A stretch of DNA of 64,000 bases from Pseudomonadota bacterium (GTDB taxonomy: Bacteria > Pseudomonadota > Alphaproteobacteria > Rhodobacterales > Rhodobacteraceae): positions 248,001 through 312,000 of the forward strand of contig JAIUPC010000006.1 of assembly GCA_020161655.1 (NCBI GenBank), given 5' to 3'. Below the pieces are notes generated by a model. It saw nothing but the letters and a program-made list of their open reading frames with translations, searched no databases and was not told the DNA's origin. This document shows positions 1 to 64,000 of the stretch, piece after piece (positions within the stretch are counted from its first letter, which is position 1; each line of letters starts with the position of its first letter). The translations under genes were made by a program, and so were the position numbers.

Positions 1-1254
1 TTCCAGGAAGGCGCCCGCCGCGCCAAGGAAATGCTGAAGGGCATGACCATCGGCGGCACGCTTTTCGAGGAACTGGGCTTTTCCTATGTCGGCCCCATTG
101 ACGGCCATGACATGGAGCAGTTGCTGAGCGTCCTTCGCACGGTCCATGACCGCGCCGATGGCCCGGTCCTCATCCATGTTCTGACGAAGAAGGGCAAGGG
201 CTTCGCCCCCGCCGAACGCGCCTCGGACAAGGGTCACGCCACCGGCAAGTTCGACCCGGTCACGGGCGAACAGAAGAAGGCCCCCTCGAACGCGCCCGCC
301 TATACCAAGGTCTTCGCGCAAAGCCTGATCCGGGAGGCGGAGGCCGACGACAGGATCGTCGCCATCACTGCCGCCATGCCCGATGGAACAGGGTTGAACC
401 TTTTCGCCGAGCGATTCCCGAAGCGCTGCTTCGATGTGGGCATCGCCGAACAGCACGCCGTGACCTTCTCTGCCGGTCTCGCGGCATCAGGGCTAAAGCC
501 CTTCTGCGCGCTCTATTCGACCTTCCTCCAGCGCGGCTACGATCAGGTCGTGCATGACGTGGCGATCCAGCGTCTGCCGGTCCGCTTCGCCATCGACCGC
601 GCCGGGTTGGTGGGGGCGGATGGCGCCACCCATGCCGGCGCCTTCGACGTGGCCTATCTCGCCAACCTGCCCGGCATGGTGGTGATGGCTGCGGCGGATG
701 AGGCGGAACTGGTCCACATGGTCTCCACCGCCGCCGCGATCGACGACCGGCCTTCCGCCTTCCGCTTCCCGCGCGGCGAGGGCGTCGGGGTGGAGATGCC
801 GGAACGCGGGCGCCCGCTTGAGATCGGCAAGGGCCGCGTGATTGCCGAAGGCGGCCGCGTCGCGATCCTCTCCTTCGGCACGCGGCTTTCCGAGGTCCTG
901 AAGGCGCGCGAAGCCCTCAGCCAGCGCGGCCTTGCGCCGACCGTCGCCGATGCCCGCTTCGCCAAGCCCCTGGACCGCGAGTTGATCCTTCAGCTAGCCC
1001 GCCACCATGAGGCGCTCATTACCGTCGAGGAAGGCGCCATCGGCGGCTTCGGCAGCCATGTCGCGCAGTTGCTGGCCGAGGAGGGCGTCTTCGACCATGG
1101 GCTGAAGTTCCGCTCCATGGTCCTGCCCGACATCTTCATCGACCAGGCGAGCCCGGAAGACATGTACGCCGTCGCCGGCATGAACGCGCCAGAGATCGAG
1201 GCGAAGGTGCTTGAGGTGCTGGGCGTGCCATCGGTCGCGAGCAAGCGCGCCTGA
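1..1254 (+). CDS. dxs: 1-deoxy-D-xylulose-5-phosphate synthase, C-terminal part (5' truncated by window)
   Basis: Thiamine-diphosphate enzyme that condenses pyruvate and glyceraldehyde 3-phosphate, the first step of the MEP isoprenoid pathway; cytoplasmic. The frame is open from base 1, so the start lies upstream of the window. About 417 residues are present, roughly the C-terminal two thirds of a ~640-residue family. Visible are the middle of the first domain ([12 protein letters not shown]), the pyrimidine-binding domain with the catalytic-Glu motif [16 protein letters not shown], and the C-terminal transketolase domain ([13 protein letters not shown]). The next gene starts about 100 bp downstream with its own ribosome site, so co-transcription is uncertain. 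The identity is secure. Confidence 0.96.
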
Positions 1255-1357
1255 GGCAATCCTTCGGCAGCGGGCGAAACTGCTTCGCCTTGTCGCTCAC
1301 TGGCCAAGCCCCGCCCGGGCGTCCTACCCTTCCGGCAACCTTCGGAAGGACAAGACC

Positions 1358-2023
1358 ATGTTCCGCCTGATCCTCGCACTTTTCCTGCTTGCGACGCCCG
1401 CTGCCGCCCAGGAGGCACCCTCCCCGGCCGAGATCGCCGCCTATACCGGCCTCCACCGCGCCGCCTATGACGGCAATGTCGCCGCGATCCGCCAGTTGAT
1501 CACCGAGGGCGCCGATGTGAACGTCCGTGACCGCCGCCGCCGCACGCCCACCATCGTCGCGGCATTCCGGTCGAAGGACGCGGCGCTGAAGGCGCTGGCC
1601 GAAGGCGGTGCCGACATGAATGCGCAGGATGAGGTCGGCTATGACGTCGTCACCATCGCCGCCGTCGCCGGAGACGCCGATTTGATGTCGCTGGCGCTCG
1701 ACCTCGGCAACCGGCCCGACCTCATCCACACCAACTGGGACGGCACCGCGCTGATCGCCGCTTCCGAACTTGGCCATGTGGAGGTCGTGCGGCGTCTCGT
1801 GGCCGCAGGCTCGCCGCTCGACCACATCAACAACCTCGGCTGGACCGCGCTGCTTGAGGCGGTGATCCTCGGCGACGGCGGCCCGGCGCATCAGGAGACG
1901 GTCCGCGTCCTCGTCGATGGCGGCGCCGACCGGACCATCGCCGACCGCGACGGGCTGACGCCGATGGATCACGCCAAGGCGCGCGGTTTCGGCGAAATCG
2001 TCTCTATTCTGGCGGAAAACTAG
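1358..2023 (+). CDS. Secreted ankyrin-repeat protein
   Basis: The start at 1358 is chosen because a GGAAGGA ribosome site lies just upstream and the N-terminus MFRLILALFLLATPAAAQ is a clean signal peptide; a longer in-frame start at 1211 overlaps dxs and lacks both. The 221-residue product carries about five ankyrin repeats (for example LHRAAYDGNVAAIRQLITEGADVN, given here only as an 18-plus residue pattern of the family) from about residue 30 to the end, so it is almost entirely a protein-protein interaction scaffold in the periplasm. No enzymatic domain is seen. Its stop codon shares bases with that of the convergent threonine aldolase gene. The partner is unknown. Confidence 0.85.
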   Translation: MFRLILALFLLATPAAAQEAPSPAEIAAYTGLHRAAYDGNVAAIRQLITEGADVNVRDRRRRTPTIVAAFRSKDAALKALAEGGADMNAQDEVGYDVVTIAAVAGDADLMSLALDLGNRPDLIHTNWDGTALIAASELGHVEVVRRLVAAGSPLDHINNLGWTALLEAVILGDGGPAHQETVRVLVDGGADRTIADRDGLTPMDHAKARGFGEIVSILAEN

Positions 2024-3069
2024 GCGCTGCCCCGCAGCACGGCGATCAGCGCCCGCCCGGCGCGCTCCACCTCCTGCCCCGTCACGTCAAGATGCGTCAC
2101 CGCCCGCATCTGGAACGGGCCCTCCACGCCAAAGCGGATGCCATCCCGCAGCAGCTCCTCCGCCACAGTCGCCGCCGATGGCCCCTCCACCGGCAGGTCG
2201 AGGATCAGGATATTGGTGAAATCGTCCTTCGGCATCACGCCAACCCCGGCCTCCGCCAGCATCGCCGCGAGCCGCCGCGCCTTGGCGTGATCCTCTGCCA
2301 GCCGCTCCACATTGTGGTCAAGCGCGTATAGCCCGGCAGCGGCAAGTACGCCCGATTGCCGCATCGCACCGCCCAGCCGGTGCTTCCAGACCCAGGCCTC
2401 CTCGATGAAGCCGGCGGTCCCGGCCAGAACCGCGCCGACCGGGCAACCAAGGCCCTTCGAAAGATCAATCCAGGCAGAATCGCAGATCCCGGCATAGCGG
2501 GCCGGCGCCAGCCCGGTCGCAACGCTCGCATTCAAAAGCCGCGCGCCATCCATATGCAGCGCCAGCCCCCGCGCACGGACCATCTCTGCCAGCGAAATCA
2601 GTGTCTCTTCCAGCCAGATCCGCCCGCCACCCCGGTTTGTCGTCTGTTCCACGACCACCGCCCGGCTTCGCGGCGACCGCGCCCGGGGCGTGCGGATCAA
2701 GGGCTCCACATCGCCAACGCCAAAGATCCCCGTCGCCGTATCAATGACCCGGAACTGCGCCCCGGCCAGAGCCGCCGCCCCCGCCGCTTCGGACCCGTAG
2801 ACATGGGTATTGGCAGCGCAGATGACCTCATCCCCCGGCCGGCAATGCACCAGAAACGCGATCAGGTTGCACATCGTCCCCGAGGGCAGGAAAACCGCCG
2901 CCTCATGGCCCAGAAGCGCCGCCACCCGCGCCTCCAGCGCCAGGGTCGTCGGGTCCTCGCCGCGCTGCTCGTCGCCGACGGGCGCATCGGCCATCGCCCG
3001 CCGCATCGCAGGCGACGGGCGGGTCGATGTATCCGATGACAGGTCAATCCCGATCCGTGCCAGTTCCAT
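2020..3069 (-). CDS. ltaE: Low-specificity L-threonine aldolase
   Basis: PLP enzyme cleaving L-threonine or allo-threonine to glycine and acetaldehyde; cytoplasmic. From the start at 3069 the product is 349 residues and has the fold-type I signatures: DTSTRPSPAMRRAM at the N-terminus, the GEDPTT loop, LHMDGARLLN with Asp174, and WIDLSKGLGCP with PLP lysine 205. The start at 3069 (MELARIGIDLSSD) is preferred over the upstream in-frame ATG at 3135 because a GGAGGG site sits about 6 nt before it. It is convergent with the ankyrin gene; the two stop codons overlap in CTAG. Substrate stereochemistry cannot be told from sequence. Confidence 0.9.
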   Translation of the reverse strand: MELARIGIDLSSDTSTRPSPAMRRAMADAPVGDEQRGEDPTTLALEARVAALLGHEAAVFLPSGTMCNLIAFLVHCRPGDEVICAANTHVYGSEAAGAAALAGAQFRVIDTATGIFGVGDVEPLIRTPRARSPRSRAVVVEQTTNRGGGRIWLEETLISLAEMVRARGLALHMDGARLLNASVATGLAPARYAGICDSAWIDLSKGLGCPVGAVLAGTAGFIEEAWVWKHRLGGAMRQSGVLAAAGLYALDHNVERLAEDHAKARRLAAMLAEAGVGVMPKDDFTNILILDLPVEGPSAATVAEELLRDGIRFGVEGPFQMRAVTHLDVTGQEVERAGRALIAVLRGSA

Positions 3070-3149
3070 CACCACCCTCCAAGTCCCGGGCGCGATGCTT
3101 TCGCGGATTGCCGGCGCACGCAAGGGCAGGCGCACCGGTCTGGCGGCGA

Positions 3150-3344
3150 TCAGGCGGTATGGCCCCGGTCGATCCGCGCGAATTCACGCAGGCGGGCCGA
3201 ATCCGTCCGCTCCGCCGGGCGCTCATGGAGGGCGCGCGTCGCGGGATGGCTCCCCTCTTCGCCCGAAATCTTCTCGACGCGGACGAAGTTCTTCAGGCGG
3301 CCGCCCTCATCCGGTTTCCTGCGGTCAGCAACATGCCGGCTCAT
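3150..3344 (-). CDS. Small basic hypothetical protein, 64 aa
   Basis: Unrecognised 64-residue, strongly charged protein (MSRHVADRRKPDEGG...) with many Arg, Glu and His, no membrane segment and no signal peptide. It is accepted as real because a near-perfect ribosome site, GAGGAGGA, lies about 4 nt before the ATG, and the gene runs in the same direction as queG upstream and threonine aldolase downstream, filling an otherwise empty gap. It has no cysteine pairs or known domain. A nucleic-acid-binding role would fit the charge but is only a guess. Confidence 0.6.
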   Translation of the reverse strand: MSRHVADRRKPDEGGRLKNFVRVEKISGEEGSHPATRALHERPAERTDSARLREFARIDRGHTA

Positions 3345-3415
3345 GCCTTCCTCCTCGGTTTGGTCCGCCCCCAGGGCAGAGACAACCTCAAGATGAGGCC
3401 GAATCGCCGCGATTG

Positions 3416-4483
3416 CTACCCTTCAGGCGAATTCGTGATGACCGACAGCCGCCCGACCGCCCAGCGCGCGGCATCGGCCACCACCGGATCGGGGTCCCCC
3501 ACCAGCCCCGCCGCCACCGGCAAAAGCCGCTCCAGACCCGAATTCCCGATCGCATATAGCACGTTCCGCACAAAGCGGTCGCGCCCGATCCGCTTCACCG
3601 GGCTCCCCGAAAACCGCGCGCGGAACCCCGCATCGTCGAGCGTCGCCAGCTCCGCCAGCTCCGGCGCCCCCACCCGCGCGGCATAGCCCGTCTCCCGTGC
3701 CGCCACCGCGAACTTGTTCCACGGGCAGACGGCCAGGCAATCGTCGCAGCCATAGATGCGGTTGCCCATCAGCGCCCGAAGGTCCTTTGCCACCGGCCCC
3801 TTGTGCTCGATCGTGAGGTAGGAAATGCAGCGCCGCGCATCGAGCTGGTAGGGTGCGGGGAAAGCGCCCGTCGGACAGATGTCGAGACAGGCCCGGCACG
3901 ACCCGCAATGATCGCGCTCGGCCTCATCCTTCGGCAGGTCGAGCGTCGAGAAGATCGCACCGAGAAAGAACCAGCTGCCAAGCTCGCGGCTCACGAGATT
4001 GGTATGCCGGCCCTGCCAGCCGAGCCCCGCCGCCTGGCCAAGGGGCTTCTCCATCACCGGCGCGGTATCGACGAAGACCTTGATTTCCGCCGGAAGAGAG
4101 CCTTTTTCTGCCTCCTCGATCAGCCAGCGCCCAAGCCGCTTCAGTCGCTTCTTCACAAGGTCATGGTAATCCCGCCCCTGCGCATAGACCGACACCGCCG
4201 CCCGGTCCCGCTCCCCGAGCACCGCCAGGGGATCACCCTCGGGCGTATAGACCTCGGCCAGCATGATGATGGTCCGGGCCTCGGGCCAAAGTGCGGAAGG
4301 ATCGCCGCGCCAGCCCATGCGCTCTGCCATCCAGCCCATGTCGCCCTGCCGCCCCGCCGCGACGAAAGACGCCAGCCGGCCCGCCGCTTCGGGGATCGCA
4401 CCCGGCGCGCAGTAGCCAACCGCCGAAAACCCCTCGGCCAGGGCGCGCGACGTGATCGCAGCCTTGAACTCTGCCCCGTTCAT
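3416..4483 (-). CDS. queG: Epoxyqueuosine reductase
   Basis: Cobalamin- and iron-sulfur-dependent enzyme that reduces epoxyqueuosine to queuosine in tRNA, the last step of queuosine biosynthesis; cytoplasmic. 355 residues. Two [4Fe-4S] ferredoxin-type motifs are visible, [12 protein letters not shown] (Cys193, 196, 199, 203) and [10 protein letters not shown] (Cys246, 249, 253 onward), plus the catalytic-Asp region [12 protein letters not shown] (Asp139) and the cobalamin-site segment [11 protein letters not shown]. The C-terminal region is HEAT-like. The ATG lies inside a dispersed repeat (4479-4500) and has only a distant GAGG upstream, so translation initiation may be weak. The gene follows the glutathione transferase in the same direction. 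Confidence 0.96.
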
Positions 4484-4500
4484 CTTGCCCGAAATACCTC
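4479..4500. repeat. Dispersed intergenic repeat, copy 1
   Basis: A 22-bp sequence containing CATCTTGCCCGAAATACC, identical to 62638-62659. Read on the minus strand it ends ...GGGCAAGATGAA, and here that ATG is the queG start codon. A GC-rich hairpin (4507-4525) adjoins it. From memory, a repeat of this kind is common between genes in Rhodobacteraceae genomes; within this window two copies are seen. Confidence 0.75.
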
Positions 4501-4506
4501 GGGGGT

Positions 4507-4525
4507 CCGGGGGCAGCGCCCCCGG
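4507..4525 (-). terminator. GC-rich hairpin between the GST gene and queG
   Basis: Perfect inverted repeat CCGGGGGC/GCCCCCGG (4507-4514 and 4518-4525) with a 3-nt loop, directly next to the dispersed repeat. It lies between the stop of the glutathione transferase gene (4535) and the start of queG (4483). There is no T-tract immediately after the stem, so it may act as an mRNA-stabilising or weak termination structure and not as a classical intrinsic terminator. Confidence 0.45.
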
Positions 4526-4534
4526 CCTACCCGC

Positions 4535-5200
4535 TCAGAAATCCAGATCGGCGTAATGCGCCGGTGGCGGAAAGCCCGGCACCTGATCGGCCAGCAGCGA
4601 CCGGAACGATGGCCGCGACTTGATCTTGGCGTACCAGTCCCGCACCACCTGGCTGCGATTCCAGTCCACGTCGGAGATGTAGTCGAGACACGACAGATGC
4701 GCCGCGGCGGCGAAATCCGCCAGCGTCATCTCGTTCCCCGCCAGCCAGCGGCGCTGGTCGAGAAGCCAGCCCATGTAGTCGAGGTGATACTTGATCCGGG
4801 TCGAGCCGGACTTCACGTTCTTCGAATCCGGATAGCCGAGCTTCATCACCTTCTTGTTGACCCGCTCGTAGACCAGTTTCGAGGTCACTTCCTCGTGGAA
4901 CTTGTCGTCGAACCAGGCGCAAAGCCGGCGCACCTCATAGCGCGCAGCCGCATCGCGGGGGATCAGGCGCGGCTCGGTGATCGTCTCGTCGAGATATTCG
5001 CAGATCGCCTGGCTTTCCGACATGACCCTGCCCTCGTAGCGCAGGATCGGCACCTTGCCGGCCGGGTTGCGGCGCAGGAATTCCGGGGTCTGTTCCCAGT
5101 AGCGTTCCTCGACCAGCTCGACCTCAACCTTCTTTTCCGCAAGCGTCAGCCGGACCTTGCGGCAGAAGGGCGACAGCGGAACATGGTAGAGGCGGGTCAT
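4535..5200 (-). CDS. Glutathione S-transferase family protein
   Basis: 221-residue cytosolic GST. Residues 1-75 form the thioredoxin-like glutathione-binding domain, with the N-terminal active-site region YHVPLSPFCRKVR (Ser10/Cys13) and the cis-proline/SQ motif KVPILRYEGRVMSESQAICEYL; residues 85-221 are the all-helical C-terminal domain (ADFAAAAHLSCLDYISDVDW). Such proteins conjugate glutathione to electrophiles or act as thiol reductases; the substrate is unknown. It is encoded just downstream of mtgA and upstream of queG on the same strand, but no functional link is apparent. No clear ribosome site precedes the ATG. Confidence 0.9.
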   Translation of the reverse strand: MTRLYHVPLSPFCRKVRLTLAEKKVEVELVEERYWEQTPEFLRRNPAGKVPILRYEGRVMSESQAICEYLDETITEPRLIPRDAAARYEVRRLCAWFDDKFHEEVTSKLVYERVNKKVMKLGYPDSKNVKSGSTRIKYHLDYMGWLLDQRRWLAGNEMTLADFAAAAHLSCLDYISDVDWNRSQVVRDWYAKIKSRPSFRSLLADQVPGFPPPAHYADLDF

Positions 5201-5254
5201 GGAACTCGGGCGCTGGAAGGGTCGGAACCGTGATAGCGGCCCGGACCCCGAGGT

Positions 5255-5989
5255 TCAATCCTCGAAACAGGCTGCGCGGCCATCCGCCTTGATCGTCGCC
5301 GCCCCTTCGAGGATGTCGCGCGCCCTTCCGCGCAGGAACCCCGATGGCCGCCCCGGATTGCGGCCCTTCGGATCAGGCAGCGCCGCGACGATCAGCGCTG
5401 CCTGCGCCGGGCTGAGCTTGGCCGCGCTGACGCCGAAGTAGCGCTGCGCCGCGGCTTCCACGCCGAACATCCCGGTCCCGGTCTCGGCCACGTTGAGATA
5501 GACCTCAAGGATGCGCCGCTTGGTCCAGACAAGCTCGACCACCGGCGTCATCACCGATTCCAGCGCCTTCCGGAGCCAGCTCCGCCCCTGCCAGAGAAAG
5601 ACGTTCTTTGTCACCTGCTGGCTGATCGTCGAGGCGCCGCGCCCCGCACCCTCGTCCAGCGCCTTCCTGATGGCCTGCATGTCAAAGCCCCAGTGCTGGC
5701 AGAAATTGGCGTCCTCCGAGGCGACGACCGCCCGCGCCATCACCGGCGCGATCTCCTCCATCGGCACCCAGACCCTGTCAACCCCGCCCTGCCGCCAGCC
5801 TTCGGCGATCAGATAAGGGGTAAGCCGCGGGTTGATGAAGCTGCCGAGAAGCACCAGCAGCGCAAAGACCCCGACCGCCCCCAGCGCCAGCCGCCCGAGA
5901 AGTCGCGCGACATCGCGCCCGGTCCAGGGCGCGCGCACCGGCGCCGCCTTCTTCCGCGATCTCGATGCTGGTTTCGTACCCTTCGCCAT
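5255..5989 (-). CDS. mtgA: Monofunctional biosynthetic peptidoglycan transglycosylase
   Basis: GT51-family glycosyltransferase that polymerises lipid II into glycan strands at the inner membrane. It has a basic N-terminal tail (AKGTKPASRSRKK), one membrane anchor (LLGRLALGAVGVFALLVLLG) and a GT51 domain with the catalytic-Glu motif AVVASEDANFCQHWGFD, GASTISQQVTKNVFLW, and KRRILEVYLNVAETGTGMFG. The product from 5989 is about 244 residues, the family's usual size. Other possible starts are ATG 6016 or TTG 6025; the latter overlaps the stop of the Hint-protein gene by 4 nt, which would indicate translational coupling. The enzyme assignment is secure, the start is not. Confidence 0.93.
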   Translation of the reverse strand: MAKGTKPASRSRKKAAPVRAPWTGRDVARLLGRLALGAVGVFALLVLLGSFINPRLTPYLIAEGWRQGGVDRVWVPMEEIAPVMARAVVASEDANFCQHWGFDMQAIRKALDEGAGRGASTISQQVTKNVFLWQGRSWLRKALESVMTPVVELVWTKRRILEVYLNVAETGTGMFGVEAAAQRYFGVSAAKLSPAQAALIVAALPDPKGRNPGRPSGFLRGRARDILEGAATIKADGRAACFED

Positions 5990-6021
5990 CGCGCGAGATG
6001 AACCATGCAGGCCCATCGCGG

Positions 6022-6954
6022 TCAAGGACTTCGCGGCACGCAGTGATGCAGCGCCCGCACCTCATACCCGACGGCGAGCCACCGCGCCGGGCTGAGGTCC
6101 CGGCCCGCGGCGAAGGCCTCGGGAAAGATTGCCGCGATTTCCCGCCGTATCTCGATATCCCGCTCCATCAGGGCACCGCCGGGATGAAAGCTTTCAGTCG
6201 GGGCGCCTTCGGCAAAGATGATCTCATGCCGGTCGAAAAGCAGGTGAACATAGTCGACCTTCTCGCGTGGCGTATATGTGACGCCATGCATGCCGACGAG
6301 ATGTTTCGCTGAAACCAGAATGGCCGTCTCACCAAACAGGAGTTCCGCCTTCCAGCCGGTGAAAAGCATCCGGTGGTTCGGCGATACCGTGAGCGGCCTC
6401 CTGTTGCCGAACACGCCCGCCGCGATGCAAACCGGGGCAAAGTCGCGCCGACCGCTGACGGTGCGGCGTCCGGTCCAGCGCAGCCTCCGCGGCCCGTGAT
6501 CCATGGTTTCCACGAGATCGCCGGCCTGCAGCGTTTCGACCGCGACTTCGCCCGTTGGCGTGGCAATCAGGGTGCCCGGCGTGAAACACGGCGGCGAGAA
6601 AACCCCGACCGGCAGGCCGCTCTGGCCGTTGACGAAGGTGGAACTGGTAAAGGTCGCATCAAACAGGCGCGTGCCATCCGTCGGGGTGAACAGCACCCGG
6701 CCATCGGCCAGATAGAAGGTCACGCCGGTGACTGTGACGTTCTGGCCCCGCATGACCAAGGTGATGGTATCGCCGGGATACATCTGCCGGATGTCCGACC
6801 CGTCCACCCTGTCACCATTGTTGCCGTTGGTCGTGATCTGGCCGTTGTCCTGCTGATCCACAAGGTTCAGCTGTTGAACGGTCAAGGCCGTGCCTCCCGG
6901 CGGCGGGCTGGAGGGGTCAATTGCGAAGAATTGTTCGAGATAGGTGGTCGGCAT
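6022..6954 (-). CDS. Hint (hedgehog/intein-type) domain protein
   Basis: 310-residue protein without signal peptide. The N-terminal ~120 residues form a beta-rich, Asn/Gly/Thr-rich segment (TVQQLNLVDQQDNGQITTNG) and the rest is a bacterial Hint domain starting at CFTPGTLIATPTGEVAVETL with Cys123, followed by LQAGDLVETMDHGPRRLRW and VSPNHRMLFTG with the conserved His. Hint domains can self-cleave at the residue before the cysteine; whether this one does is unknown. Such proteins are very common in Rhodobacterales, often as secreted-type or calcium-binding relatives, and their role is not established. AT-rich DNA at 6985-7065 probably holds its promoter. Confidence 0.85.
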   Translation of the reverse strand: MPTTYLEQFFAIDPSSPPPGGTALTVQQLNLVDQQDNGQITTNGNNGDRVDGSDIRQMYPGDTITLVMRGQNVTVTGVTFYLADGRVLFTPTDGTRLFDATFTSSTFVNGQSGLPVGVFSPPCFTPGTLIATPTGEVAVETLQAGDLVETMDHGPRRLRWTGRRTVSGRRDFAPVCIAAGVFGNRRPLTVSPNHRMLFTGWKAELLFGETAILVSAKHLVGMHGVTYTPREKVDYVHLLFDRHEIIFAEGAPTESFHPGGALMERDIEIRREIAAIFPEAFAAGRDLSPARWLAVGYEVRALHHCVPRSP

Positions 6955-7127
6955 CGCTGTCCGGGGCGCGCTTCTTGGATGCAGTCAAATGATACATCCG
7001 CCCTGCGGTGGCGACCGTTAACAAAAAACCGCAGCAATGAACCAAATATGCCGATTTGTGACTCACCAGTCACGCGCCGGGGTGCGGCCGGGGGTTCCCG
7101 ACCGCGCGGATGCTCAATAATGCGGCG

Positions 7128-10100
7128 TTACTCTGCCGGAACCGCCTCGGCATCAAGGCTGAGGGGGTGGCTCAGATGCGGCAGCATCTCCTTCGGGCAG
7201 ATCTGGATGAAGTTCGCCCGTTCCTCGGCCCAGTCCGCGAGGATCTGCTTGGCCTTGACGCTGCCGGTTTCCGCCGCATGACGCTCGATCAGCCCCTTCA
7301 GCTCCGCCTCCCAATGGGCTTGCGTCACCGCGCAGGTGACAAGGCTTTCAAGGTTCATCAGTTCCTCCGCCGTGCCGTCGGGGTCATGCACATAGGCCAT
7401 GCCGCCCGTCATGCCCGCGCCGAAGTTCGCGCCGATCCGGCCAAGGATCACCGCCACGCCGCCGGTCATGTACTCACACCCGTTCGAGCCGCAGCCCTCG
7501 ATCACCACCTTGGCGCCGGAGTTCCGGACGCCGAAGCGCTCCCCCGCCCGCCCTGCGGCAAAGAGATAGCCATCGGTCGCGCCGTAAAGCACGGTATTGC
7601 CGATAATGGTGTTTTCCGACGCGACGAGCGGCGAGATCATCGACGGCCTGACCACGATCAGCCCGCCCGACAGGCCCTTGCCGACATAGTCGTTGGCGTC
7701 GCCCGAAACCTCGATCTTCAGCCCCGGTGCCGCGAAAGCACCAAGCGACTGGCCGCAGGACCCCGAAAGCTTCACCGTCAGATGGTCGGGCTGCAACTTG
7801 TTCCGCATCCCGAACTTCTTGACGATATGGCTTGATGCGCGCGTGCCGATGGTGCGGTGGGTGTTCCGCACGGCATAGGAAAGCTGCATCTTCTCGCCAT
7901 CCTCGAAGAACCGCGCGCCATCGCGGATGATCTCGGCATCGAGCGTATCGGGCACGACATTCCGCGGCTTCGAACGGTCGTAGACGATCCGGTCCGACCC
8001 ATCGACCTGGATGAGCAGCGGGTTGAGGTCGAGGTCGTCCAGGTCGGCATGACCGCGCGACACCTGGGTCAGCAGGTCCGCCCGCCCGATCACCTCGTCG
8101 AGCGACCTTGCGCCGATCTGGCTCAGAATCTCCCGCACTTCCTGGGCGTAGAAGGTGATGAGGTTCACCACCTTGTCGGCCGACCCGGTGAACTTCTGAC
8201 GCAGGCGTTCGTCCTGCGTACAGACGCCGACCGGGCAGGTGTTCGACTGGCACTGACGCACCATGATGCAGCCCATGGCGATCAGCGCAGCGGTGCCGAT
8301 GCCGAACTCCTCTGCCCCCATCATCGCCGCCATGACGATGTCGCGGCCCGTGCGAAGTCCGCCATCGGTGCGCAGCGTGATCCGGTCGCGAAGCTTGTTC
8401 ATCGCCAGCACCTGATGCGCCTCGGTCAGGCCCATTTCCCACGGCAGGCCCGCATATTTGATCGAGGTCGCAGGCGAAGCCCCGGTGCCGCCGTTGTGCC
8501 CCGAAATCAGGATCACATCGGCCTTGGCCTTGGCCACGCCGGCGGCAATCGTGCCGACGCCGGAAGAGGCCACCAGCTTCACCGTCACCTTGGCGCGCGG
8601 GTTGATCTGCTTCAGGTCGTAGATCAGCTGCGCGAGGTCTTCGATCGAATAGATGTCATGGTGCGGCGGTGGCGAGATCAGCGTCACCCCCGGCGTCGCA
8701 TGGCGAAGCCGCGCGATCAGTTTCGTCACCTTCAGGCCGGGCAACTGCCCGCCCTCGCCGGGCTTGGCGCCCTGCGCGACCTTGATCTCCAGCTCCTCGC
8801 AGGCGTTGAGGTATTCCGCCGTCACGCCGAACCGGCCCGAGGCGACCTGCTTGATCTTGGCCGAAGGATTGTCGCCATTCGGTTCTGGCGTGAAATGCGC
8901 CGGGTCCTCGCCGCCCTCGCCGCTATCGGACTTGGCGCCGATGCGGTTCATGGCGATGTTGAGGGTCTTGTGCGCCTCAGGGCTGAGCGCCCCAAGCGAC
9001 ATGCCCGGCGTCACGAAGCGCTTCCGGATCGAGGTGATGCTTTCCACCTCTTCGATCGGCACCGCCCGGCCCAGCGCCTTGATGTCGAGAAGGTCGCGGA
9101 TATGGATCGGCGGATTGGCCCGCATCGCCGCCGAATACTGCTTCCAGAGGTCATAGGACGCCCGGTCGCAGGCCGCCTGCAAGAGATGCATGGTCTGCGC
9201 TTCCCAGGCGTGCTTTTCGCCCGACCGCCGCGCCTTGTAGAACCCGCCGATCGGCAGAACGTCGGTGCCGGACCTCCAGCCCTTGGCATGGACCTCGACC
9301 AGCTTGATCTGGATACCGGCAAGGCCGATGCCCGAAATGCGGCTGTGCATGCCGGGGAAGTATTCGGCGACCATGGCGCGCGAAAGCCCCACCGCCTCGA
9401 AATTGAGGCCGCCGCGATAGGAGGAAATCACCGAAATCCCCATCTTCGACATGATCTTCAGCAGGCCCGAGTCGATGGCATCCCGGTAGCGCCGCATGGC
9501 GTCGATCAGGCTACCCTCGATCAGCCCGCGGCGGATGCGGTCGGCGATGGAATCCTGCGCGAGGTAGGCGTTGACCGTGGTCGCACCGCAGCCGATCAGC
9601 ACCGCGAAGTAATGCGGGTCGATGCATTCGGCGGCGCGAACGTTGACCGAACAGAAGGTCCGCAGGCCCTTCCGCGTCAGCCAGCTATGCACGGCAGAAG
9701 TGGCAAGGATCATCGGCATGGCGACCTTCGCCTCGCCCTGATGCTCATCGGTCAGGACGATATGCCCGGCCCCGGACCGCACCGCATCCTCGGCTTCGGC
9801 GCGGATACGTTCAAGCCCAAGGCGCAAGGCATCCTGCCCGCCGCTTTCGGGGAAGGTGCAGTCGATCATCGCGACATTGGCGCCGAACTGGCGCACCATC
9901 TCCTCGAACTCCGCATTCGCAATGAACGGGCTTTCGAGGACGAGGATTTCGGTCTGCGACGAATCCTCGTCCAGCACGTTCTTGAGGTTGCCGAAGCGGG
10001 TCTTGAGGCTCATCACCCGGCTTTCACGAAGCGAGTCGATGGGCGGGTTCGTCACCTGGCTGAAGTTCTGCCGGAAGAAGTGCGACAGCGGCCGGTAGAC

Positions 10101-11666
10101 CGACGACAGCACCGCCGCCGGCGTGTCGTCGCCCATCGAGGCGATCATCTCTTTCCCGTCCTCGGCCATCGGCGCAAGGACCTGTTCCAGCTCTTCCAGC
10201 GTATAGCCCGCCGCGATCTGCCGGCGGCGCAGCGCCGCGCCTTCAAACAGGGTCTTTTCCGGCACATCCCGCATGATCGCGTTCAGGTCGACGACCTTCT
10301 CGATCCAGTCGGCATAGGGCTGGGCGGAGGCGAGTTTGTCCTTGATCTGGGCGTCGTGGTAAAGCTTGCCCTCTTTCATGTCGACGGCGATCATCTGCCC
10401 CGGCCCGAGCGCACCCTTTTCGCGCACCACGGCCTCGTCGACCGGCACCATCCCGGCCTCCGATCCCGCAATCAGCAACCCGTCGCCCGTCACCACGTAA
10501 CGCAGGGGCCGCAGCCCGTTGCGGTCCAGCCCGCCGCAGACCCAGCGGCCATCGGTCATGGCAAGTGCTGCCGGCCCGTCCCATGGCTCCATCACCGCGT
10601 TGCAATAGGCATACATGTCCTGCCAGGCCTGCGGCATCTCCACCGCCGACTTGGACCAGGCTTCCGGCACCAGCATGGTCTTGGCCATCGGCGCGGAACG
10701 GCCCGCCCTCACCAGCACCTCGAACACCGCATCCAAAGCCGCCGAATCCGAAGACCCCTGCGGCACGATCGGCTTGATGTCGCCCGCCTGATCGCCAAAC
10801 GTGGATGAGGCCATGCGGATCTCATGGCTCTTCATCCAGTTGAGGTTGCCCTTCAGCGTGTTGATCTCGCCGTTATGGGCCAGCATCCGGAAGGGCTGCG
10901 CCAGCCACCATTGCGGGAAGGTGTTGGTCGAATAGCGCTGGTGATAGATCGCGAAGGAGGATTCGAAGCGTTCGTCCTTCAGGTCGGGATAGAACTCCGC
11001 CACCTGCTCGGCGAGCATCATGCCCTTGTAGATGATCGACCGGCACGACAGCGTGCAGAGATACATCCCCGCAATCCCCGCCGCCTGCGCCGCCTTCTCG
11101 ATCCGGCGGCGGATGACGTAAAGCTCGCGCTCGAAGGTTTCCTCGTCGGTGCCCTTGGAGTTCTTGATGAGGATCTGCTCGATCTCGGGCCGCGTCGCAT
11201 TGGCCTTCTCGCCCAGCACCTCGGTATTCACCGGAACGTGGCGCCAGCCGTAGATGTAATAGCCCATGCGCAGGACTTCGGTTTCCACGATGGTCCGGCA
11301 GGTTTCCTGCGCGCCGAAATCCGTACGCGGCAGGAAGACCTGGCCCACGGCGATCAGCGCCTTGGTATCCGGCTCATGCCCGGTGCGGCGGATCTGGTCG
11401 TAGAAGAACTTGACCGGGATCTGCACATGGATGCCGGCGCCGTCGCCGGTCTTGCCATCGGCATCGACGGCCCCCCGGTGCCAGACCGCTTTCAAGGCGT
11501 CGATCCCGTTCGCCACCACCTTGCGCGACGGCTTGCCGTTGATCGACACGACAAGGCCGACGCCGCAGGAGGAATGCTCATCCTCGGCCTTGTAGAGACT
11601 GTTTTCCGCCATCCAGTCGCGGTTGGCTTCTTCGGCCTTTACCCAGTTTGCATCGAATTCGGTCAT
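7128..11666 (-). CDS. gltB: Glutamate synthase (NADPH) large subunit
   Basis: Large subunit of GOGAT, making two glutamates from glutamine and 2-oxoglutarate. 1512 residues, full length. A class II glutaminase domain begins after a 33-residue propeptide at HSSCGVGLV, making Cys34 the N-terminal nucleophile after processing. A central domain follows, then the FMN synthase domain (GGLRTGRDIVMAAMMGAEEFG) with the 3Fe-4S cysteine motif CQSNTCPVGVC, then the C-terminal beta-helix (GGAGMTGG-type turns such as NFGAGMTGGMAYV). Its start overlaps the GFA-family stop by 4 nt (ATGA), so it is translated with that gene; gltD lies further upstream on the same strand. Confidence 0.98.
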   Translation of the reverse strand: MTEFDANWVKAEEANRDWMAENSLYKAEDEHSSCGVGLVVSINGKPSRKVVANGIDALKAVWHRGAVDADGKTGDGAGIHVQIPVKFFYDQIRRTGHEPDTKALIAVGQVFLPRTDFGAQETCRTIVETEVLRMGYYIYGWRHVPVNTEVLGEKANATRPEIEQILIKNSKGTDEETFERELYVIRRRIEKAAQAAGIAGMYLCTLSCRSIIYKGMMLAEQVAEFYPDLKDERFESSFAIYHQRYSTNTFPQWWLAQPFRMLAHNGEINTLKGNLNWMKSHEIRMASSTFGDQAGDIKPIVPQGSSDSAALDAVFEVLVRAGRSAPMAKTMLVPEAWSKSAVEMPQAWQDMYAYCNAVMEPWDGPAALAMTDGRWVCGGLDRNGLRPLRYVVTGDGLLIAGSEAGMVPVDEAVVREKGALGPGQMIAVDMKEGKLYHDAQIKDKLASAQPYADWIEKVVDLNAIMRDVPEKTLFEGAALRRRQIAAGYTLEELEQVLAPMAEDGKEMIASMGDDTPAAVLSSVYRPLSHFFRQNFSQVTNPPIDSLRESRVMSLKTRFGNLKNVLDEDSSQTEILVLESPFIANAEFEEMVRQFGANVAMIDCTFPESGGQDALRLGLERIRAEAEDAVRSGAGHIVLTDEHQGEAKVAMPMILATSAVHSWLTRKGLRTFCSVNVRAAECIDPHYFAVLIGCGATTVNAYLAQDSIADRIRRGLIEGSLIDAMRRYRDAIDSGLLKIMSKMGISVISSYRGGLNFEAVGLSRAMVAEYFPGMHSRISGIGLAGIQIKLVEVHAKGWRSGTDVLPIGGFYKARRSGEKHAWEAQTMHLLQAACDRASYDLWKQYSAAMRANPPIHIRDLLDIKALGRAVPIEEVESITSIRKRFVTPGMSLGALSPEAHKTLNIAMNRIGAKSDSGEGGEDPAHFTPEPNGDNPSAKIKQVASGRFGVTAEYLNACEELEIKVAQGAKPGEGGQLPGLKVTKLIARLRHATPGVTLISPPPHHDIYSIEDLAQLIYDLKQINPRAKVTVKLVASSGVGTIAAGVAKAKADVILISGHNGGTGASPATSIKYAGLPWEMGLTEAHQVLAMNKLRDRITLRTDGGLRTGRDIVMAAMMGAEEFGIGTAALIAMGCIMVRQCQSNTCPVGVCTQDERLRQKFTGSADKVVNLITFYAQEVREILSQIGARSLDEVIGRADLLTQVSRGHADLDDLDLNPLLIQVDGSDRIVYDRSKPRNVVPDTLDAEIIRDGARFFEDGEKMQLSYAVRNTHRTIGTRASSHIVKKFGMRNKLQPDHLTVKLSGSCGQSLGAFAAPGLKIEVSGDANDYVGKGLSGGLIVVRPSMISPLVASENTIIGNTVLYGATDGYLFAAGRAGERFGVRNSGAKVVIEGCGSNGCEYMTGGVAVILGRIGANFGAGMTGGMAYVHDPDGTAEELMNLESLVTCAVTQAHWEAELKGLIERHAAETGSVKAKQILADWAEERANFIQICPKEMLPHLSHPLSLDAEAVPAE

Positions 11667-12097
11667 CTCATGTCTCCCGCAAGGTGGGCATTCCTGGCTT
11701 CATATTCGTCCCGCGTCGCCCGCCGGTGATCGCCCTCAAGGCGAAGCGCGGCATAAGCGCGGTCGGTGTAGATTTCGCTGCGAAGCGGCCAGTTGGCGGC
11801 TTCGTCGAACAGGCCGGGCATCAGGTTGTAGTCGCCGCCGCCCTCGCCCGTGTCCCGCATCCAGAGATGCGAGCCGCAGATCCCGCAAAAGCCGCGCTCG
11901 GCAAACTCCGAGGATTTGTAGCGCACCACCGGCCCCTCGACCTGAACCCCGCCCGCCTTGGCGTCAAAGCAGAGGAACAGCCCGCCCGACCAGCGCTGGC
12001 ACATGCGGCAATGGCAGGCGCCGATACGCGGATCGTAGTCCGCAACCTCAAGCCGCACCGCGCCGCAAAGGCAATGTCCGCTGATCGGCGCGGTCAT
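11663..12097 (-). CDS. GFA/CENP-V family zinc protein
   Basis: 144-residue protein of the family named for glutathione-dependent formaldehyde-activating enzyme (Gfa). The zinc-ligand pattern is intact: HCLCGAVRLE (Cys9, Cys11), CHCRMCQRWSGG and FCGICGSHLW. Most members have no proven formaldehyde activity, so the function is left open. The gene overlaps its upstream neighbour (12094-12804) and gltB by 4 nt on each side, placing it inside a translationally coupled three-gene unit in the middle of the glutamate synthase locus. Confidence 0.88.
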   Translation of the reverse strand: MTAPISGHCLCGAVRLEVADYDPRIGACHCRMCQRWSGGLFLCFDAKAGGVQVEGPVVRYKSSEFAERGFCGICGSHLWMRDTGEGGGDYNLMPGLFDEAANWPLRSEIYTDRAYAALRLEGDHRRATRDEYEARNAHLAGDMR

Positions 12098-12804
12098 GAT
12101 GCACCGTCCTTAGGGCCAAGCCAGGTCATCATCGCATCGCAGTCATATTCCGGCTTCGCGGAAAGGTAACCCTTGTCGCCCGGCCCGGCGAAAGTCACCG
12201 GCGTTTCGGTCACATCCGCCTTGTCGCCGAAGCTGTTCGCGAAGCTTTCCTTGTCGGCAAAGAAGATGCGCCAGTCGCGCTGGACAAGCTGCTGCCCGCT
12301 CCGCTGCCAAAGCGTCTGACCATCCGCGCCGCTCGCCGTAAGTTCAAAGCGCGTGCGCTCCAGCGTGACGCCGTCGATCACCACCGTCTCGCCCGTCAGC
12401 TCGTCATAGCCGGCATAGCGGCGGACCTCGCCATTGCTGCCCTTCGTGGTGAAATCATAGGTGTCGCGCCCGGTCTCAAGAAGCGTGCTGAAAGAGGCCG
12501 GATCGGTCTCATCGCCGATCCTGTCTTCGTCGCCCGTGGTCAGGTCGTAGCTCTGGACCCAGCGCGTCTCGGCGTCGATCCGGCTCATGTAGAAGGGGCC
12601 GTTGGCGTCAAGATAGACCGACCACTGGTCGCCCGCCGCATCGCCGTCGCAACGGTAATGGTGCGACACCTGGCAACCCCGCATCTGCACGGTCTGGTAG
12701 ACGGTGCAGCCCTTCGGGGCGGCGAACTTCGACGCGGCAAGGCCGGGTGCGGCCGAAAGAAGCGCAACTGCGCCCGCCGTCAGGATGATCCGCGATACCG
12801 CCAT
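12094..12804 (-). CDS. Secreted protein of unknown function
   Basis: 236 residues with a signal peptide (MAVSRIILTAGAVALLSAAPGLAAS). The mature part has an early cysteine cluster (GCTVYQTVQMRGCQVSHHYRCDGDAAG) suggesting one or two disulfides, then alternating short beta strands with many Thr/Asp (YDFTTKGSNGEVRRYAGYD), consistent with a periplasmic beta-rich protein. No enzymatic motif was recognised. A GGAAG ribosome site precedes the ATG. It is the first gene of a coupled unit with the GFA protein and gltB and follows gltD by 120 bp; a 13-bp direct repeat lies in that gap. Confidence 0.75.
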   Translation of the reverse strand: MAVSRIILTAGAVALLSAAPGLAASKFAAPKGCTVYQTVQMRGCQVSHHYRCDGDAAGDQWSVYLDANGPFYMSRIDAETRWVQSYDLTTGDEDRIGDETDPASFSTLLETGRDTYDFTTKGSNGEVRRYAGYDELTGETVVIDGVTLERTRFELTASGADGQTLWQRSGQQLVQRDWRIFFADKESFANSFGDKADVTETPVTFAGPGDKGYLSAKPEYDCDAMMTWLGPKDGAS

Positions 12805-12885
12805 CTTCAGACTTCCTTCATTCTCCGGGTCAGACCTGCTGACCTTTCCCTTCCGTTACCCCGCCGCGCGTGCCCGACGCCTGTC

Positions 12886-12920
12886 GGGACGGATGCCATA
12901 CGGATATGGGACGGATGCCA
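12886..12920. promoter_or_regulatory. 13-bp direct repeat upstream of the GFA-gltB unit
   Basis: GGGACGGATGCCA occurs at 12886-12898 and again at 12908-12920, 22 bp start to start (about two helical turns). It sits between the end of gltD and the first gene of the secreted-protein/GFA/gltB unit, where a promoter would be expected. The bound factor, if any, is unknown. Confidence 0.45.
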
Positions 12921-12924
12921 GCCC

Positions 12925-14361
12925 CTATTCCGCCGCCACCGCCTGCGCCGTGGCGAGGTAGTCAAGCACACTTCCCGCCGCCTCGCGCCCATCGCGGATC
13001 GCCCAGACCACAAGGCTCGCACCCCTTACGATATCGCCCACCGCATAGACGCCCGGCAGGCTCGTCGCATGGCTGCCGAAATCGGCCTTCACCGTGCCCC
13101 AGCGGGTCACGGCAAGCTCATCGACGCCCCAAAGCTTCGGCAGTTCTTCCGGCTCAAAGCCCAAGGCCTTGATGACAAGGTCCGCCTCTTCAACGTAGTC
13201 CGCGCCCTCGATGATTTCCGGCGCCTGCCGCCCCGTCGCATCCGGCGCGCCAAGGCGCATCTTCTCGACCAGCACGCCTTCAACGGCTGCACCGCCCGAA
13301 AAACCCTTGGGCGCGGTCAGCCAGACGAAATCGACGCCTTCTTCCTCGGCATTGGCGACTTCGCGCTGCGATCCCGGCATATTGGCGCGGTCGCGGCGGT
13401 AAAGGCACTTCACCGATTGCGCGCCCTGACGGATCGCGGTCCGCACACAGTCCATCGCCGTATCGCCGCCACCGACGACGACGACGCGCTTGCCCGCGGC
13501 GTTCAACTCGCCTGAATCATACTCCGGCACATCATCGCCAAAGCTCTTGCGGTTCGAGGCGGTCAGATAGTCGATGGCCCGCACGATACCGACAGCGCCC
13601 GCCCCCGGCCCGCCCAGATCGCGGCTCTTGTAGACGCCCGTCGCAATGACGACAGCATCATGCTTGCCGCGGATCGCATCAAAGGTGATGTCCTCGCCCA
13701 CGTTGCAATTCAGGACGAACTGGACGCCACCCTGCTCCAACTGGGCGATGCGCTGCATCACCACGTCCTTTTCCAGCTTGAAGCCGGGAATGCCGTAGGT
13801 CAGAAGCCCGCCCGCCCGGTCATAGCGGTCATAGACCGTGACCTGCACCCCGGCGCGGCGCAGCACGTCAGCGGCGGCAAGCCCGCCCGGCCCCGCGCCG
13901 ATAATGGCGACACTTTCGGCCCGCTCCTGCGCCGGCCTGATCGGCCTGACCCAGCCGTTGTCCCAGGCGGTATCGGTGATGAACTTCTCGACCGCGCCGA
14001 TGGTGACGGTGCCGTGGCCCGATTGTTCGATCACGCAATTGCCTTCGCACAGCCGATCCTGCGGGCAGATGCGACCGCAGATCTCCGGAAAGGTATTGGT
14101 CGACTGGCTCAGCTCATAGGCTTCCTGAAGGCGGCCTTCGGCAGTCATGCGAAGCCAGTCGGGGATGTTGTTGTGCAGGGGGCAATGCGACTGGCAATAG
14201 GGCACGCCGCACTGGCTGCACCGGCTTGCCTGCTCCTCGGCCTTGGCAATCGCGAACTCGCGGTAAATCTCGTTGAAATCCTGGGCGCGGACACTGGCCT
14301 CACGCTTCTCCGGCATCTCCTTGGAGAGCGTCACGAATTTCAACATGCGTTGCGTAGCCAT
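12925..14361 (-). CDS. gltD: Glutamate synthase (NADPH) small subunit
   Basis: Flavoprotein subunit of GOGAT that takes electrons from NADPH and passes them through [4Fe-4S] clusters to GltB. 478 residues. The N-terminal cysteine motif is CSQCGVPYCQSHC (Cys48, 51, 56, 60) with a second group at CGRICPQDRLCEGNC; the FAD-binding motif is IIGAGPGGLAAAD near residue 152 and the NADPH-binding motif VVVGGGDTAMDCVRTA near 292, ending with GVYAVGDIVRG. It is encoded upstream of gltB but separated from it by two unrelated genes. An AT-rich, gene-free stretch (14400-14460) in front probably holds its promoter. Confidence 0.97.
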   Translation of the reverse strand: MATQRMLKFVTLSKEMPEKREASVRAQDFNEIYREFAIAKAEEQASRCSQCGVPYCQSHCPLHNNIPDWLRMTAEGRLQEAYELSQSTNTFPEICGRICPQDRLCEGNCVIEQSGHGTVTIGAVEKFITDTAWDNGWVRPIRPAQERAESVAIIGAGPGGLAAADVLRRAGVQVTVYDRYDRAGGLLTYGIPGFKLEKDVVMQRIAQLEQGGVQFVLNCNVGEDITFDAIRGKHDAVVIATGVYKSRDLGGPGAGAVGIVRAIDYLTASNRKSFGDDVPEYDSGELNAAGKRVVVVGGGDTAMDCVRTAIRQGAQSVKCLYRRDRANMPGSQREVANAEEEGVDFVWLTAPKGFSGGAAVEGVLVEKMRLGAPDATGRQAPEIIEGADYVEEADLVIKALGFEPEELPKLWGVDELAVTRWGTVKADFGSHATSLPGVYAVGDIVRGASLVVWAIRDGREAAGSVLDYLATAQAVAAE

Positions 14362-14521
14362 GTGTCGTCATCCCGCGCGAAAATTCTGGGTGCGCATTGC
14401 TACCGCCAACGCGGGCGGAATAAAAGTCAGTACAGTTTACCTATTTGTGGAAATTTTTGTCCCAGTCTGGGCGGCAGGCGTTCAAAAGTCCGAAAATTAG
14501 GACCGACATGATACCTATCCC

Positions 14522-15325
14522 TCAGAAACCCGCCCAAAGTGCTGCCAGAACCACTGTTCCGACAATGATTCGCCACCAGCCAAAGACAGCGTAACCCTTC
14601 CGGCTGACGTAGCCGAGCAGCCACCGCGCCACGAGCATCGCGGTGACAAAAGCCGCCGCAAAACCAAGCGCTATCTCGCCCATCGCCGACCAGTCGAGCA
14701 GATCGCGGTTCTTGTAGAGGTCATAGCCGAAGGCCCCGGCCATGGTCGGGATCGAGAGGAAAAAGGAAAACTCCGCCGCCGTCCGCTTGTCCGCGCCCAG
14801 CGCCAGTGCGCCGACGATGGTAGCGCCCGACCGCGACACACCGGGGATCATGGCAAGGCACTGGATAAGGCCGATGCCGAAGGCCACCTTCAGGGGCAGG
14901 CCATCAGCCTCGTGGTAGCGCGGACGCAAAGTCATCCGGTCAACCGCCAGAAGCACCACGCCGCCAAGGATCAGCATGGTAGCGATCAGCCTCGGGCTTT
15001 CGAACAGCACCTCCTTGATGAGGTCACGCGCCAGCACCCCGACTACCACGGCCGGCAGGAAGGCCAGCAGCACCGACCCCGCAAAGCGCCGCGCCTTCGG
15101 GTCACTCGGCAGGTCAACCACCGTCTGCACGATCTTTCCGGCATAAAGAATGATCAGCGCCAGCACAGCGCCTAGCTGGATCACCACCTCGAAGGTCTTT
15201 CCCGCGCTCTGGAAGCCAAGGAAATGCCCTGCGAGCAGGAGATGGCCGGTAGAGGATACCGGAATGAACTCTGTCAGCCCTTCGAGGATTCCCAGCAAAA
15301 GCGAGATCAGCGTGGTGTCCGTCAT
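14522..15325 (-). CDS. uppP: Undecaprenyl-diphosphatase
   Basis: Integral membrane enzyme (BacA/UppP) that dephosphorylates undecaprenyl pyrophosphate to recycle the lipid carrier of peptidoglycan synthesis. 267 residues, about eight hydrophobic segments, with the family's two active-site motifs: [18 protein letters not shown] near residues 14-31 and GVSRSGATI near residue 160. Overproduction in other bacteria confers bacitracin tolerance. It is encoded just upstream of gltD on the same strand with a 160-bp gap, so it is probably a separate transcription unit. Confidence 0.96.
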
Positions 15326-15404
15326 TTCTGGAAGTACCTATACGGCCTGGTTGCGCCGCGGACACTAGGTGCGCCACTGGATGGAGGCAAGGTCCTGAGG
15401 TGCC

Positions 15405-16385
15405 TCAGCTGGCGATCTTTGCCCCGACAAGTTTCCCCGGCTGCGCCGAGATGCCGGAGGAGGGACCGGACGTGACAGCCGGCCAGTTCAGGTCTTGCGC
15501 GATCATCGCGGCAAGCAGCCGGTTGCTTTCGTCGTACCGGCCAGTGAACTGCCGGTCGACCTGATCCGACACCGGACGGAACCGCCTGAAGAGCGCCTGA
15601 AACAGCGGCCGCCGCATCCCGGCACCGACCAGCCGGTAAAGGCCGCGCGGCGTCCTGCCGAGGCCGAAGACGGGCGCCTGCGTCAGCACGCTTTTCTGGA
15701 ACTTGTTGATGCGCCGCAGGATCGGCACGGCATATTCGGGATAGCTCGGCGCATAGACGGCGCGGTGGGTCGGCAGGACCTTCTCGAACCGCAGGTTCCC
15801 GGCGAAGCGCGCAATCGCAGATGACGCCTCGTCCATGTCCTTGGCCAGACTCTCCTGCGACAGGACATGGACATTTTCCGCGCCGAAGAGCCGCTGGTAG
15901 AGCGCCACGAGGCGATGATACTCGAAGTTCTCGGGCCTGAAGCCGTAGAACCCGAGGTCGGGATCGCCGGCGAAGAAGGTTGCCGGGCTCATGGTGCCGC
16001 CGCGCGACAGATACTGCATGTAGACCGATGTCAGCATCTTGCGTTGATGGCGCACCGAAATGAGGATGCGGGCATCGGGCGCGATTTCCTTCAGCCTTTC
16101 CGCGAAAACATCGCTCGACATGCCGCCGTAGAAGGGATGGCCGGACAGGATCTCGGACGAGACGACCGGAACCTCCCCCTCCCTGAGTTCGGCCATGCCC
16201 TCTGCAATCGCGTCCCGCATGTGCTTGGGGTCAAAGAGCAGGCCATGCACGCCGACGACATGTTTCCAGGCTTCGGCATGGCGGGCCACCTGCCGGAACC
16301 CATGCTCCGGCACGAACAGCCGCTGCTGCATCCAGGACGTGGCTGTCTTGTGATACCCCACATGCAACAAAAGCTGCTCAACCAT
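15405..16385 (-). CDS. Sulfotransferase-like protein
   Basis: 326 residues. The N-terminus LLLHVGYHKTATSWMQQRLF (residues 5-24) matches the PAPS 5'-phosphosulfate-binding loop of sulfotransferases (GxxKTGTTxLQ type), and ILISVRHQRKMLTSVYMQYL with Arg near residue 120 fits the 3'-phosphate-binding strand/Ser motif (RxxxxxxxS). The rest is divergent and basic near the C-terminus (RRPLFQALFRRFRP). It probably transfers a sulfuryl group to a carbohydrate or other small acceptor; the acceptor cannot be inferred from its neighbours. The family call is good, the function is not proven. Confidence 0.75.
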   Translation of the reverse strand: MVEQLLLHVGYHKTATSWMQQRLFVPEHGFRQVARHAEAWKHVVGVHGLLFDPKHMRDAIAEGMAELREGEVPVVSSEILSGHPFYGGMSSDVFAERLKEIAPDARILISVRHQRKMLTSVYMQYLSRGGTMSPATFFAGDPDLGFYGFRPENFEYHRLVALYQRLFGAENVHVLSQESLAKDMDEASSAIARFAGNLRFEKVLPTHRAVYAPSYPEYAVPILRRINKFQKSVLTQAPVFGLGRTPRGLYRLVGAGMRRPLFQALFRRFRPVSDQVDRQFTGRYDESNRLLAAMIAQDLNWPAVTSGPSSGISAQPGKLVGAKIAS

Positions 16386-16487
16386 GCCTGAACCTTTTCA
16401 CTTACAAAGAATGCCGAAAAGCCTGAGCCCAATGGCGCAGAAGGTCAACCGAACGTGCTGCGCCGCGGCGGAACGCGGAAACAATTC

Positions 16488-16517
16488 CCGGAAGCTGCAT
16501 CATTTGTCAGCTTCCGG
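16488..16517 (-). terminator. 10-bp perfect hairpin downstream of the NDUFA9-like gene
   Basis: CCGGAAGCTG (16488-16497) and CAGCTTCCGG (16508-16517) form a perfect 10-bp stem with a 10-nt loop, 21 bp after the stop of the minus-strand gene ending at 16538. The minus-strand tail is only modestly T-rich (GGGAATTGTTT), so it is a plausible but not textbook terminator. Confidence 0.5.
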
Positions 16518-16537
16518 TTCCGCTGCACCGCAAGCTT

Positions 16538-17524
16538 TCAGCCGTGCGGGCGCAGATTCTTTGCCGAGGCCTTGATCGCGTCATACTGGCCCGAAGGCCG
16601 GAAACGCCAAAGGTAGTCCGGGATGATGGCGGCGGCCGGCGTCGGCGCGATGCCCAGATCCTCAAGCCCCTTCGCGCCCTTGGAGACGACATTGTCGACC
16701 TTGAGCGATTTGACCTGATCGCGGGTCAGGATGCGGTTCGTAATGTTGCGGCCAGTGAGGACCGAGCCGAAATCGAGAACCGCGCCCATGATCGAGCCGA
16801 TCCAGAACGGCAGGTTCATGATCAGGCGGCGACGGTGGATGACCGAGAGCATCCCCTTCATCAGGTCGCGGAAGGATGCGACATCCGGCCCGCCAAGCTC
16901 ATAGACGCCCGACGCCCGGCCTTCGATCCCGGCGACAGCCGCTTCGGCGACATTGTCGACATAGACCGGCTGGAAGCGCGTATCGCCACCGAAAAGCGGC
17001 AGGACCGGCCCGAACCGGGCCATCGAGGCGAAGCGGTTGTAAAAGCCGTCCTCCTGCCCGAAGATCACCGATGGCCGCAGGATCATGGCGCCGGGGAAAG
17101 ATGCGATGATTGCCGCCTCGCCCTCGGCCTTGGTGCGGGCATAGTCGCTTTCGGCTTCGGCATCGGCGCCGATGGCCGAGACATGGACGAGGGTCGCCAC
17201 GCCCGTCGCCGCCGCGATCCGCGCGATACGCCCCGCGCCTTCGGCCTGCACCGCCTCGAAATTGTTGGCGCCGCCCTTGTCGAAGGTGCCGACGCAGTTC
17301 ACCACCGCATCCGCCCCCTGCATCGCCGCGCGGACCGAGGCATCGTCGCGGATGTTGCAGAACACCGGCTCAAGCTGGCCGACCGCGCCATAGGGCTTGA
17401 CGAACAGTGCCTCGTTCGGACGCCGTACCGCAACCCGCACGCGCCAGCCCTTCTTGGCCATCCGCCGGGCAATGTAGCGCCCGAGAAAACCCGAACCGCC
17501 GTAGATGGTCACGAGTTTCGACAT
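16538..17524 (-). CDS. NDUFA9-like NAD(P)-binding protein (complex I-associated SDR family)
   Basis: 328-residue extended short-chain dehydrogenase/reductase fold. The nucleotide-binding motif [17 protein letters not shown] is at residues 5-21, with further signatures [31 protein letters not shown] and [19 protein letters not shown]. This subgroup is the bacterial homologue of the mitochondrial complex I accessory subunit NDUFA9; alphaproteobacteria keep it as a separately encoded protein. Catalytic activity is usually not expected; it binds NADPH and may aid complex I assembly. A GGAGG site lies about 8 nt before the ATG. No nuo genes are in the window. Confidence 0.85.
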
Positions 17525-17664
17525 TGCTGGCCTCCGGCTTGGATGTTTGCGACCTGATTAGCGCCAAGACCGTTTCGGAACAAGGCGGAATGAGTTTCCG
17601 GCGCTTTCGTCGCGCACCCCGTTGACACGCCCCGCAGCCGAAGCTACATCCCGCCCCGACACCT

Positions 17665-17749
17665 GCCCAGGTGGCGGAATTGGTAGACGCGCACGGTTCA
17701 GGTCCGTGTGCCGCAAGGCGTGGAGGTTCGAGTCCTCTTCTGGGCACCA
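17665..17749 (+). tRNA. tRNA-Leu (anticodon CAG)
   Basis: An 85-nt cloverleaf including an encoded CCA. The acceptor GCCCAGG pairs with TCTGGGC (one G-T pair), followed by discriminator A and CCA at 17747-17749. The anticodon arm is CACGG-TTCAGGT-CCGTG, giving anticodon CAG that reads CUG, the favoured leucine codon of this G+C-rich genome. A long variable arm (class II) and a T arm with GGTTCGAGTCC are present. Spurious antisense frames cover it. No duplicated 3' end that would mark an integrated element was seen nearby. Confidence 0.96.
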
Positions 17750-18012
17750 TCCCCTCATATATTGATTGATAACTCCCTTCAGGGTTCGGCCTGAAGGAAG
17801 CATCTGGCCCGCACTGGCCGCCAACCCAACATCAACATCCTGACAGCAGCTTTTCCCGTTTCGGGTCGGCCGATTTCGCCTGCGGCAGAGCGCGTCGCCC
17901 TTGGGCGTTTTCGTGCCGGCCAATTCCTGACTGATTCAGTTAACTACATTCTTGACTGTTTCGATCAACTACCTTAGCGCTCAGCCGGACCCTGAGCCGA
18001 GGCACGCCGTCC
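17750..18012. other. Gene-free region after tRNA-Leu with a hairpin
   Basis: 263 bp without a convincing gene. An 8-bp perfect stem, CCTTCAGG/CCTGAAGG (17776-17783 and 17790-17797, 6-nt loop), lies 26 bp after the tRNA and may help end or process its transcript, though no T-tract follows. AT-richer DNA near 17935-17975, with a TTGACT at 17952, may hold the promoter of the downstream fusion gene; no convincing -10 was found. Confidence 0.4.
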
Positions 18013-20583
18013 ATGATCGCCGTACTTGTCCGCGACCTTGCCCGCCACGGAGAGCGGACCGCGCTGGTCGTTCCCGGCGAGGGGACGGTGAGCTACGCCG
18101 ATCTCGCCCGTCGTGCCGCGGCCTTCGCCGCCCGGCTGCCCGGTCCGAAGCGCCTCGTGGCGATCGAGGCGGCGGCTTCGGCCCATGCGATCACCGCCTA
18201 TCTCGGCGCCCTTGCGGCAGGCCATGCCGTGGCGCTTTTGCCAGCGGGTGACAGCGACGCCATGCGCCGCTTCGCCGACCGGTTCCGCCCCGAGGCCGCG
18301 TTCCAGCGGCTGGACGGCCGCTGGCGGCTGCTGGCCGGCGGCGCCGCGCGGGGCAGCAAAATTCACCCCGATCTCGCGCTTGTCCTCATGACATCGGGCA
18401 GCACCGGCCACGGCAAGGGCGTCCGTCTTTCCGGCGCGGCGCTGGACAGAAACGCCGGCTCCATCGCCGAATACCTGCAACTTGGCCCCGAGGACCGCGC
18501 CGGGCTGGTCTTGCCGCTGCACTATTCCTATGGCCTCTCGGTCCTGAATTCGCACCTCGCGGCGGGGGCAAGTCTCTGGCTGCACCAGGGCTCGGTGCTG
18601 GTGTCGGGGTTCCTCGACGGCCTCGCCGCTGCCGGTTGCACCAACCTTTCCGGCGTACCGCATACGTTCGAGCTTCTGGAAAGCGTCGGTCTCAGGGATG
18701 CCGCATTGCCGCGCCTTGGGATGCTGACTGTCGCAGGCGGCGCGATGGCGGCTGACCGGGTCATGCGCTGGCACGACCACATGGCCGCCCGCGAAGGCCG
18801 CTTCTTCGCCATGTACGGCCAGACCGAGGCCACCGCCCGGATCGCCTATCTGCCGCCCGAACTGGCAGGACAGGCGCCTGACCGCATCGGCATCGCCATC
18901 CCCGGCGGCAGCCTTTGCCTGCGCGCTGCCGACGGCCGCACGATTGAGGAACCGGGCGTCGAGGGCGAGCTCATCTATCGCGGCGCCAATGTGATGATGG
19001 GTTATGCCGATACCCGCGCCGACCTCGCGCGCGGGGCTGAGATTGACGCGCTCGCGACGGGCGACCTGGCGCTTCGCGACGAGGCCGGGCTTTACCGGAT
19101 CGTCGGCCGGCTGCGGCGGATGTCGAAGATCGCCGGGCTTCGCGTCGGCCATGATGCGGTCGAGGCGGCGCTGGCCGCCGCAGGCATTCGCGCCGCCGTG
19201 GTCGGCGACGACTGCGGCCTGACGGCAAGCTATGTCTCTACCCACGATCCCGAAGCCGTGGCCGACCTCATCACCCAAGCGACCGGTCTGACCAACCGCC
19301 ACGTACGCGCCGTAAGGGTGCCGGACCTGCCGCGCCTCTCTTCCGGCAAGGTCGATTACGAAAGCCTGCGCAAGAACGCGCCCGCCCAGCCGACCAGCAC
19401 AGACATCGCCGGGGTCTTCCGGCAGTGCTTCCTTCCCCGACCGATCAGGCCCGGCGACAGTTTCACCAGCCTTGGCGGCGACTCCCTTCGCCATGTCGAG
19501 CTTTCGATGGAGGTGGAGCGGCTTCTCGGCCATCTGCCGCGCGACTGGGAAAGGATGAGCCTGTCCGAGCTTGGGAGCCTTCGGCGCCCACCCGGCCCCT
19601 CGAACACGGCAGGGGGTGGTATCGGCACCGACCTTCTGATCCGCGCGCTCGCCATCCTCGCCGTCGTGGTCCAGCATCAAACGCTCTGGCCGACCTACGG
19701 CGGAGCGGCGGCGATGGTGGTGCTGATCGGCTACGGGCTCGGGCGGTTCCAGCGCGGCTTTCTGGCGGCGGGCGACATTCCGGGCCTGCTGCGGCCGCTC
19801 TGGAAGGTGCTTGTGCCCTACTACCTGATCCTTGTCGGCTATGCGCTGGCCTGGGGACAGGTGCCCTGGGCTTCGGTCATTCTCACCGGGAATTTCGGTT
19901 TCGCCGACCCAGTGCGGCAGGACATGCTGCCCTATCTCTACTGGTTCGTCGAAGCCTATACGCAACTCCTTATAGCAATGGCCCTCTTGGCGCTGATCCC
20001 CACCGTCCGCCGCCTGATCGGGACCGCGCCGTTCCACTTCGGCCTCTTGCTGCTCGCCGGGGCCTCCGCCGCGCGGCTGGTCGGACCCGAGCTCTGGCCA
20101 TTGGGTGGCCGCCAGATCTTCACGCTGCCGTGGATCTTCTACCTTTGCGCCTTCGGCTGGTGCGTGGCGACCGCCGACAGCTGGGGCCGGCGCCTTGCCG
20201 TCCTGGCGGCGGCGTCAGTGTTGATGCCTGCGGCTGCGTATCTCGGCGGCAACTGGTTCGGTGCCTGGATCAAGTACGGCGCACAGTTCGCGGTGATCGC
20301 CGCCTTGCTCTACCTGCCGCATGCAAGGCTGCCGAAGGCCGTGGCGCGCGTCATTCTTGAAATCGCGCGCGCGAGCTTCCTGATCTACCTCCTTCACCGC
20401 TTCGCGCCCGAGGTGCTGATGCTGCCGCTCGCGGGCATCCTGCCGGGACCGGTTTTCGACCTTCTCGCGATCTGTGGCGGGGTGGCGCTTGGCCTTGCGG
20501 CTTCGGTTTTGCAGCGGCACCTGCCTGAGTTGGGAACCCTCCTGCCGCTGCGAAGCCGCGCGAACCGCACGATGCCCGCGTAA
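18013..20583 (+). CDS. Adenylation-carrier-membrane acyltransferase fusion protein
   Basis: 856-residue multidomain protein. Residues 1-~460 are an AMP-forming acyl/amino-acid-activating domain: core motif LMTSGSTGHGKG near 125-136, YGQTEATAR near 267-275, and the A10-type lysine in LSSGKVDY near 446. Residues ~465-535 are a carrier domain with FTSLGGDSLRHVEL, where Ser491 is the expected phosphopantetheine site. From about 540 to the end are some ten hydrophobic segments beginning IRALAILAVVVQH, an Arg544-x10-His555 pattern like that of acyltransferase family 3. The architecture implies activation of an acid, tethering on the carrier, and transfer to an acceptor at the membrane. No condensation or thioesterase domain is present. 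The substrate and acceptor are unknown. Confidence 0.85.
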   Translation: MIAVLVRDLARHGERTALVVPGEGTVSYADLARRAAAFAARLPGPKRLVAIEAAASAHAITAYLGALAAGHAVALLPAGDSDAMRRFADRFRPEAAFQRLDGRWRLLAGGAARGSKIHPDLALVLMTSGSTGHGKGVRLSGAALDRNAGSIAEYLQLGPEDRAGLVLPLHYSYGLSVLNSHLAAGASLWLHQGSVLVSGFLDGLAAAGCTNLSGVPHTFELLESVGLRDAALPRLGMLTVAGGAMAADRVMRWHDHMAAREGRFFAMYGQTEATARIAYLPPELAGQAPDRIGIAIPGGSLCLRAADGRTIEEPGVEGELIYRGANVMMGYADTRADLARGAEIDALATGDLALRDEAGLYRIVGRLRRMSKIAGLRVGHDAVEAALAAAGIRAAVVGDDCGLTASYVSTHDPEAVADLITQATGLTNRHVRAVRVPDLPRLSSGKVDYESLRKNAPAQPTSTDIAGVFRQCFLPRPIRPGDSFTSLGGDSLRHVELSMEVERLLGHLPRDWERMSLSELGSLRRPPGPSNTAGGGIGTDLLIRALAILAVVVQHQTLWPTYGGAAAMVVLIGYGLGRFQRGFLAAGDIPGLLRPLWKVLVPYYLILVGYALAWGQVPWASVILTGNFGFADPVRQDMLPYLYWFVEAYTQLLIAMALLALIPTVRRLIGTAPFHFGLLLLAGASAARLVGPELWPLGGRQIFTLPWIFYLCAFGWCVATADSWGRRLAVLAAASVLMPAAAYLGGNWFGAWIKYGAQFAVIAALLYLPHARLPKAVARVILEIARASFLIYLLHRFAPEVLMLPLAGILPGPVFDLLAICGGVALGLAASVLQRHLPELGTLLPLRSRANRTMPA

Positions 20584-20925
20584 CGGCGCGGCACGACGGG
20601 AATCACCCGCCAAAAGATCGGAACGGCTGCCGTCCTGCTTCCTTTTCAGGGAAAGCGGGCAACCAATGCGTCTGCGCGGCACCAGCAGGCGGCCCTGTTT
20701 TCGTGCGAGAGATCGTAGATCAATCTATGGTTGAGTTTGTTTCCATAGCAAGAACTGAGGTCGGACGTTTTCGGCGACATCGTGCCGAAAACCTTAAGAT
20801 TGTCCTTACGGGATTACGCTCATTCGTCCGGAGCGACACACCCCGACTTCATTTGTGCCCCAACTTTGCCATCTTGGACGGCATTGTTCTGAGCAGGGAC
20901 ACACTCACCGATCAAGGAACACCAA
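20584..20925. other. Intergenic region before the beta-helix gene
   Basis: 342 bp without a credible gene. It is AT-richer in the middle (20710-20830) and carries a perfect 9-bp inverted repeat (20767-20792). The AAGGAA before the ATG at 20926 is a reasonable ribosome site. It probably holds the promoter of the secreted beta-helix gene. Confidence 0.5.
20767..20792. promoter_or_regulatory. Perfect inverted repeat upstream of the beta-helix gene
   Basis: GTTTTCGGC (20767-20775) and GCCGAAAAC (20784-20792) are perfect 9-bp arms around an 8-bp spacer, about 135 bp before the start of the beta-helix gene. There is no T-tract on either side, so an operator or mRNA hairpin is more likely than a terminator. 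Confidence 0.5.
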
Positions 20926-22593
20926 ATGACATTCGTCAAGTCACTGCTCATGGCAAGCGTGGGACTCAGCATCCTCGGATCGCAGGTCAGTTCGGCAGAG
21001 TACTTCGTGCGGCCGCTAACCCCGGGACCCGTCGCAAACACGGCAGTCGCCGCGATTTCGCTGCAGGCGACCGCCCCGGACGATGTATCCGCCCCCTCCG
21101 CGGAACAGAACGCTGTCACTCAGCCACCAGTGATTCCTCCTGCTGCCGCCGCTGATGCGCCGGCCACGGGAACCGCACAGAATGCCACTGCGACAAAGGA
21201 ACCGCACAAGATTGCGGTCTCCCCTGGCGCGAAATGGGTCAGCGCCCGCGGCCATGGGGAAGCATCAGGCACGACTGGCGGAACCACCACCACGCCGACG
21301 GCTCCCGCTCCGACCACGCCCGTCGTCACCGCCCCGTCGCAGACCGGTTCCACCGGCACCCCCTCGACGCCGTCCACAACGACACCTACAGGGCCGGCCC
21401 CTGTGATGACCGCAGGCCAGACCTACAATAGTCTCGGCGCGCTCCTGCAGTCCGGCAAGGTGACGGGCGGCGACCGCATCTACCTGCTCGGCGGCTACCA
21501 TGGCCCGGTGGTCCTGGCTGGTCTGCAGTTCACGTCACCGGTGACCATCACGTCGATGCCCGGCCAGGTCGCCCACGTCGACAGCATCAACGTTCGTGCA
21601 TCGAGCAAGATCGTCATCAACGGCCTCAAGGTCTGGCCGACGTCAGCCGCCAACGGCCTCGTGGCGCAGGTTCGCAGCTACAACGACAGCAGCGACCTGG
21701 TGTTTTCGGATCTCGACGTGCGTGCGGCGGCCAATGCCACGAACTACCAGCAATGGAATACCACCGACTGGAACAATAACCAGCGCTCCGGTTTCCTTAT
21801 CGATGGTCAGCGCCAGACAGTCTTCCGCAACCGTCTTACCGGCGTTTACAACGGTGTCTTCGTCCTGGGGCAGAATGCCCTCGTCGAAGAGAACATCGTT
21901 GACGGTTTCGCGGGCGACGCATTCCGGGCGCTTGGCGATAACTCCGTCGTTCGCCGCAACAGGGCGCAGAACTGCCGCCAGACCAACGGCACCCATATCG
22001 ACGGCATCCAGAGCTTTTCGCGGGGCCCCACCGGAAAGGTCGGCACCGGCGTCGTGCGCAACGTCGTGATCGAAGGCAACAAGTTCCTGGAATTTGTCGG
22101 CACGCGGAGTCCGATCAACTGCAAACTGCAGGGTATCGGCCTCTTCGACGGGATGTTTGAAGGCTTCGTCATCCGCAACAACCTGATCTCGTCCACCGCA
22201 TATCACGGCATCACCATCGGCGGCGGCTTGAACAGCGTCATCACCAACAACACAGTCGTCCACGCCATGGGCACCGCCGGCAACTGGCCTTGGATACGCG
22301 TGTCGAACCACAAGAACGGCACTCCCTCAACGAACGTGACCGTTGCAAACAATCTGGCGAACTCTATCAAGGCCGTCACCGACCCGGCGCTCGGCAACCG
22401 TGAGACCAACAACGTGATCGTCAAGAACGCATCGGGCGAATTCAATGCACTCAATCAGCAGGACTACACCCTGAAGTCGACGTCGACCGCCATCGACAAG
22501 GGCGCGCCGACGCTGGCTCCGCAAATCGATATCAACAAATCGCCGCGACCGAAGGGCAAAGCCCCGGATGCGGGCGCTTACGAAAGCTTCTGA
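20926..22593 (+). CDS. Secreted right-handed parallel beta-helix protein
   Basis: 555 residues. The signal peptide is MTFVKSLLMASVGLSILGSQVSSAE. Residues ~25-165 are a low-complexity Ala/Pro/Thr/Gly linker (runs such as TTGGTTTTPTAPAPTTP). From about 170 to the end is a right-handed parallel beta-helix with PbH1-type rungs and Asn ladders: NGLKVW, LVFSDLDVRAA, QTVFRNRLTGVYNGVFV, NALVEENIVDGFAGDAF, FVIRNNLISSTAYHGITI, SVITNNTVVHA. Such folds occur in polysaccharide lyases, epimerases and adhesins; no clear catalytic site was recognised. It follows the membrane acyltransferase fusion and is closed by a strong terminator, so surface-polymer modification is a possible joint role. Confidence 0.85.
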   Translation: MTFVKSLLMASVGLSILGSQVSSAEYFVRPLTPGPVANTAVAAISLQATAPDDVSAPSAEQNAVTQPPVIPPAAAADAPATGTAQNATATKEPHKIAVSPGAKWVSARGHGEASGTTGGTTTTPTAPAPTTPVVTAPSQTGSTGTPSTPSTTTPTGPAPVMTAGQTYNSLGALLQSGKVTGGDRIYLLGGYHGPVVLAGLQFTSPVTITSMPGQVAHVDSINVRASSKIVINGLKVWPTSAANGLVAQVRSYNDSSDLVFSDLDVRAAANATNYQQWNTTDWNNNQRSGFLIDGQRQTVFRNRLTGVYNGVFVLGQNALVEENIVDGFAGDAFRALGDNSVVRRNRAQNCRQTNGTHIDGIQSFSRGPTGKVGTGVVRNVVIEGNKFLEFVGTRSPINCKLQGIGLFDGMFEGFVIRNNLISSTAYHGITIGGGLNSVITNNTVVHAMGTAGNWPWIRVSNHKNGTPSTNVTVANNLANSIKAVTDPALGNRETNNVIVKNASGEFNALNQQDYTLKSTSTAIDKGAPTLAPQIDINKSPRPKGKAPDAGAYESF

Positions 22594-22614
22594 CACCGCC
22601 CGTTGCTGAGTACC

Positions 22615-22649
22615 CCCGCCGCGCGCCAAGGATCGCGCGGCGGGTTTTT
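22615..22649 (+). terminator. Intrinsic terminator after the beta-helix gene
   Basis: A perfect 11-bp stem, CCCGCCGCGCG/CGCGCGGCGGG (22615-22625 and 22634-22644), with an 8-nt loop followed by TTTTT at 22645. It lies between the convergent beta-helix and oxyR genes. Confidence 0.93.
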
Positions 22650-22664
22650 CATTTGCGGGTCGCC

Positions 22665-23576
22665 CTAGCGGCTGTCGCCTGCCGGAGCGATCTCGGCTGC
22701 ACTCTTCACGATCTCGCTGATCTGCTGCAACTGCCAGGTCAGGGGGCTGGTCCTCCGCCAGACCATGCCGATGGTGCGCGAGGGCTGCGGTCCGGCGAAG
22801 CGCGAGACGGCGACGGGCGCCGATCCTGTCTCGACCGCCACCGCCATCTCCGGGATCAACGTCACGCCGATCCCTGCCCCCACCATCTGAACCAGCGTGG
22901 CGAGCGAACTGCCATCGAGCAACTCCTTCGGGCGCGCGCCGGCCATGTCGCAGAACGACAGCGCCTGATCGCGGAAGCAGTGGCCCTCCTCCAGCAGTAG
23001 AAGCCGCATCTCTCGCAACATCTCGCGGCTGGGGACCGGTCTCTCGGCCTCATCACGATGCCGGACGAGGACGAAATCTTCGGAGAAGAGCGGCACCTCG
23101 ATCAGCGACGGCTCTGAGACCGGAAGCGCCACGATGGCTGTGTCGAGGCGACCGTCGGCAATCTCCTGCAGCAGCTTTGCCGTCGTCGTTTCGCGCAGCT
23201 GGAGGTCAAGCGCAGGATAGTGCCGGCCCAGCGCACCGATCACTCGCGGCAGGAAATAGGGCGCGATCGTCGGAATGACCCCGATCCTGAGCCGACCGCT
23301 CAGCCTTTCCCCGGCCGCGCGCGCCAGATCCTCAAGCTCTTCGACAGCCCTCAGGATCGCGCGCGCCCGGTCGACGAAGGTTTCGCCAAACTCCGTCAGG
23401 CGCACCTCTCGCGGGCCGCGTTCGAAAAGCGCCGTGCCGAGCGACGCCTCAAGATCGCGGATCTGCATGGACAGGGCCGGCTGGGTGACGGCGCTGACGT
23501 CGGCGGCGCGACCGAAATGCCCCTGCCGCGCCAGGGCATCGACATAGCGGAGCTGTTTCAAGGTCATGTTTATCAT
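22665..23576 (-). CDS. oxyR: Hydrogen-peroxide-sensing LysR-type regulator OxyR
   Basis: 303-residue LysR-family regulator with an N-terminal winged helix-turn-helix (LKQLRYVDALARQGHFGRAADVSAVTQPALSMQI region, residues 5-39) and an effector domain. The OxyR peroxidatic and resolving cysteines are conserved in the segment EEGHCFRDQALSFC, Cys200 and Cys209, with exactly the 8-residue spacing of the Escherichia coli Cys199/Cys208 pair. Oxidation of this pair is expected to switch on katG, which is transcribed divergently 160 bp away. The start could instead be the internal ATG at 23567 (MTLKQLRY). Confidence 0.93.
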   Translation of the reverse strand: MINMTLKQLRYVDALARQGHFGRAADVSAVTQPALSMQIRDLEASLGTALFERGPREVRLTEFGETFVDRARAILRAVEELEDLARAAGERLSGRLRIGVIPTIAPYFLPRVIGALGRHYPALDLQLRETTTAKLLQEIADGRLDTAIVALPVSEPSLIEVPLFSEDFVLVRHRDEAERPVPSREMLREMRLLLLEEGHCFRDQALSFCDMAGARPKELLDGSSLATLVQMVGAGIGVTLIPEMAVAVETGSAPVAVSRFAGPQPSRTIGMVWRRTSPLTWQLQQISEIVKSAAEIAPAGDSR

Positions 23577-25948
<2,372 letters not shown>

Positions 25949-25968
25949 TCACCGGGTAACAAGTTTTG

Positions 25969-25997
25969 GGGCGCGGTGATAAGGCCGCGCCCTTTTT
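25969..25997 (+). terminator. Intrinsic terminator of katG
   Basis: GGGCGCGG (25969-25976) pairs with CCGCGCCC (25985-25992) over an 8-nt loop, followed by TTTTT and CTTT. It lies 20 bp after the katG stop. Confidence 0.92.
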
Positions 25998-26050
25998 CTT
26001 TGCTGCACGCCAATCCCTTGCCGATGCTCTGCCCCCGGCGGAGAATCGGG

Positions 26051-26095
26051 TTGACGCTTTTGAAACGTTATAATAAAAGTTTGGAACGTTCCAAA
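26051..26095 (+). promoter_or_regulatory. Promoter region with two LacI-type operators
   Basis: A perfect 16-bp palindrome, TTTGGAACGTTCCAAA (26080-26095), has the CG centre typical of LacI-family operators. A second, imperfect site at 26059-26074 (TTTGAAAC/GTTATAAT) matches it at 12 of 16 positions, with centres exactly 21 bp apart. A TTGACG -35-like element is at 26051; TAAAAG at 26074 (17-bp spacing) is a weak -10 candidate, and a TATAAT at 26069 is too close (12 bp). The LacI gene at 36321 in the same operon is the natural candidate repressor. Confidence 0.8.
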
Positions 26096-26112
26096 ATCGA
26101 AAGGCTGCCGCC

Positions 26113-27117
26113 ATGAAATGGACTTTGATCGGTGCCAGCACCATTGCCGCGCAATACATGATCCGTGCGATCCGGGCGCAGGAAAACGGCGAAATCGTCA
26201 GCGTCCTCAGCGAGTCCGCCGCGCGCGGCGGCGACTATGCAAGCGAACATGGGATCCAGAAGTCCTTCACCGATCTTGATGAGGCCCTGGCCGATCCGGC
26301 GGTGGAGGCAGTCTACATCTCCACCACCAACGAAAAGCATCTCGCGCAGGCGCTCGCCGCCATTGCCGCCGGCAAGCATGTGCTTTGCGAAAAGCCGCTC
26401 GCCATGACGGTCGCCGATGCTGCGGAGATGGTCGCGGCGGCCGAATTGGCGGGTGTGACCTTCGCCACCAACCATCACCTGCGCTGTTCCGGCAGCCACC
26501 GGGCCGTGCGCGACCTGATCGCATCCGGGCGCATCGGCAAGGTCCTGTCGCTGCGCCTCTTCCATGCCGTCCACCTGCCGGAGAACCTGCGAGGCTGGCG
26601 CATCAACTCCGCCGAGGCCGGCGGCGGCGTGATCCCCGACATCACCGTGCATGACGCCGACGTGACCCGCTTCCTTCTTGGCGAAGACCCGGAGACGGTT
26701 GTGGCGCAGATGACCGCCTCGGGCATGGGCGAAGGCGTCGAGGACAGCGCCATGTCGGTCTGGACCATGCCTTCCGGCGCGATGGTGATGAGCCATGAGA
26801 GCTTCACCCACCCCTTCGCCGGATCGGGGTTCGAGGTTCACGGCACTGAAGGCTCGATCTTCGCGCGGGGCGTGATGACGCAAAATCCGGTGGGCGAGAT
26901 CGAACTTGTCACCAAGGCCGGACGCGAGGCCGTCGCCTATCCAACGCATGACCTTTACGTGCAGGGCGTCGCTGAATTCGTCGCCGCCACCCAAGGCAAG
27001 GGCAAGCCGGCGGCGACCGGTTGGGACGGGGTCAAATCGCTCGCCGTGGCCTTCGCCGTGCGCGAGGCGGCGGCGACCGGCAAGCGTCTGACGGTGAACT
27101 ACGGGGGCGCGAAATGA
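26113..27117 (+). CDS. Gfo/Idh/MocA-family NAD(P)-dependent oxidoreductase
   Basis: 334 residues, first gene of an eleven-gene catabolic operon. A Rossmann domain starts at MKWTLIGASTIAAQYM (an atypical GASTIA in place of GxGxxG), with the family motif VLCEKPLAMT near residues 94-103 (the EKP lysine) and a C-terminal beta-sheet domain containing GGGVIPDITVHDADVTRFLLG, whose Asp/His pair fits the usual catalytic DxxxHxxD-like site. Members oxidise or reduce sugars, inositols and related cyclic polyols, or act on 3-keto sugars. The stop overlaps the next start by 4 nt. The substrate is unknown. Confidence 0.88.
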   Translation: MKWTLIGASTIAAQYMIRAIRAQENGEIVSVLSESAARGGDYASEHGIQKSFTDLDEALADPAVEAVYISTTNEKHLAQALAAIAAGKHVLCEKPLAMTVADAAEMVAAAELAGVTFATNHHLRCSGSHRAVRDLIASGRIGKVLSLRLFHAVHLPENLRGWRINSAEAGGGVIPDITVHDADVTRFLLGEDPETVVAQMTASGMGEGVEDSAMSVWTMPSGAMVMSHESFTHPFAGSGFEVHGTEGSIFARGVMTQNPVGEIELVTKAGREAVAYPTHDLYVQGVAEFVAATQGKGKPAATGWDGVKSLAVAFAVREAAATGKRLTVNYGGAK

Positions 27118-28685
27118 CCAAGGTTGTCAGCCCCGCTGAAGCCGTCGCGCGCATCCCCGATGACGCCGTTGTCACCGTCTCCTCCTCCTCGTCGCTCGGC
27201 TGCCCGGATCTGGTGCTTCAGGCCATCGGCGAACGGTTCGACGCCGAAGGCCATCCCCGCGACCTGACGACGCTCCACCCGATCGCGGCGGGCGACATGT
27301 ACGGCGTCAAGGGCATGGACCATATCGCCAAGGACGGGCTTCTTTCCCGCGTCCTTGCCGGCTCGTACCCTTCGGGCCCTTCGAGCCTGCCGATGCCGGA
27401 AATCTGGAAGATGATCGTCGAGGATCGGGTCGCCGCCTACAACGTGCCCTCCGGCATCATGTTCGACATGCACCGCGAAGCTGCCGCCCGCCGTCCCGGC
27501 GTGCTGACCAAGGTCGGCTTCGACACCTTCGCCGACCCGATCCGCGAAGGCTGCGCGATGAACGACCGGGGCGCCGCCGCGCCCATTGTTCGGCGGGTGG
27601 AGTTCGACGGCGACACCTGGCTCCACTTCCCCAACATCGTGCCGAATGTCTGCATCCTCCGCGCCACCACGGCGGATGAGCATGGCAACCTGACCTATGA
27701 ACATGAGGGCGCCTATCTCGGCGGCCTCGAACAGGCGATCACGGTCAAGAACCACGGCGGCTTTGTCATCGCGCAGGTTGCCCGCGTCACCAAACGCGGC
27801 AGCCTTCGCCCCCATGACGTGCGGGTGCCGGGGCATCTGATCGACCTCATCGTCATCGACCCGCATCAGAAACAGACCTGCGAGACGCCCTATGACCCGG
27901 CTATTTCCGGCCAGATCATGCGGCCCTGGGGCAGCTTCAAGCTGGCGGAGCATGGCGTCGAGAAGATCATCGCCCGCCGCGCCGCGATGGAGCTGCGCGC
28001 CGGGATGGCGGCCAACCTCGGCTTCGGCATCTCCGCCATGGTGCCGCGCATCCTCTTGGAAGAGGGTCACCCGGAGGCGGTGACATGGGTTATCGAACAG
28101 GGTGCCGTCGGGGGCATGCCGCTGACCGGATTCGCATTCGGCTGTGCCTCCAACGCCGATGGCTTCGTCCCCTCGCCGCAGCAGTTCATCTACTTTCAGG
28201 GCGCCGGCTTCGACATGTCGTTCCTGTCCTTCCTGGAGGTCGATGTGGAAGGCAACGTCAACGTCTCGAAACTCGGCAAGAAGCCCTACCTGACCGCCGG
28301 CTGCGGCGGCTTTGTCGACATCACCTCGCATGCGAAAAAAATAGTCTATTCCGGCTGGTTCGAGGCCGGGGCAGAGATCGAGTTGACAGCAAAGGGCCTG
28401 AAGGTCGCCAAGCCCGGCAAGTTCACCAAGATGGTTGAGCAGGTGGAGCATGTCACCTTCTCAGGCCGCCGCGCCCGCCAGACCGGGCAGGAGGTGCTTT
28501 ACGTCACCGAACGCTGCGTGATGCGGCTGGGCGATACCGGGCTGGTCGCGACAGAGATCATGCCGGGGATCGTCCCTGAGCGTGACATCGCCGCCGCCAC
28601 CCAAGGCCGGGTGAAGATCGCGCCGGATGCGAAGCTGATGCCGCTGTCGCTGCTGAAGGAAGGCCCGATGGGGTGGCAGCCATGA
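27114..28685 (+). CDS. Family I CoA-transferase (acetate/propionate CoA-transferase type)
   Basis: 523-residue fused alpha-beta CoA-transferase of the Pct/YdiF type that exchanges CoA between acyl-CoA and a free acid through a glutamyl-CoA thioester. The catalytic glutamate is Glu328 in WVIEQGAVGGMP. The N-terminal half has SSSLGCPDLVLQAI and GVLTKVGFDTFADP, the C-terminal half GCGGFVDITSHAKKIVY. The start at 27114 overlaps the previous stop (ATGA), so the longer frame from 27021 is rejected. In this operon it probably activates the acid made by the aldehyde dehydrogenase; the actual acid is not known. Confidence 0.9.
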   Translation: MTKVVSPAEAVARIPDDAVVTVSSSSSLGCPDLVLQAIGERFDAEGHPRDLTTLHPIAAGDMYGVKGMDHIAKDGLLSRVLAGSYPSGPSSLPMPEIWKMIVEDRVAAYNVPSGIMFDMHREAAARRPGVLTKVGFDTFADPIREGCAMNDRGAAAPIVRRVEFDGDTWLHFPNIVPNVCILRATTADEHGNLTYEHEGAYLGGLEQAITVKNHGGFVIAQVARVTKRGSLRPHDVRVPGHLIDLIVIDPHQKQTCETPYDPAISGQIMRPWGSFKLAEHGVEKIIARRAAMELRAGMAANLGFGISAMVPRILLEEGHPEAVTWVIEQGAVGGMPLTGFAFGCASNADGFVPSPQQFIYFQGAGFDMSFLSFLEVDVEGNVNVSKLGKKPYLTAGCGGFVDITSHAKKIVYSGWFEAGAEIELTAKGLKVAKPGKFTKMVEQVEHVTFSGRRARQTGQEVLYVTERCVMRLGDTGLVATEIMPGIVPERDIAAATQGRVKIAPDAKLMPLSLLKEGPMGWQP

Positions 28686-29449
28686 GCGCCGTCCACCTGA
28701 TCCCGCGCGGGGCCATTGCCGAACTGAGGCTCGACAATCCGGCGAAGATGAACGCCTTCACGGTCGGGATGCTGGACGCGCTGGCCGGCCATCTCGATAA
28801 GATCGAGCGCGACCGTTCCATCGCTGCCGTGATGCTCACCGCCGAAGGCGACCGCGCCTTCTGCACCGGGGCGGACATCAACGGCTGGGGCGACCTCTCG
28901 CCCGCCGAGTTTGCCCGCCACTGGGTCCGCGACGGCCACCGCATTTTCGACCGGCTGGCGCGACTGTCAAAGCCCACCCTGGCGGTGCTGAACGGCCATG
29001 CCTTCGGCGGCGGGCTTGAGCTTGCGGCAGCCTGCGACATCCGCGTGATGGCGCCAAAGGCGACCCTCGCCCTGCCCGAAGCCGGTGTCGGCATCGTGCC
29101 GGGATGGTCCGGTACCCAGCGCCTCGCCCGGCTTCTGCCCGAGCCGATCCTGAAAGAGATGGCGCTTTTCGGCCGCCGCATCAGCGCCGAGCGCGCCTTT
29201 GCCGTTGGTTTCGTGGCCGAGGTCGCCGAAGACCCGCGCGCCGCTGCCGAGACAATCCTTGAACGCGCCGTGACCCTGTCGCCCCGCGCGGTCGAGATCA
29301 CCAAATCCATGATCCATGCCGCAAGGGACGAAGACCGCGGCGCGATGATCGAGGCGCTCGGGAGCGCCGCCATCGCCGCCACGGAGGACCGCGACGAAGG
29401 CGTCGCCTCGTTCCGCGAAAAGCGCAAACCCCAGTTTCCGGGAACCTGA
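28682..29449 (+). CDS. Enoyl-CoA hydratase/isomerase family protein
   Basis: 255-residue crotonase-fold protein. It has the oxyanion-hole motifs CTGADINGWGDLS and NGHAFGGGLELAAACDI, and the catalytic-region segment LPEAGVGIVPGWSGTQRL; a Glu equivalent (LPEAGVG) is kept while the second position is Pro in VPGW. It would hydrate, isomerise, or retro-aldol/hydrolyse the CoA thioester produced with the upstream CoA-transferase. The start at 28682 (ATGA overlap with the upstream stop) is preferred over 28673. The precise reaction is not predictable within this superfamily. Confidence 0.88.
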   Translation: MSAVHLIPRGAIAELRLDNPAKMNAFTVGMLDALAGHLDKIERDRSIAAVMLTAEGDRAFCTGADINGWGDLSPAEFARHWVRDGHRIFDRLARLSKPTLAVLNGHAFGGGLELAAACDIRVMAPKATLALPEAGVGIVPGWSGTQRLARLLPEPILKEMALFGRRISAERAFAVGFVAEVAEDPRAAAETILERAVTLSPRAVEITKSMIHAARDEDRGAMIEALGSAAIAATEDRDEGVASFREKRKPQFPGT

Positions 29450-29450
29450 C

Positions 29451-30977
29451 ATGACCGAAATGACCGTGATCGCCGCCTCGGGCGCCGCCCTGCCGCAAGA
29501 GCCGTTCCTTGGCCGCCACCTGATCGGTGGCACATGGCGGCAGAGCCTCTCGGCCAAGACGTTCGACCGGCATTCCCCGGCGCATGGCGTCCTTGCCAGC
29601 CGCTCAGCCCTCGGTGCCCGTGAAGATGCCGAGGCCGCGATCCGGGCCGCCCGGGCAAGCTTTGACAGCGGCAACTGGAGCCGCATTTCCGGCAAGGCCC
29701 GCGCCACGGTTCTTCTGAAGGCCGCCGACCTGATCGAGGCCAATGCCGACCGGATTGCGCTGATCGAGACACTGGAATCCGGCAAGCCGATCACTCAGGC
29801 GCGGGGCGAGGCTGCCGGTGCCGCCGACCTCTGGCGCTATGCCGCCTCGCTTGCCCGCACGATGCATGGCGACAGCCACAACACGCTTGGGCCGGATATG
29901 CTGGGCGTGGTGGTCAAGGAACCGATCGGCGTCGTCTCCATCATCACGCCCTGGAACTTCGCCTTCTGGATCCTTGGCCAGAAGCTTCCCTTCGCCCTCG
30001 CCGCCGGCTGTTCCTGTGTGGTGAAGCCTTCGGAAATGACGCCCTCCTCGACCGTGATCATGGGCGAGCTCCTGATCGAGGCTGGCCTGCCAGCCGGGGT
30101 CGTCAACATCGTCCTCGGCTACGGCCCCGATGTCGGCGGCACCATGACGACTGCCCCGGAGGTCGACATGGTGACCTTCACCGGCTCCACCGCCGTCGGC
30201 AAGTCGATCTCCGCCGCAGCATCGGCCACCTTGAAGAAGGTGGCGCTTGAGCTTGGCGGCAAGAACCCGCAGGTGATCTTTCCCGACGCCGACATGGAGA
30301 GCGCCGCCGATGCCGTGACCTTCGGCGTCTATTTCAACGCTGGCGAATGCTGCAACTCCGGCAGCCGGATCATCGTACATGAGGATGTGGCAGACGACCT
30401 TATCACCCGCGTCGTCGCGCTCTCGCGCAAGGTGGCCTTCGGCGACCCGCTCGACCCCGCCACGCAAGTCGGCGCGATCATCACGCCGCAGCATCTGGGC
30501 AAGATCGACAGCTATGTGCGCGAGGCCGAAAAGGCCGGGGCGGAAGTCGCCTTGGGCGGCGCGCGCCTGTCTGTGCCGGGCCTTTCGGGCGATTTCTACC
30601 AGCCGACAGTCGTGCGCGGCGTCACCCCCGGCATGGCCATCGCGCGGGAAGAGGTCTTCGGGCCGGTGCTTTCCGTCCTCACATTCCAGACCATGGAAGA
30701 GGCTTTGGCGCTGACGAACGACGACGCCTATGGCCTTTCGGCGGGGGTGTGGAGCGAGAACGTCCACACCTGCCTCGAATTTTCGCGCCGGGCGCAGGCG
30801 GGGACGGTCTGGACCAACACCTGGATGGACGGCTTCCCCGAACTGACCTTCGGCGGCATGAAGCAATCCGGTCAGGGGCGGGAGATCGGGCCCTACGGCC
30901 TTGACGAGTTCCTTGAGGTCAAGACGCTGGTCATGCGCATCGGCAAGACCCGCGCGCCCTGGGTGAGGCAGGGATGA
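29451..30977 (+). CDS. Aldehyde dehydrogenase (NAD(P)+)
   Basis: 508-residue ALDH-superfamily enzyme, cytoplasmic. The NAD-binding segment is TPWNFAFWILGQKLPFALAAG and TGSTAVGKSIS; the general-base Glu is in ELGGKNPQVIF, and the catalytic cysteine is Cys301 in NAGECCNSGSR. The C-terminal EVFGPVLSVL and GGMKQSGQGREIGPYGLDEF are typical of the betaine/gamma-aminobutyraldehyde-like group. It starts one base after the upstream stop and its stop overlaps the GMC gene, so it is part of the coupled operon; it presumably oxidises an aldehyde made by a GMC or SDR neighbour. Confidence 0.93.
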   Translation: MTEMTVIAASGAALPQEPFLGRHLIGGTWRQSLSAKTFDRHSPAHGVLASRSALGAREDAEAAIRAARASFDSGNWSRISGKARATVLLKAADLIEANADRIALIETLESGKPITQARGEAAGAADLWRYAASLARTMHGDSHNTLGPDMLGVVVKEPIGVVSIITPWNFAFWILGQKLPFALAAGCSCVVKPSEMTPSSTVIMGELLIEAGLPAGVVNIVLGYGPDVGGTMTTAPEVDMVTFTGSTAVGKSISAAASATLKKVALELGGKNPQVIFPDADMESAADAVTFGVYFNAGECCNSGSRIIVHEDVADDLITRVVALSRKVAFGDPLDPATQVGAIITPQHLGKIDSYVREAEKAGAEVALGGARLSVPGLSGDFYQPTVVRGVTPGMAIAREEVFGPVLSVLTFQTMEEALALTNDDAYGLSAGVWSENVHTCLEFSRRAQAGTVWTNTWMDGFPELTFGGMKQSGQGREIGPYGLDEFLEVKTLVMRIGKTRAPWVRQG

Positions 30978-32464
30978 GCGGCCCCGACATCATCATCATC
31001 GGCTCGGGCATCGGCGGTGCCACCATGGCCGCCCGCCTTGCCCCTTCGGGCCGCCGCATCCTGATCCTCGAACGCGGCGAGCGGCTTCAGGACTGCCCCG
31101 AGGCGCGCGATCCGGCGGCGATCTTCGGACGCGGCTATTTCCGCCCGAAAGAAATGTGGTTCGACCAGAACGGCGAAGGGTTCAACCCCGGAAACTATGC
31201 CTATGTTGGCGGAAACTCGAAATTCTACGGCGCGGTTCTCCTGCGCTACCGCGCCGAGGATTTCCGCCCACTCAAGCATATCGAAGGCACCACGCCCGGC
31301 TGGCCTATCGGCTACGACGACCTTGAGCCTTTCTACCAGGAGGCCGAGGCGCTTTACCGCGTGCGGGGCGAGTTGGGCTACGACCAGACCGAGCCGCCGC
31401 ATTCCGGCCCCTATCCCTTCCCGCCGATCCCGGACGAACCCTTCATCGCCGACCTTCGGCGCAGGCTTTCGGCGCAGGGCCTGCACCCCGGCCCGCTGCC
31501 GCTTGCCGTCGACCTCGACCGCTGGCTCGCCCGCGCACCGACCGGTTGGGACGCCTTCCCCGACACCTGCGGCGGCAAGCTGGATGCCGAGACGGCGGCC
31601 TTGGCCGAGGCGCTGAAGCACCCGAATGTCACGCTGATGACCGGTGCCCGAGTGACGCGCCTGATCGCCGAGGGGCGCCGCATCGTCGCTGTCGAATTTG
31701 AGCGCGGCGGGCGGGTAGAAAGGCTCTCCGCCCGCCATATCTGCCTTTCTGCGGGCGCGGTGATGTCGGCGGCGATCCTTCTGTCATCGGCGGATGCGGC
31801 CCATCCCACCGGCCTCGCCAATGGCTCCGATCAGGTCGGGCGCAACTTCATGAACCACAATCTCTCCGGCGTCATCGGCATCAGCCCCTTTCGCCGCAAC
31901 ACCACGGTCTATGAAAAGACCATCCAGTTCAACGACTGGTACCTGACCGGCGGCCCGAACGGTGAACCCCTTGGCAATATCCAGATGGTCGGCCGCATCA
32001 CCGGGCCGATCCTTGCCGCCGAGGCCGGACTGCCCTTGCCGCTCGCCCACTGGATCGCCGAACATTCGGTCCACTTGATGACCATGTCGGAGGATCTGCC
32101 GGTGCCGGACAGCCGGGTTCTGGTGAAGAACGGCAAGATCGAGCTGCACTGGCGCCGGACAAACTGGGCCGCGCATGAACTCCTGACGAAGCGGCTGAAA
32201 CAGGCCTTGCGCCGCGCAGGTTGGCCTATCGTCCTGTCGAAAGCCTTCGAGAAACGGACGCCGAGCCATCAGTGCGGCACCGCGCGCATGGGCGCCGATC
32301 CGGCCGCGAGCGTCGTCGACCCCTTCTGCAAGGCGCATGACATCGACAACCTCTGGATCGTCGATGCCTCCGTCCTGCCGACATCGGCGGGGGTCAACCC
32401 GTCTCTGACCATCGCCGCGCTGTCGCTGAGGACCGCCGACCGGATGCTAGAGGTGGCGGCATGA
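30974..32464 (+). CDS. GMC-family FAD oxidoreductase (first of two)
   Basis: 496 residues with the FAD-binding motif IIIIGSGIGGATMAARLAP at residues 6-24, ending LILERGE. The family C-terminal region is HQCGTARMGADPAASVVD (active-site His) and VDASVLPTSAGVNPSLTIAA (Asn pair). No signal peptide is present, so it is cytoplasmic or membrane-attached. The closest general types are gluconate or sugar dehydrogenase large-subunit-like and pyranose-oxidising GMC enzymes. It overlaps both neighbours by 4 nt. It probably oxidises a hydroxyl group of the operon's polyol or sugar substrate. Confidence 0.88.
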   Translation: MSGPDIIIIGSGIGGATMAARLAPSGRRILILERGERLQDCPEARDPAAIFGRGYFRPKEMWFDQNGEGFNPGNYAYVGGNSKFYGAVLLRYRAEDFRPLKHIEGTTPGWPIGYDDLEPFYQEAEALYRVRGELGYDQTEPPHSGPYPFPPIPDEPFIADLRRRLSAQGLHPGPLPLAVDLDRWLARAPTGWDAFPDTCGGKLDAETAALAEALKHPNVTLMTGARVTRLIAEGRRIVAVEFERGGRVERLSARHICLSAGAVMSAAILLSSADAAHPTGLANGSDQVGRNFMNHNLSGVIGISPFRRNTTVYEKTIQFNDWYLTGGPNGEPLGNIQMVGRITGPILAAEAGLPLPLAHWIAEHSVHLMTMSEDLPVPDSRVLVKNGKIELHWRRTNWAAHELLTKRLKQALRRAGWPIVLSKAFEKRTPSHQCGTARMGADPAASVVDPFCKAHDIDNLWIVDASVLPTSAGVNPSLTIAALSLRTADRMLEVAA

Positions 32465-33219
32465 GCGGCGTCGCACTCATCACCGGCGGCCAGCAGGGCA
32501 TCGGCTTCGGCATCGCCAAGGCGTTGGCGGCTGAGGGCTTCGCCATCGCCATCGCGTCCCTGCCGGACGAGAGCAGCGCCGCGGTCAAGCAGGCGCTGGC
32601 CGAACTCGGCCCCAAGGCCAGCTACTTCCGCCACGACCTTGCCGAGATCGCCCGCGCAGGAGACCTTCTGAACGCGGTCGAGGCCGCGTTGGGTCCGGTG
32701 ACGGCCTTCGTTTCCAACGCTGGCGTCCCCGCCATGGCGCGCGGCGACATGCTCGACATCAAGCCGGAAAGCTTTGACCACGTGCTTGGCATCAACCTCC
32801 GCGGCAACTTCTTCCTCGCGCAGGAAGTGGCGCGCCGGATGGCGGGGCGACGGTCGCCAGATTATAAGTCGATGAGCTTCATCACGTCGGTTTCCGCCGG
32901 AATGGTGTCAATCGAGCGGGCAGAATACTGCATCTCCAAGGCCGGGGCCTCGATGATGACCGCGCTCTTCGCCGCGCGCCTCGCCCCCCTTGGCATCGGC
33001 GTCTTCGAGCTTCGCCCCGGCATCATCGAAACCGAAATGACGGCGGGCGTGAAGGACAAGTACAGCCAGCGGATCGAGGCCGGGCTGGTGCCCGCCGGGC
33101 GCTGGGGCCAGCCTGGCGACATCGGCAAGGTCATCGTTCCCATCGCCACCGGGCAGATGGCCTTCGCGACCGGCACGGTCGTTCCGGTGGATGGCGGTCT
33201 GTCCATCCCGCGGCTCTAG
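32461..33219 (+). CDS. Short-chain dehydrogenase/reductase
   Basis: 252-residue classical SDR. Cofactor motif ALITGGQQGIGFGIAKAL at residues 5-22, NAG motif VSNAGVPAMARGD, catalytic Ser in ITSVSAGMVS and Tyr-x-x-x-Lys in YCISKAG, ending GTVVPVDGGLSIPRL. It is oriented like 3-oxoacyl-(ACP) reductase-type and sugar dehydrogenases. It overlaps the first GMC gene by 4 nt. It could reduce a keto intermediate or oxidise a secondary alcohol in the unknown pathway. Confidence 0.92.
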   Translation: MSGVALITGGQQGIGFGIAKALAAEGFAIAIASLPDESSAAVKQALAELGPKASYFRHDLAEIARAGDLLNAVEAALGPVTAFVSNAGVPAMARGDMLDIKPESFDHVLGINLRGNFFLAQEVARRMAGRRSPDYKSMSFITSVSAGMVSIERAEYCISKAGASMMTALFAARLAPLGIGVFELRPGIIETEMTAGVKDKYSQRIEAGLVPAGRWGQPGDIGKVIVPIATGQMAFATGTVVPVDGGLSIPRL

Positions 33220-33231
33220 AAAGGAAGTAGC

Positions 33232-34818
33232 ATGGCTTCGGGCTATGATTTCATCATCGTCGGCGGCGGTTCGGCTGGTTCAGTCCTTGCCGCGCGGTTG
33301 AGCGAGAACCCGTCTGCCCGAGTCCTTCTCTTGGAGGCCGGGCCGCGTGACTGGCACCCTTTCTATCACATGCCCGCCGGCTTCGCGAAGATGACCAAGG
33401 GCATCGGCAGCTGGGGCTGGCACACGGTTCCGCAGAAGCACATGAAGGACATGGTGATCCGCTACACCCAGGCCCGCGTACTGGGCGGCGGCTCGACGGT
33501 CAATGCGCAGATCTACACGCGCGGCAATGCGATGGACTATGACGAATGGCGCCAGCGCGGCTGCAGCGGCTGGTCCTACGAAGACGTGCTGCCCTATTTC
33601 CGCAAGTCGGAAGACAATGATACCTACGACAATCGCTACCACGGAAAGGGCGGCCCCCTGGGCGTCAGCAAGCCCGCCGCGCCGCTGCCGATCTGCGAGG
33701 CCTATTTCAAGGCCGCCGGCGAAATCGGCATCCCGCGCAACATGGACATGGCCGGGGAAGTTCAGGACGGCGTCGGCTACTACCAGTTGACCCAGCGCAA
33801 CGTGCGCCGGTCCTCCGCCTCCATCGCCTTCCTGAACCCGGTGCGGAGCCGGTCGAACCTGACGATCCGCACCGGCGCGCAGGTTCTGCGGCTGGTGGTG
33901 GAAAGCGGCCGCGCCGTCGGGGTCGAGCTTGCGGGCGAAGGCATCGTCCGCGCCGATGCCGAAGTCATCCTCTCTTCCGGCGCCATGGGCACACCGCGGC
34001 TTCTCCAGCTTTCCGGCATCGGCCCGGCGGATCATCTGCGCGCCGTGGGCGTGCCTGTCATCCACGATCAGGCTGAAGTAGGGTCGAATCTGCAGGACCA
34101 TCTCGACCTTTTCGTCATCGCCGAATGCACTGGCCCGCATACCTATGACCGCTATTCAAAGCCGCATCTGTCGGTCGTCGCCGGGATTCAGTACCTGCTG
34201 AGCCGGACCGGCCCGGTCGCCTCGTCACTCTTCGAAACCGGCGGTTTCTGGTACGCCGACCCCGATGCGCGTTCGCCCGACATCCAGTTCCACCTCGGCC
34301 TCGGCTCGGGGATCGAGGCTGGCGTGACGGCGATGGAAAATGGCGGCGTCACCCTCAACTCCGCATATCTCCGACCGCGGTCGCGCGGCACCGTCCGGCT
34401 CGCCTCGGCGGACCCGGCGGCGGCGCCGCTCATCGATCCGAACTACTGGTCTGACCCGTACGACCGCGAAATGTCGATCCGTGGCCTGAAGCTCGCGCGC
34501 GAGATCATGGCGCAGAAGGCGCTGGCGCCCTTCGTGAAGTCCGAGGTTCTGCCGGGGCCGGAGGTGCGGACCGACGAGGACTACTTCAATTACGCCTGCG
34601 CCAATGCCAAGACCGATCATCACCCCGCCGGCACCTGCCGGATGGGCTCCGATCCGACTGCCGTTGTCGACCCGGAACTGCGATTCAACGGCATCGAACG
34701 CCTCAGGATCGTCGACAATTCCATCATGCCGACGCTGGTTTCGGCGAACACGAACGCAACTGCCATCATGATCGGCGAAAAGGCCGCCGACATAATCAAG
34801 GCCGCGCACGGAGGTTAG
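33232..34818 (+). CDS. GMC-family FAD oxidoreductase, choline-dehydrogenase-like (second of two)
   Basis: 528 residues with FIIVGGGSAGSVLAARLSE at 5-23, LLEAGP, and the GMC signature segment ARVLGGGSTVNAQIYTRGN near 80-98. The active-site His pair is in TDHHPAGTCRMG (His463/His464) and the terminal catalytic Asn is in VSANTNATAIMIGEKAAD. It resembles the choline/alcohol dehydrogenase branch more than the first GMC protein of this operon does. A GGAAG site lies 4 nt before the ATG. The presence of two distinct GMC enzymes suggests two oxidations of the same substrate. Confidence 0.93.
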   Translation: MASGYDFIIVGGGSAGSVLAARLSENPSARVLLLEAGPRDWHPFYHMPAGFAKMTKGIGSWGWHTVPQKHMKDMVIRYTQARVLGGGSTVNAQIYTRGNAMDYDEWRQRGCSGWSYEDVLPYFRKSEDNDTYDNRYHGKGGPLGVSKPAAPLPICEAYFKAAGEIGIPRNMDMAGEVQDGVGYYQLTQRNVRRSSASIAFLNPVRSRSNLTIRTGAQVLRLVVESGRAVGVELAGEGIVRADAEVILSSGAMGTPRLLQLSGIGPADHLRAVGVPVIHDQAEVGSNLQDHLDLFVIAECTGPHTYDRYSKPHLSVVAGIQYLLSRTGPVASSLFETGGFWYADPDARSPDIQFHLGLGSGIEAGVTAMENGGVTLNSAYLRPRSRGTVRLASADPAAAPLIDPNYWSDPYDREMSIRGLKLAREIMAQKALAPFVKSEVLPGPEVRTDEDYFNYACANAKTDHHPAGTCRMGSDPTAVVDPELRFNGIERLRIVDNSIMPTLVSANTNATAIMIGEKAADIIKAAHGG

Positions 34819-34821
34819 ACC

Positions 34822-35130
34822 ATGATCCGCCATATCGTCCTGATCCGGTTCCGGAGTGACGTGACCGAAGACACCATCAGGACCATTTTCGACGATCTCC
34901 ACAGCATCGAAGGCAGCATCCCCGGCCTAGGCGCCGTCCATTCCGGGCGAAGCGAAAGCCCCGAAGGGATCGAACGCGGCTATATGCACGGCTTCACGTC
35001 CGACTTCGCTGATTGGGACGCGCTCGCCGCCTATCAGGAACACCCCGACCACAAGCGCGTCAGTGCCGCCCTTGTCGAACATGCCGAGGGCGGGCTTGAC
35101 GGGATTCTCGTCTTCGACCTGCCCTGCTGA
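34822..35130 (+). CDS. Dabb (stress-responsive A/B barrel) domain protein
   Basis: 102-residue single-domain protein starting MIRHIVLIRFRSDVTEDTI, the typical N-terminal strand of the dimeric alpha-beta barrel (Dabb) family, with GSIPGLGAVHSGRSES and YQEHPDHKRV further on. Members occur beside sugar-catabolic genes and some act as isomerases, cyclases or as ligand-binding partners. A GGAGG site lies 7 nt upstream of the ATG. It is placed between the second GMC enzyme and the DUF993 protein. Confidence 0.88.
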   Translation: MIRHIVLIRFRSDVTEDTIRTIFDDLHSIEGSIPGLGAVHSGRSESPEGIERGYMHGFTSDFADWDALAAYQEHPDHKRVSAALVEHAEGGLDGILVFDLPC

Positions 35131-35150
35131 CCCAAGCGAAAGCCCGTGCC

Positions 35151-36314
35151 ATGCTGATCCTGCCCACTTCGGATGCCCGCCTCGAAGCCTACGCGCTGAC
35201 CGGCACGCCACTGACCCCGCGCGCGCCCCGAGTTCCGCTGACGCGGACGGCCTTTGCCGCCGCACATGTCGTGTCGGACCCTTTGCGCGAGCGGAACCCC
35301 TGGGATACCCGCCCTGCCGTGGACTGGAAGGCGACGCTCGTCTTTCGTCAGTCGCTCTGGGATCAGGGCCTTGGCCTGGCCGAGGCGATGGACACCGCCC
35401 AGCGCGGCATGGGCGTGGATTGGCTGACCGCGAAGGAACTGATCGAGCGGACCATGAAGGCCGCGAAAGTGCATCCGCTGAAACCGCGCGTCGCCTGCGG
35501 CGCGGGCACCGACCATGCCGCGGCCTCAGACCTCGCGACACCGGACGGCATCGCCCGTGCCTATGAGACGCAGATGGCGGCGATCGAGAACGCGGGCGGC
35601 CAGCTTATCCTGATGGCCTCGCGCGCGTTTACGGCGATTTCGGCCGTGAAAGACACGTATCACAAGGTCTACCGCCGGCTGATCGACAATGCGAAAGACC
35701 CGGTGATCCTGCATTGGCTCGGCGACATGTTCGACCCAGCGCTCAGGGGCTACTGGGGCACCACGGATGTCGACGCCGCGTCGGATTTCGTGCTGGACCT
35801 CATCGCCGAGAACCCCGCCAAGGTCGACGGCATCAAGATTTCGCTCCTCGACCAGGCGCATGAGGAAGCCTTCCGCAAGCGCCTGCCGGCGGGTGTGCGG
35901 CTTTATACCGGCGACGATTTCAACTATGCCGACCTCATCGCCGGGGATGGCGCGCACTACTCCCACGCGCTCCTTGGCATCTTCGCCGCCATTGCGCCGG
36001 CCGCCGCGCAAGCGCTTGAGGCACTGGCGGAAGGCGACATGCAGGCCTACCACCGGCTTTTCGCCCCGACGGTCCCCCTCAGCCGCGAGATCTTTCGGGC
36101 GCCGACGCGGTTCTACAAGGCGGGCATCGCCTTCCTCGCCTGGCTCAACGGCTACCAGAGCCATTTCATAATGCCCGCCGGTTTCCAGTCGAGCCGCGAC
36201 ATCACCCATTATGCCGAGGTGTTCCGGCTGGCCGACAGGGCCGGCCTCCTTCGCGACCCTGATCTTGCCGAACAGAGGATGCGCCAGCTTCTGGCGATCC
36301 ACGGGCTAGTCTGA
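35151..36314 (+). CDS. DUF993 family protein, dihydrodipicolinate-synthase-like aldolase
   Basis: 387 residues. It matches the DUF993 group, distant TIM-barrel relatives of the DHDPS/N-acetylneuraminate lyase superfamily. Features are AFTAISAVKDTYHKVYRRLI, ILHWLGDMFDPALRGYWGT and the lysine-bearing strand VDGIKISLLDQ, where Lys229 is the candidate Schiff-base residue. Function is not established for the family; a retro-aldol cleavage of a keto-acid or keto-sugar would fit the operon, which then provides a glycerate kinase for a three-carbon product. It directly precedes the LacI regulator gene. Confidence 0.85.
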   Translation: MLILPTSDARLEAYALTGTPLTPRAPRVPLTRTAFAAAHVVSDPLRERNPWDTRPAVDWKATLVFRQSLWDQGLGLAEAMDTAQRGMGVDWLTAKELIERTMKAAKVHPLKPRVACGAGTDHAAASDLATPDGIARAYETQMAAIENAGGQLILMASRAFTAISAVKDTYHKVYRRLIDNAKDPVILHWLGDMFDPALRGYWGTTDVDAASDFVLDLIAENPAKVDGIKISLLDQAHEEAFRKRLPAGVRLYTGDDFNYADLIAGDGAHYSHALLGIFAAIAPAAAQALEALAEGDMQAYHRLFAPTVPLSREIFRAPTRFYKAGIAFLAWLNGYQSHFIMPAGFQSSRDITHYAEVFRLADRAGLLRDPDLAEQRMRQLLAIHGLV

Positions 36315-36320
36315 GCCGGG

Positions 36321-37331
36321 ATGGAAAGGCGCCCCACCATCATCGACGTGGCCCTACGCGCGGGCGTGTCGAAATCGACGGTGAGCCTTGTCCTCCAGCA
36401 CAGTCCCGCCGTGCGGGAGGAAACCCGTGCCCAGGTCCGCGCCGCCATGGCCGATCTCGGCTATGTCTACAACCGCACGGCGGCAACCATGCGGACGGCG
36501 AATGCCGGCCTGATCGGGCTTGTCATCAACGACCTCAGGAATCCGTTCTTCACCGAATTCGCCACCGCCCTGCAGATGGCGCTCGCCAAGCGTGGCTATG
36601 CCGCCGTGGTGGCAAATACGGATGAAGACAGCAGGCTTCAGGCGCAGGTCATCGGCGCGATGATCGAACATGGCGTCTCCGCCCTCATCGTCTCGCCCGC
36701 CTACGGGGTCGATGCGACTGCCTTCGACGCCATCGAACGGGCGGGGATTCCGGCAATGCAGGTCTTGCGCAAGGTCGATGCGCGGACCGGACTTTTCCCC
36801 TTTGCGGCACCGGATTACCGCGCAGGCGGCCACCTCGCGACCGAACATCTTCTGGCATCGGGCGCGCGGCGGATCGCCTTCGTCGGCGGGCTTGCGGGGC
36901 GCGAGGTCACGCAGGAGCGCATGTCGGGCTATCTCGCGGCTTTGCAATCCCGAGGGCTGAAGCCACTTTTCCTGCCTGGCCGCGCCAGCCGGGCTTTCGG
37001 GCGCGATGCGGCCCTGGTGTTGCGCCGCGATCACCCGGAGGTTGACGCAGTGCTTTGCTTCAACGACCTGATCGCGCTTGGCCTCCTCAGCGGCACTGCC
37101 GAGATCGGCCGAGAGGTTGGGAAGGCATTCAAAGTTGTCGGATTCGACGATATCGAGGAATGCGCGCAGTGCTACCCTGCGCTGACCACGGTCCGTTGCG
37201 ACATCGCCAGCTTTGGCGAAGGCGTCGCGCGGACGGTGCTGGAATGGCTGGAGGAGGGCGTGATGCCGCAACCTGAAACCCGGACGCCGGTGGAACTGGT
37301 GATCCGTACATCAAGCGGGGCCGTGGCGTGA
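36321..37331 (+). CDS. LacI-family transcriptional regulator
   Basis: 336 residues. The N-terminal LacI helix-turn-helix with hinge helix is TIIDVALRAGVSKSTVSLVL at residues 5-24, and the periplasmic-binding-protein-like effector domain spans about 60-336 (GLVINDLRNPFFTEF, VVGFDDIEECAQCYPALTTV). It is embedded inside the operon and its stop overlaps the glycerate kinase start by 4 nt, an autoregulated arrangement. The two CG-centred operators at 26059-26095 in front of the operon's first gene are the likely targets. The inducer is presumably the unknown pathway substrate or an intermediate. Confidence 0.95.
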   Translation: MERRPTIIDVALRAGVSKSTVSLVLQHSPAVREETRAQVRAAMADLGYVYNRTAATMRTANAGLIGLVINDLRNPFFTEFATALQMALAKRGYAAVVANTDEDSRLQAQVIGAMIEHGVSALIVSPAYGVDATAFDAIERAGIPAMQVLRKVDARTGLFPFAAPDYRAGGHLATEHLLASGARRIAFVGGLAGREVTQERMSGYLAALQSRGLKPLFLPGRASRAFGRDAALVLRRDHPEVDAVLCFNDLIALGLLSGTAEIGREVGKAFKVVGFDDIEECAQCYPALTTVRCDIASFGEGVARTVLEWLEEGVMPQPETRTPVELVIRTSSGAVA

Positions 37332-38587
37332 CGCTTTCCGATCCGGTCGCTTTCCTCCGTGGCCTGTTCGACCGCGCTGTCGAGGTCGCCGACCCGATGC
37401 GGTCGCTGGCACAGCATCTGCCGCCTCGGCCCGAAGGCCGCGTGGTCGTCGTCGGCGCCGGCAAGGCCAGCGCCCGGATGGCCGAGGCGGTCGAGGCCGC
37501 CTGGGGGCCTTGCGAGGGGCTTGTGATCACGCGCTACGGCTATGGCCGGCCCTGCCGCGGGATCGAGATTGTCGAGGCTGCCCATCCGGTCCCGGATGAG
37601 GCCGGTTTTCGCGCCACGGACCGGATGCTCGACCTGCTCGGCGGGCTGGGGGCGGATACCTTCATCCTCGCACTCATCTCGGGCGGGGCATCGGCGCTGC
37701 TGGTTGCGCCGGCGGAAGGGGTTTCGCTGGCTGACAAGTCGGCGGTCAACGCGGCCCTTCTTGCCTCGGGCGCGCCGATCGACCGGATGAACACCCTTCG
37801 CAAGCACCTGTCGCGGGTGAAGGGCGGCCAGCTTGCCGCCGCCGCTTACCCGGCGCGGATGCTGAGCCTGATGATCTCGGACGTGCCCGGCGACGATCCG
37901 GCGCTCATCGGTTCGGGTCCGACTGTCGGGGATGCCTCGACCGCTTCCGAGGCGCGGGGGATCCTCGACCGCTGGCTGGTGGATGTCCCGGAAAGCGTCC
38001 GCGCCGCGTTGAACCGGCCAACCGGCGTCGTGCCGCCCGGCGATGCGCGCCTGTCGCGGGTGGAGAACCTGCTCTACGCCGCCCCCTCGCAATCACTCGC
38101 CGCCGCCGCCGAAATGGCGCTGGGAGCAGGGTGGGAGGTGCGGCTTCTGGGCGACGCGCTGGAGGGCGAGGCACGCGATGTCGCCCGCGAACAGGCGGCG
38201 ATGGCGCTGAAGGACAAGGCGGAACGGCCCGAGGGCGCGCCGCCGATCCTGCTTCTCTCGGGCGGCGAGCTGACCGTCACCCGGCGCGGCAATGGAGTCG
38301 GCGGGCCGAACGCGGAGTTCAGCCTTGCACTTGCCATCGCGCTCGAAGGCGCGCCGGGCATCCATGCGATTGCCTGCGACACCGACGGCGTGGACGGCGC
38401 GGCGGAGGTTGCCGGAGCCGTGGTCACGCCTGCGACGCTTGAAAAGGCGAAAAAGGCCGGAATAGACCCTCAATCCGCCCTCGCCGCCAATGATGCCCAC
38501 AGCTTCTTCGGTGCCATCGGCGATCAGGTCGTCACCGGGCCGACGCTGACCAATGTCAACGATTTCCGGGCGATCCTGATCGGCTGA
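37328..38587 (+). CDS. Glycerate 2-kinase (MOFRL/TtuD family)
   Basis: 419-residue glycerate kinase of the GckA/TtuD type, forming 2-phosphoglycerate from D-glycerate. The N-terminal domain has VVVVGAGKASARMAEAV at about 37-53, SGGASALLVAPAEGVSL near 117-133 and LNTLRKHLSRVKGGQLA-like TLRKHLSRVKGGQLAAA; the C-terminal MOFRL domain has LLSGGELTVTRRGNGVGGPN and AIACDTDGVDGAAEVAGA. It uses a GTG start overlapping the LacI stop (GTGA). As last gene of the operon it suggests that the pathway yields glycerate or hydroxypyruvate/tartronate semialdehyde. Confidence 0.93.
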   Translation: MTLSDPVAFLRGLFDRAVEVADPMRSLAQHLPPRPEGRVVVVGAGKASARMAEAVEAAWGPCEGLVITRYGYGRPCRGIEIVEAAHPVPDEAGFRATDRMLDLLGGLGADTFILALISGGASALLVAPAEGVSLADKSAVNAALLASGAPIDRMNTLRKHLSRVKGGQLAAAAYPARMLSLMISDVPGDDPALIGSGPTVGDASTASEARGILDRWLVDVPESVRAALNRPTGVVPPGDARLSRVENLLYAAPSQSLAAAAEMALGAGWEVRLLGDALEGEARDVAREQAAMALKDKAERPEGAPPILLLSGGELTVTRRGNGVGGPNAEFSLALAIALEGAPGIHAIACDTDGVDGAAEVAGAVVTPATLEKAKKAGIDPQSALAANDAHSFFGAIGDQVVTGPTLTNVNDFRAILIG

Positions 38588-38593
38588 GGGGCC

Positions 38594-39994
38594 TTAATGC
38601 GCCCAAGGGCCGTGCTGGCCCTTGGCGCCGGTATCCATCCTTTCGAACCCATGCAGCCCGAAGAAGTCGCGCTGACCCTGGATCATGTTCGCCGTGCCGC
38701 GCGCGGTGCGGAGCGTGTCGAAATAGGCGATGCCGGAGCCGAGCGCGGGAACCGCGATCCCCGCCGTCACGGCATTGGCGACGACCGAGCGAAGCGCGCC
38801 TTCGGTACCCTTCACCATCCGCGTGAAGGCTGGCGCGAGGAGCAGGTTCCGCGCGCTGTTTTCCTCAAGCGCACTCGCCATGTCGTTCAACATCCGCGAC
38901 CGGATGATGCAGCCCGCACGCCAGACGCGCGCCACATCGGGCAGATGGATTTTCCAGCCGAATTCGGCGGAAGCCGCCGCGAGCATCCCGAAGCCTTGCG
39001 CGTAGCACATGATCTTGCCGGCGATCAGCGCCTGTTCCAGCGCCTGAAGCGTGACGGCGCCATCGGCAAGCCTGCCGCCACCCCGGCCGAAAAGCGCCTC
39101 GGCCTCGGCCCGCTCAGTTCGCCGCGCCGAAAGATTGCGCGCCGCGACGGCGGCCTCGATTGCCGGGACCGGGCTGGCGAGGTGCTGCGCCTCGATCACC
39201 GTCCAGCGGCCCGTGCCCTTCTGGCCGGCGGAATCGACGATGACGTCGAGGAGCGGGCCGCCGGTCGCGGCATCGGTGCTTTGCGCGACGATGCCGGAAA
39301 TCTCGACGAGGTAGGATTCGAGCGGCCCCTTGTTCCAGGCCTCAAAGGTCTTGCCGATCTTGTCGTCCGAAAGGCCAAGGCCGTCGCGCATGATCCCGTA
39401 GGTCTCGGCGATCATCTGCATGTCGGCATATTCGATACCGTTGTGGACGGTCTTGACGAAATGGCCGGCACCTTCCGGCCCCATCCAGGTCGCGCAGGGC
39501 TCGCCCTCGAACTTCGCGCTGATCGCCTCAAGGATCGGCGCGACGCGGTCCCAATGTTCGCGCGCCCCGCCGCCCATGATCGCGGGCCCGTGTCGCGCGC
39601 CCTCTTCCCCGCCCGAAACGCCAATGCCAAGGAACGGCCCGGTCGCGCTCTTCATGCGGCGGACGGTATCCTGGAAATTCGCATTGCCGGCGTCGATGAT
39701 GAGGTCGTCGGCATCCAGAAGCGGCCTCAGGGCAGCGATCTGCTCATCAACCACCGGCCCGGCCGGCACCATCAGGATGATCGTGCGCGGCCTCGCGATG
39801 GCGGTCACCAGATCGGCAAGGCTTTCGGTTGGCACGATCCGTTGCGCCAGATCGCCCGCGGAGGCGAAGAACACCCGCGTCACCGAAGTCGTGCGATTGA
39901 AGACGGCGATGCCGAAGCCCTTCTCGGCGATGTTGAGCGCCAATGCGGCGCCCATCGTGCCAAGGCCGATCAGGCCGATATCAGCATGTTTCAT
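38594..39994 (-). CDS. gnd: 6-phosphogluconate dehydrogenase (decarboxylating)
   Basis: Converts 6-phosphogluconate and NADP+ to ribulose 5-phosphate and CO2. 466 residues, against 468 in Escherichia coli. Rossmann motif IGLIGLGTMGAALALNIAEKG at residues 6-26; catalytic segment GHFVKTVHNGIEYADMQ with Lys181, His184, Asn185 and Glu188, equivalent to the canonical Lys/His/Asn/Glu set; SAGQKGTGRWT and the C-terminal RDFFGLHGFERMD are also present. The start at 39994 has a GGGGG site 5 nt upstream; the longer frame to 40078 is rejected. It is convergent with the glycerate kinase gene (6-bp gap) and divergent from the next gene. Confidence 0.96.
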   Translation of the reverse strand: MKHADIGLIGLGTMGAALALNIAEKGFGIAVFNRTTSVTRVFFASAGDLAQRIVPTESLADLVTAIARPRTIILMVPAGPVVDEQIAALRPLLDADDLIIDAGNANFQDTVRRMKSATGPFLGIGVSGGEEGARHGPAIMGGGAREHWDRVAPILEAISAKFEGEPCATWMGPEGAGHFVKTVHNGIEYADMQMIAETYGIMRDGLGLSDDKIGKTFEAWNKGPLESYLVEISGIVAQSTDAATGGPLLDVIVDSAGQKGTGRWTVIEAQHLASPVPAIEAAVAARNLSARRTERAEAEALFGRGGGRLADGAVTLQALEQALIAGKIMCYAQGFGMLAAASAEFGWKIHLPDVARVWRAGCIIRSRMLNDMASALEENSARNLLLAPAFTRMVKGTEGALRSVVANAVTAGIAVPALGSGIAYFDTLRTARGTANMIQGQRDFFGLHGFERMDTGAKGQHGPWAH

Positions 39995-40135
39995 CCGCGT
40001 CCCCCTTCGTTCGCAATCAGGCAGCGTCCACTGTCGCGTGCCATGTGCCGGATGTACAGAGTTTGCGCTACCAGTCACCCTTGCGTAAGCCGCCGGGTTC
40101 TGCCGGAATGGCCGGAGTTACGGGAGGGAATGGCG

Positions 40136-41002
40136 TTGAAGATCGGGTTTCTCGGCACCGGCCTGATGGGCACACCGATGATCCGCAGGCTGGCGGCGGC
40201 GGGGCATCAGATTCGGGTCTGGAATCGCACCCCCGACCGCGCCGCGGCGCTGTCCCCGGTTGCCGAGGTCTGCGCAACGGCGGCTGATGCTGCCCGCGAC
40301 AGTGACATGGTGATTTCCATGCTGCTCGACGGGCCGGTGACGCGTGACGTGCTGGAGGGTCTGGGCGTGATTGCCGCGATGGGCAAGGGCGGGCTGCTCA
40401 TCAACATGGCCTCGGTCGAGCCTGCGACGGATATCGCGCTGGCGGCCAAGGCCAGGGCGAAAGGTGCAGGCTATCTCGACGCCCCTGTCTCGGGCGGTGT
40501 CGCCGGGGCGGAAGCCGGGGCGCTCGCCATCCTCGTTGGCGGGTCGGAGGCGGATTTCGTCCGCGCTGAGCCATTTTTGCGCCTGATGGGACGCCCGACG
40601 CGGATTGGAGAGTCCGGCGCGGGCCAGGCGGCAAAGCTCGCCAATCAGGTCATTGTCGGCAGCACCATCGCCGCCGTGGCAGAGGCGTTCTGGCTGGCCG
40701 AAGCGGCGGGCTGCGATCTTGGCCTTCTGCGCGAGGCGCTGCGCGGCGGCTTCGCCGACAGCCGCATTCTCGACCTTCACGGCAAGCGCATGGTGGATGG
40801 CAATTTCGTTCCGGGCGGGCGGGCCGCGCTGCAACTGAAGGATCTCGACAACGCTCTGGCCTTGGCGGCCGAAAAGGGCCTGACCTTGCCGGTTTCACGT
40901 ACGGCGCGTGAAGGCTATGCCGGTCTGGTGGCGATGCCAGACGGCGCGGACCTTGACCACGCCGCCTATTTCCTCTGGCTGGCCGAGGGCGCGCGTCGGT
41001 GA
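40136..41002 (+). CDS. beta-Hydroxyacid dehydrogenase, tartronate-semialdehyde-reductase-like
   Basis: 288-residue NAD(P)-dependent enzyme of the 3-hydroxyisobutyrate dehydrogenase family. The N-terminal cofactor motif is KIGFLGTGLMGTPMIRRL, the substrate motif LDAPVSGGVAGAEAGALAI near 115-133, and the catalytic lysine is Lys167 in GAGQAAKLANQ. Start choice: a GGGAGG at 40122-40127 lies 2 nt before the ATG at 40130 but 8 nt before the TTG at 40136, so TTG (product MKIGFLG...) is preferred; both are in frame. The gluconokinase gene overlaps its end by 4 nt. Reduction of tartronate semialdehyde to glycerate, feeding the glycerate kinase, is the favoured guess. Confidence 0.85.
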   Translation: MKIGFLGTGLMGTPMIRRLAAAGHQIRVWNRTPDRAAALSPVAEVCATAADAARDSDMVISMLLDGPVTRDVLEGLGVIAAMGKGGLLINMASVEPATDIALAAKARAKGAGYLDAPVSGGVAGAEAGALAILVGGSEADFVRAEPFLRLMGRPTRIGESGAGQAAKLANQVIVGSTIAAVAEAFWLAEAAGCDLGLLREALRGGFADSRILDLHGKRMVDGNFVPGGRAALQLKDLDNALALAAEKGLTLPVSRTAREGYAGLVAMPDGADLDHAAYFLWLAEGARR

Positions 41003-41493
41003 AACGGGCCGTCGTGGTCATGGGCGTTTCCGGCGCCGGCAAAAGTACCGTAGGGCAGGCCTTCGCCGGGCGGATCGGCGCGCTGTTCATAGAGGGCGAT
41101 GACCTTCACCCCGAGGCGAACCGCAGGAAGATGGCCGGGGGCGTTCCGCTTACCGAAGCAGACCGGATACCGTGGCTGAAAACTGTCGTGGCAAGGATCA
41201 GGGAGGCGGAGGAGAGCAATGTCGTCGTCGCCTGTTCGGCGCTCCGCCGGTGCTACCGCGACCTGATCCGGACGGAATCGGGTTGCCCGGTGATCTTTGT
41301 GCATTTGACCGCCGATGCCGCAATCCTCAGCCAGCGTCTTCAGGCGCGGCAGGGTCATTTCATGCCGGCAGCCTTGCTTGGCAGCCAGTTGGCCCTGCTT
41401 GAGCCGCTGGGGCCGGGTGAACCGCATCTGACCATCGACATTCGCGCGCCCGTTGAAGACGTGGTGGAGCAGATGATCGCCTCGCTTCTCTGA
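40999..41493 (+). CDS. gntK: Gluconokinase
   Basis: 164-residue P-loop kinase that phosphorylates D-gluconate to 6-phosphogluconate. Walker A GVSGAGKST at residues 9-17; the family signature IEGDDLHPEANRRKMAGGVPLTEADRIPWL at about 31-60 (segments FIEGDDLHPEAN and MAGGVPLTEADRIPW); VVACSALRRCYRDLIR, and HFMPAALLGSQLALLEPL. A GTG start overlaps the upstream stop (GTGA). With gnd next door this provides a gluconate to ribulose-5-phosphate route. Confidence 0.95.
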   Translation: MKRAVVVMGVSGAGKSTVGQAFAGRIGALFIEGDDLHPEANRRKMAGGVPLTEADRIPWLKTVVARIREAEESNVVVACSALRRCYRDLIRTESGCPVIFVHLTADAAILSQRLQARQGHFMPAALLGSQLALLEPLGPGEPHLTIDIRAPVEDVVEQMIASLL

Positions 41494-41510
41494 GGCGGCG
41501 TGAGGCCGAT

Positions 41511-42128
41511 TCAGATGGTGATGGCGCCGCCGAGGCGACAGGCAAGGATGCGCCGGGCATTCGGCAGGTCGTTCTCTTCCGCCCGTGCCAAAGCCGCGTC
41601 CTTCGAAAGCCCGTAGTGGCGCCAGCGCTGCACCAGCCGGTCGCGGAGGACGGATTCGGAGGCATCAAGGAACAAGGCCACATCCCAAAGTGGCGCCAGG
41701 TCGCGCCAGGAATCTTCGTCGAACATCAGATAGTTGCCTTCGACGATGACCGTGTCAGCGGTGGCGGGAACCAGCCCTGCCCCGGCGATGGCAATGTCGC
41801 GGGTGCGGTCGAAGACCGGCACGAAGGTCTCTTCGCCGGCCCTCAGCCGGCGTATCATGGCGATGAATCCCCGGGCATCGAAGGTTTCCGGCGCGCCCTT
41901 TCGCCCCAGGAGGCCGCGTTCGGACAATATCCGGTTGTCGAGATGATAGCCGTCCATCGGCACCACGACGGCGTTAGCGCCCGTGGCGGCAAGGGCGTCG
42001 CGGAGCGCTTCCGCGATGGTCGACTTGCCGGTCGCGGGCGGCCCGGCCAGCGCAACAAGGCGGCGCGCGCCTGCCCTTTCGGGCAGGCGCGCTACGATGG
42101 CAGCCACGCGGTCCTCGATTGTGGACAC
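41511..42128 (-). CDS. frcK: FrcK-like nucleoside/phosphoribulokinase-family kinase
   Basis: 205-residue P-loop kinase of the uridine kinase/phosphoribulokinase fold. Walker A LAGPPATGKSTIAEAL near residues 27-42, MDGYHLDNRIL (DGYH motif) near 58-68, and VIVEGNYLMFDEDSW. A GTG start follows an AGGGGGG site, 8 bp after the ABC ATPase gene. The position downstream of frcA matches the frcBCAK operon described in Sinorhizobium meliloti, where FrcK is a putative kinase of uncertain substrate. A role in phosphorylating imported fructose is plausible but not shown by sequence. Confidence 0.82.
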   Translation of the reverse strand: MSTIEDRVAAIVARLPERAGARRLVALAGPPATGKSTIAEALRDALAATGANAVVVPMDGYHLDNRILSERGLLGRKGAPETFDARGFIAMIRRLRAGEETFVPVFDRTRDIAIAGAGLVPATADTVIVEGNYLMFDEDSWRDLAPLWDVALFLDASESVLRDRLVQRWRHYGLSKDAALARAEENDLPNARRILACRLGGAITI

Positions 42129-42136
42129 GCGCCCCC

Positions 42137-42916
42137 CTAGGCTGCCATTGACTCGGCGGGCGGTTCCTTGGCGCCGGTCATGAACGCCACCGCGTCCGAC
42201 ATCGTGTAGTCCTGCGGCTTGACCACGCAGAGACGCCGCCCGAGACGGTGGATGTGGATACGGTCCGCGACCTCGAACACATGCGGCATGTTGTGGCTGA
42301 TGAGGATGATCGGAATCCCCCGCGCCCGCACGTCGCGGATCAGTTCCAGCACCCGGCGGCTTTCCTTGACGCCCAGCGCCGCCGTCGGTTCGTCAAGTAT
42401 CACCACCTTGGACCCGAAGGCCGCCGCACGCGCCACCGCGACCCCCTGCCGCTGGCCGCCCGACAGGGTCTCGACTGCCTGGTTGATGTTCTGGATCGTC
42501 ATCAGGCCAAGCTCGTTGAGCTTCTCGCGGGCGAACTTCTCCATCTTCGGCCGGTCGAGCTTGCGGAACCACGACCCCATGATGCCGGGTTTCCTGAGCT
42601 CGCGCCCCATGAACATGTTGTCGGCGATGGAAAGCGCGGGCGACATCGCCAGCGTCTGGTAGACGCATTCGATGCCGTGCCCCCGCGCCTCGAGCGGCGA
42701 GGAGAAGTGAACCTTCTGCCCGTCCAGCCAGATCTCACCTTCGTCCGGCTGGACCGCCCCCGACAGCGCCTTGATGAGCGAGGATTTCCCGGCACCGTTG
42801 TCACCGATAACGGCAAGGATTTCGCCCGGCATCAACTCGAAGTCGCAGTGGTCGAGCGCGGTGACCTTGCCGTAGCGCTTGACGAGGTTGCGGGCCTTCA
42901 CGATGGGTTCGGTCAT
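42137..42916 (-). CDS. frcA: Fructose-type sugar ABC transporter ATP-binding protein
   Basis: 259-residue ABC ATPase of the CUT2 class but with a single ATPase domain, as in FrcA. Walker A GDNGAGKS at 38-45, Q-loop VYQTLAMSPAL, signature LSGGQRQGVAVARAAAFG, Walker B VVILDEPTAALG, and H-loop LISHNMPHV. Most CUT2 ATPases are duplicated and ~500 residues long, so the short form supports the Frc assignment. The start at 42916 overlaps the permease stop by 4 nt; the longer frame to 42991 is rejected. It works with FrcC and FrcB. Confidence 0.93.
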   Translation of the reverse strand: MTEPIVKARNLVKRYGKVTALDHCDFELMPGEILAVIGDNGAGKSSLIKALSGAVQPDEGEIWLDGQKVHFSSPLEARGHGIECVYQTLAMSPALSIADNMFMGRELRKPGIMGSWFRKLDRPKMEKFAREKLNELGLMTIQNINQAVETLSGGQRQGVAVARAAAFGSKVVILDEPTAALGVKESRRVLELIRDVRARGIPIILISHNMPHVFEVADRIHIHRLGRRLCVVKPQDYTMSDAVAFMTGAKEPPAESMAA

Positions 42917-43986
42917 GACGACACCTTTCTGATCCACTGGTCCACGGCGACGGCGAAGATGATAAGCACACCGATGAGGAAGAAGGTCCATTGTGGGTCG
43001 GTGCCGACCAGACGCAGACCCATCTCGAAGACGCCCACGATCAGCGCCCCGAAGAACATGCCGATGATCGAGCCGCGCCCGCCGAAGAGCGAGATGCCCC
43101 CGATCACAACGGCTGTGATCGACTGGATGTTGCCAAGCTGCCCTGTAGAGGCGGTCGGCGAGACAGAGCCGAAGCGACCGATCATCACCCAGCCGGCGAT
43201 GGCGCAGAATAGACCCGCCAGCGCATAGACCTGGATGATGATCCGGTCGGTCCGGACACCAGCGAGTTTAGCGGCCTCGGCGTCATCGCCCACGGCATAG
43301 ACGTGGCGGCCCCAGGCGGTCTGGCGCAGTATGTAGGACATGACGGCGACAAGAATAATCATGAGGAAGACCGCGTAGAGTACCTTCACGCCACCGGGCT
43401 GGATCGCATAGCCCCAAAACTGAAGCGATGGCGCATTGGCTGCAATGTCCTGACTGCGGATCGTCTCGTTGGCCGAGAAGATGAAGTTCGAGGAGAGATA
43501 GACCTGCCAGGTGCCAAGCGTGACGATGAAGGGCGGCAATCGCAGCCGGGAGATCAGATATCCGTTGATGTATCCCATGAGCGTGCCCAGAGCCAGCCCG
43601 ATCAGGATGGCCAGCGGCGCGGGCACGCCGTAGCGGAAAGTCAACTGGCCCATCAGGACCGATGAGAAGACCGCGATTGCTCCCACCGACAGGTCGATGC
43701 CGGCCGTCAGGACGACGAGGGTCTGCGCCACGCCGAGAATGCCGACGATGGCGATTTGCTGCAGGATCGTCGACATCGTGGTCGCCTTGAAGAAGTTCTG
43801 CGACAGCACGGCAAAGACGATCACGGAGACCACGAGAACAATCATCGGCACGGCCGACGGCGTCTGGTGGAGCCAGTGCTGAAGTTTCTTCAGGATGTTG
43901 GTTTCTTCGTGGAACTCCGCGACCGTTTCGGAAGCGCCCTTAAGACCCTCCTCGAATGTGGTCGCGGTTTTGGGTTCGCTCGCCAT
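42913..43986 (-). CDS. frcC: Fructose-type sugar ABC transporter permease
   Basis: 357-residue inner-membrane permease of the RbsC-like CUT2 family with about eight to ten hydrophobic segments from residue 47 onward (VPMIVLVVSVIVFAVLSQNFF) and the family motif LTAGIDLSVGAIAVFSSVLMG. The GRHVYAVGDDAEAAKLAGV loop near residues 230-248 is the ATPase-coupling (EAA-like) segment. The N-terminal ~45 residues are a charged cytoplasmic tail, as in FrcC. The start at 43986 has GAGGAGGG 5 nt upstream. It is separated from frcB by 103 bp that contain an attenuator-like terminator. Confidence 0.93.
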   Translation of the reverse strand: MASEPKTATTFEEGLKGASETVAEFHEETNILKKLQHWLHQTPSAVPMIVLVVSVIVFAVLSQNFFKATTMSTILQQIAIVGILGVAQTLVVLTAGIDLSVGAIAVFSSVLMGQLTFRYGVPAPLAILIGLALGTLMGYINGYLISRLRLPPFIVTLGTWQVYLSSNFIFSANETIRSQDIAANAPSLQFWGYAIQPGGVKVLYAVFLMIILVAVMSYILRQTAWGRHVYAVGDDAEAAKLAGVRTDRIIIQVYALAGLFCAIAGWVMIGRFGSVSPTASTGQLGNIQSITAVVIGGISLFGGRGSIIGMFFGALIVGVFEMGLRLVGTDPQWTFFLIGVLIIFAVAVDQWIRKVSS

Positions 43987-44021
43987 CGTCGCCCTCCTCA
44001 TTTATCCGATGCGGGCCTCGC

Positions 44022-44047
44022 AAAAAGGGCGGCGCGAATGGCCGCCC
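44022..44047 (-). terminator. Attenuator-like terminator between frcB and frcC
   Basis: On the minus strand GGGCGGC and GCCGCCC (plus coordinates 44041-44047 and 44027-44033) form a 7-bp G+C stem with a 7-nt loop, followed directly by TTTTTG (44022-44026). It is 43 bp after the frcB stop and 36 bp before the frcC start. Partial readthrough would make binding protein exceed permease, a usual ratio in such operons. Confidence 0.85.
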
Positions 44048-44089
44048 TCCGTTGGATCATAGCATCAAATCCGGATCTGTGGCCGGGAC

Positions 44090-45103
44090 TCAGCCCCAGC
44101 ACAGCTCCGTGCCCTTAGCCGAGTCGATCGACTCGACTCCGTCGACCGGCTTGTCGGTGATGAGCGCAACGCCGGTGTCGAAGAAGTCCTTGCCCTCGGT
44201 TGGCGCAGGCTTGGTGCCGTCCTTGGCAAAGGCGGCGATTGCCTCGATACCCTTCGACGCCATCAGCATCGGATATTGCTGCGAGGTCGCGCCGATCACG
44301 CCGTCCTTGACGTTGGCAACCCCCGGGCAGCCGCCGTCGACCGAGACGATGAGCGTCGAGCCTTCCTTGCCCACCGCTTTCAGCGCCTCATAGGCGCCGG
44401 CGGCGGCCGGCTCGTTGATCGTGTAGACGACGTTTATATCCGGGTCCTTGGCCAGCAGCGCTTCCATCGCCTTCAGCCCGCCTTCCTCGTTGCCGGCGGT
44501 GACGTCGTGGCCGACGACGCGCGGATCGGTTTCGTCGCCCCACTTGTTCGGATCACCGAGGTCGACGCCGAAGCCTTGCAGGAAGCCCTGGTCGCGCAGC
44601 ACGTCGACCGACGGCTGCCCGATGGCGAGGTCGAGAAGTGCGATCTTGGCGCTTGCGGCCGCGTCGCCCATCGTCGCCTTCGCCCACTGGCCGATCAGGA
44701 GGCCGGCCTGGAAGTTGTCGGTGGCAAAGGTTGCATCGGCGGCGTCGATCGGGTCGAGCGGAGTGTCGAGCGCGATCACGAGTATGCCCGCGTCGCGCGC
44801 GGCCTTGACCGAGTCTACGATCGCGGCGGTGTCGGAGGCGGTCAGCAGGATGCCCTTCGCGCCGTCGGCGATGCAGGCCTCTATCGCGGCGACCTGGCTT
44901 TCGTTGTCGCCGTCGACCTTGCCTGCGTACGACTTTAGCTCGATACCAAGCTCGGCCGCTTTCGCCTCGGCGCCTTCCTTCATCTTCACGAAGAACGGGT
45001 TGGTGTCCGTCTTTGTGATGAGGCAGGCGCTTTGGGCCGAAGCAGCACCGGCCACGCCCAAGCAAAGCGCGCCGACGGCGGCGCCCAATAGATACTTCGT
45101 CAT
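44090..45103 (-). CDS. frcB: Fructose-type sugar ABC transporter substrate-binding protein
   Basis: 337-residue periplasmic binding protein of the RbsB/FrcB class. Signal peptide [24 protein letters not shown], cleaved after about residue 23. The mature protein starts [20 protein letters not shown] (binding-site Asn-Pro-Phe-Phe) and contains [42 protein letters not shown], and [17 protein letters not shown]. The start at 45103 has AGGGAGGA 5 nt upstream. Cys residues near the N- and C-termini (CLITK, ELCWG) could form a disulfide. It is the first gene of frcBCAK, divergent from frcR. The sugar is inferred to be fructose from the operon match only. Confidence 0.92.
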
Positions 45104-45217
45104 GTCGTCCTCCCTGACGTGAACACGGCGCGGGATCACCCGGCTGCCGCTCTTGGACAGTCGAATCTGCCTGTCCTCGCCACCGAATCTGTGCGGTTTC
45201 GCCGCGCCTGTCAATAA

Positions 45218-45240
45218 ATAAATAAATTTGATTTATTAAT
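45218..45240. promoter_or_regulatory. AT-rich palindrome in the frcB-frcR divergent region
   Basis: ATAAATAAAT, TTG spacer, ATTTATTAAT: 10-bp arms with one mismatch. It is strongly AT-rich in a G+C-rich genome and lies 114 bp before frcB and 50 bp before frcR. ROK repressors such as NagC and Mlc bind AT-rich palindromes of this type, so FrcR is the expected ligand and both divergent transcripts could be controlled from it. Confidence 0.75.
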
Positions 45241-45290
45241 CTGGATATGACTAGGCTTGACCCTGACGAGGGAGGAGATAATGCAGCCGA

Positions 45291-46478
45291 ATGGAAGCCG
45301 CAGCGATCCGTGATCCCCAGGGGGGCGCGAACCAGTCCGGGATTCGCGATCACAACGAAAGGCTCGTCCTTTCGCTGATCCACCGCCATGCCGGCCTGCC
45401 TAGCGCCGAGATTGCCCGTCGGTCGAACCTTTCGGCGCAGACCGTCTCGATCATCATCCGGGCGCTGGAGAAGGACGGGCTTTTGCTGCGGGGCGAGCCG
45501 ATCCGCGGCAAGGTCGGCAAACCCTCCATCCCGATGACGCTCAACCCCGACGGCATCCTGTCCTTCGGGCTGAACATCGGCCGCAGAAGCGCCGACCTGG
45601 TCTTGACCGACGTGTCGGGGAAGCTGCGCGCGCAGCGCAAGATCCACTACGCCTATCCGAAGCCCGATGCGCTGATGGCCTTCCTGTCCGAGGGCTACAC
45701 CGAACTGACCGGCGCGCTGCCCGCCCGGCAGGTCAACCGCATCGCCGGGATCGGCGTCGCGGCCCCGTTTGAGCTTTGGAACTGGCTCGATACCGTGAAT
45801 GCCCCGCGCGAAGAGATGCAGATCTGGCGCCACTTCGATGTCGGCCTACGCGTGGCGGAAATCACCGGCCTGCCGGTGACCGTACAGAACGACACCACCG
45901 CAGCCTGCACCGCCGAACATATCTTCGGACGCGGCCGGGAGTTTTCCGACTACGCCTATTTCTTCATCGGCTCCTTCATCGGCGGCGGCGTGGTCCTGAA
46001 TGACACCGTCTATTCCGGGCGGAGCGGCAATGCCGGCGCCTTCGGCTCGATCCCTGTGTCAGACGCAAGCGGCAATCAGCAACTGATCCAGCATGCCTCA
46101 CTGTTCCTGCTGGAGCGCGCCCTTGAACGGGCCGGCAACGACCCCGCCAAGCTCTGGGACCCGGACTGTGACTGGTCCGACTTCGGCCAGCCGCTCGACG
46201 ACTGGATCGACCGCACCGCCCGGCATCTGGCCATTGCCGTGGTTGCCGCCGCCTCGGTCATCGACTTCGAATGCATCCTGATCGACGCGAATTGCCCGCC
46301 GGCGATACGCGGCCGGATCATCGACCGGACGCGCGAGGAGGTCGGCAGGATCGACACCCAGGGCATCGAGACGCCGACGCTCGCCGAAGCCTCGGTCGGC
46401 CGCAACGCCCGCGCCATCGGTGCCGCAACGCTGCCGATCATAGACCGCTACCTCCTGTCGCAGCAACGTTTCGCCTGA
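45291..46478 (+). CDS. frcR: ROK-family transcriptional regulator (FrcR-type)
   Basis: 395 residues. N-terminal winged helix-turn-helix, HNERLVLSLIHRHAGLPSAE followed by SNLSAQTVSIIIRALEKDGLL (residues 22-64), then a ROK sugar-kinase-like domain with NIGRRSADLVLTD, NDTTAACTAEHIFGRG and YAYFFIGSFIGGGVVLN. The ROK zinc-binding CxCGxxGC motif is not seen, which suggests a regulator without that structural zinc site. It is divergent from frcB. The only in-frame ATG (45291) is 13 nt after the GGGAGGAG site; a nearer, out-of-frame ATG at 45281 opens a 10-codon frame. Confidence 0.9.
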   Translation: MEAAAIRDPQGGANQSGIRDHNERLVLSLIHRHAGLPSAEIARRSNLSAQTVSIIIRALEKDGLLLRGEPIRGKVGKPSIPMTLNPDGILSFGLNIGRRSADLVLTDVSGKLRAQRKIHYAYPKPDALMAFLSEGYTELTGALPARQVNRIAGIGVAAPFELWNWLDTVNAPREEMQIWRHFDVGLRVAEITGLPVTVQNDTTAACTAEHIFGRGREFSDYAYFFIGSFIGGGVVLNDTVYSGRSGNAGAFGSIPVSDASGNQQLIQHASLFLLERALERAGNDPAKLWDPDCDWSDFGQPLDDWIDRTARHLAIAVVAAASVIDFECILIDANCPPAIRGRIIDRTREEVGRIDTQGIETPTLAEASVGRNARAIGAATLPIIDRYLLSQQRFA

Positions 46479-46483
46479 CGCCC

Positions 46484-48631
46484 TCAGCCTCGCCGCCAGC
46501 GGTGGAAGAGTTCCAGAAGCCCGAGAGCGCGCGGGTTCACATGCGCCTTGCGCCACTCCCCCGCCGCGAACTTGTTGGCCTCGGCCAGCGTCGGATAGAT
46601 GTGGATCGTGCCGAGGATCTTGTTGAGGCCAAGCCCATGCTTCATGGCGAGGACAAACTCCGCCAAAAGGTCGGCGGCATGTTCTCCGACGATGGTCACG
46701 CCAAGGATGCGGTCCTTGCCCGGCTCGGTCAGCACCTTGACGAAACCATGGTCGGCGCTGTCCGCGATGGCGCGGTCGAGATCATCGATCCCGTAGCGCG
46801 TGACCTCACAGGCGATGCCCTTTTCCTTCGCCTCGACCTCGGTCAGGCCGACGCTGGCCACTTCCGGGTCGGTAAACGTCGCCCTCGGAATGACGCGGTA
46901 ACCCACCTTGAACCGCCAGAGGCCCCCGAAAAGTCCGTTGAGCGTCGCGAACCATGCCTGATGCGCGGCGACATGGGTGAACTGGTAGGGGCCAGCTACA
47001 TCGCCGGCGGCAAGGATGTTCGGGAAAAGCGTCTCAAGATATTCGTTCGTCTCGACCACCCTGCCCGTCCGGATGCCAAGCTCCTCAAGGCCGTATCCGC
47101 TCAGGCGCGGCGCACGGCCGACGGCGACGATAATCTCATCGAAGGCGATCCGGCGTGATGCGCCCTCCTGCGTCACCTCGATCCATTTCCCGCCATCCGA
47201 GACGCCACAAGCCACCGCCTGATGCCCGGTCAGCACCGTGACCCCGTCGCGTTCCAGCGACGCCCGCACCAGCGCCGAAACCTCCTCATCCTCGCGGGCA
47301 AGTAGGCGCGGCGCCATTTCAACCTGCGTGATGGCGGAACCAAGTCGGGCGAAGGCTTGCGACAGTTCGGTGCCGACCGGCCCGCCGCCAAGGACCACCA
47401 GCCGCGCCGGGGCATTGGGGCGATGGCGGAGCGCCTGCCACATCGTGTCCGAGGTCAGATAGCCGACGGTTTCAAGACCGGGGAGCGGCGGCACCACGGG
47501 CGCGGCCCCGGTGGCCAGAACGATGGCGCGCGCAGTCAGCCGGCGCGTGCCGCCGCCCGCCAGCGCAATCTCCACCGTCCAGGGGTTGACCAGCCGGGCG
47601 TAGCCTTTGATGACCTCGACGCCCAGCCCTTCATAGCGTTCGACACTGTCATGCGGTGCGATATGGGCGATGATGTCATGCACGCGCTCTATCACCTTGG
47701 CGAAGGGGACCACAGGGTCGGTCGCCGCAAGCCCGTACCTGTCAGCATGGCGCATCTGATGCGCCGCCTTCGCGCTGCGGATCAGCGCCTTCGACGGCAC
47801 GCAGCCGAAGTTCAGGCAATCGCCGCCCATCTCGCCTGCCTCGACAAGCGCAACCTTCGCTTTCGTCGCCGCAGCAATATAGGCCGACACCAGCCCCGCC
47901 GCCCCGGCACCGATCACGATCAGGTTGAAATCGAAGCGCGGCGGGCGTTTCCACCCCCTGTAGACACGGCTGCGGTAGAAGAGCCGCACCAGCGCCCTGG
48001 CCACCCATGGGAAAAGCCCCAGAAGCGCGAAGGACATCAGAAGGGGCAGCGACACCAGCCCGTGAATGCTGTCGATCTGCGCAAGCTGGGTTCCCGCGTT
48101 CACATAGACGACTGTCGCCGCCAGCATCCCTGCCTGACTGATGAGGTAGAAGGTAAGCGTCCGAATGGGCGTCAGCCCCATCAGAAGGTTCACTGCAAAG
48201 AACGGTACGACCGGAATGAGGCGCAGGGTGAAAAGGTAGAAGGCACCGTCTTTCCTCAAGCCCTCGTCGATGGATTTTGCGCGCCCGCCAAGCCTCGCAT
48301 GAACCCAGTCGCGCAGAAGATGGCGCGCAGCAAGGAAGGCCAGCGTCGCGCCGATGGTGGAGGCGAAGGACACCAGAACAAGGCCGCCCCAGAACCCGAA
48401 AAGCGCGCCCGCCGCCAGTGTCATCCAGATGGCGACCGGCAGCGACAGCGCCGTTGCGGTGACGTAGGCCAGAAAGAACAACACCACCACGAGGACGGAG
48501 CTTTGCTGCTGCCAGACCGTCACCTGACCATAAAGCTCGCCAAGGCGGGCCGGGTCGGCGTAATGCCCGAACTTCGCCCAGAAAACCAGGAGGACGACTG
48601 CCAGCAAAAGCGCAATGAACAGCCGTTTCAA
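46484..48631 (-). CDS. VTT (TVP38/DedA-like) membrane domain fused to FAD-dependent disulfide oxidoreductase
   Basis: 715 residues. Residues 1-~225 are a TVP38/TMEM64 (VTT) polytopic domain (FLAYVTATALSLPVAIWMTL, AAGALFGFWGGL, FTLRLIPVVPFFAVNLLMGL). Residues ~234-715 are a class I pyridine-nucleotide disulfide oxidoreductase like dihydrolipoamide dehydrogenase or mercuric reductase: FAD motif VIGAGAAGLVSAYIA, redox pair Cys272/Cys277 in GGDCLNFGCVPSKAL, NAD(P) motif VVLGGGPVGTELSQA, and a C-terminal dimerisation domain. The usual catalytic His of HPTxxE is Tyr679 here (IYPTLAE), with Glu684 kept. The fusion tethers a thiol-redox flavoprotein to the membrane. The electron acceptor is unknown. 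Confidence 0.9.
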   Translation of the reverse strand: MKRLFIALLLAVVLLVFWAKFGHYADPARLGELYGQVTVWQQQSSVLVVVLFFLAYVTATALSLPVAIWMTLAAGALFGFWGGLVLVSFASTIGATLAFLAARHLLRDWVHARLGGRAKSIDEGLRKDGAFYLFTLRLIPVVPFFAVNLLMGLTPIRTLTFYLISQAGMLAATVVYVNAGTQLAQIDSIHGLVSLPLLMSFALLGLFPWVARALVRLFYRSRVYRGWKRPPRFDFNLIVIGAGAAGLVSAYIAAATKAKVALVEAGEMGGDCLNFGCVPSKALIRSAKAAHQMRHADRYGLAATDPVVPFAKVIERVHDIIAHIAPHDSVERYEGLGVEVIKGYARLVNPWTVEIALAGGGTRRLTARAIVLATGAAPVVPPLPGLETVGYLTSDTMWQALRHRPNAPARLVVLGGGPVGTELSQAFARLGSAITQVEMAPRLLAREDEEVSALVRASLERDGVTVLTGHQAVACGVSDGGKWIEVTQEGASRRIAFDEIIVAVGRAPRLSGYGLEELGIRTGRVVETNEYLETLFPNILAAGDVAGPYQFTHVAAHQAWFATLNGLFGGLWRFKVGYRVIPRATFTDPEVASVGLTEVEAKEKGIACEVTRYGIDDLDRAIADSADHGFVKVLTEPGKDRILGVTIVGEHAADLLAEFVLAMKHGLGLNKILGTIHIYPTLAEANKFAAGEWRKAHVNPRALGLLELFHRWRRG

Positions 48632-48888
48632 CTTGGCCCTTCTCCCTGTGACGGCAACGCGGACTGCCGCCCGACGATGACTATAGGGCGTGACCGGCAG
48701 AATGCATCCGATGTGTCAGAGCCTCACGAGATTATCAGGCCAGTGCGAACTGCTGCGGATGGTTGCGGCGGGCATCCCATTGTTACCGCGTCTCTTGCGT
48801 CATCGCTGGTCATGGGCGATTGAAGGGGTGAGGCGTATCCATTTGAGATCGCACCTGGCCGGATTGCCTGCCGGCGCCTGGGTATCAC
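48632..48888. other. Divergent gene-free region before the ECF sigma gene
   Basis: 257 bp between the minus-strand VTT-oxidoreductase gene and the plus-strand sigma-factor gene. It must contain both promoters; no consensus sigma70 or ECF promoter, palindrome or riboswitch could be recognised by eye. Confidence 0.4.
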
Positions 48889-49467
48889 ATGGCCGAAAGG
48901 AACAATGGAGCTGAGATCGACAGCCTCGTTGCGCAGATCGCGCGCGGGGACCGGATGGCGTTTGATCAGCTCTACCGCCATCTCGAACGCCCGCTTTTCC
49001 GGTTCATTGTCCTAAGATTGAACGATCGGCACCGCTCCGCCGACATCATGCATGACGTCTTTCTCGAAGTGTGGCGAAGTGCTGCTGCTTTCAGGGGGCA
49101 GTCGAGTGCGCGGACCTGGATCTTTGCCATCGCCTGGCGCAAGGCGATGGAGATTCACCGCCGGAATGACAGGGTTGTCTATCAGGAGACGCTGCCGGAA
49201 CAGATTGACGAGAGCACGGATGCTGCCACCGCCATTGCCCAGGCCGAGGATTCCAAGGCGGTTCGCGCCTGCCTTGACGGTTTGAGCGCCGAACACCGGA
49301 TCGCGCTGGAGCTCACTTTCTTCGAGGAGATGAGCTATCCTGAGATCGCCGGCGTACTTGGTGTTCCTGAGGGTACGGTGAAGTCTCGCGTGTTTCACGC
49401 CAAGCAGCTGATGCTGCGGTGTCTGACGAGCAAGGGCGCAACCGGGGGCCGGAAGAGTTATGGGTGA
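48889..49467 (+). CDS. ECF-type RNA polymerase sigma factor
   Basis: 192-residue group IV sigma factor. Region 2 is at about residues 22-90 (AFDQLYRHLERPLFRFIVLR, RSADIMHDVFLEVWRSAAAF, ARTWIFAIAWRKAMEIHRR) and region 4 at about 127-180 (LDGLSAEHRIALELTFFEEMSYPEIAGVLGVPEGTVKSRVFHAKQL, of which YPEIAGVLGVPEGTVKSR is the helix-turn-helix). No extra C-terminal domain is present. The following anti-sigma-like gene overlaps it by 8 nt. It should direct polymerase to a small regulon in response to an envelope signal; the target promoters were not found. Confidence 0.93.
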   Translation: MAERNNGAEIDSLVAQIARGDRMAFDQLYRHLERPLFRFIVLRLNDRHRSADIMHDVFLEVWRSAAAFRGQSSARTWIFAIAWRKAMEIHRRNDRVVYQETLPEQIDESTDAATAIAQAEDSKAVRACLDGLSAEHRIALELTFFEEMSYPEIAGVLGVPEGTVKSRVFHAKQLMLRCLTSKGATGGRKSYG

Positions 49468-50035
49468 CAGAGTGCGAAACGAAATCTCGGAATTGCTGCC
49501 GTTCTACCTGAACGGCTCGCTCAGCGTCGAAGAGAAGGCGAAGGTGGAGCAGGCGCTTTCAGCCGATACCGGCCTTGAGGCGGAACTGAAGCTCCTCGAC
49601 CGAATCCGAACCTCCGTGCACGAGGAACTTCCTGGCAATTCTCCCGGCGAGCTGGGGCTGGCGCGACTTGGCCGCGACCTCGCCCAAGCCGCACCGGTCC
49701 GCAGGCCGACGCTGGCGGCCCTGGCCGCCGCCTTCGCACTCGGCGCGATCCTGTCCGGGGTGATCGCGGTTGAGGCGATGCGGGCCCCTGATGAAACCTA
49801 CCGCCAGGCAGGCGCCGCGCCGGCGGATGAAAGCCTGCTTGTCGCCTTCCGTGCCGACGCGACCGCCGGAGAGATTTCCGATCTGCTTGTCGCTGGCAAT
49901 TATGTGATCATCGACGGCCCCTCCGCGCTCGGCCTCTTCAATGTGGCCCCGCCCGAGGGCGTCGATCCTGCCGCCGCTGTCGCAGAGCTTGCCGCCGCCG
50001 GGGCCATTGTCGAGAGTGCGGAAATCGCCAGATGA
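49460..50035 (+). CDS. Putative membrane anti-sigma factor with periplasmic inhibitor-like domain
   Basis: 191 residues. The N-terminus (ISELLPFYLNGSLSVEEKAKVEQALSAD, i.e. residues 9-36) has the helical pattern of anti-sigma N-terminal domains but lacks the HxxxCxxC zinc ligands. One membrane segment lies at 83-106 (PTLAALAAAFALGAILSGVIAV). The periplasmic tail, residues 124-191 (LLVAFRADATAGEISDLL, YVIIDG, GLFNVAPPEGV, AVAELAAAGAIV), follows a beta-alpha-beta-beta-alpha-beta order like peptidase-inhibitor I9/subtilisin-prodomain folds. It overlaps the sigma gene by 8 nt and the subtilase gene by 4 nt. The anti-sigma role is inferred from position and topology. Confidence 0.72.
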   Translation: MGDRVRNEISELLPFYLNGSLSVEEKAKVEQALSADTGLEAELKLLDRIRTSVHEELPGNSPGELGLARLGRDLAQAAPVRRPTLAALAAAFALGAILSGVIAVEAMRAPDETYRQAGAAPADESLLVAFRADATAGEISDLLVAGNYVIIDGPSALGLFNVAPPEGVDPAAAVAELAAAGAIVESAEIAR

Positions 50036-51321
50036 AGTTCGCACTTGCCTTGCTTCTTGTCGTGCTGGCCGGCTCTGTCTCAGGCGCTGCCGTCGCCGAC
50101 GTGGCGGCGCATCTGAAACTGACCAGCCAGACGGATGCCAAGACAGCCAGATCCGAACCGCCGCCACATCCGGAACCAGAACCGCCGGCCAAGGTGCATA
50201 GCCAGCCTCCGCGCGCGGGGACCAAAACACCGACGGCGACACCTGCTTTCGGTCGGACTCGGATGCTCGGCAACGGTCAGTTCGAGTACCTCGCTGCGGG
50301 GACGCCTGCTGCCGTCGACCGCGCCGAGGATCTGGTGCGTCAGGCTCAGGGCCATATCCTGAGGCGTGAAGAGCTTCGCGGGCTTGGCCTCTCCCTCATC
50401 GCGCTTGATCTTGCGGGCCGCATTTCCTCTACCGACATGCAGCGCAGGATCGCCGCCGCCGGGCTGCCCGTCGCACTTGACCGAAACACGATTTTCGCCG
50501 CCTCTGGCGGGCGCGTCTATGCGCCCGAGCTAGTGGGGGCGAACGCTGGTGGCGCCTGCGCTCTGTCCCGCCCGGTCCGTATCGGGCTGATCGACGGCCC
50601 CGTCGACACCGCACAGCGCGGTCTTTCCAATGTTCCCCTCGTCGCCCGGTCGGTTCTTGACGACGGCGATTCCCCGGCCAACACCGATCATGCGACCGGC
50701 CTCGTGTCGCTTATCGCCATGCCACAGGGCATGTCGGACGTGTCGGGCCTGGCCGTCGGCGCCGACATCTTTTCTGCCGTCGCCTTCGCTCGTGACGATG
50801 CCGGCAACGGCATGCGCCTTGACCACTTCGCGCGCGGCCTCGACTGGCTGGTCGCGGAGCGGGTGGATATCGTCAACATGTCCATCGCCGGCCCGGAGAA
50901 CCGGGTGCTCGCCCGGCTGCTGTCGTCCGCCGATGCCGGCGGCGCCGTCCTTGTGGCGGCGGTCGGGAATGAGGGGCGCAGCGTCGTCGCCTATCCGGCG
51001 GCCGATCCCAATGTCATCGCCATCACGGCGGTGGATGCGCGCCAGCGCCTTTACGGCGCGGCCAATACCGGGGCAGAAACCGATTTCGCCGCACCTGGCG
51101 TCGACCTTCTGGTCGCAAACAGCAATGGCAACGGCTACCGCTCCGGCACCTCCTACGCGACCGCCATCGCCTCGGCCGTCATCGCCCATGAGATCGGACG
51201 CGGCGCGCGGGGGCGGCAGGGGGTCATCGCTTCCCTACGCCGCGACGTCCGAGACCTCGGCCAGCCCGGCCGTGACAGCCGCTTTGGCTGGGGCCTGATG
51301 CAGCTTTCTGGCTGCCAGTGA
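50032..51321 (+). CDS. Secreted subtilisin-family (S8) serine protease
   Basis: 429 residues. Signal peptide MKFALALLLVVLAGSVSGAAVA, a Pro-rich linker (about 42-72), a prodomain-like segment (about 80-160), then the S8 domain with the complete triad: Asp188 in IGLIDGPVD, His220 in NTDHATGLVS (HAT in place of the usual HGT), Ser374 in YRSGTSYATA, and the oxyanion Asn313 in AAVGNEGR. It ends in a Cys shortly before the stop. The start overlaps the anti-sigma stop (ATGA), so it is translated with the sigma/anti-sigma pair. It probably acts in the periplasm or outside; the anti-sigma tail is an attractive substrate. Confidence 0.93.
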   Translation: MKFALALLLVVLAGSVSGAAVADVAAHLKLTSQTDAKTARSEPPPHPEPEPPAKVHSQPPRAGTKTPTATPAFGRTRMLGNGQFEYLAAGTPAAVDRAEDLVRQAQGHILRREELRGLGLSLIALDLAGRISSTDMQRRIAAAGLPVALDRNTIFAASGGRVYAPELVGANAGGACALSRPVRIGLIDGPVDTAQRGLSNVPLVARSVLDDGDSPANTDHATGLVSLIAMPQGMSDVSGLAVGADIFSAVAFARDDAGNGMRLDHFARGLDWLVAERVDIVNMSIAGPENRVLARLLSSADAGGAVLVAAVGNEGRSVVAYPAADPNVIAITAVDARQRLYGAANTGAETDFAAPGVDLLVANSNGNGYRSGTSYATAIASAVIAHEIGRGARGRQGVIASLRRDVRDLGQPGRDSRFGWGLMQLSGCQ

Positions 51322-51453
51322 TTTTTCTTTGAACCATTTCGGCGCTACCGCAACCAACAGACAATGGGTGCGGGTGGAATTCAGGGATAAGCGTCGGCTG
51401 GCTGGCTCACGGAACGGCTGACCGATCCCTGATCGGGTGAGTGGACCTCGTAA

Positions 51454-51519
51454 GAGTAACCTTCCGATCCAGACGTTGGTCGTTGTGTCAGTAACCGGTG
51501 GTCGGAGTAACGAGTAACC
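51454..51519. repeat. Cluster of AGTAAC repeats
   Basis: AGTAAC occurs at 51455, 51490, 51506 and 51513; three are followed by C, and three belong to GAGTAAC, the last two in direct tandem (51505-51511 and 51512-51518). Four copies of a non-biased hexamer in 64 bp of G+C-rich DNA is unexpected. Confidence 0.5.
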
Positions 51520-51769
51520 GACAGTTCGATTGGCGGGAACGGATGATGCGGTGCGCATGCAAGGGCGTGCGGGGCATTGTCCGTTTCCGCCCTTTTCCTT
51601 TCGCACAGCCAGAGTTCGGTCAGTTGGCGCAATGCGGCACCTCCCGACTTTGAGCGCGCGGCTGAGACGCTAACGGTTCCAGAATTGCTGCCCCAGCCAC
51701 CCCCCTGACGCCGCGCTGGCCAGGGTACTGAACCGGCGTTTGCACAAAAAATAAGCAGTTGGCAAAAAG

Positions 51770-51787
51770 ATGCCGAAACGTCGGCAT
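51770..51787. other. Hairpin in the opgG upstream region
   Basis: ATGCCGA-AACG-TCGGCAT: perfect 7-bp arms with a 4-nt loop. On the minus strand it is followed by CTTTTTGCC, the shape of an intrinsic terminator for leftward transcription, although no leftward gene ends here. It could stop antisense transcription or structure the opgG leader. Confidence 0.45.
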
Positions 51788-51946
51788 GAACTGCGGCAGA
51801 TAAGCCTTCGCAGTCGCAGAAATTCGCGCATTTGCAGTTGCAGCAACAGCATTCCTCTTGCGTCGCGGCCAGAACCGGCATGAATGCGCGTCAAGAGCCG
51901 GCCGCTGAGTCGCGGCAGCCGCCTAGATCATTGCAAACCTTGAAGA

Positions 51947-53536
51947 ATGACCCTGAGAACTTCTCATATCTCTGCCCCGTCCCGGCGCACGTTTCTGTTC
52001 GCATTGGGGACCACCGCCCTCAGCTTGCCCGCAGTCTGGACCGGCACGCCTCTTCTCGCCCAGGCTGCAGCGGGTGAGCCTTTCAGCTTCGATCTTCTGA
52101 CCGAAGCTGCCCGCGTCCGCGCCGCCACCCCGGCGCCGGAGCCCGAAGAGTTGTCGCCGCTCTTCAAGGATCTGACCTACGACGACTACCAGTTCATCCA
52201 GTTCCGCCCCACCAAGGCGCGCTGGAGAGCTGTGGACAGCACATGGAACCTTCTGCCGTTCCACCTCGGCTGGCTCTTCAAGGAGCCGGTGCACCTTTAT
52301 GAGGTGGTGAATGGCATGGCGACAGGGCTGTCCTTCACCACCGATGACTTCGACTATCGCGGCCCTCTGAAGCAGGATGTGCCGGCGGGCGAAGCACTTC
52401 CCGGCGTGGCGGGGTTCAAGCTCACGCACCCGCTCAATCGCGGCGACAAGATGGATGAGATCATCTCCTTCGTCGGGTCGAGCTATTTCCGGGCGCTGGG
52501 GCTTGGCAACAGCTACGGGCTGTCGGCGCGCGGCCTCGCCATCGACAGCGGCCTGACCAAGGCCGAGGAGTTCCCGCGCTTCAGCGGCTTCTGGCTTGAA
52601 CACCCGGCACCGGGTGCCGAAACCGTCACTATCTACGCCTCGCTCGACAGCGCCAGCGTGACTGGCGCCTACCGCTTTGTCGTGACCCCCGGCGTCGAAA
52701 CCGTGGTCGAAGTCACGGCGCGGCTCTTCTTCCGCAACGATGTCGAACAGCTTGGGGTGGCGCCGCTGACCTCGATGTTCCTCTTCGCCGATGTGAACCG
52801 GGCGCGGTTCAACGACTACCGCCCGCGCGTCCATGACAGCAACGGCCTCAGGATCGTCCGCGCCGATGGCGACGTCATCTGGCGCGCGCTCGACAACCCG
52901 ACCGGGCTCGCGACCTCCTACTACAGTGAAACCCAGCCGCGCCGCTTCGGCCTGCACCAGCGCGGGCGGGAGTTCGAGGACTATCAGGACGCCGGCGCCC
53001 GCTACGATCTCCGTCCCTCGGTCGATATCGAGCCGGTCGGCGACTGGGGGCCGGGAAAGATCCGCCTTTTCGAGCTTCCGACCGATGTCGAGGTGCATGA
53101 CAACATCGGTGCCTTCTGGGTGCCCGACCAGCCGGTCAAGGCCGGCGATGCGCGCGAGTTTGCCTATCGTTTGCATTGGGGTCGGCTGGATCCCGACTTT
53201 GCCGATGACCGCGCCATCGTTTCGGCGACGCGCGGCGGGATTGGCGGCGCGGCGGGGGTTGAAAATCCGCCGGACCTGCAAAAATTCGTTGTGGAGTTTC
53301 AGGGCGGGATGCTGGGCCGCCTGCCGGAGACCGACCAGAAGGTCGAGCCGGTCCTCGCGGTTGTCGGCGGCAAGGCAGAGGTTCTGACCCTGTCCAAGCT
53401 GCCGGGCGGCGATACCTGGCGCATGGTGGTCGATGTTTCGGCCGAGAAGGGCGCCGTCGTCGAGATGACGGCGCATGTCGCGGGTTACGGCAGGAAACTG
53501 TCCGAGATCTGGTCGTTCCAATGGGTGAAGTCATGA
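51947..53536 (+). CDS. opgG: Periplasmic glucan biosynthesis protein OpgG (MdoG)
   Basis: 529 residues. The N-terminus has a twin-arginine-type signal (SRRTFLFALGTTALSLPAVW) and the mature protein is a periplasmic beta-sandwich glucan-modifying protein: FDLLTEAARVRA, YDDYQFIQFRPTKARW, VHLYEVVNG, FKLTHPLN, EIISFVGSSYFRALGLGNSYG, FYRVSPTS-like ARFNDYRPRVHDSNGLRI. OpgG is needed for backbone synthesis of osmoregulated periplasmic glucans; recent work on the family points to glucanase or branching functions. It heads the opgG-opgI-opgH-opgC operon, with the opgI start overlapping its stop. Size and motifs are normal. Confidence 0.95.
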   Translation: MTLRTSHISAPSRRTFLFALGTTALSLPAVWTGTPLLAQAAAGEPFSFDLLTEAARVRAATPAPEPEELSPLFKDLTYDDYQFIQFRPTKARWRAVDSTWNLLPFHLGWLFKEPVHLYEVVNGMATGLSFTTDDFDYRGPLKQDVPAGEALPGVAGFKLTHPLNRGDKMDEIISFVGSSYFRALGLGNSYGLSARGLAIDSGLTKAEEFPRFSGFWLEHPAPGAETVTIYASLDSASVTGAYRFVVTPGVETVVEVTARLFFRNDVEQLGVAPLTSMFLFADVNRARFNDYRPRVHDSNGLRIVRADGDVIWRALDNPTGLATSYYSETQPRRFGLHQRGREFEDYQDAGARYDLRPSVDIEPVGDWGPGKIRLFELPTDVEVHDNIGAFWVPDQPVKAGDAREFAYRLHWGRLDPDFADDRAIVSATRGGIGGAAGVENPPDLQKFVVEFQGGMLGRLPETDQKVEPVLAVVGGKAEVLTLSKLPGGDTWRMVVDVSAEKGAVVEMTAHVAGYGRKLSEIWSFQWVKS

Positions 53537-53709
53537 CGTTGCAAGGCAAGTCCGCAATCGACCTGAAGGCCGCGGGGACCGAGATCCCCGCCATCGCAGC
53601 GGTTCCCGAAGCGCCGCTGGCCATGCCGGTCCAGTCGCTGGACGCGGGCGGCATCGTGGCACTGCTGCGCGGCCTCTTCGGCACGGCCGGACGGGTCGTG
53701 AAGCACTGA
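53533..53709 (+). CDS. opgI: Small protein OpgI
   Basis: 58-residue protein between opgG and opgH. The ATG at 53533 overlaps the opgG stop (ATGA), and the stop is one base before the opgH start, so it is translated within the operon; ATG 53521 is an alternative. It is Ala/Pro/Gly-rich (IPAIAAVPEAPLAMPVQSLDAGG), with an amphipathic C-terminal segment (IVALLRGLFGTAGRVVKH). In Rhodobacter sphaeroides the opgGIH arrangement is known and opgI is required for glucan backbone synthesis. The segment APLAMPVQSLD faintly recalls the N-terminus of enterobacterial OpgH, which this OpgH lacks. Confidence 0.82.
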   Translation: MTLQGKSAIDLKAAGTEIPAIAAVPEAPLAMPVQSLDAGGIVALLRGLFGTAGRVVKH

Positions 53710-53710
53710 C

Positions 53711-55486
53711 ATGGCGCAGGGGGCGCATCTCCTGCTTCTTCGGACGCTGGCCGTCACCCTGCCGGTCCTCGCGGGCGGCGGCGCGGCAGCGCTGTTCCTG
53801 CAGTATTCTTCGGCGGGCGGGCTGACCCCCTATGCCTTCATCAGCGCCGCTTTGCTGACGCTTTCCACTGCGTGGCTGGCCTGGGGAGCCGCCCTTTCGC
53901 TGATCGGTCTCTGGCCGGCACGCGGTCGGGCGCCTTCGACGGCACCGATCCAGGGCAAGACCGTCGTCCTCATGCCGGTCTGCAACGAAGATCCCGCACC
54001 GACCTTCGCCCGCGTGGCCGCGATGATCGAGGCGCTGAAGTCCGCTCCTGCCGAGGTCGACTTCGCCATCCTGTCCGACAGCTACAAGCCCGAGGCCATC
54101 GCCGGCGAAGCCTTCTGGTACAACCGCCTCCTCGCCGAAACCGGTGCCGAGGGGCGGCTCTTCTACCGCCGCCGCACCAAGAACACCGGGCGCAAGGCCG
54201 GCAATATCGCCGAGTTCTTCCGCAAGAGCGGTGCCGCCTATGACTATGCGCTGATCCTTGACGCCGACAGCCTGATGGAAGCGGAAACCATCGTCGAGAT
54301 GATCCGCCGGATAGAGGCTGATCCGAAGCTTGGGCTCTTGCAGACGCTGCCGACCGTGGTGCGCGCCCAGTCGGTCTTCGGGCGCGCCATGCAGTTCGCC
54401 GCCGCCTTCTATTCGCCGGTCTTCGCCCGTGGCCTCGCGCGCCTCCAGGGCACCGCCGGGCCGTTCTGGGGCCATAACGCCATCGTCCGCACCCGCGCCT
54501 GGGCCGCGGCCTGTGGCCTCCCTGAACTTGACGGCCCGCCGCCCTTCGGCGGCCATATCCTCAGCCACGACGTGGTCGAGGCTGCACTTCTGGCCCGCGC
54601 CGGATGGACCGTGCGCCTCGACCCCGATCTTGGCGGTTCCTACGAGGAAGGCCCCGAAAGCCTGATCGAACATGCCAAGCGCGACCGGCGCTGGTGCCAG
54701 GGCAACCTCCAGCACAGCCGGATCGTGCCGGCTGCAGGCCTCTTGGGCTGGAGCCGCATGTCGCTTGTCCTCGGCATCATGGCCTATGTCGCGCCGGTCT
54801 TCTGGGCCGGCTTCCTGATTTCCTCGCTCCTCGACCGCGCGACGCTGCCGCCGCCGGACTATTTCCCCGACCCGCACCAGTTCTTCCCGGTCTTCCCGAG
54901 CGACGAGACAGCGAAGGCCATCGGCCTTTTCATCGGCATCATCGGCCTTCTCATCATGCCGAAACTCTTGATCCTCTTCGAAGCGGCGCTGACCGACCGC
55001 CTCCTCGCTTTCGGGCGCCCGTTCAGCGTCACCGTCTCGGCACTTGCCGACCTCCTGCTGTCGAGCCTGATCGCCCCGATCCTGATGGCGTTCCAGTCGC
55101 GCTCGGTGTTCCAGGTGCTTCGCGGCGCCGATGGCGGCTGGCCCGCCAACCGCCGGGGTGACGCGCGGGTGACGGTCATGGAAGCCTTCGAGACCTGCCA
55201 TTTCATGGTCTCAATCGGCCTCGTCGGACTTTTCGCCTCGGGCTACTTTATCCCGGAACTGCTGCCCTGGCTGGTGCCGGTGCTCGGGCCGATGATCCTT
55301 GCGCCCTTCCTGATCGCCTGGACTTCGCGTTCGGCCAAGGGGAGCGCGATCTTCGCAACACCCGAGGAGCGGGTGACGCCGCATATCCTCGCCCGCCATG
55401 ACGCGATCCTCGCGGACTGGGGCCAGGCAGCAGATGATGCGGCAAACGCAACCCCGTCAGAGGGAAGGGGGACGGCTGATGCGTGA
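53711..55486 (+). CDS. opgH: Periplasmic glucan glucosyltransferase OpgH (MdoH)
   Basis: 591-residue polytopic GT2-family glucosyltransferase that makes the linear glucan backbone from UDP-glucose and passes it across the inner membrane. Hydrophobic segments flank a cytoplasmic catalytic domain: VVLMPVCNEDP near 85-95, FYRRRTKNTGRKAGNIAEFF, ILDADSLMEAE (DAD at 184-186), HILSHDVVEAALL and KRDRRWCQGNL (the QRW-like motif), followed by several membrane helices. It is shorter than the ~847-residue Escherichia coli protein, lacking its long N-terminal cytoplasmic region and C-terminal tail. The following opgC start overlaps its end by 8 nt. Confidence 0.95.
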   Translation: MAQGAHLLLLRTLAVTLPVLAGGGAAALFLQYSSAGGLTPYAFISAALLTLSTAWLAWGAALSLIGLWPARGRAPSTAPIQGKTVVLMPVCNEDPAPTFARVAAMIEALKSAPAEVDFAILSDSYKPEAIAGEAFWYNRLLAETGAEGRLFYRRRTKNTGRKAGNIAEFFRKSGAAYDYALILDADSLMEAETIVEMIRRIEADPKLGLLQTLPTVVRAQSVFGRAMQFAAAFYSPVFARGLARLQGTAGPFWGHNAIVRTRAWAAACGLPELDGPPPFGGHILSHDVVEAALLARAGWTVRLDPDLGGSYEEGPESLIEHAKRDRRWCQGNLQHSRIVPAAGLLGWSRMSLVLGIMAYVAPVFWAGFLISSLLDRATLPPPDYFPDPHQFFPVFPSDETAKAIGLFIGIIGLLIMPKLLILFEAALTDRLLAFGRPFSVTVSALADLLLSSLIAPILMAFQSRSVFQVLRGADGGWPANRRGDARVTVMEAFETCHFMVSIGLVGLFASGYFIPELLPWLVPVLGPMILAPFLIAWTSRSAKGSAIFATPEERVTPHILARHDAILADWGQAADDAANATPSEGRGTADA

Positions 55487-56666
55487 TTCCGTCCCCTACC
55501 GTCAGGCGGCAACGCCAAAACAGCGCGACGGCCGCATCGACGTGCTCCGCGGCCTCGCTCTGGTGATGATCTTCGTCAACCACGTGCCGGGGACGGTCTT
55601 CGAGGACTGGACCAACCGCAACTTCGGCTTTTCCGATGCGGCGGAAGCCTTCGTGATGATCTCGGGCGTCTCGGCAGCACTGGCCTATTCCGGCGGAATG
55701 GAGCGCGCACCGCTTTGGCCGGGGATCGCCAAGATCTGGCGGCGGGCCTGGACGCTGTACCTCGTCCACCTCTTCCTGTCGTTCTGGGCCATCGCCATCG
55801 TCTTCGCCACCTGGCGCTTCGGCGGCTCGATCACCCTCGCGCTGAAGGACAACTTCCAGTTCCTCTTCAGCGACCCCTACGGCGTCCTGATCGGCGTCCC
55901 GACGCTCGGCCACCAGTTTGGTTACGTGAACATCCTGCCTATGTATGCGGTCCTGCTTCTCGCCACGCCGGCGCTTCTCATGGCCGGCATCCGCTGGCCG
56001 CTCCGCACGTTCGCCGCGTCGGTCGCGCTATGGTTCATCGCCGGGATGACACGCTTCGACCTGCCGGCCTACCCGCTTCCCGGTGGCTGGTTCTTCAACC
56101 CCTTCGCCTGGCAGCTGCTTTTCGTCACCGGCCTTCTGACCGGCCTTGCGATGAAGCGCGGCGCCCGTTTCGTGCCGGTCTGGCGCCCGCTCGTCGTCCT
56201 AGCCTGGGGCTTCGTCGTTCTCGCCCTCGTCTGGCTGAAGTGGGACGCGCTCGGCAGCTTCATGAACCGGAACCTCGGCTGGGCCGCGGTGAACGGCGTG
56301 CCGTGGCTCTTCGTCGCCTTCGACAAGACCTATGTCTCGCTCCCGCGGCTCCTGCACGTCCTCGCGCTGGCCTATGCCGTCAGCACGATCCCCGGCTTCC
56401 GCCGCTTTGCCGACAACGCGGTCGTGGCGCCCCTTGCCGTGATGGGGCGTCAGGCGCTGCCGGTCTTCGCGATGGGCACGCTCCTGTCCTTCGCCGCGCG
56501 GGCGGTGAAGGAAATCGCCCTCGTCCCGTCGACAGGCCTCGACCTGGCGCTGGTCGTGGGCGGGATCGTGGCGATGATCCTTTTCGCCGCCTTCCTCGAC
56601 CGCAAGCGGCAGAAGCCGGTCGCGGCCCGCGCGGGCCGCGACCTTTCGGTTCCTGCCGAAGCCTAG
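55479..56666 (+). CDS. opgC: OpgC succinyltransferase for periplasmic glucans
   Basis: 395-residue membrane protein with about ten hydrophobic segments, of the OpgC family that adds succinyl groups to periplasmic glucans, as found in Rhodobacter sphaeroides. It begins RDGRIDVLRGLALVMIFVNH, where the Arg/His pattern is that of membrane acyltransferases, and has FSDAAEAFVMISGVSAALAY and FNPFAWQLLFVTGLLTG. The start at 55479 overlaps opgH by 8 nt and has an AGGGAAGGGGGA stretch upstream; the longer frame from 55398 is rejected. The stop shares CTAG with the convergent saccharopine dehydrogenase gene. Confidence 0.93.
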   Translation: MRDSVPYRQAATPKQRDGRIDVLRGLALVMIFVNHVPGTVFEDWTNRNFGFSDAAEAFVMISGVSAALAYSGGMERAPLWPGIAKIWRRAWTLYLVHLFLSFWAIAIVFATWRFGGSITLALKDNFQFLFSDPYGVLIGVPTLGHQFGYVNILPMYAVLLLATPALLMAGIRWPLRTFAASVALWFIAGMTRFDLPAYPLPGGWFFNPFAWQLLFVTGLLTGLAMKRGARFVPVWRPLVVLAWGFVVLALVWLKWDALGSFMNRNLGWAAVNGVPWLFVAFDKTYVSLPRLLHVLALAYAVSTIPGFRRFADNAVVAPLAVMGRQALPVFAMGTLLSFAARAVKEIALVPSTGLDLALVVGGIVAMILFAAFLDRKRQKPVAARAGRDLSVPAEA

Positions 56667-57739
56667 TGGCGGCTGCGGGCACCGGTCTTGTAGAGGCTGC
56701 CGGTCTTCGTCTCCAGATAGGGTTCCAGCGCGATCTCTTCCTGCTTGAGGAAGCCTGACTGCGGCAGCTTGCCCGCGCGCACCATCTCGATCACACCGAC
56801 GACCGAGGCCGAGGTGGTCCAGGCGATCGCCGTCCGGCTCTTGCCGCCGATCTCGACCGGATAGTAGGAGCGGACGAATTCCTTCCGGCGCATCTGCCCG
56901 TTCTGCATCCCCTCGGCGGCGACATGGACATAGACGACGTCCTCGTCCACCGGCGGCTTGGCATTGGTCAGGATACGCCCCGCCTCGGTCCGGTTTTCGC
57001 GCATCAGTAGCTCATGGAAGAAGAAGTTCATCAGCTTCACGTGGCCGGGATAGCGCATCGTCTTGTAGTCGAGGTTCTCGATCTTGTCGGCATAGGTTTC
57101 GCACATGGTGCCAAGCCCGCCGGAGGTCGTGAAAGCCTCAAGCTGCATCCCGTCGATATAGATCGTCTCAAGCCATTCCATCGCCGAAACGGTCTTGAGC
57201 TGACCTTCCTCGATCACCTCGCAGTCGTTGAGGTATTCATTCACCACGCCCTCGGGCGACCAGTTGAAAGCATAGCCGAGAAGCCCGGTCGGGTTCTGCG
57301 GCAGGGCGCCGACGCGGAGGCGGATCGAGCGGACCTTTTCGAACTGGTCGGCGAGATGCGCGCCGACAATGCCGACGAAGCCGGGGGCAAGGCCGCATTG
57401 CGGCGCCATCAGGCCCTTCGAGGTCTTGGCAAGTTCGCGGATATGCTTGGTCGTCGGCACGTCTTCGGTCAGGTCGAAATAGTGCAGGCCAAGCTTGTGC
57501 GCGACGGTCGAGACGCCGATGTTGAGGTGATAGGGCAGGCAGGACAGGATCGCCTCCTGGCCCTTCAGCACTTCGGCCAGACCGCCCGTGTCCTTCAGGT
57601 CAACGGCGCGGGTGGGGAACGGGGCCGCGACCGCGCGGGCGTCGATGCCCGTCACCTCGAACCCGGCCTCGACCAGCAGTTCGGCGGCCAGATGGCCGAC
57701 CTTTCCAAGCCCCAGAACCGCAATTTTCGTAAATGCCAT
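56663..57739 (-). CDS. Saccharopine/lysine dehydrogenase family protein
   Basis: 358 residues. N-terminal Rossmann motif KIAVLGLGKVGHLAAELLVEAGF and the saccharopine dehydrogenase-type substrate domain (HYFDLTEDVPTTKHIRELAK, PQCGLAPGFVGIVGAHLADQF, WSPEGVVNEYLNDCEVIEEG, FTTSGGLGTMCETY). It most likely yields 2-aminoadipate 6-semialdehyde, either from saccharopine or directly from lysine as a lysine 6-dehydrogenase; the two cannot be separated by eye. The start at 57739 is 6 nt after GGAGA; ATG 57742 is adjacent. The aldehyde dehydrogenase gene upstream acts on its product. Convergent with opgC. Confidence 0.85.
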   Translation of the reverse strand: MAFTKIAVLGLGKVGHLAAELLVEAGFEVTGIDARAVAAPFPTRAVDLKDTGGLAEVLKGQEAILSCLPYHLNIGVSTVAHKLGLHYFDLTEDVPTTKHIRELAKTSKGLMAPQCGLAPGFVGIVGAHLADQFEKVRSIRLRVGALPQNPTGLLGYAFNWSPEGVVNEYLNDCEVIEEGQLKTVSAMEWLETIYIDGMQLEAFTTSGGLGTMCETYADKIENLDYKTMRYPGHVKLMNFFFHELLMRENRTEAGRILTNAKPPVDEDVVYVHVAAEGMQNGQMRRKEFVRSYYPVEIGGKSRTAIAWTTSASVVGVIEMVRAGKLPQSGFLKQEEIALEPYLETKTGSLYKTGARSRH

Positions 57740-57838
57740 CATATGTCTCCTGACGTCTTTGCAGGGCACATTCGCCGGTTCAGGCGTCGATTGCGCGCGC
57801 CAAACCGGCGATCTGGATGGTGTTTCGTTAAAATATGA

Positions 57839-57872
57839 CGGCCCGGCCCATCAAGATGACGGATCGGGCCGG
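57839..57872. terminator. Possible bidirectional hairpin after the ALDH7 gene
   Basis: CCGGCCC (57843-57849) pairs with GGGCCGG (57866-57872), extendable by ATC/GAT with one bulge. T-rich runs lie 6-7 nt beyond the stem on both sides, so it is only a weak terminator candidate within the 162-bp gap between the ALDH7 and saccharopine dehydrogenase genes. Confidence 0.35.
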
Positions 57873-57901
57873 AAGGCAGTTTTTGACGCCGGGTAAGGCC
57901 G

Positions 57902-59398
57902 TCAGATGTCGAACTTCACGCCCTGCGCAAGCGGCAGCGCATCGGAATAGTTGATCGTGTTGGTCTGCCGCCGCATATAGCCGCGCCAGGCGTCCGAACC
58001 GGATTCACGGCCGCCGCCGGTTTCCTTCTCTCCACCGAACGCGCCACCGATCTCGGCCCCAGAAGGCCCGATGTTGACGTTGGCGATGCCGCAGTCCGAC
58101 CCGGCGGCAGAGAGGAAGGATTCCGCCTCGCGCATGTTCAGGGTGAAGATGCAGGAGGACAGGCCCTGCGGCACGTCGTTCTGGATCGCGATGGCCTCCT
58201 CGAGCGTATCGTAGCCGAGGACATAGAGGATCGGCGCGAAGGTCTCGGTGCGAACCGTATCGGTCTGCGACGGCATCTCGACGATGGCGGGCGCGACATA
58301 GGCCCCGCCCGGAACGCCCGCTGTCACGACCTTGCCGCCATGAACCGCGCCACCTTCGGACGCCGCCTGACCCAGCATCGCCTGCATCCGGTCCTTCGCG
58401 GCGACGTCGATCAGCGGCCCAACGAGCGTACCTTGCGCACGCGGATCGCCGACCGGCAGCGTCGCATAGGCCTTGGTCAGCTTCGCCACCAGCTCATCCT
58501 TGACCGAGTTATGCGCGATCAGGCGGCGGAGCGAAGTGCAGCGCTGCCCGGCGGTGCCGACCGCCGAAAAGACAATCGCCCGCACCGCCATGTCGAGATC
58601 GGCCGAAGGCGCCACGATCATCGCGTTGTTGCCGCCAAGCTCAAGGATCGGCCGGCCCCAGCGGGCGGAAACCTTCGGGCCAACGATTCCGCCCATGCGG
58701 GTCGAACCGGTGGCGGAAACGATCGGCACATCCTTGGAGTTGACCAGCGCCTCGCCGATGGCCGGGCCGCCGATCACGAGTTGGCACAGCCCCTCGGGCG
58801 CATCGCCGAAGCGCTTCAGTGCCCGATCCATGATCTTCTGCGTCGCCAACGCCGTCAGCGGCGTCTTTTCCGACGGCTTCCAGATCACCGGATCGCCGCA
58901 AACGAGCGCGAGCGCCGCGTTCCAGGCGTAGACGGCAACCGGGAAGTTGAAGGCGGTGATGATCGCGCAGGGCCCGAGCGGATGCCAGGTCTCCATCATC
59001 CGGTGGCCGGGGCGTTCGGAGGCGATGGTCAGACCGTAGATCTGCCGCGAAAGGCCGACCGCGAAATCGCAGATGTCGATCATCTCCTGCACTTCGCCAA
59101 GACCTTCAGAGGTGATCTTTCCGGCTTCCAGCGTCACCACCGCGCCAAGTTCGGCCTTCGCGGAGCGGAGTTCCTCGCCCAGAAGCCGCACCAGTTCACC
59201 CCGGCGTGGGGCCGGCACCTGACGCCAGGCGCGGAACGCCTCTTGCGACCGGGCGATGATCTTCGGCATCTCGGCGGCAGCGGTTTCGCGCACCTTCGCC
59301 ACTTCCGCCCCGTCGATGGGCGAATTCACGGCCATCGAGCCGCCCTTCAGTTCCGCCTCGGTCAGGCCAGCGGCCTTCAGCACATCCGTATGGCTCAT
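57902..59398 (-). CDS. amaB: ALDH7-type L-aminoadipate-semialdehyde dehydrogenase
   Basis: 498 residues, NAD+-dependent aldehyde dehydrogenase of the antiquitin (ALDH7) group, oxidising 2-aminoadipate 6-semialdehyde to L-2-aminoadipate in lysine catabolism. Motifs: NFPVAVYAWNAALALVCGDP, SATGSTRMGGIVGPKV, ELGGNNAMIVAP (catalytic Glu), SAVGTAGQRCTSLRRL (catalytic Cys), and NIGPSGAEIGGAFGGEKETGGGRESGSD, of which GEKETGGGRESGSDAW is typical of the subgroup. Its start is 1 nt after the stop of the FabD-like gene, so it belongs to the same operon; saccharopine dehydrogenase follows after 162 bp. Confidence 0.92.
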   Translation of the reverse strand: MSHTDVLKAAGLTEAELKGGSMAVNSPIDGAEVAKVRETAAAEMPKIIARSQEAFRAWRQVPAPRRGELVRLLGEELRSAKAELGAVVTLEAGKITSEGLGEVQEMIDICDFAVGLSRQIYGLTIASERPGHRMMETWHPLGPCAIITAFNFPVAVYAWNAALALVCGDPVIWKPSEKTPLTALATQKIMDRALKRFGDAPEGLCQLVIGGPAIGEALVNSKDVPIVSATGSTRMGGIVGPKVSARWGRPILELGGNNAMIVAPSADLDMAVRAIVFSAVGTAGQRCTSLRRLIAHNSVKDELVAKLTKAYATLPVGDPRAQGTLVGPLIDVAAKDRMQAMLGQAASEGGAVHGGKVVTAGVPGGAYVAPAIVEMPSQTDTVRTETFAPILYVLGYDTLEEAIAIQNDVPQGLSSCIFTLNMREAESFLSAAGSDCGIANVNIGPSGAEIGGAFGGEKETGGGRESGSDAWRGYMRRQTNTINYSDALPLAQGVKFDI

Positions 59399-59399
59399 G

Positions 59400-60437
59400 T
59401 CAGTCTCCTTTGGTGACGAGGGCGCGCTGGTCTTCCATACCCATGGAGACCAGAAGCGGCGCCGTCTGTTGCCGTGTCTGGAAGTCGGTCTTCGATCCCA
59501 TGCCGCGCCAGTTGGCCAGGATCAGGCTCTGCGCCACCGCCCCGCCCAGGGTGGTGCCGGGGCCGGTGACAATGAAGAGGTCCGGCGCGAATTCGCGCGC
59601 GGCAGTACGGATGGCATGGGTGAAGTCATAGGGCTCCACCACCTGATGGCCAAGCGTGTAGTCCCAAAGCGCGCCCGCATCCGTAGCCCCCGGCCACCAG
59701 ATGGCGCCCCGCCCGTCGATCATTGGCAGGTCGGGCTGGCCGAAGAGCTGCTGCGACAGCCGCGCCCGCCCGCGCTCCGCGACCGGCGCCTGAAGTGCTG
59801 TGTGGAAGGCGGCGTGGTTGGAGAGCCGCATCGGGAATCGACCCTGTTCCGGCGGAACCTCGGCCTCGAACGCCTTCAGCCCGGCCTCGTTCCCGGCCAG
59901 GACCAGCATGCCGCCAAGGTCGATGGACAGGCCGAACACATGATCCGACCGCGCGCCGATCTCTGCGACCTTCGCCATCAGCGCGGCCTTGCGCGCCGGG
60001 TCCGGCACCCAGTCCTCGCCCACGCAAGGGTAGACCAGTTGCCCGCCGATCAGCGCCTCCTGCATCAGCGTGCCCATGGTGTTGACCACCTCGAACCCGG
60101 CTTCGGCGGAAAGCGCACCGGCACAGGCGAGCGCGGAGTACCAGCCCATCGAATTGCCTGTCACCGCCACGATCTCGACCTCATCCCGGTCGATGGCGCG
60201 GAAGTCGCCAATCGTCGCGGCGTAGATCAGGGCCGAGGCATTGTCGCCCCGCGTATGCTTGGCCACCGAATAGCTGGTACTGCCATCGAGCGCGCTCAGG
60301 CCCTCTTGCCCCAGCGCCCCACGCGTGGCATCGAACCCGGCCAGAAGCGCACGGTCACGGAAGTGACGCTTCAGATAGCCAAGTTCGGTCTTGGTATAGG
60401 TGCCCCGGCCGGGACAGATGACGACAGCGGTCTTCAT
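59400..60437 (-). CDS. FabD-like acyltransferase (ACP S-malonyltransferase fold)
   Basis: 345 residues. It shows the malonyl/acyltransferase fold: CPGRGTYTKTELGYL at the N-terminus, the nucleophile elbow VTGNSMGWYSAL with Ser96 (GNSMG in place of the usual GHSxG), and the catalytic-His region RLSNHAAFHTAL with His212. It is longer than FabD (~310) and divergent, so it is unlikely to be the housekeeping enzyme. It overlaps the E1 gene by 4 nt and sits 1 nt before the ALDH7 gene inside a lysine-catabolic operon. A role in moving a glutaryl or similar acyl group to a carrier is a hypothesis; no carrier protein is encoded nearby. Confidence 0.82.
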   Translation of the reverse strand: MKTAVVICPGRGTYTKTELGYLKRHFRDRALLAGFDATRGALGQEGLSALDGSTSYSVAKHTRGDNASALIYAATIGDFRAIDRDEVEIVAVTGNSMGWYSALACAGALSAEAGFEVVNTMGTLMQEALIGGQLVYPCVGEDWVPDPARKAALMAKVAEIGARSDHVFGLSIDLGGMLVLAGNEAGLKAFEAEVPPEQGRFPMRLSNHAAFHTALQAPVAERGRARLSQQLFGQPDLPMIDGRGAIWWPGATDAGALWDYTLGHQVVEPYDFTHAIRTAAREFAPDLFIVTGPGTTLGGAVAQSLILANWRGMGSKTDFQTRQQTAPLLVSMGMEDQRALVTKGD

Positions 60438-62623
60438 CTCGCGACCCCCATCAGGCCCATCGCGGCAGCAAAGATGCCGTCCGCCGAGGGCATCGTCGCC
60501 GCATAGGCCGGGCCGGTGGCGATGAAACTGTCCTCCGCCGTGATCCGGGCATGCGGCACATCGGTCCTTTCGGTGAAAAGCGCCATCAGCGCCTCGGCAA
60601 CCCCGCCCGAACGTCGGGTTTCATCGACGATGAGGATACGTTTCGTGCCCTTCACCGCCTCGACCAGCGCCTCTGACGGCAAGGGCGACAGCCAGCGCAT
60701 GTCGATGACCCGCGCCTTCACCCCGGCCTCGGCCAGCCGCTTTTCGGCCTGCCGCGACAGGTAATAGCCATTGCCATAGGTCACGATGGCAAGATCGGTG
60801 CCGTCGCCATGCACCCCGACCTCGCCCTGCGGAATCGTCTCGTTCCGGGCAGGATAGGCTCGCATCCAGCCGCCGTCTTTCTCTCTGTGGAGGTCGCGCA
60901 TCGGGTAAAGGGCGATAGGCTCAAGGAAGACCACCAGCCGCTGTTCCTCACGCGCCAGCCGCACGCATTCGCGCAGCATCTTTGCCGCATCGGCGCCGTT
61001 CGACGGACAGGCGAGGATCAGGCCGGGAATGTCGCGCAGCACTGCAACGGAGTTGTCGTTGTGGAAATGCCCGCCGAAGCCCTTCTGGTAGCCAAGCCCG
61101 GCGATCCTGAGCACCATCGGGTTGGTGTATTGTCCGTTCGAGAAGAAGGGCAACGTCGCCGCCTCGCCCCTGATCTGGTCCTCGGCATTGTGGAGATAGG
61201 CGAGGAACTGGATCTCCGGCATCGGTATGAAGCCGTTCTGCGCCATGCCGATGGCGAGGCCGAGGATCGACTGTTCATCGAGAAGCGTGTCGATCATCCG
61301 GTCCGGCCCGAAACGGGCATGGAGCTTTTGCGTCACGCCATAGACGCCGCCCTTGCGGCCCACATCCTCGCCCATCATCACGACCTCGGGATGCTCCAGC
61401 ATCAGATCGGTCAACGCCCAGTTGATGATCCGCGACATGATCTGCGGCTCATCCATCGCCTTCAGGTCGCCGCCGAATGCCGCCGCCCGCGCCTCGTCCG
61501 ACTGGCCATTGGTGGGCTTGCAGACCCGCTTCGGCGGGATGATCGCGGCCATGACTTCGGCAGCCGTCCTCAGCCTTGGTCGCGTCACCACCTCGGTCGC
61601 CACGCGGGCAACGCGGGCGTTGGTCTTTTCGTAGATCGCCAGCGCCTCGGCTGGACGAAGCGCGCCGGCCTCACCCAGAAGCCGGACCGAATGCAGGAGG
61701 GGGTCCATCGCCTCTTCGGCCTCGACCTCCTCGCGCGGCAGATAGGTCGTCGGCACGTCAGCCCCGGCATGACCGTAAAGCCGCACCGTTCCGACATGGA
61801 GGAAGGCGGGTTTGCGCCGATTCCTGACATAGGCCGCAGCCTCGGACGCAACGCGGAAGGTCTCGTAGATATCAAGCCCGTTGCAGGCGAAATACTTCAG
61901 CCCCGGCCGGTTCTCGAACCCCGCCGCGATCCAGCCGCGCGGGGTCTTCGTCGAAATGCCGATGCCATTGTCCTCGCAGACGAAGAGCAGCGGCAGCGGA
62001 ATCGACTGGTAGGATGTCCATCCGGCGGTGTTGAAGGCACCCTGCGCCGTCGAATGGTTGGCCGAGGCATCGCCGAAGGAGCAGCAGACGATAGCATCGT
62101 CGGGCAGTTCCTGATGCTCGGGCCGGTGCCGCCGCGCGGCGCCGATGGCATAGGCCGCGCCCACCGCCTTCGGCAGATGCGAGGCGATGGTCGAAGTCTG
62201 TGGCGGAATGGAAAGCGGCTTCGACCCCAGCACCTTGTGCCGGCCGCCGGAAATCGGGTCCTCGGACGATGACGCGAAGCTCAGAAGCATGTCCCAGGCG
62301 ATCGTCTGCCCAGGCACCTGCGCCGCGCGTGCGATCTGGAAGGCTGCATCGCGGTAATGGAGAAAGGCCATGTCGGTCGGCCGAAGCGCCGCCGCCACCG
62401 CCGCCATCCCCTCATGCCCCGACGAGCCGATGGTATAGAACCCCTGCCCCGCCTTCTGCATGGCCCGGCTCTGCCGGTCGAGCGCGCGGCTGAGGCAGCC
62501 AGACCGAAACACCGAAACCGCTTCCGTTGCCGGAAGCGGTCCCGTTGGCGCAGCACCTTGGGGCAGGTCGCCACTGGCAACCCGTCTCAGGAAGTTCTCG
62601 TGAACGATGTCGGCTCTATCCAT
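60434..62623 (-). CDS. Fused E1 alpha-beta 2-oxoacid dehydrogenase (thiamine-diphosphate dependent)
   Basis: 729 residues. Residues 1-~370 are E1 alpha: TIGSSGHEGMAAVAAAL, FLHYRDAAFQIARA, the ThDP motif GDASANHS (184-191, GDA in place of GDG) ending at Asn219 in CEDNGIGIST. Residues ~395-729 are E1 beta: VVMMGEDVGRKGGVYGVTQ, TLLDEQSILGLAIGMAQNG, RIAGLGYQKGFGGHFHNDNS. No lipoyl or E2-binding domain was seen and no E2/E3 gene is in the window. Branched-chain 2-oxoacid dehydrogenase is the nearest general type, but the operon (AASADH, glutaryl-CoA dehydrogenase) points to 2-oxoadipate. Start 62623 has AAGGGA 5 nt upstream. Confidence 0.9.
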   Translation of the reverse strand: MDRADIVHENFLRRVASGDLPQGAAPTGPLPATEAVSVFRSGCLSRALDRQSRAMQKAGQGFYTIGSSGHEGMAAVAAALRPTDMAFLHYRDAAFQIARAAQVPGQTIAWDMLLSFASSSEDPISGGRHKVLGSKPLSIPPQTSTIASHLPKAVGAAYAIGAARRHRPEHQELPDDAIVCCSFGDASANHSTAQGAFNTAGWTSYQSIPLPLLFVCEDNGIGISTKTPRGWIAAGFENRPGLKYFACNGLDIYETFRVASEAAAYVRNRRKPAFLHVGTVRLYGHAGADVPTTYLPREEVEAEEAMDPLLHSVRLLGEAGALRPAEALAIYEKTNARVARVATEVVTRPRLRTAAEVMAAIIPPKRVCKPTNGQSDEARAAAFGGDLKAMDEPQIMSRIINWALTDLMLEHPEVVMMGEDVGRKGGVYGVTQKLHARFGPDRMIDTLLDEQSILGLAIGMAQNGFIPMPEIQFLAYLHNAEDQIRGEAATLPFFSNGQYTNPMVLRIAGLGYQKGFGGHFHNDNSVAVLRDIPGLILACPSNGADAAKMLRECVRLAREEQRLVVFLEPIALYPMRDLHREKDGGWMRAYPARNETIPQGEVGVHGDGTDLAIVTYGNGYYLSRQAEKRLAEAGVKARVIDMRWLSPLPSEALVEAVKGTKRILIVDETRRSGGVAEALMALFTERTDVPHARITAEDSFIATGPAYAATMPSADGIFAAAMGLMGVAR

Positions 62624-62637
62624 GAAATCCCTTGCGC

Positions 62638-62659
62638 TTCATCTTGCCCGAAATACCTC
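62638..62659. repeat. Dispersed intergenic repeat, copy 2
   Basis: Identical over 22 bp to 4479-4500 (core CATCTTGCCCGAAATACC) and again just upstream of a minus-strand gene start, here 15 bp before the E1 gene. The ATG inside the repeat opens only an eight-codon frame, so it is not the start codon in this case. A GCCGG-containing short palindrome follows it. Confidence 0.75.
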
Positions 62660-62721
62660 CGCCGGAGGCATCAGGTGCCGGGGCCGGGCGCTTTCATCGA
62701 AGGCCCGCCCCGGCGCAACCG

Positions 62722-63930
62722 TCAGAAAAACGCCTGCAACCCGGTGATCGCGCGGCCAAGGATCAGCGCATGGACGTCATGCGTGCCCTCGTAGGTATTC
62801 ACCGTCTCGAGGTTGACCATGTGGCGCATGATCTGGAAATCCTCCTGGATGCCGTTGCCGCCATGCATGTCCCGCGACACACGGGCGATATCCAGCGCCT
62901 TGCCGCAGTTGTTGCGCTTGACGAGCGAGATCATCTCGGGCGCCGCCTTCGCCTCGTCCATCAGGCGGCCGACACGCACGGATGCCTGCAGGCCGAGCGT
63001 GATCTCGGTCATCATGTCGGCCAGCTTCTTCTGGTAAAGCTGGGTCTGCGCCAGGGGCCGGTTGAACTGCTTGCGATCAAGGCCATACTGGCGTGCCGCG
63101 TGCCAGCAGAACTCGGCGGCGCCGAGGACGCCCCAGGAAATGCCGTAGCGGGCGCGGTTGAGGCAACCGAACGGACCTTTGAGCCCCTCGACATTCGGCA
63201 GAAGCGCGTCTTCGCCGACTTCGACATTCTCCATCACGATCTCGCCGGTGATCGAGGCGCGAAGGCTGAGCTTGCCGCCGATCTTCGGCGCCGAAAGCCC
63301 CTTCATGCCCTTGTCGAGAACGAAGCCGCGGATCTTGCCGCCATGCGCGTCGGACTTGGCCCAGACCACAAAGACATCGGCGATAGGCGCGTTCGAGATC
63401 CACATCTTCGACCCGTTCAGCACATAGCCGTTCGCCGTCTTGGTGGCGCGGGTCTTCATGCCGGCGGGGTCCGAGCCTGCATCGGGCTCAGTGAGGCCGA
63501 AGCAGCCGATGTATTCGCCGGAGGCAAGCTTCGGCAGGTACTTCTTGCGCTGCTCTTCCGAGCCATAGGCATAGATCGGATACATCACCAGCGAGGACTG
63601 CACCGACATCATCGAGCGGTAGCCCGAATCGACCCGCTCCACTTCCCGCGCGATCAACCCGTAGGCCACGTAGGAGGCGCCGATGCCGCCGTATTCCTCG
63701 GGGACGGTGACGCCGAGAAGCCCCATCTCGCCCATCTCGCGGAAGATCGCCGGATCGGTCGATTCCTCGCGATAGGCAGCGATCACGCGGGGTTGCAGCT
63801 TTTCCTGCGCATAGGCGCGGGCGCCGTCGCGGAGCATCCGCTCTTCCTCGGACAGCTGGTCTTCCAGCCTGAGAGCATCTTCCCAATCGAAGCGGGACAG
63901 GTCGGGGGCGTCTTTCGGTTTCAGGGCCAT
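62722..63930 (-). CDS. gcdH: Glutaryl-CoA dehydrogenase
   Basis: 402-residue acyl-CoA dehydrogenase that oxidises and decarboxylates glutaryl-CoA to crotonyl-CoA, passing electrons to ETF. N-terminal helical domain with [41 protein letters not shown] is the FAD/substrate segment; [20 protein letters not shown] and the catalytic glutamate in [20 protein letters not shown] identify the glutaryl-CoA branch. The start at 63930 has GAGGAAG upstream; the longer frame to 63969 is rejected. It lies 98 bp upstream of the E1 gene on the same strand and completes the lysine to crotonyl-CoA route. Confidence 0.95.
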
Positions 63931-64000
63931 CACTTCCTCGCATCTGGCTGGGCGGCGTGTGATATGCACTATGCGCCATTGTTTTCGCCGGTAACAGCGC

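Follow-up and report, generated by a model that had tools for sequence, protein, structure and literature searches.

Gene content, conservation and regulation of the operon

Eleven genes lie on the + strand at 26113-38587 of the window (the whole 64-kb stretch of DNA analysed here). Pfam/NCBIfam profile matches confirmed the families of all eleven, in agreement with those named in an earlier note, from Gfo/Idh/MocA to glycerate kinase. The genes and two operator-like sites are listed below.

26059..26074, +: additional, weaker operator-like site TTTGAAACGTTATAAT (21 bp upstream of the palindrome listed next)
26080..26095, +: perfect 16-bp palindrome TTTGGAACGTTCCAAA upstream of gene 1, probable LacI-family operator
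26113..27117, +: Gfo/Idh/MocA enzyme (idh), predicted 1,5-anhydro-D-fructose reductase (AFR) orthologue; best PDB matches 2glx, 4koa
27114..28685, +: family I CoA-transferase (cat), FadX/YdiF type; PF01144; YdiF 2ahu 2.7e-92
28673..29449, +: enoyl-CoA hydratase/dehydratase (ech), crotonase fold; PF00378; alternative ATG start 28682
29451..30977, +: aldehyde dehydrogenase (aldh); PF00171 4.5e-160
30974..32464, +: GMC oxidoreductase 1 (gmc1), FAD glucose/fructose dehydrogenase-like; PDB 8hdd/6a2u, 7w2j
32461..33219, +: SDR oxidoreductase (sdr), PRK12745 family; NF009386 328 bits, cut-off 250
33232..34818, +: GMC oxidoreductase 2 (gmc2), alcohol/choline dehydrogenase-like; PF00732/PF05199; PDB 8b7s, 9lq0
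34822..35130, +: Dabb (A/B barrel) protein (dabb); PF07876 5.2e-21
35151..36314, +: DUF993 protein (duf993), proposed KDG-type class I aldolase; PF06187 4.1e-173
36321..37331, +: LacI-family protein (laci), probable operon regulator; PF00356 + PF13377
37328..38587, +: glycerate 2-kinase (gck), DUF4147 + MOFRL; PF13660 2.3e-81, PF05161 7.3e-35

The junctions are tight, with 4-nt overlaps at idh/cat, aldh/gmc1, gmc1/sdr and laci/gck and gaps of 1 (ech/aldh), 12 (sdr/gmc2), 3 (gmc2/dabb), 20 (dabb/duf993) and 6 (duf993/laci). The earlier description of eleven co-directional genes with 4-nt overlaps or gaps of at most 20 bp is confirmed; at cat/ech the overlap is 13 nt if ech starts at GTG and 4 nt if it starts at the ATG at 28682. 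A convergent 6-phosphogluconate dehydrogenase gene downstream closes the unit. A KatG gene adjoins the operon upstream and was not taken as a member.

The operon is a member of a widely conserved catabolic cluster, present in many Rhodobacterales and Rhizobiales. The earlier note had proposed a search for co-occurrence elsewhere, and the full order idh-cat-ech-aldh-[transporter]-gmc1-sdr-gmc2-dabb-duf993-laci-gck was found in five fetched loci (L001, L002, L198, L200 and L201), in eleven further loci where gck is not adjacent, and with small differences in many more, Peteryoungia being an annotated example. This shared gene order is beyond chance. The transporter, at the aldh/gmc1 junction of relatives, is a glucose/mannose-type ABC system with a solute-binding protein matching glucose-binding proteins; in the window genome it is absent from the operon and sits on a different contig, close to a D-lyxose/D-mannose isomerase. 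Of 17 places read where it occurs without the full operon, four have it beside a D-mannose isomerase and three beside a D-lyxose/D-mannose isomerase.

Allowing up to 3 mismatches, the palindrome TTTGGAACGTTCCAAA occurs once in the window (expected, 0.07); it is the sole perfect match in the whole genome, and it was matched at ≥12/16 positions upstream of idh in all 24 usable related loci (such loci number 57, of which 24 gave a usable upstream region). With a matrix from these 24 promoters, TTTGAAACGTTATAAT gave the second-best score in the window (17.8; next 7.2). In S. meliloti-type promoters from Rhizobiaceae, the palindrome was not seen. The LacI-family protein is the probable regulator of the operon, presumably via the palindrome.

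The first gene and its companion enzymes

The earlier note could name no pathway for these genes, and the operon is less of an orphan than that, with a first gene recognisable as an AFR orthologue. Its best PDB matches are 2glx (5.3e-108) and 4koa (1.5e-103), and it shares 54% identity with the protein of the S. meliloti cluster, itself equal to 4koa at 332/333 residues. With the S. meliloti AFR as query, the operon gene scored 309 bits; among its 18 paralogues in the window genome, the two runners-up reached 88 and 81. Because of this identity, these matches, the score gap and the same neighbourhood, there is a strong case that gene 1 is an AFR orthologue, with the activity predicted. AFR residues K94, D176 and H180, which we take to be the catalytic Lys/Asp/His, and the GAS motif, presumably nucleotide-binding, were kept in all 53 aligned sequences. 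Assignment as a myo-inositol dehydrogenase was rejected (TIGR04380, 136.6 bits vs cut-off 355).

An AFR orthologue occurs in 32/244 genomes. Thirty of the 32 are also DUF993-positive in the sense of the same genome, adjacency not being required: DUF993 lies elsewhere in G021 and G156 and on another contig in G013, G050 and G191. The other two (G099 and G158) both have the operon minus DUF993. DUF993-positive genomes number 46 by hand count, possibly 45, set against the 244 on the assumption that both draws are the same genomes. In the 78 loci of the DUF993 order sample, idh always occurs with gmc1 (37/37); an obligate AFR-GMC1 pair holds in that sample and is broken by five clusters of an exchanged variant (L255-L259), which keep GMC1 and CAT/ECH and lack AFR. 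AFR is therefore not indispensable.

The residues expected of the companion enzymes are retained: E328 of the CoA-transferase (IEQGA motif) in 104/104 aligned sequences, E116 and E136 of the crotonase-fold protein, presumably the positions of the two catalytic Glu of crotonase, in 102/102, E267 and C301 of the aldehyde dehydrogenase in 98/98, H432 of GMC1 in 70/70, and YxxxK of the SDR in 88/88. Position 162 of the crotonase was discarded as a catalytic Glu, since it varies E/R. GMC1 has its FAD-binding motif right at the start of the protein; among PDB chains it comes nearest to glucose dehydrogenase (8hdd/6a2u) and to fructose dehydrogenase (7w2j). The glycerate kinase scored 199 bits against NF041176, under its cut-off of 550. 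For SDR and Dabb, the route proposed below offers no firm role. The GMC2 counterpart in S. meliloti is named L-sorbose dehydrogenase in the available part of one source (PMC12542648).

DUF993 and the exchanged variant

The best clue to the route is the exchanged variant. In G099, of the same genus, SDR, DUF993 and glycerate kinase are swapped for a flavoprotein and a probable 2-keto-3-deoxygluconate (KDG) kinase, while idh-cat-ech-aldh-gmc1-gmc2-dabb-laci stay in the same order, with 67-84% identity. A KDG-kinase gene stands next in 4/8 exchanged-variant clusters vs 0/171 DUF993 loci (the 171 include three contigs fetched twice, L063/L214, L068/L219 and L072/L201, so 168 are distinct); it was not found in the other four clusters. 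No SDR match was obtained in the eight exchanged-variant stretches, and Dabb is present in seven, missing in L262. These kinases score 230-270 bits, under the curated cut-off of 400, and might serve the neighbouring flavoprotein and, in six clusters, a neighbouring levoglucosan-dehydrogenase-like gene as well. In the window genome, a kinase 44% identical to the probable KDG kinase lies on another contig, so KDG might be handled there without DUF993. KDG as an intermediate of the operon's route is fairly supported.

The AF2 model of DUF993 (pLDDT 92) is a TIM barrel of the DHDPS/N-acetylneuraminate lyase superfamily. K229 and H188 are invariant in all 171 loci (168 distinct). K229, the candidate Schiff-base lysine of strand 6, lies in model strand 225-230 and aligns with the invariant DHDPS lysine in a weak hhalign alignment (seven sequences: probability 29%, E 5.8e-4; three sequences: 1.8%), and H188 takes the position of the DHDPS active-site Tyr in 171/171. 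The TTGE motif is absent from the alignment of 22 DUF993 sequences, and the Pfam search gave no PF00701 assignment. Active-site Tyr and TTGE are hallmarks of DHDPS-type class I aldolases. With Tyr replaced by H188 and TTGE missing, DUF993 was rejected as DHDPS proper; it is for this reason not filed as PF00701, only as working like one, and its pyruvate chemistry is not assured. DUF993 probably splits the last sugar acid of the route.

In the DUF993 tree, a 91-member clade with support 1.0 contains all 86 AFR/GMC1 loci (83 distinct). DUF993 is also found in clusters without AFR, and a second cluster type carries acyl-CoA dehydrogenase and ETF, acyl-CoA dehydrogenase occurring in other loci too. 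Our literature search found no paper naming DUF993; the family is now given a testable reaction.

A candidate route for 1,5-anhydro-hexoses

Gene identities, AFR orthology, conserved order, the operator-like site, the DUF993 fold and the module exchange were computed here. From these we tentatively propose that the operon could well encode the aerobic breakdown of 1,5-anhydro-hexoses (1,5-anhydro-D-fructose and/or 1,5-anhydroglucitol/-mannitol) via KDG. We infer every chemical step, above all steps 2-5. The substrate would enter through a mannose/glucose-type ABC transporter whose genes lie elsewhere in the genome (step 1). GMC1 and AFR would interconvert the C2 ketone and hydroxyl, leading to 1,5-anhydro-D-mannitol (step 2), and GMC2 and ALDH would oxidise a primary carbon to a carboxylate (step 3). 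The CoA-transferase would then form the CoA ester and the crotonase remove the β-hydroxyl, after which the ring would open to yield KDG, with the SDR as a redox step (step 4); the CoA-transferase would recycle CoA, which would therefore act catalytically. DUF993, forming a Schiff base at a lysine, could cleave KDG to pyruvate plus glyceraldehyde (step 5), and ALDH and glycerate 2-kinase would convert the C3 unit via glycerate into 2-phosphoglycerate (step 6). LacI would repress the genes from the palindrome upstream of gene 1 (step 7). The stereochemistry fits: once C6 of AFR's manno product is oxidised and the chain is numbered from that carbon, the configuration is that of D-KDG, and cleavage would give D-glyceraldehyde. 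The full version, a complete aerobic 1,5-anhydroglucitol/1,5-anhydrofructose pathway in which a cyclic ether sugar is opened by crotonase dehydration of a uronic-acid-like CoA ester and DUF993 is a new KDG aldolase family with His for Tyr, is possible but doubtful.

Oxidation of the same substrates at C1 would instead lead from 1,5-anhydromannitol to mannose/mannonate, with CAT and ECH turning mannonyl-CoA into KDG for DUF993 cleavage. We think this unlikely: CoA is unneeded for free mannonate, for which ordinary dehydratases exist, and neither a lactonase nor a C1 oxygenase was found among the eleven genes. Nevertheless, AFR in locus L264 adjoins the transporter, a D-mannose isomerase, a fructokinase-like kinase and a KDG kinase, the window genome's transporter locus has the D-lyxose/D-mannose isomerase, and the mannose step is reported in Rhizobiaceae (PMC12441222, seen in part).

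It is somewhat improbable that the true substrate is another glucose- or mannose-like compound (free mannose, an osone or a glycoside), with gene 1 being a 2-keto-sugar reductase that has AFR activity on the side. By type, the transporter family appears to be a mannose/glucose one, AFR is said to reduce several osones (Kuhn 2006), and the inducer given for the S. meliloti solute-binding gene, in the available part of the source, is dextrin, not an anhydro sugar (PMC4960864). However, relatives have a shorter mannose isomerase/kinase route beside the same transporter. Furthermore, the strain from which AFR was purified had reportedly been isolated on 1,5-anhydrofructose. The pathway logic of the earlier note is partly supported. 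Glycerate kinase and CoA enzymes are co-present, and acyl-CoA dehydrogenase and ETF accompany DUF993 in its second cluster type; the note's branched form, in which DUF993 retro-aldol cleavage comes first, one fragment becomes glycerate, and the other, as an acid, becomes an acyl-CoA for β-oxidation by CAT/ECH/SDR, is very unlikely, given that CAT and ECH are retained where a KDG kinase replaces DUF993 and that no thiolase was found among the eleven genes (Pfam/NCBIfam).

The anhydro-hexose route via KDG would make this cluster a concrete candidate for the missing oxidative 1,5-anhydroglucitol pathway; in the available part of a 2025 review, no analogous oxidative pathway had been described, and a probiotic meant to reduce 1,5-anhydroglucitol in two rare neutropenias would first require an aerobic enzyme (PMC12441222). 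Our literature search found no complete aerobic anhydro-sugar route of this kind within accessible papers, and no operon for a CoA-dependent sugar-acid route or anhydro-sugar gene cluster.

The closest known system is 1,5-anhydro-D-fructose catabolism of S. morelense/meliloti (2glx/4koa), of whose AFR gene 1 is the predicted orthologue; the S. meliloti AFR gene stands in the same cluster (ABC transporter, CAT, ECH, ALDH, two GMC, SDR, LacI, DUF993 and glycerate kinase). According to the available part of the review, Rhizobiaceae consume 1,5-anhydrofructose via AFR, a P450-like enzyme, itself unidentified, converts 1,5-anhydromannitol to mannose, and the published route comprises these two steps only, the rest of the cluster being unmentioned (PMC12441222). 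No P450-like enzyme was found among the eleven genes. AFR, an experimentally known enzyme, is now placed inside a whole proposed pathway. The anaerobic 1,5-anhydroglucitol-6-phosphate pathway (YbiW/PflD glycyl-radical enzymes) acts on the same substrate class, but PTS and glycyl-radical enzyme are absent among the eleven genes, and the operon would be oxidative and aerobic (PMC12441222, in part). In its proposed lower half, the operon resembles the non-phosphorylative Entner-Doudoroff pathway (aldolase fold, ALDH, and glycerate 2-kinase with PF13660 + PF05161). That pathway consists of KDG aldolase, glyceraldehyde dehydrogenase and glycerate 2-kinase; in contrast to it, no IlvD/enolase-type sugar-acid dehydratase is among the eleven genes, and CAT plus crotonase would perform the dehydration. 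The oxidative deoxyribonate pathway uses a DUF849 cleavage enzyme, a domain absent from the operon's eleven genes. The carnitine system pairs a CoA-transferase with crotonobetainyl-CoA hydratase, a crotonase working as a dehydratase with CoA recycled; the operon has a like pair, differing in CoA-transferase family and in the proposed sugar-acid substrate, and CoA-dependent sugar-acid dehydration, if true, would be unusual carbohydrate chemistry.

Operon architecture and conservation

The eleven genes and tight spacing described in the earlier note were borne out by re-reading of the window and by domain searches. The operon starts 164 bp downstream of a KatG-like peroxidase gene and its end abuts a convergent 6-phosphogluconate dehydrogenase gene.

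26113-38587, forward strand: idh (gene 1)-cat-ech-aldh-gmc1-sdr-gmc2-dabb-duf993-laci-gck, with cat for a CoA-transferase (CAT), ech for a crotonase-type enoyl-CoA hydratase (ECH), gmc1 and gmc2 for two GMC oxidoreductases and gck for glycerate 2-kinase
26080-26095: operator-like site TTTGGAACGTTCCAAA
23642-25948 and 22665-23576, just before the operon: KatG-like peroxidase and, divergent from it, a LysR regulator
38594-46475, downstream, gluconate-like: 6-phosphogluconate dehydrogenase, 3-hydroxyisobutyrate-dehydrogenase-like gene, two small kinases, ribose-type ABC transporter and ROK regulator

The peroxidase could possibly be useful should the GMC enzymes release hydrogen peroxide.

Of the 390 genomes sampled from the order, 81 encode DUF993, as do 36 of 398 in a phylum-wide draw; the literature searched contained no paper that names DUF993 or PF06187. 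The 171 loci compared were the window, 158 stretches (L062-L219) and 12 from named plasmid records (168 distinct, given three duplicates). Eighty-six contained one or both of idh and gmc1 (both in 46, idh alone in 23 and gmc1 alone in 17, the single-gene cases mostly from loci with 10-kb flanks, shorter than this cluster), 26 belonged to a second type of cluster and 6 to a partial form of it, and 53 were without any core gene. An order sample was made up of 78 loci read with longer flanks and leaves out 5 of 83 matches (the window's own and four partial ones); in it, all 37 idh-positive loci contained gmc1. The three gmc1-only loci of this sample (L199, L215, L216) have the gene 1 counterpart, for 1,5-anhydro-D-fructose reductase (AFR), just beyond the stretch or on another contig. 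In the DUF993 tree, all 86 idh/gmc1 loci fell inside one 91-member clade (support 1.0), and a 26-member clade (support 0.994) comprised 23 second-type loci, two partial ones and one without core genes. The five remaining members of the larger clade were L193, L194 and L138, near contig ends; L218, with laci-cat-ech-sdr-duf993 only and a contig start 10 kb upstream; and L126, with ALDH, GMC2 and CAT matches and without AFR, its other genes being judged by ORF starts alone.

The second type (L161, L228, L221) combines a ribose-type ABC transporter, alcohol dehydrogenase, aldo/keto reductase, acyl-CoA dehydrogenase and a xylose-isomerase-like TIM barrel with ALDH, GMC2, CAT, ECH and SDR; L228 adds Dabb and ETF. 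A third context (L222, L225, L227) features Gfo/Idh and xylose-isomerase-like proteins; L222 and L225 add an enolase-superfamily gene, and L225 and L227 tripartite carboxylate transporters.

Gene 1 and the proposed route

The closest solved structures to gene 1 are two AFRs, 2glx and 4koa, and a Sinorhizobium meliloti cluster encodes the 4koa protein (identical at 332 of 333 residues). Twelve further proteins of the S. meliloti cluster share 43-77% identity with their partners, its four transporter proteins being compared with Peteryoungia ones and glycerate kinase and Dabb being left out. Judged by sequence, gene 1 is very probably orthologous to AFR. The S. meliloti AFR gene is presumably the one named SMc04400 by Kuhn et al. 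2006, a tag not found in the literature searched. In published work, SMc04390 is an L-sorbose dehydrogenase, SMc04391 an SDR and SMc04392 a dehydrogenase (PMC12542648), SMc04396 a dextrin-induced sugar transport gene (PMC4960864) and SMc04401 a regulator (PMC4560400), numbers consistent with the cluster order. AFR orthologues (E <= 1e-75) occurred in 32 of 244 genomes, 30 of them also on the order-wide DUF993 list, with genes not adjacent in every case (Fisher p 1.7e-24, based on a hand count of 46 DUF993 genomes and uncorrected for kinship). Among individual genomes, G021 has the operon without a local DUF993, G156 an AFR-like gene just 48% identical on a different contig, and G013, G050 and G191 a cluster split across contigs.

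According to PMC12441222, AFR produces 1,5-anhydromannitol, the enzyme acting after AFR is still unidentified, and no analogous oxidative 1,5-anhydroglucitol pathway has been described so far. We infer all chemical steps of the following route. GMC1 and AFR could epimerise 1,5-anhydroglucitol at C2; GMC2 and ALDH would oxidise C6 of 1,5-anhydromannitol, and the acid would then be activated as a CoA ester. The C5-H of this ester would be acidic and its C4-OH in the beta position, which would suit a crotonase whose two catalytic Glu residues, E116 and E136, are kept in 102 of 102 aligned ECH. Water loss would give an enol ether, whose hydration would open the ring to a 2-keto-3-deoxy acid of D-2-keto-3-deoxygluconate (D-KDG) configuration. 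Retro-aldol cleavage of D-KDG would yield pyruvate and D-glyceraldehyde, which would explain the glycerate 2-kinase in the operon. A 1,5-anhydro sugar is the probable substrate class, and the route as stated, read broadly, is tentative and falls a little short of an even chance. No characterised operon of this kind was found in the part of the literature searched, whose scope excluded most subscription journals.

Transport and regulation

Of the 40 loci in the order sample that contain gmc1, 38 have a gene for an ABC-transporter solute-binding protein (SBP) in the stretch; in relatives, this gene sits between aldh and gmc1 alongside genes for two permeases and an ATPase. Transporter genes are absent from this position in the window, and another contig of the same genome, C13, carries an SBP orthologue (80%), the permeases and ATPase that belong to it and, one ORF past them, a D-lyxose/D-mannose isomerase (NF051472, 224.6 bits, below the cut-off of 350). 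The SBP family is similar to glucose-binding proteins. Seventeen more places that have the transporter but no full operon next to it were read: eight in CAT/ECH core clusters without local DUF993 (L253, L255-L259, L261, L262), four with D-mannose isomerase (L252, L254, L260, L264; matches of 310-325, below the NCBIfam curated cut-off of 600), three with D-lyxose/D-mannose isomerase (L249-L251), one adjoining a second-type cluster (L265) and one unclassified (L263). L264 has AFR (59%) and KDG kinase (252 bits) alongside a mannose-type transporter, D-mannose isomerase and fructokinase-like kinase; its genome has a DUF993 operon as well (L176).

The site TTTGGAACGTTCCAAA is the sole perfect copy genome-wide, and the window has no other match even when three mismatches are allowed, against an expectation of 0.07. 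Among 57 loci with window-like DUF993 and AFR/GMC1, idh upstream regions were usable in 24, and all 24 matched at least 12 of its 16 positions. The C13 SBP gene is immediately preceded by two weaker sites, scoring 18.8 and 14.7 against 2.8 for the runner-up in those 20 kb, which suggests that the operon and the C13 transporter form one regulon. Where relatives carry the transporter inside the cluster, just 4 of 55 upstream regions of the SBP gene match at least 12 of the 16 positions, and a variant site or a regulator of the transporter's own may therefore be at work. A same-genus relative contains GGAACGTTCC twice upstream of AFR.

Exchanged endings and the DUF993 protein

In the stretches read, sdr, duf993 and gck are all absent from eight clusters: L253, L255-L259, L262 (close to a contig end) and L275. 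An SdhA-like flavoprotein lies nearby in seven of the eight (opposite strand in L253), a levoglucosan-dehydrogenase-like Gfo/Idh gene in six (two pieces, opposite strand, in L253/L269) and a KDG kinase in four. The kinase scores against NF052444 (L267, 261 bits; L268, 270; L275, 230) are all below the cut-off of 400, and that of L273 was assigned via 61% identity to L267. The clearest case, L275, from the same genus as the window, shares its order idh-cat-ech-aldh-gmc1-gmc2-dabb-laci at 67-84% identity, and the flavoprotein and KDG kinase, overlapping each other by 4 nt, come after laci. KDG kinase matches of >200 residues were found in 0 of the 171 DUF993 loci, many of which have short flanks; the window genome encodes a 44% identical relative on another contig. 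L261 has SDR and glycerate kinase without local DUF993, and one DUF993 lies elsewhere in its genome.

On a simple reading, both endings consume KDG, via a kinase in one and an aldolase with glycerate kinase in the other, and the SDR and the flavoprotein would each contribute one redox step. Alternatively, the KDG kinase could serve the flavoprotein's own reaction. The balance tips slightly towards KDG as the intermediate. At L267:871-5085, the levoglucosan-dehydrogenase-like gene, flavoprotein and KDG kinase form one unit adjoining the CAT/ECH core, which may be a separate anhydro-sugar module.

The AF2 model of DUF993 (pLDDT 92.2) matches best 4dnh, an uncharacterised DUF993 protein (SMc04132), followed by DHDPS and N-acetylneuraminate lyases. 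As L229 and 4dnh show, two DUF993 genes exist in S. meliloti, and the one with a solved structure is not that of the operon; in PMC12542648, SMc04132 and SMc04390-04392 share one PhaR-dependent proteome module. All 171 loci keep K229 (GIKIS) and H188 (LHWLG) without exception, and K229 aligned to the DHDPS lysine in a weak profile alignment. The DHDPS-like model, the invariant residues and the lysine alignment together point to a predicted Schiff-base aldolase, and the chances that it acts on KDG are evenly poised. Compared with DHDPS, the putative acid/base residue of DUF993 would be His instead of Tyr.
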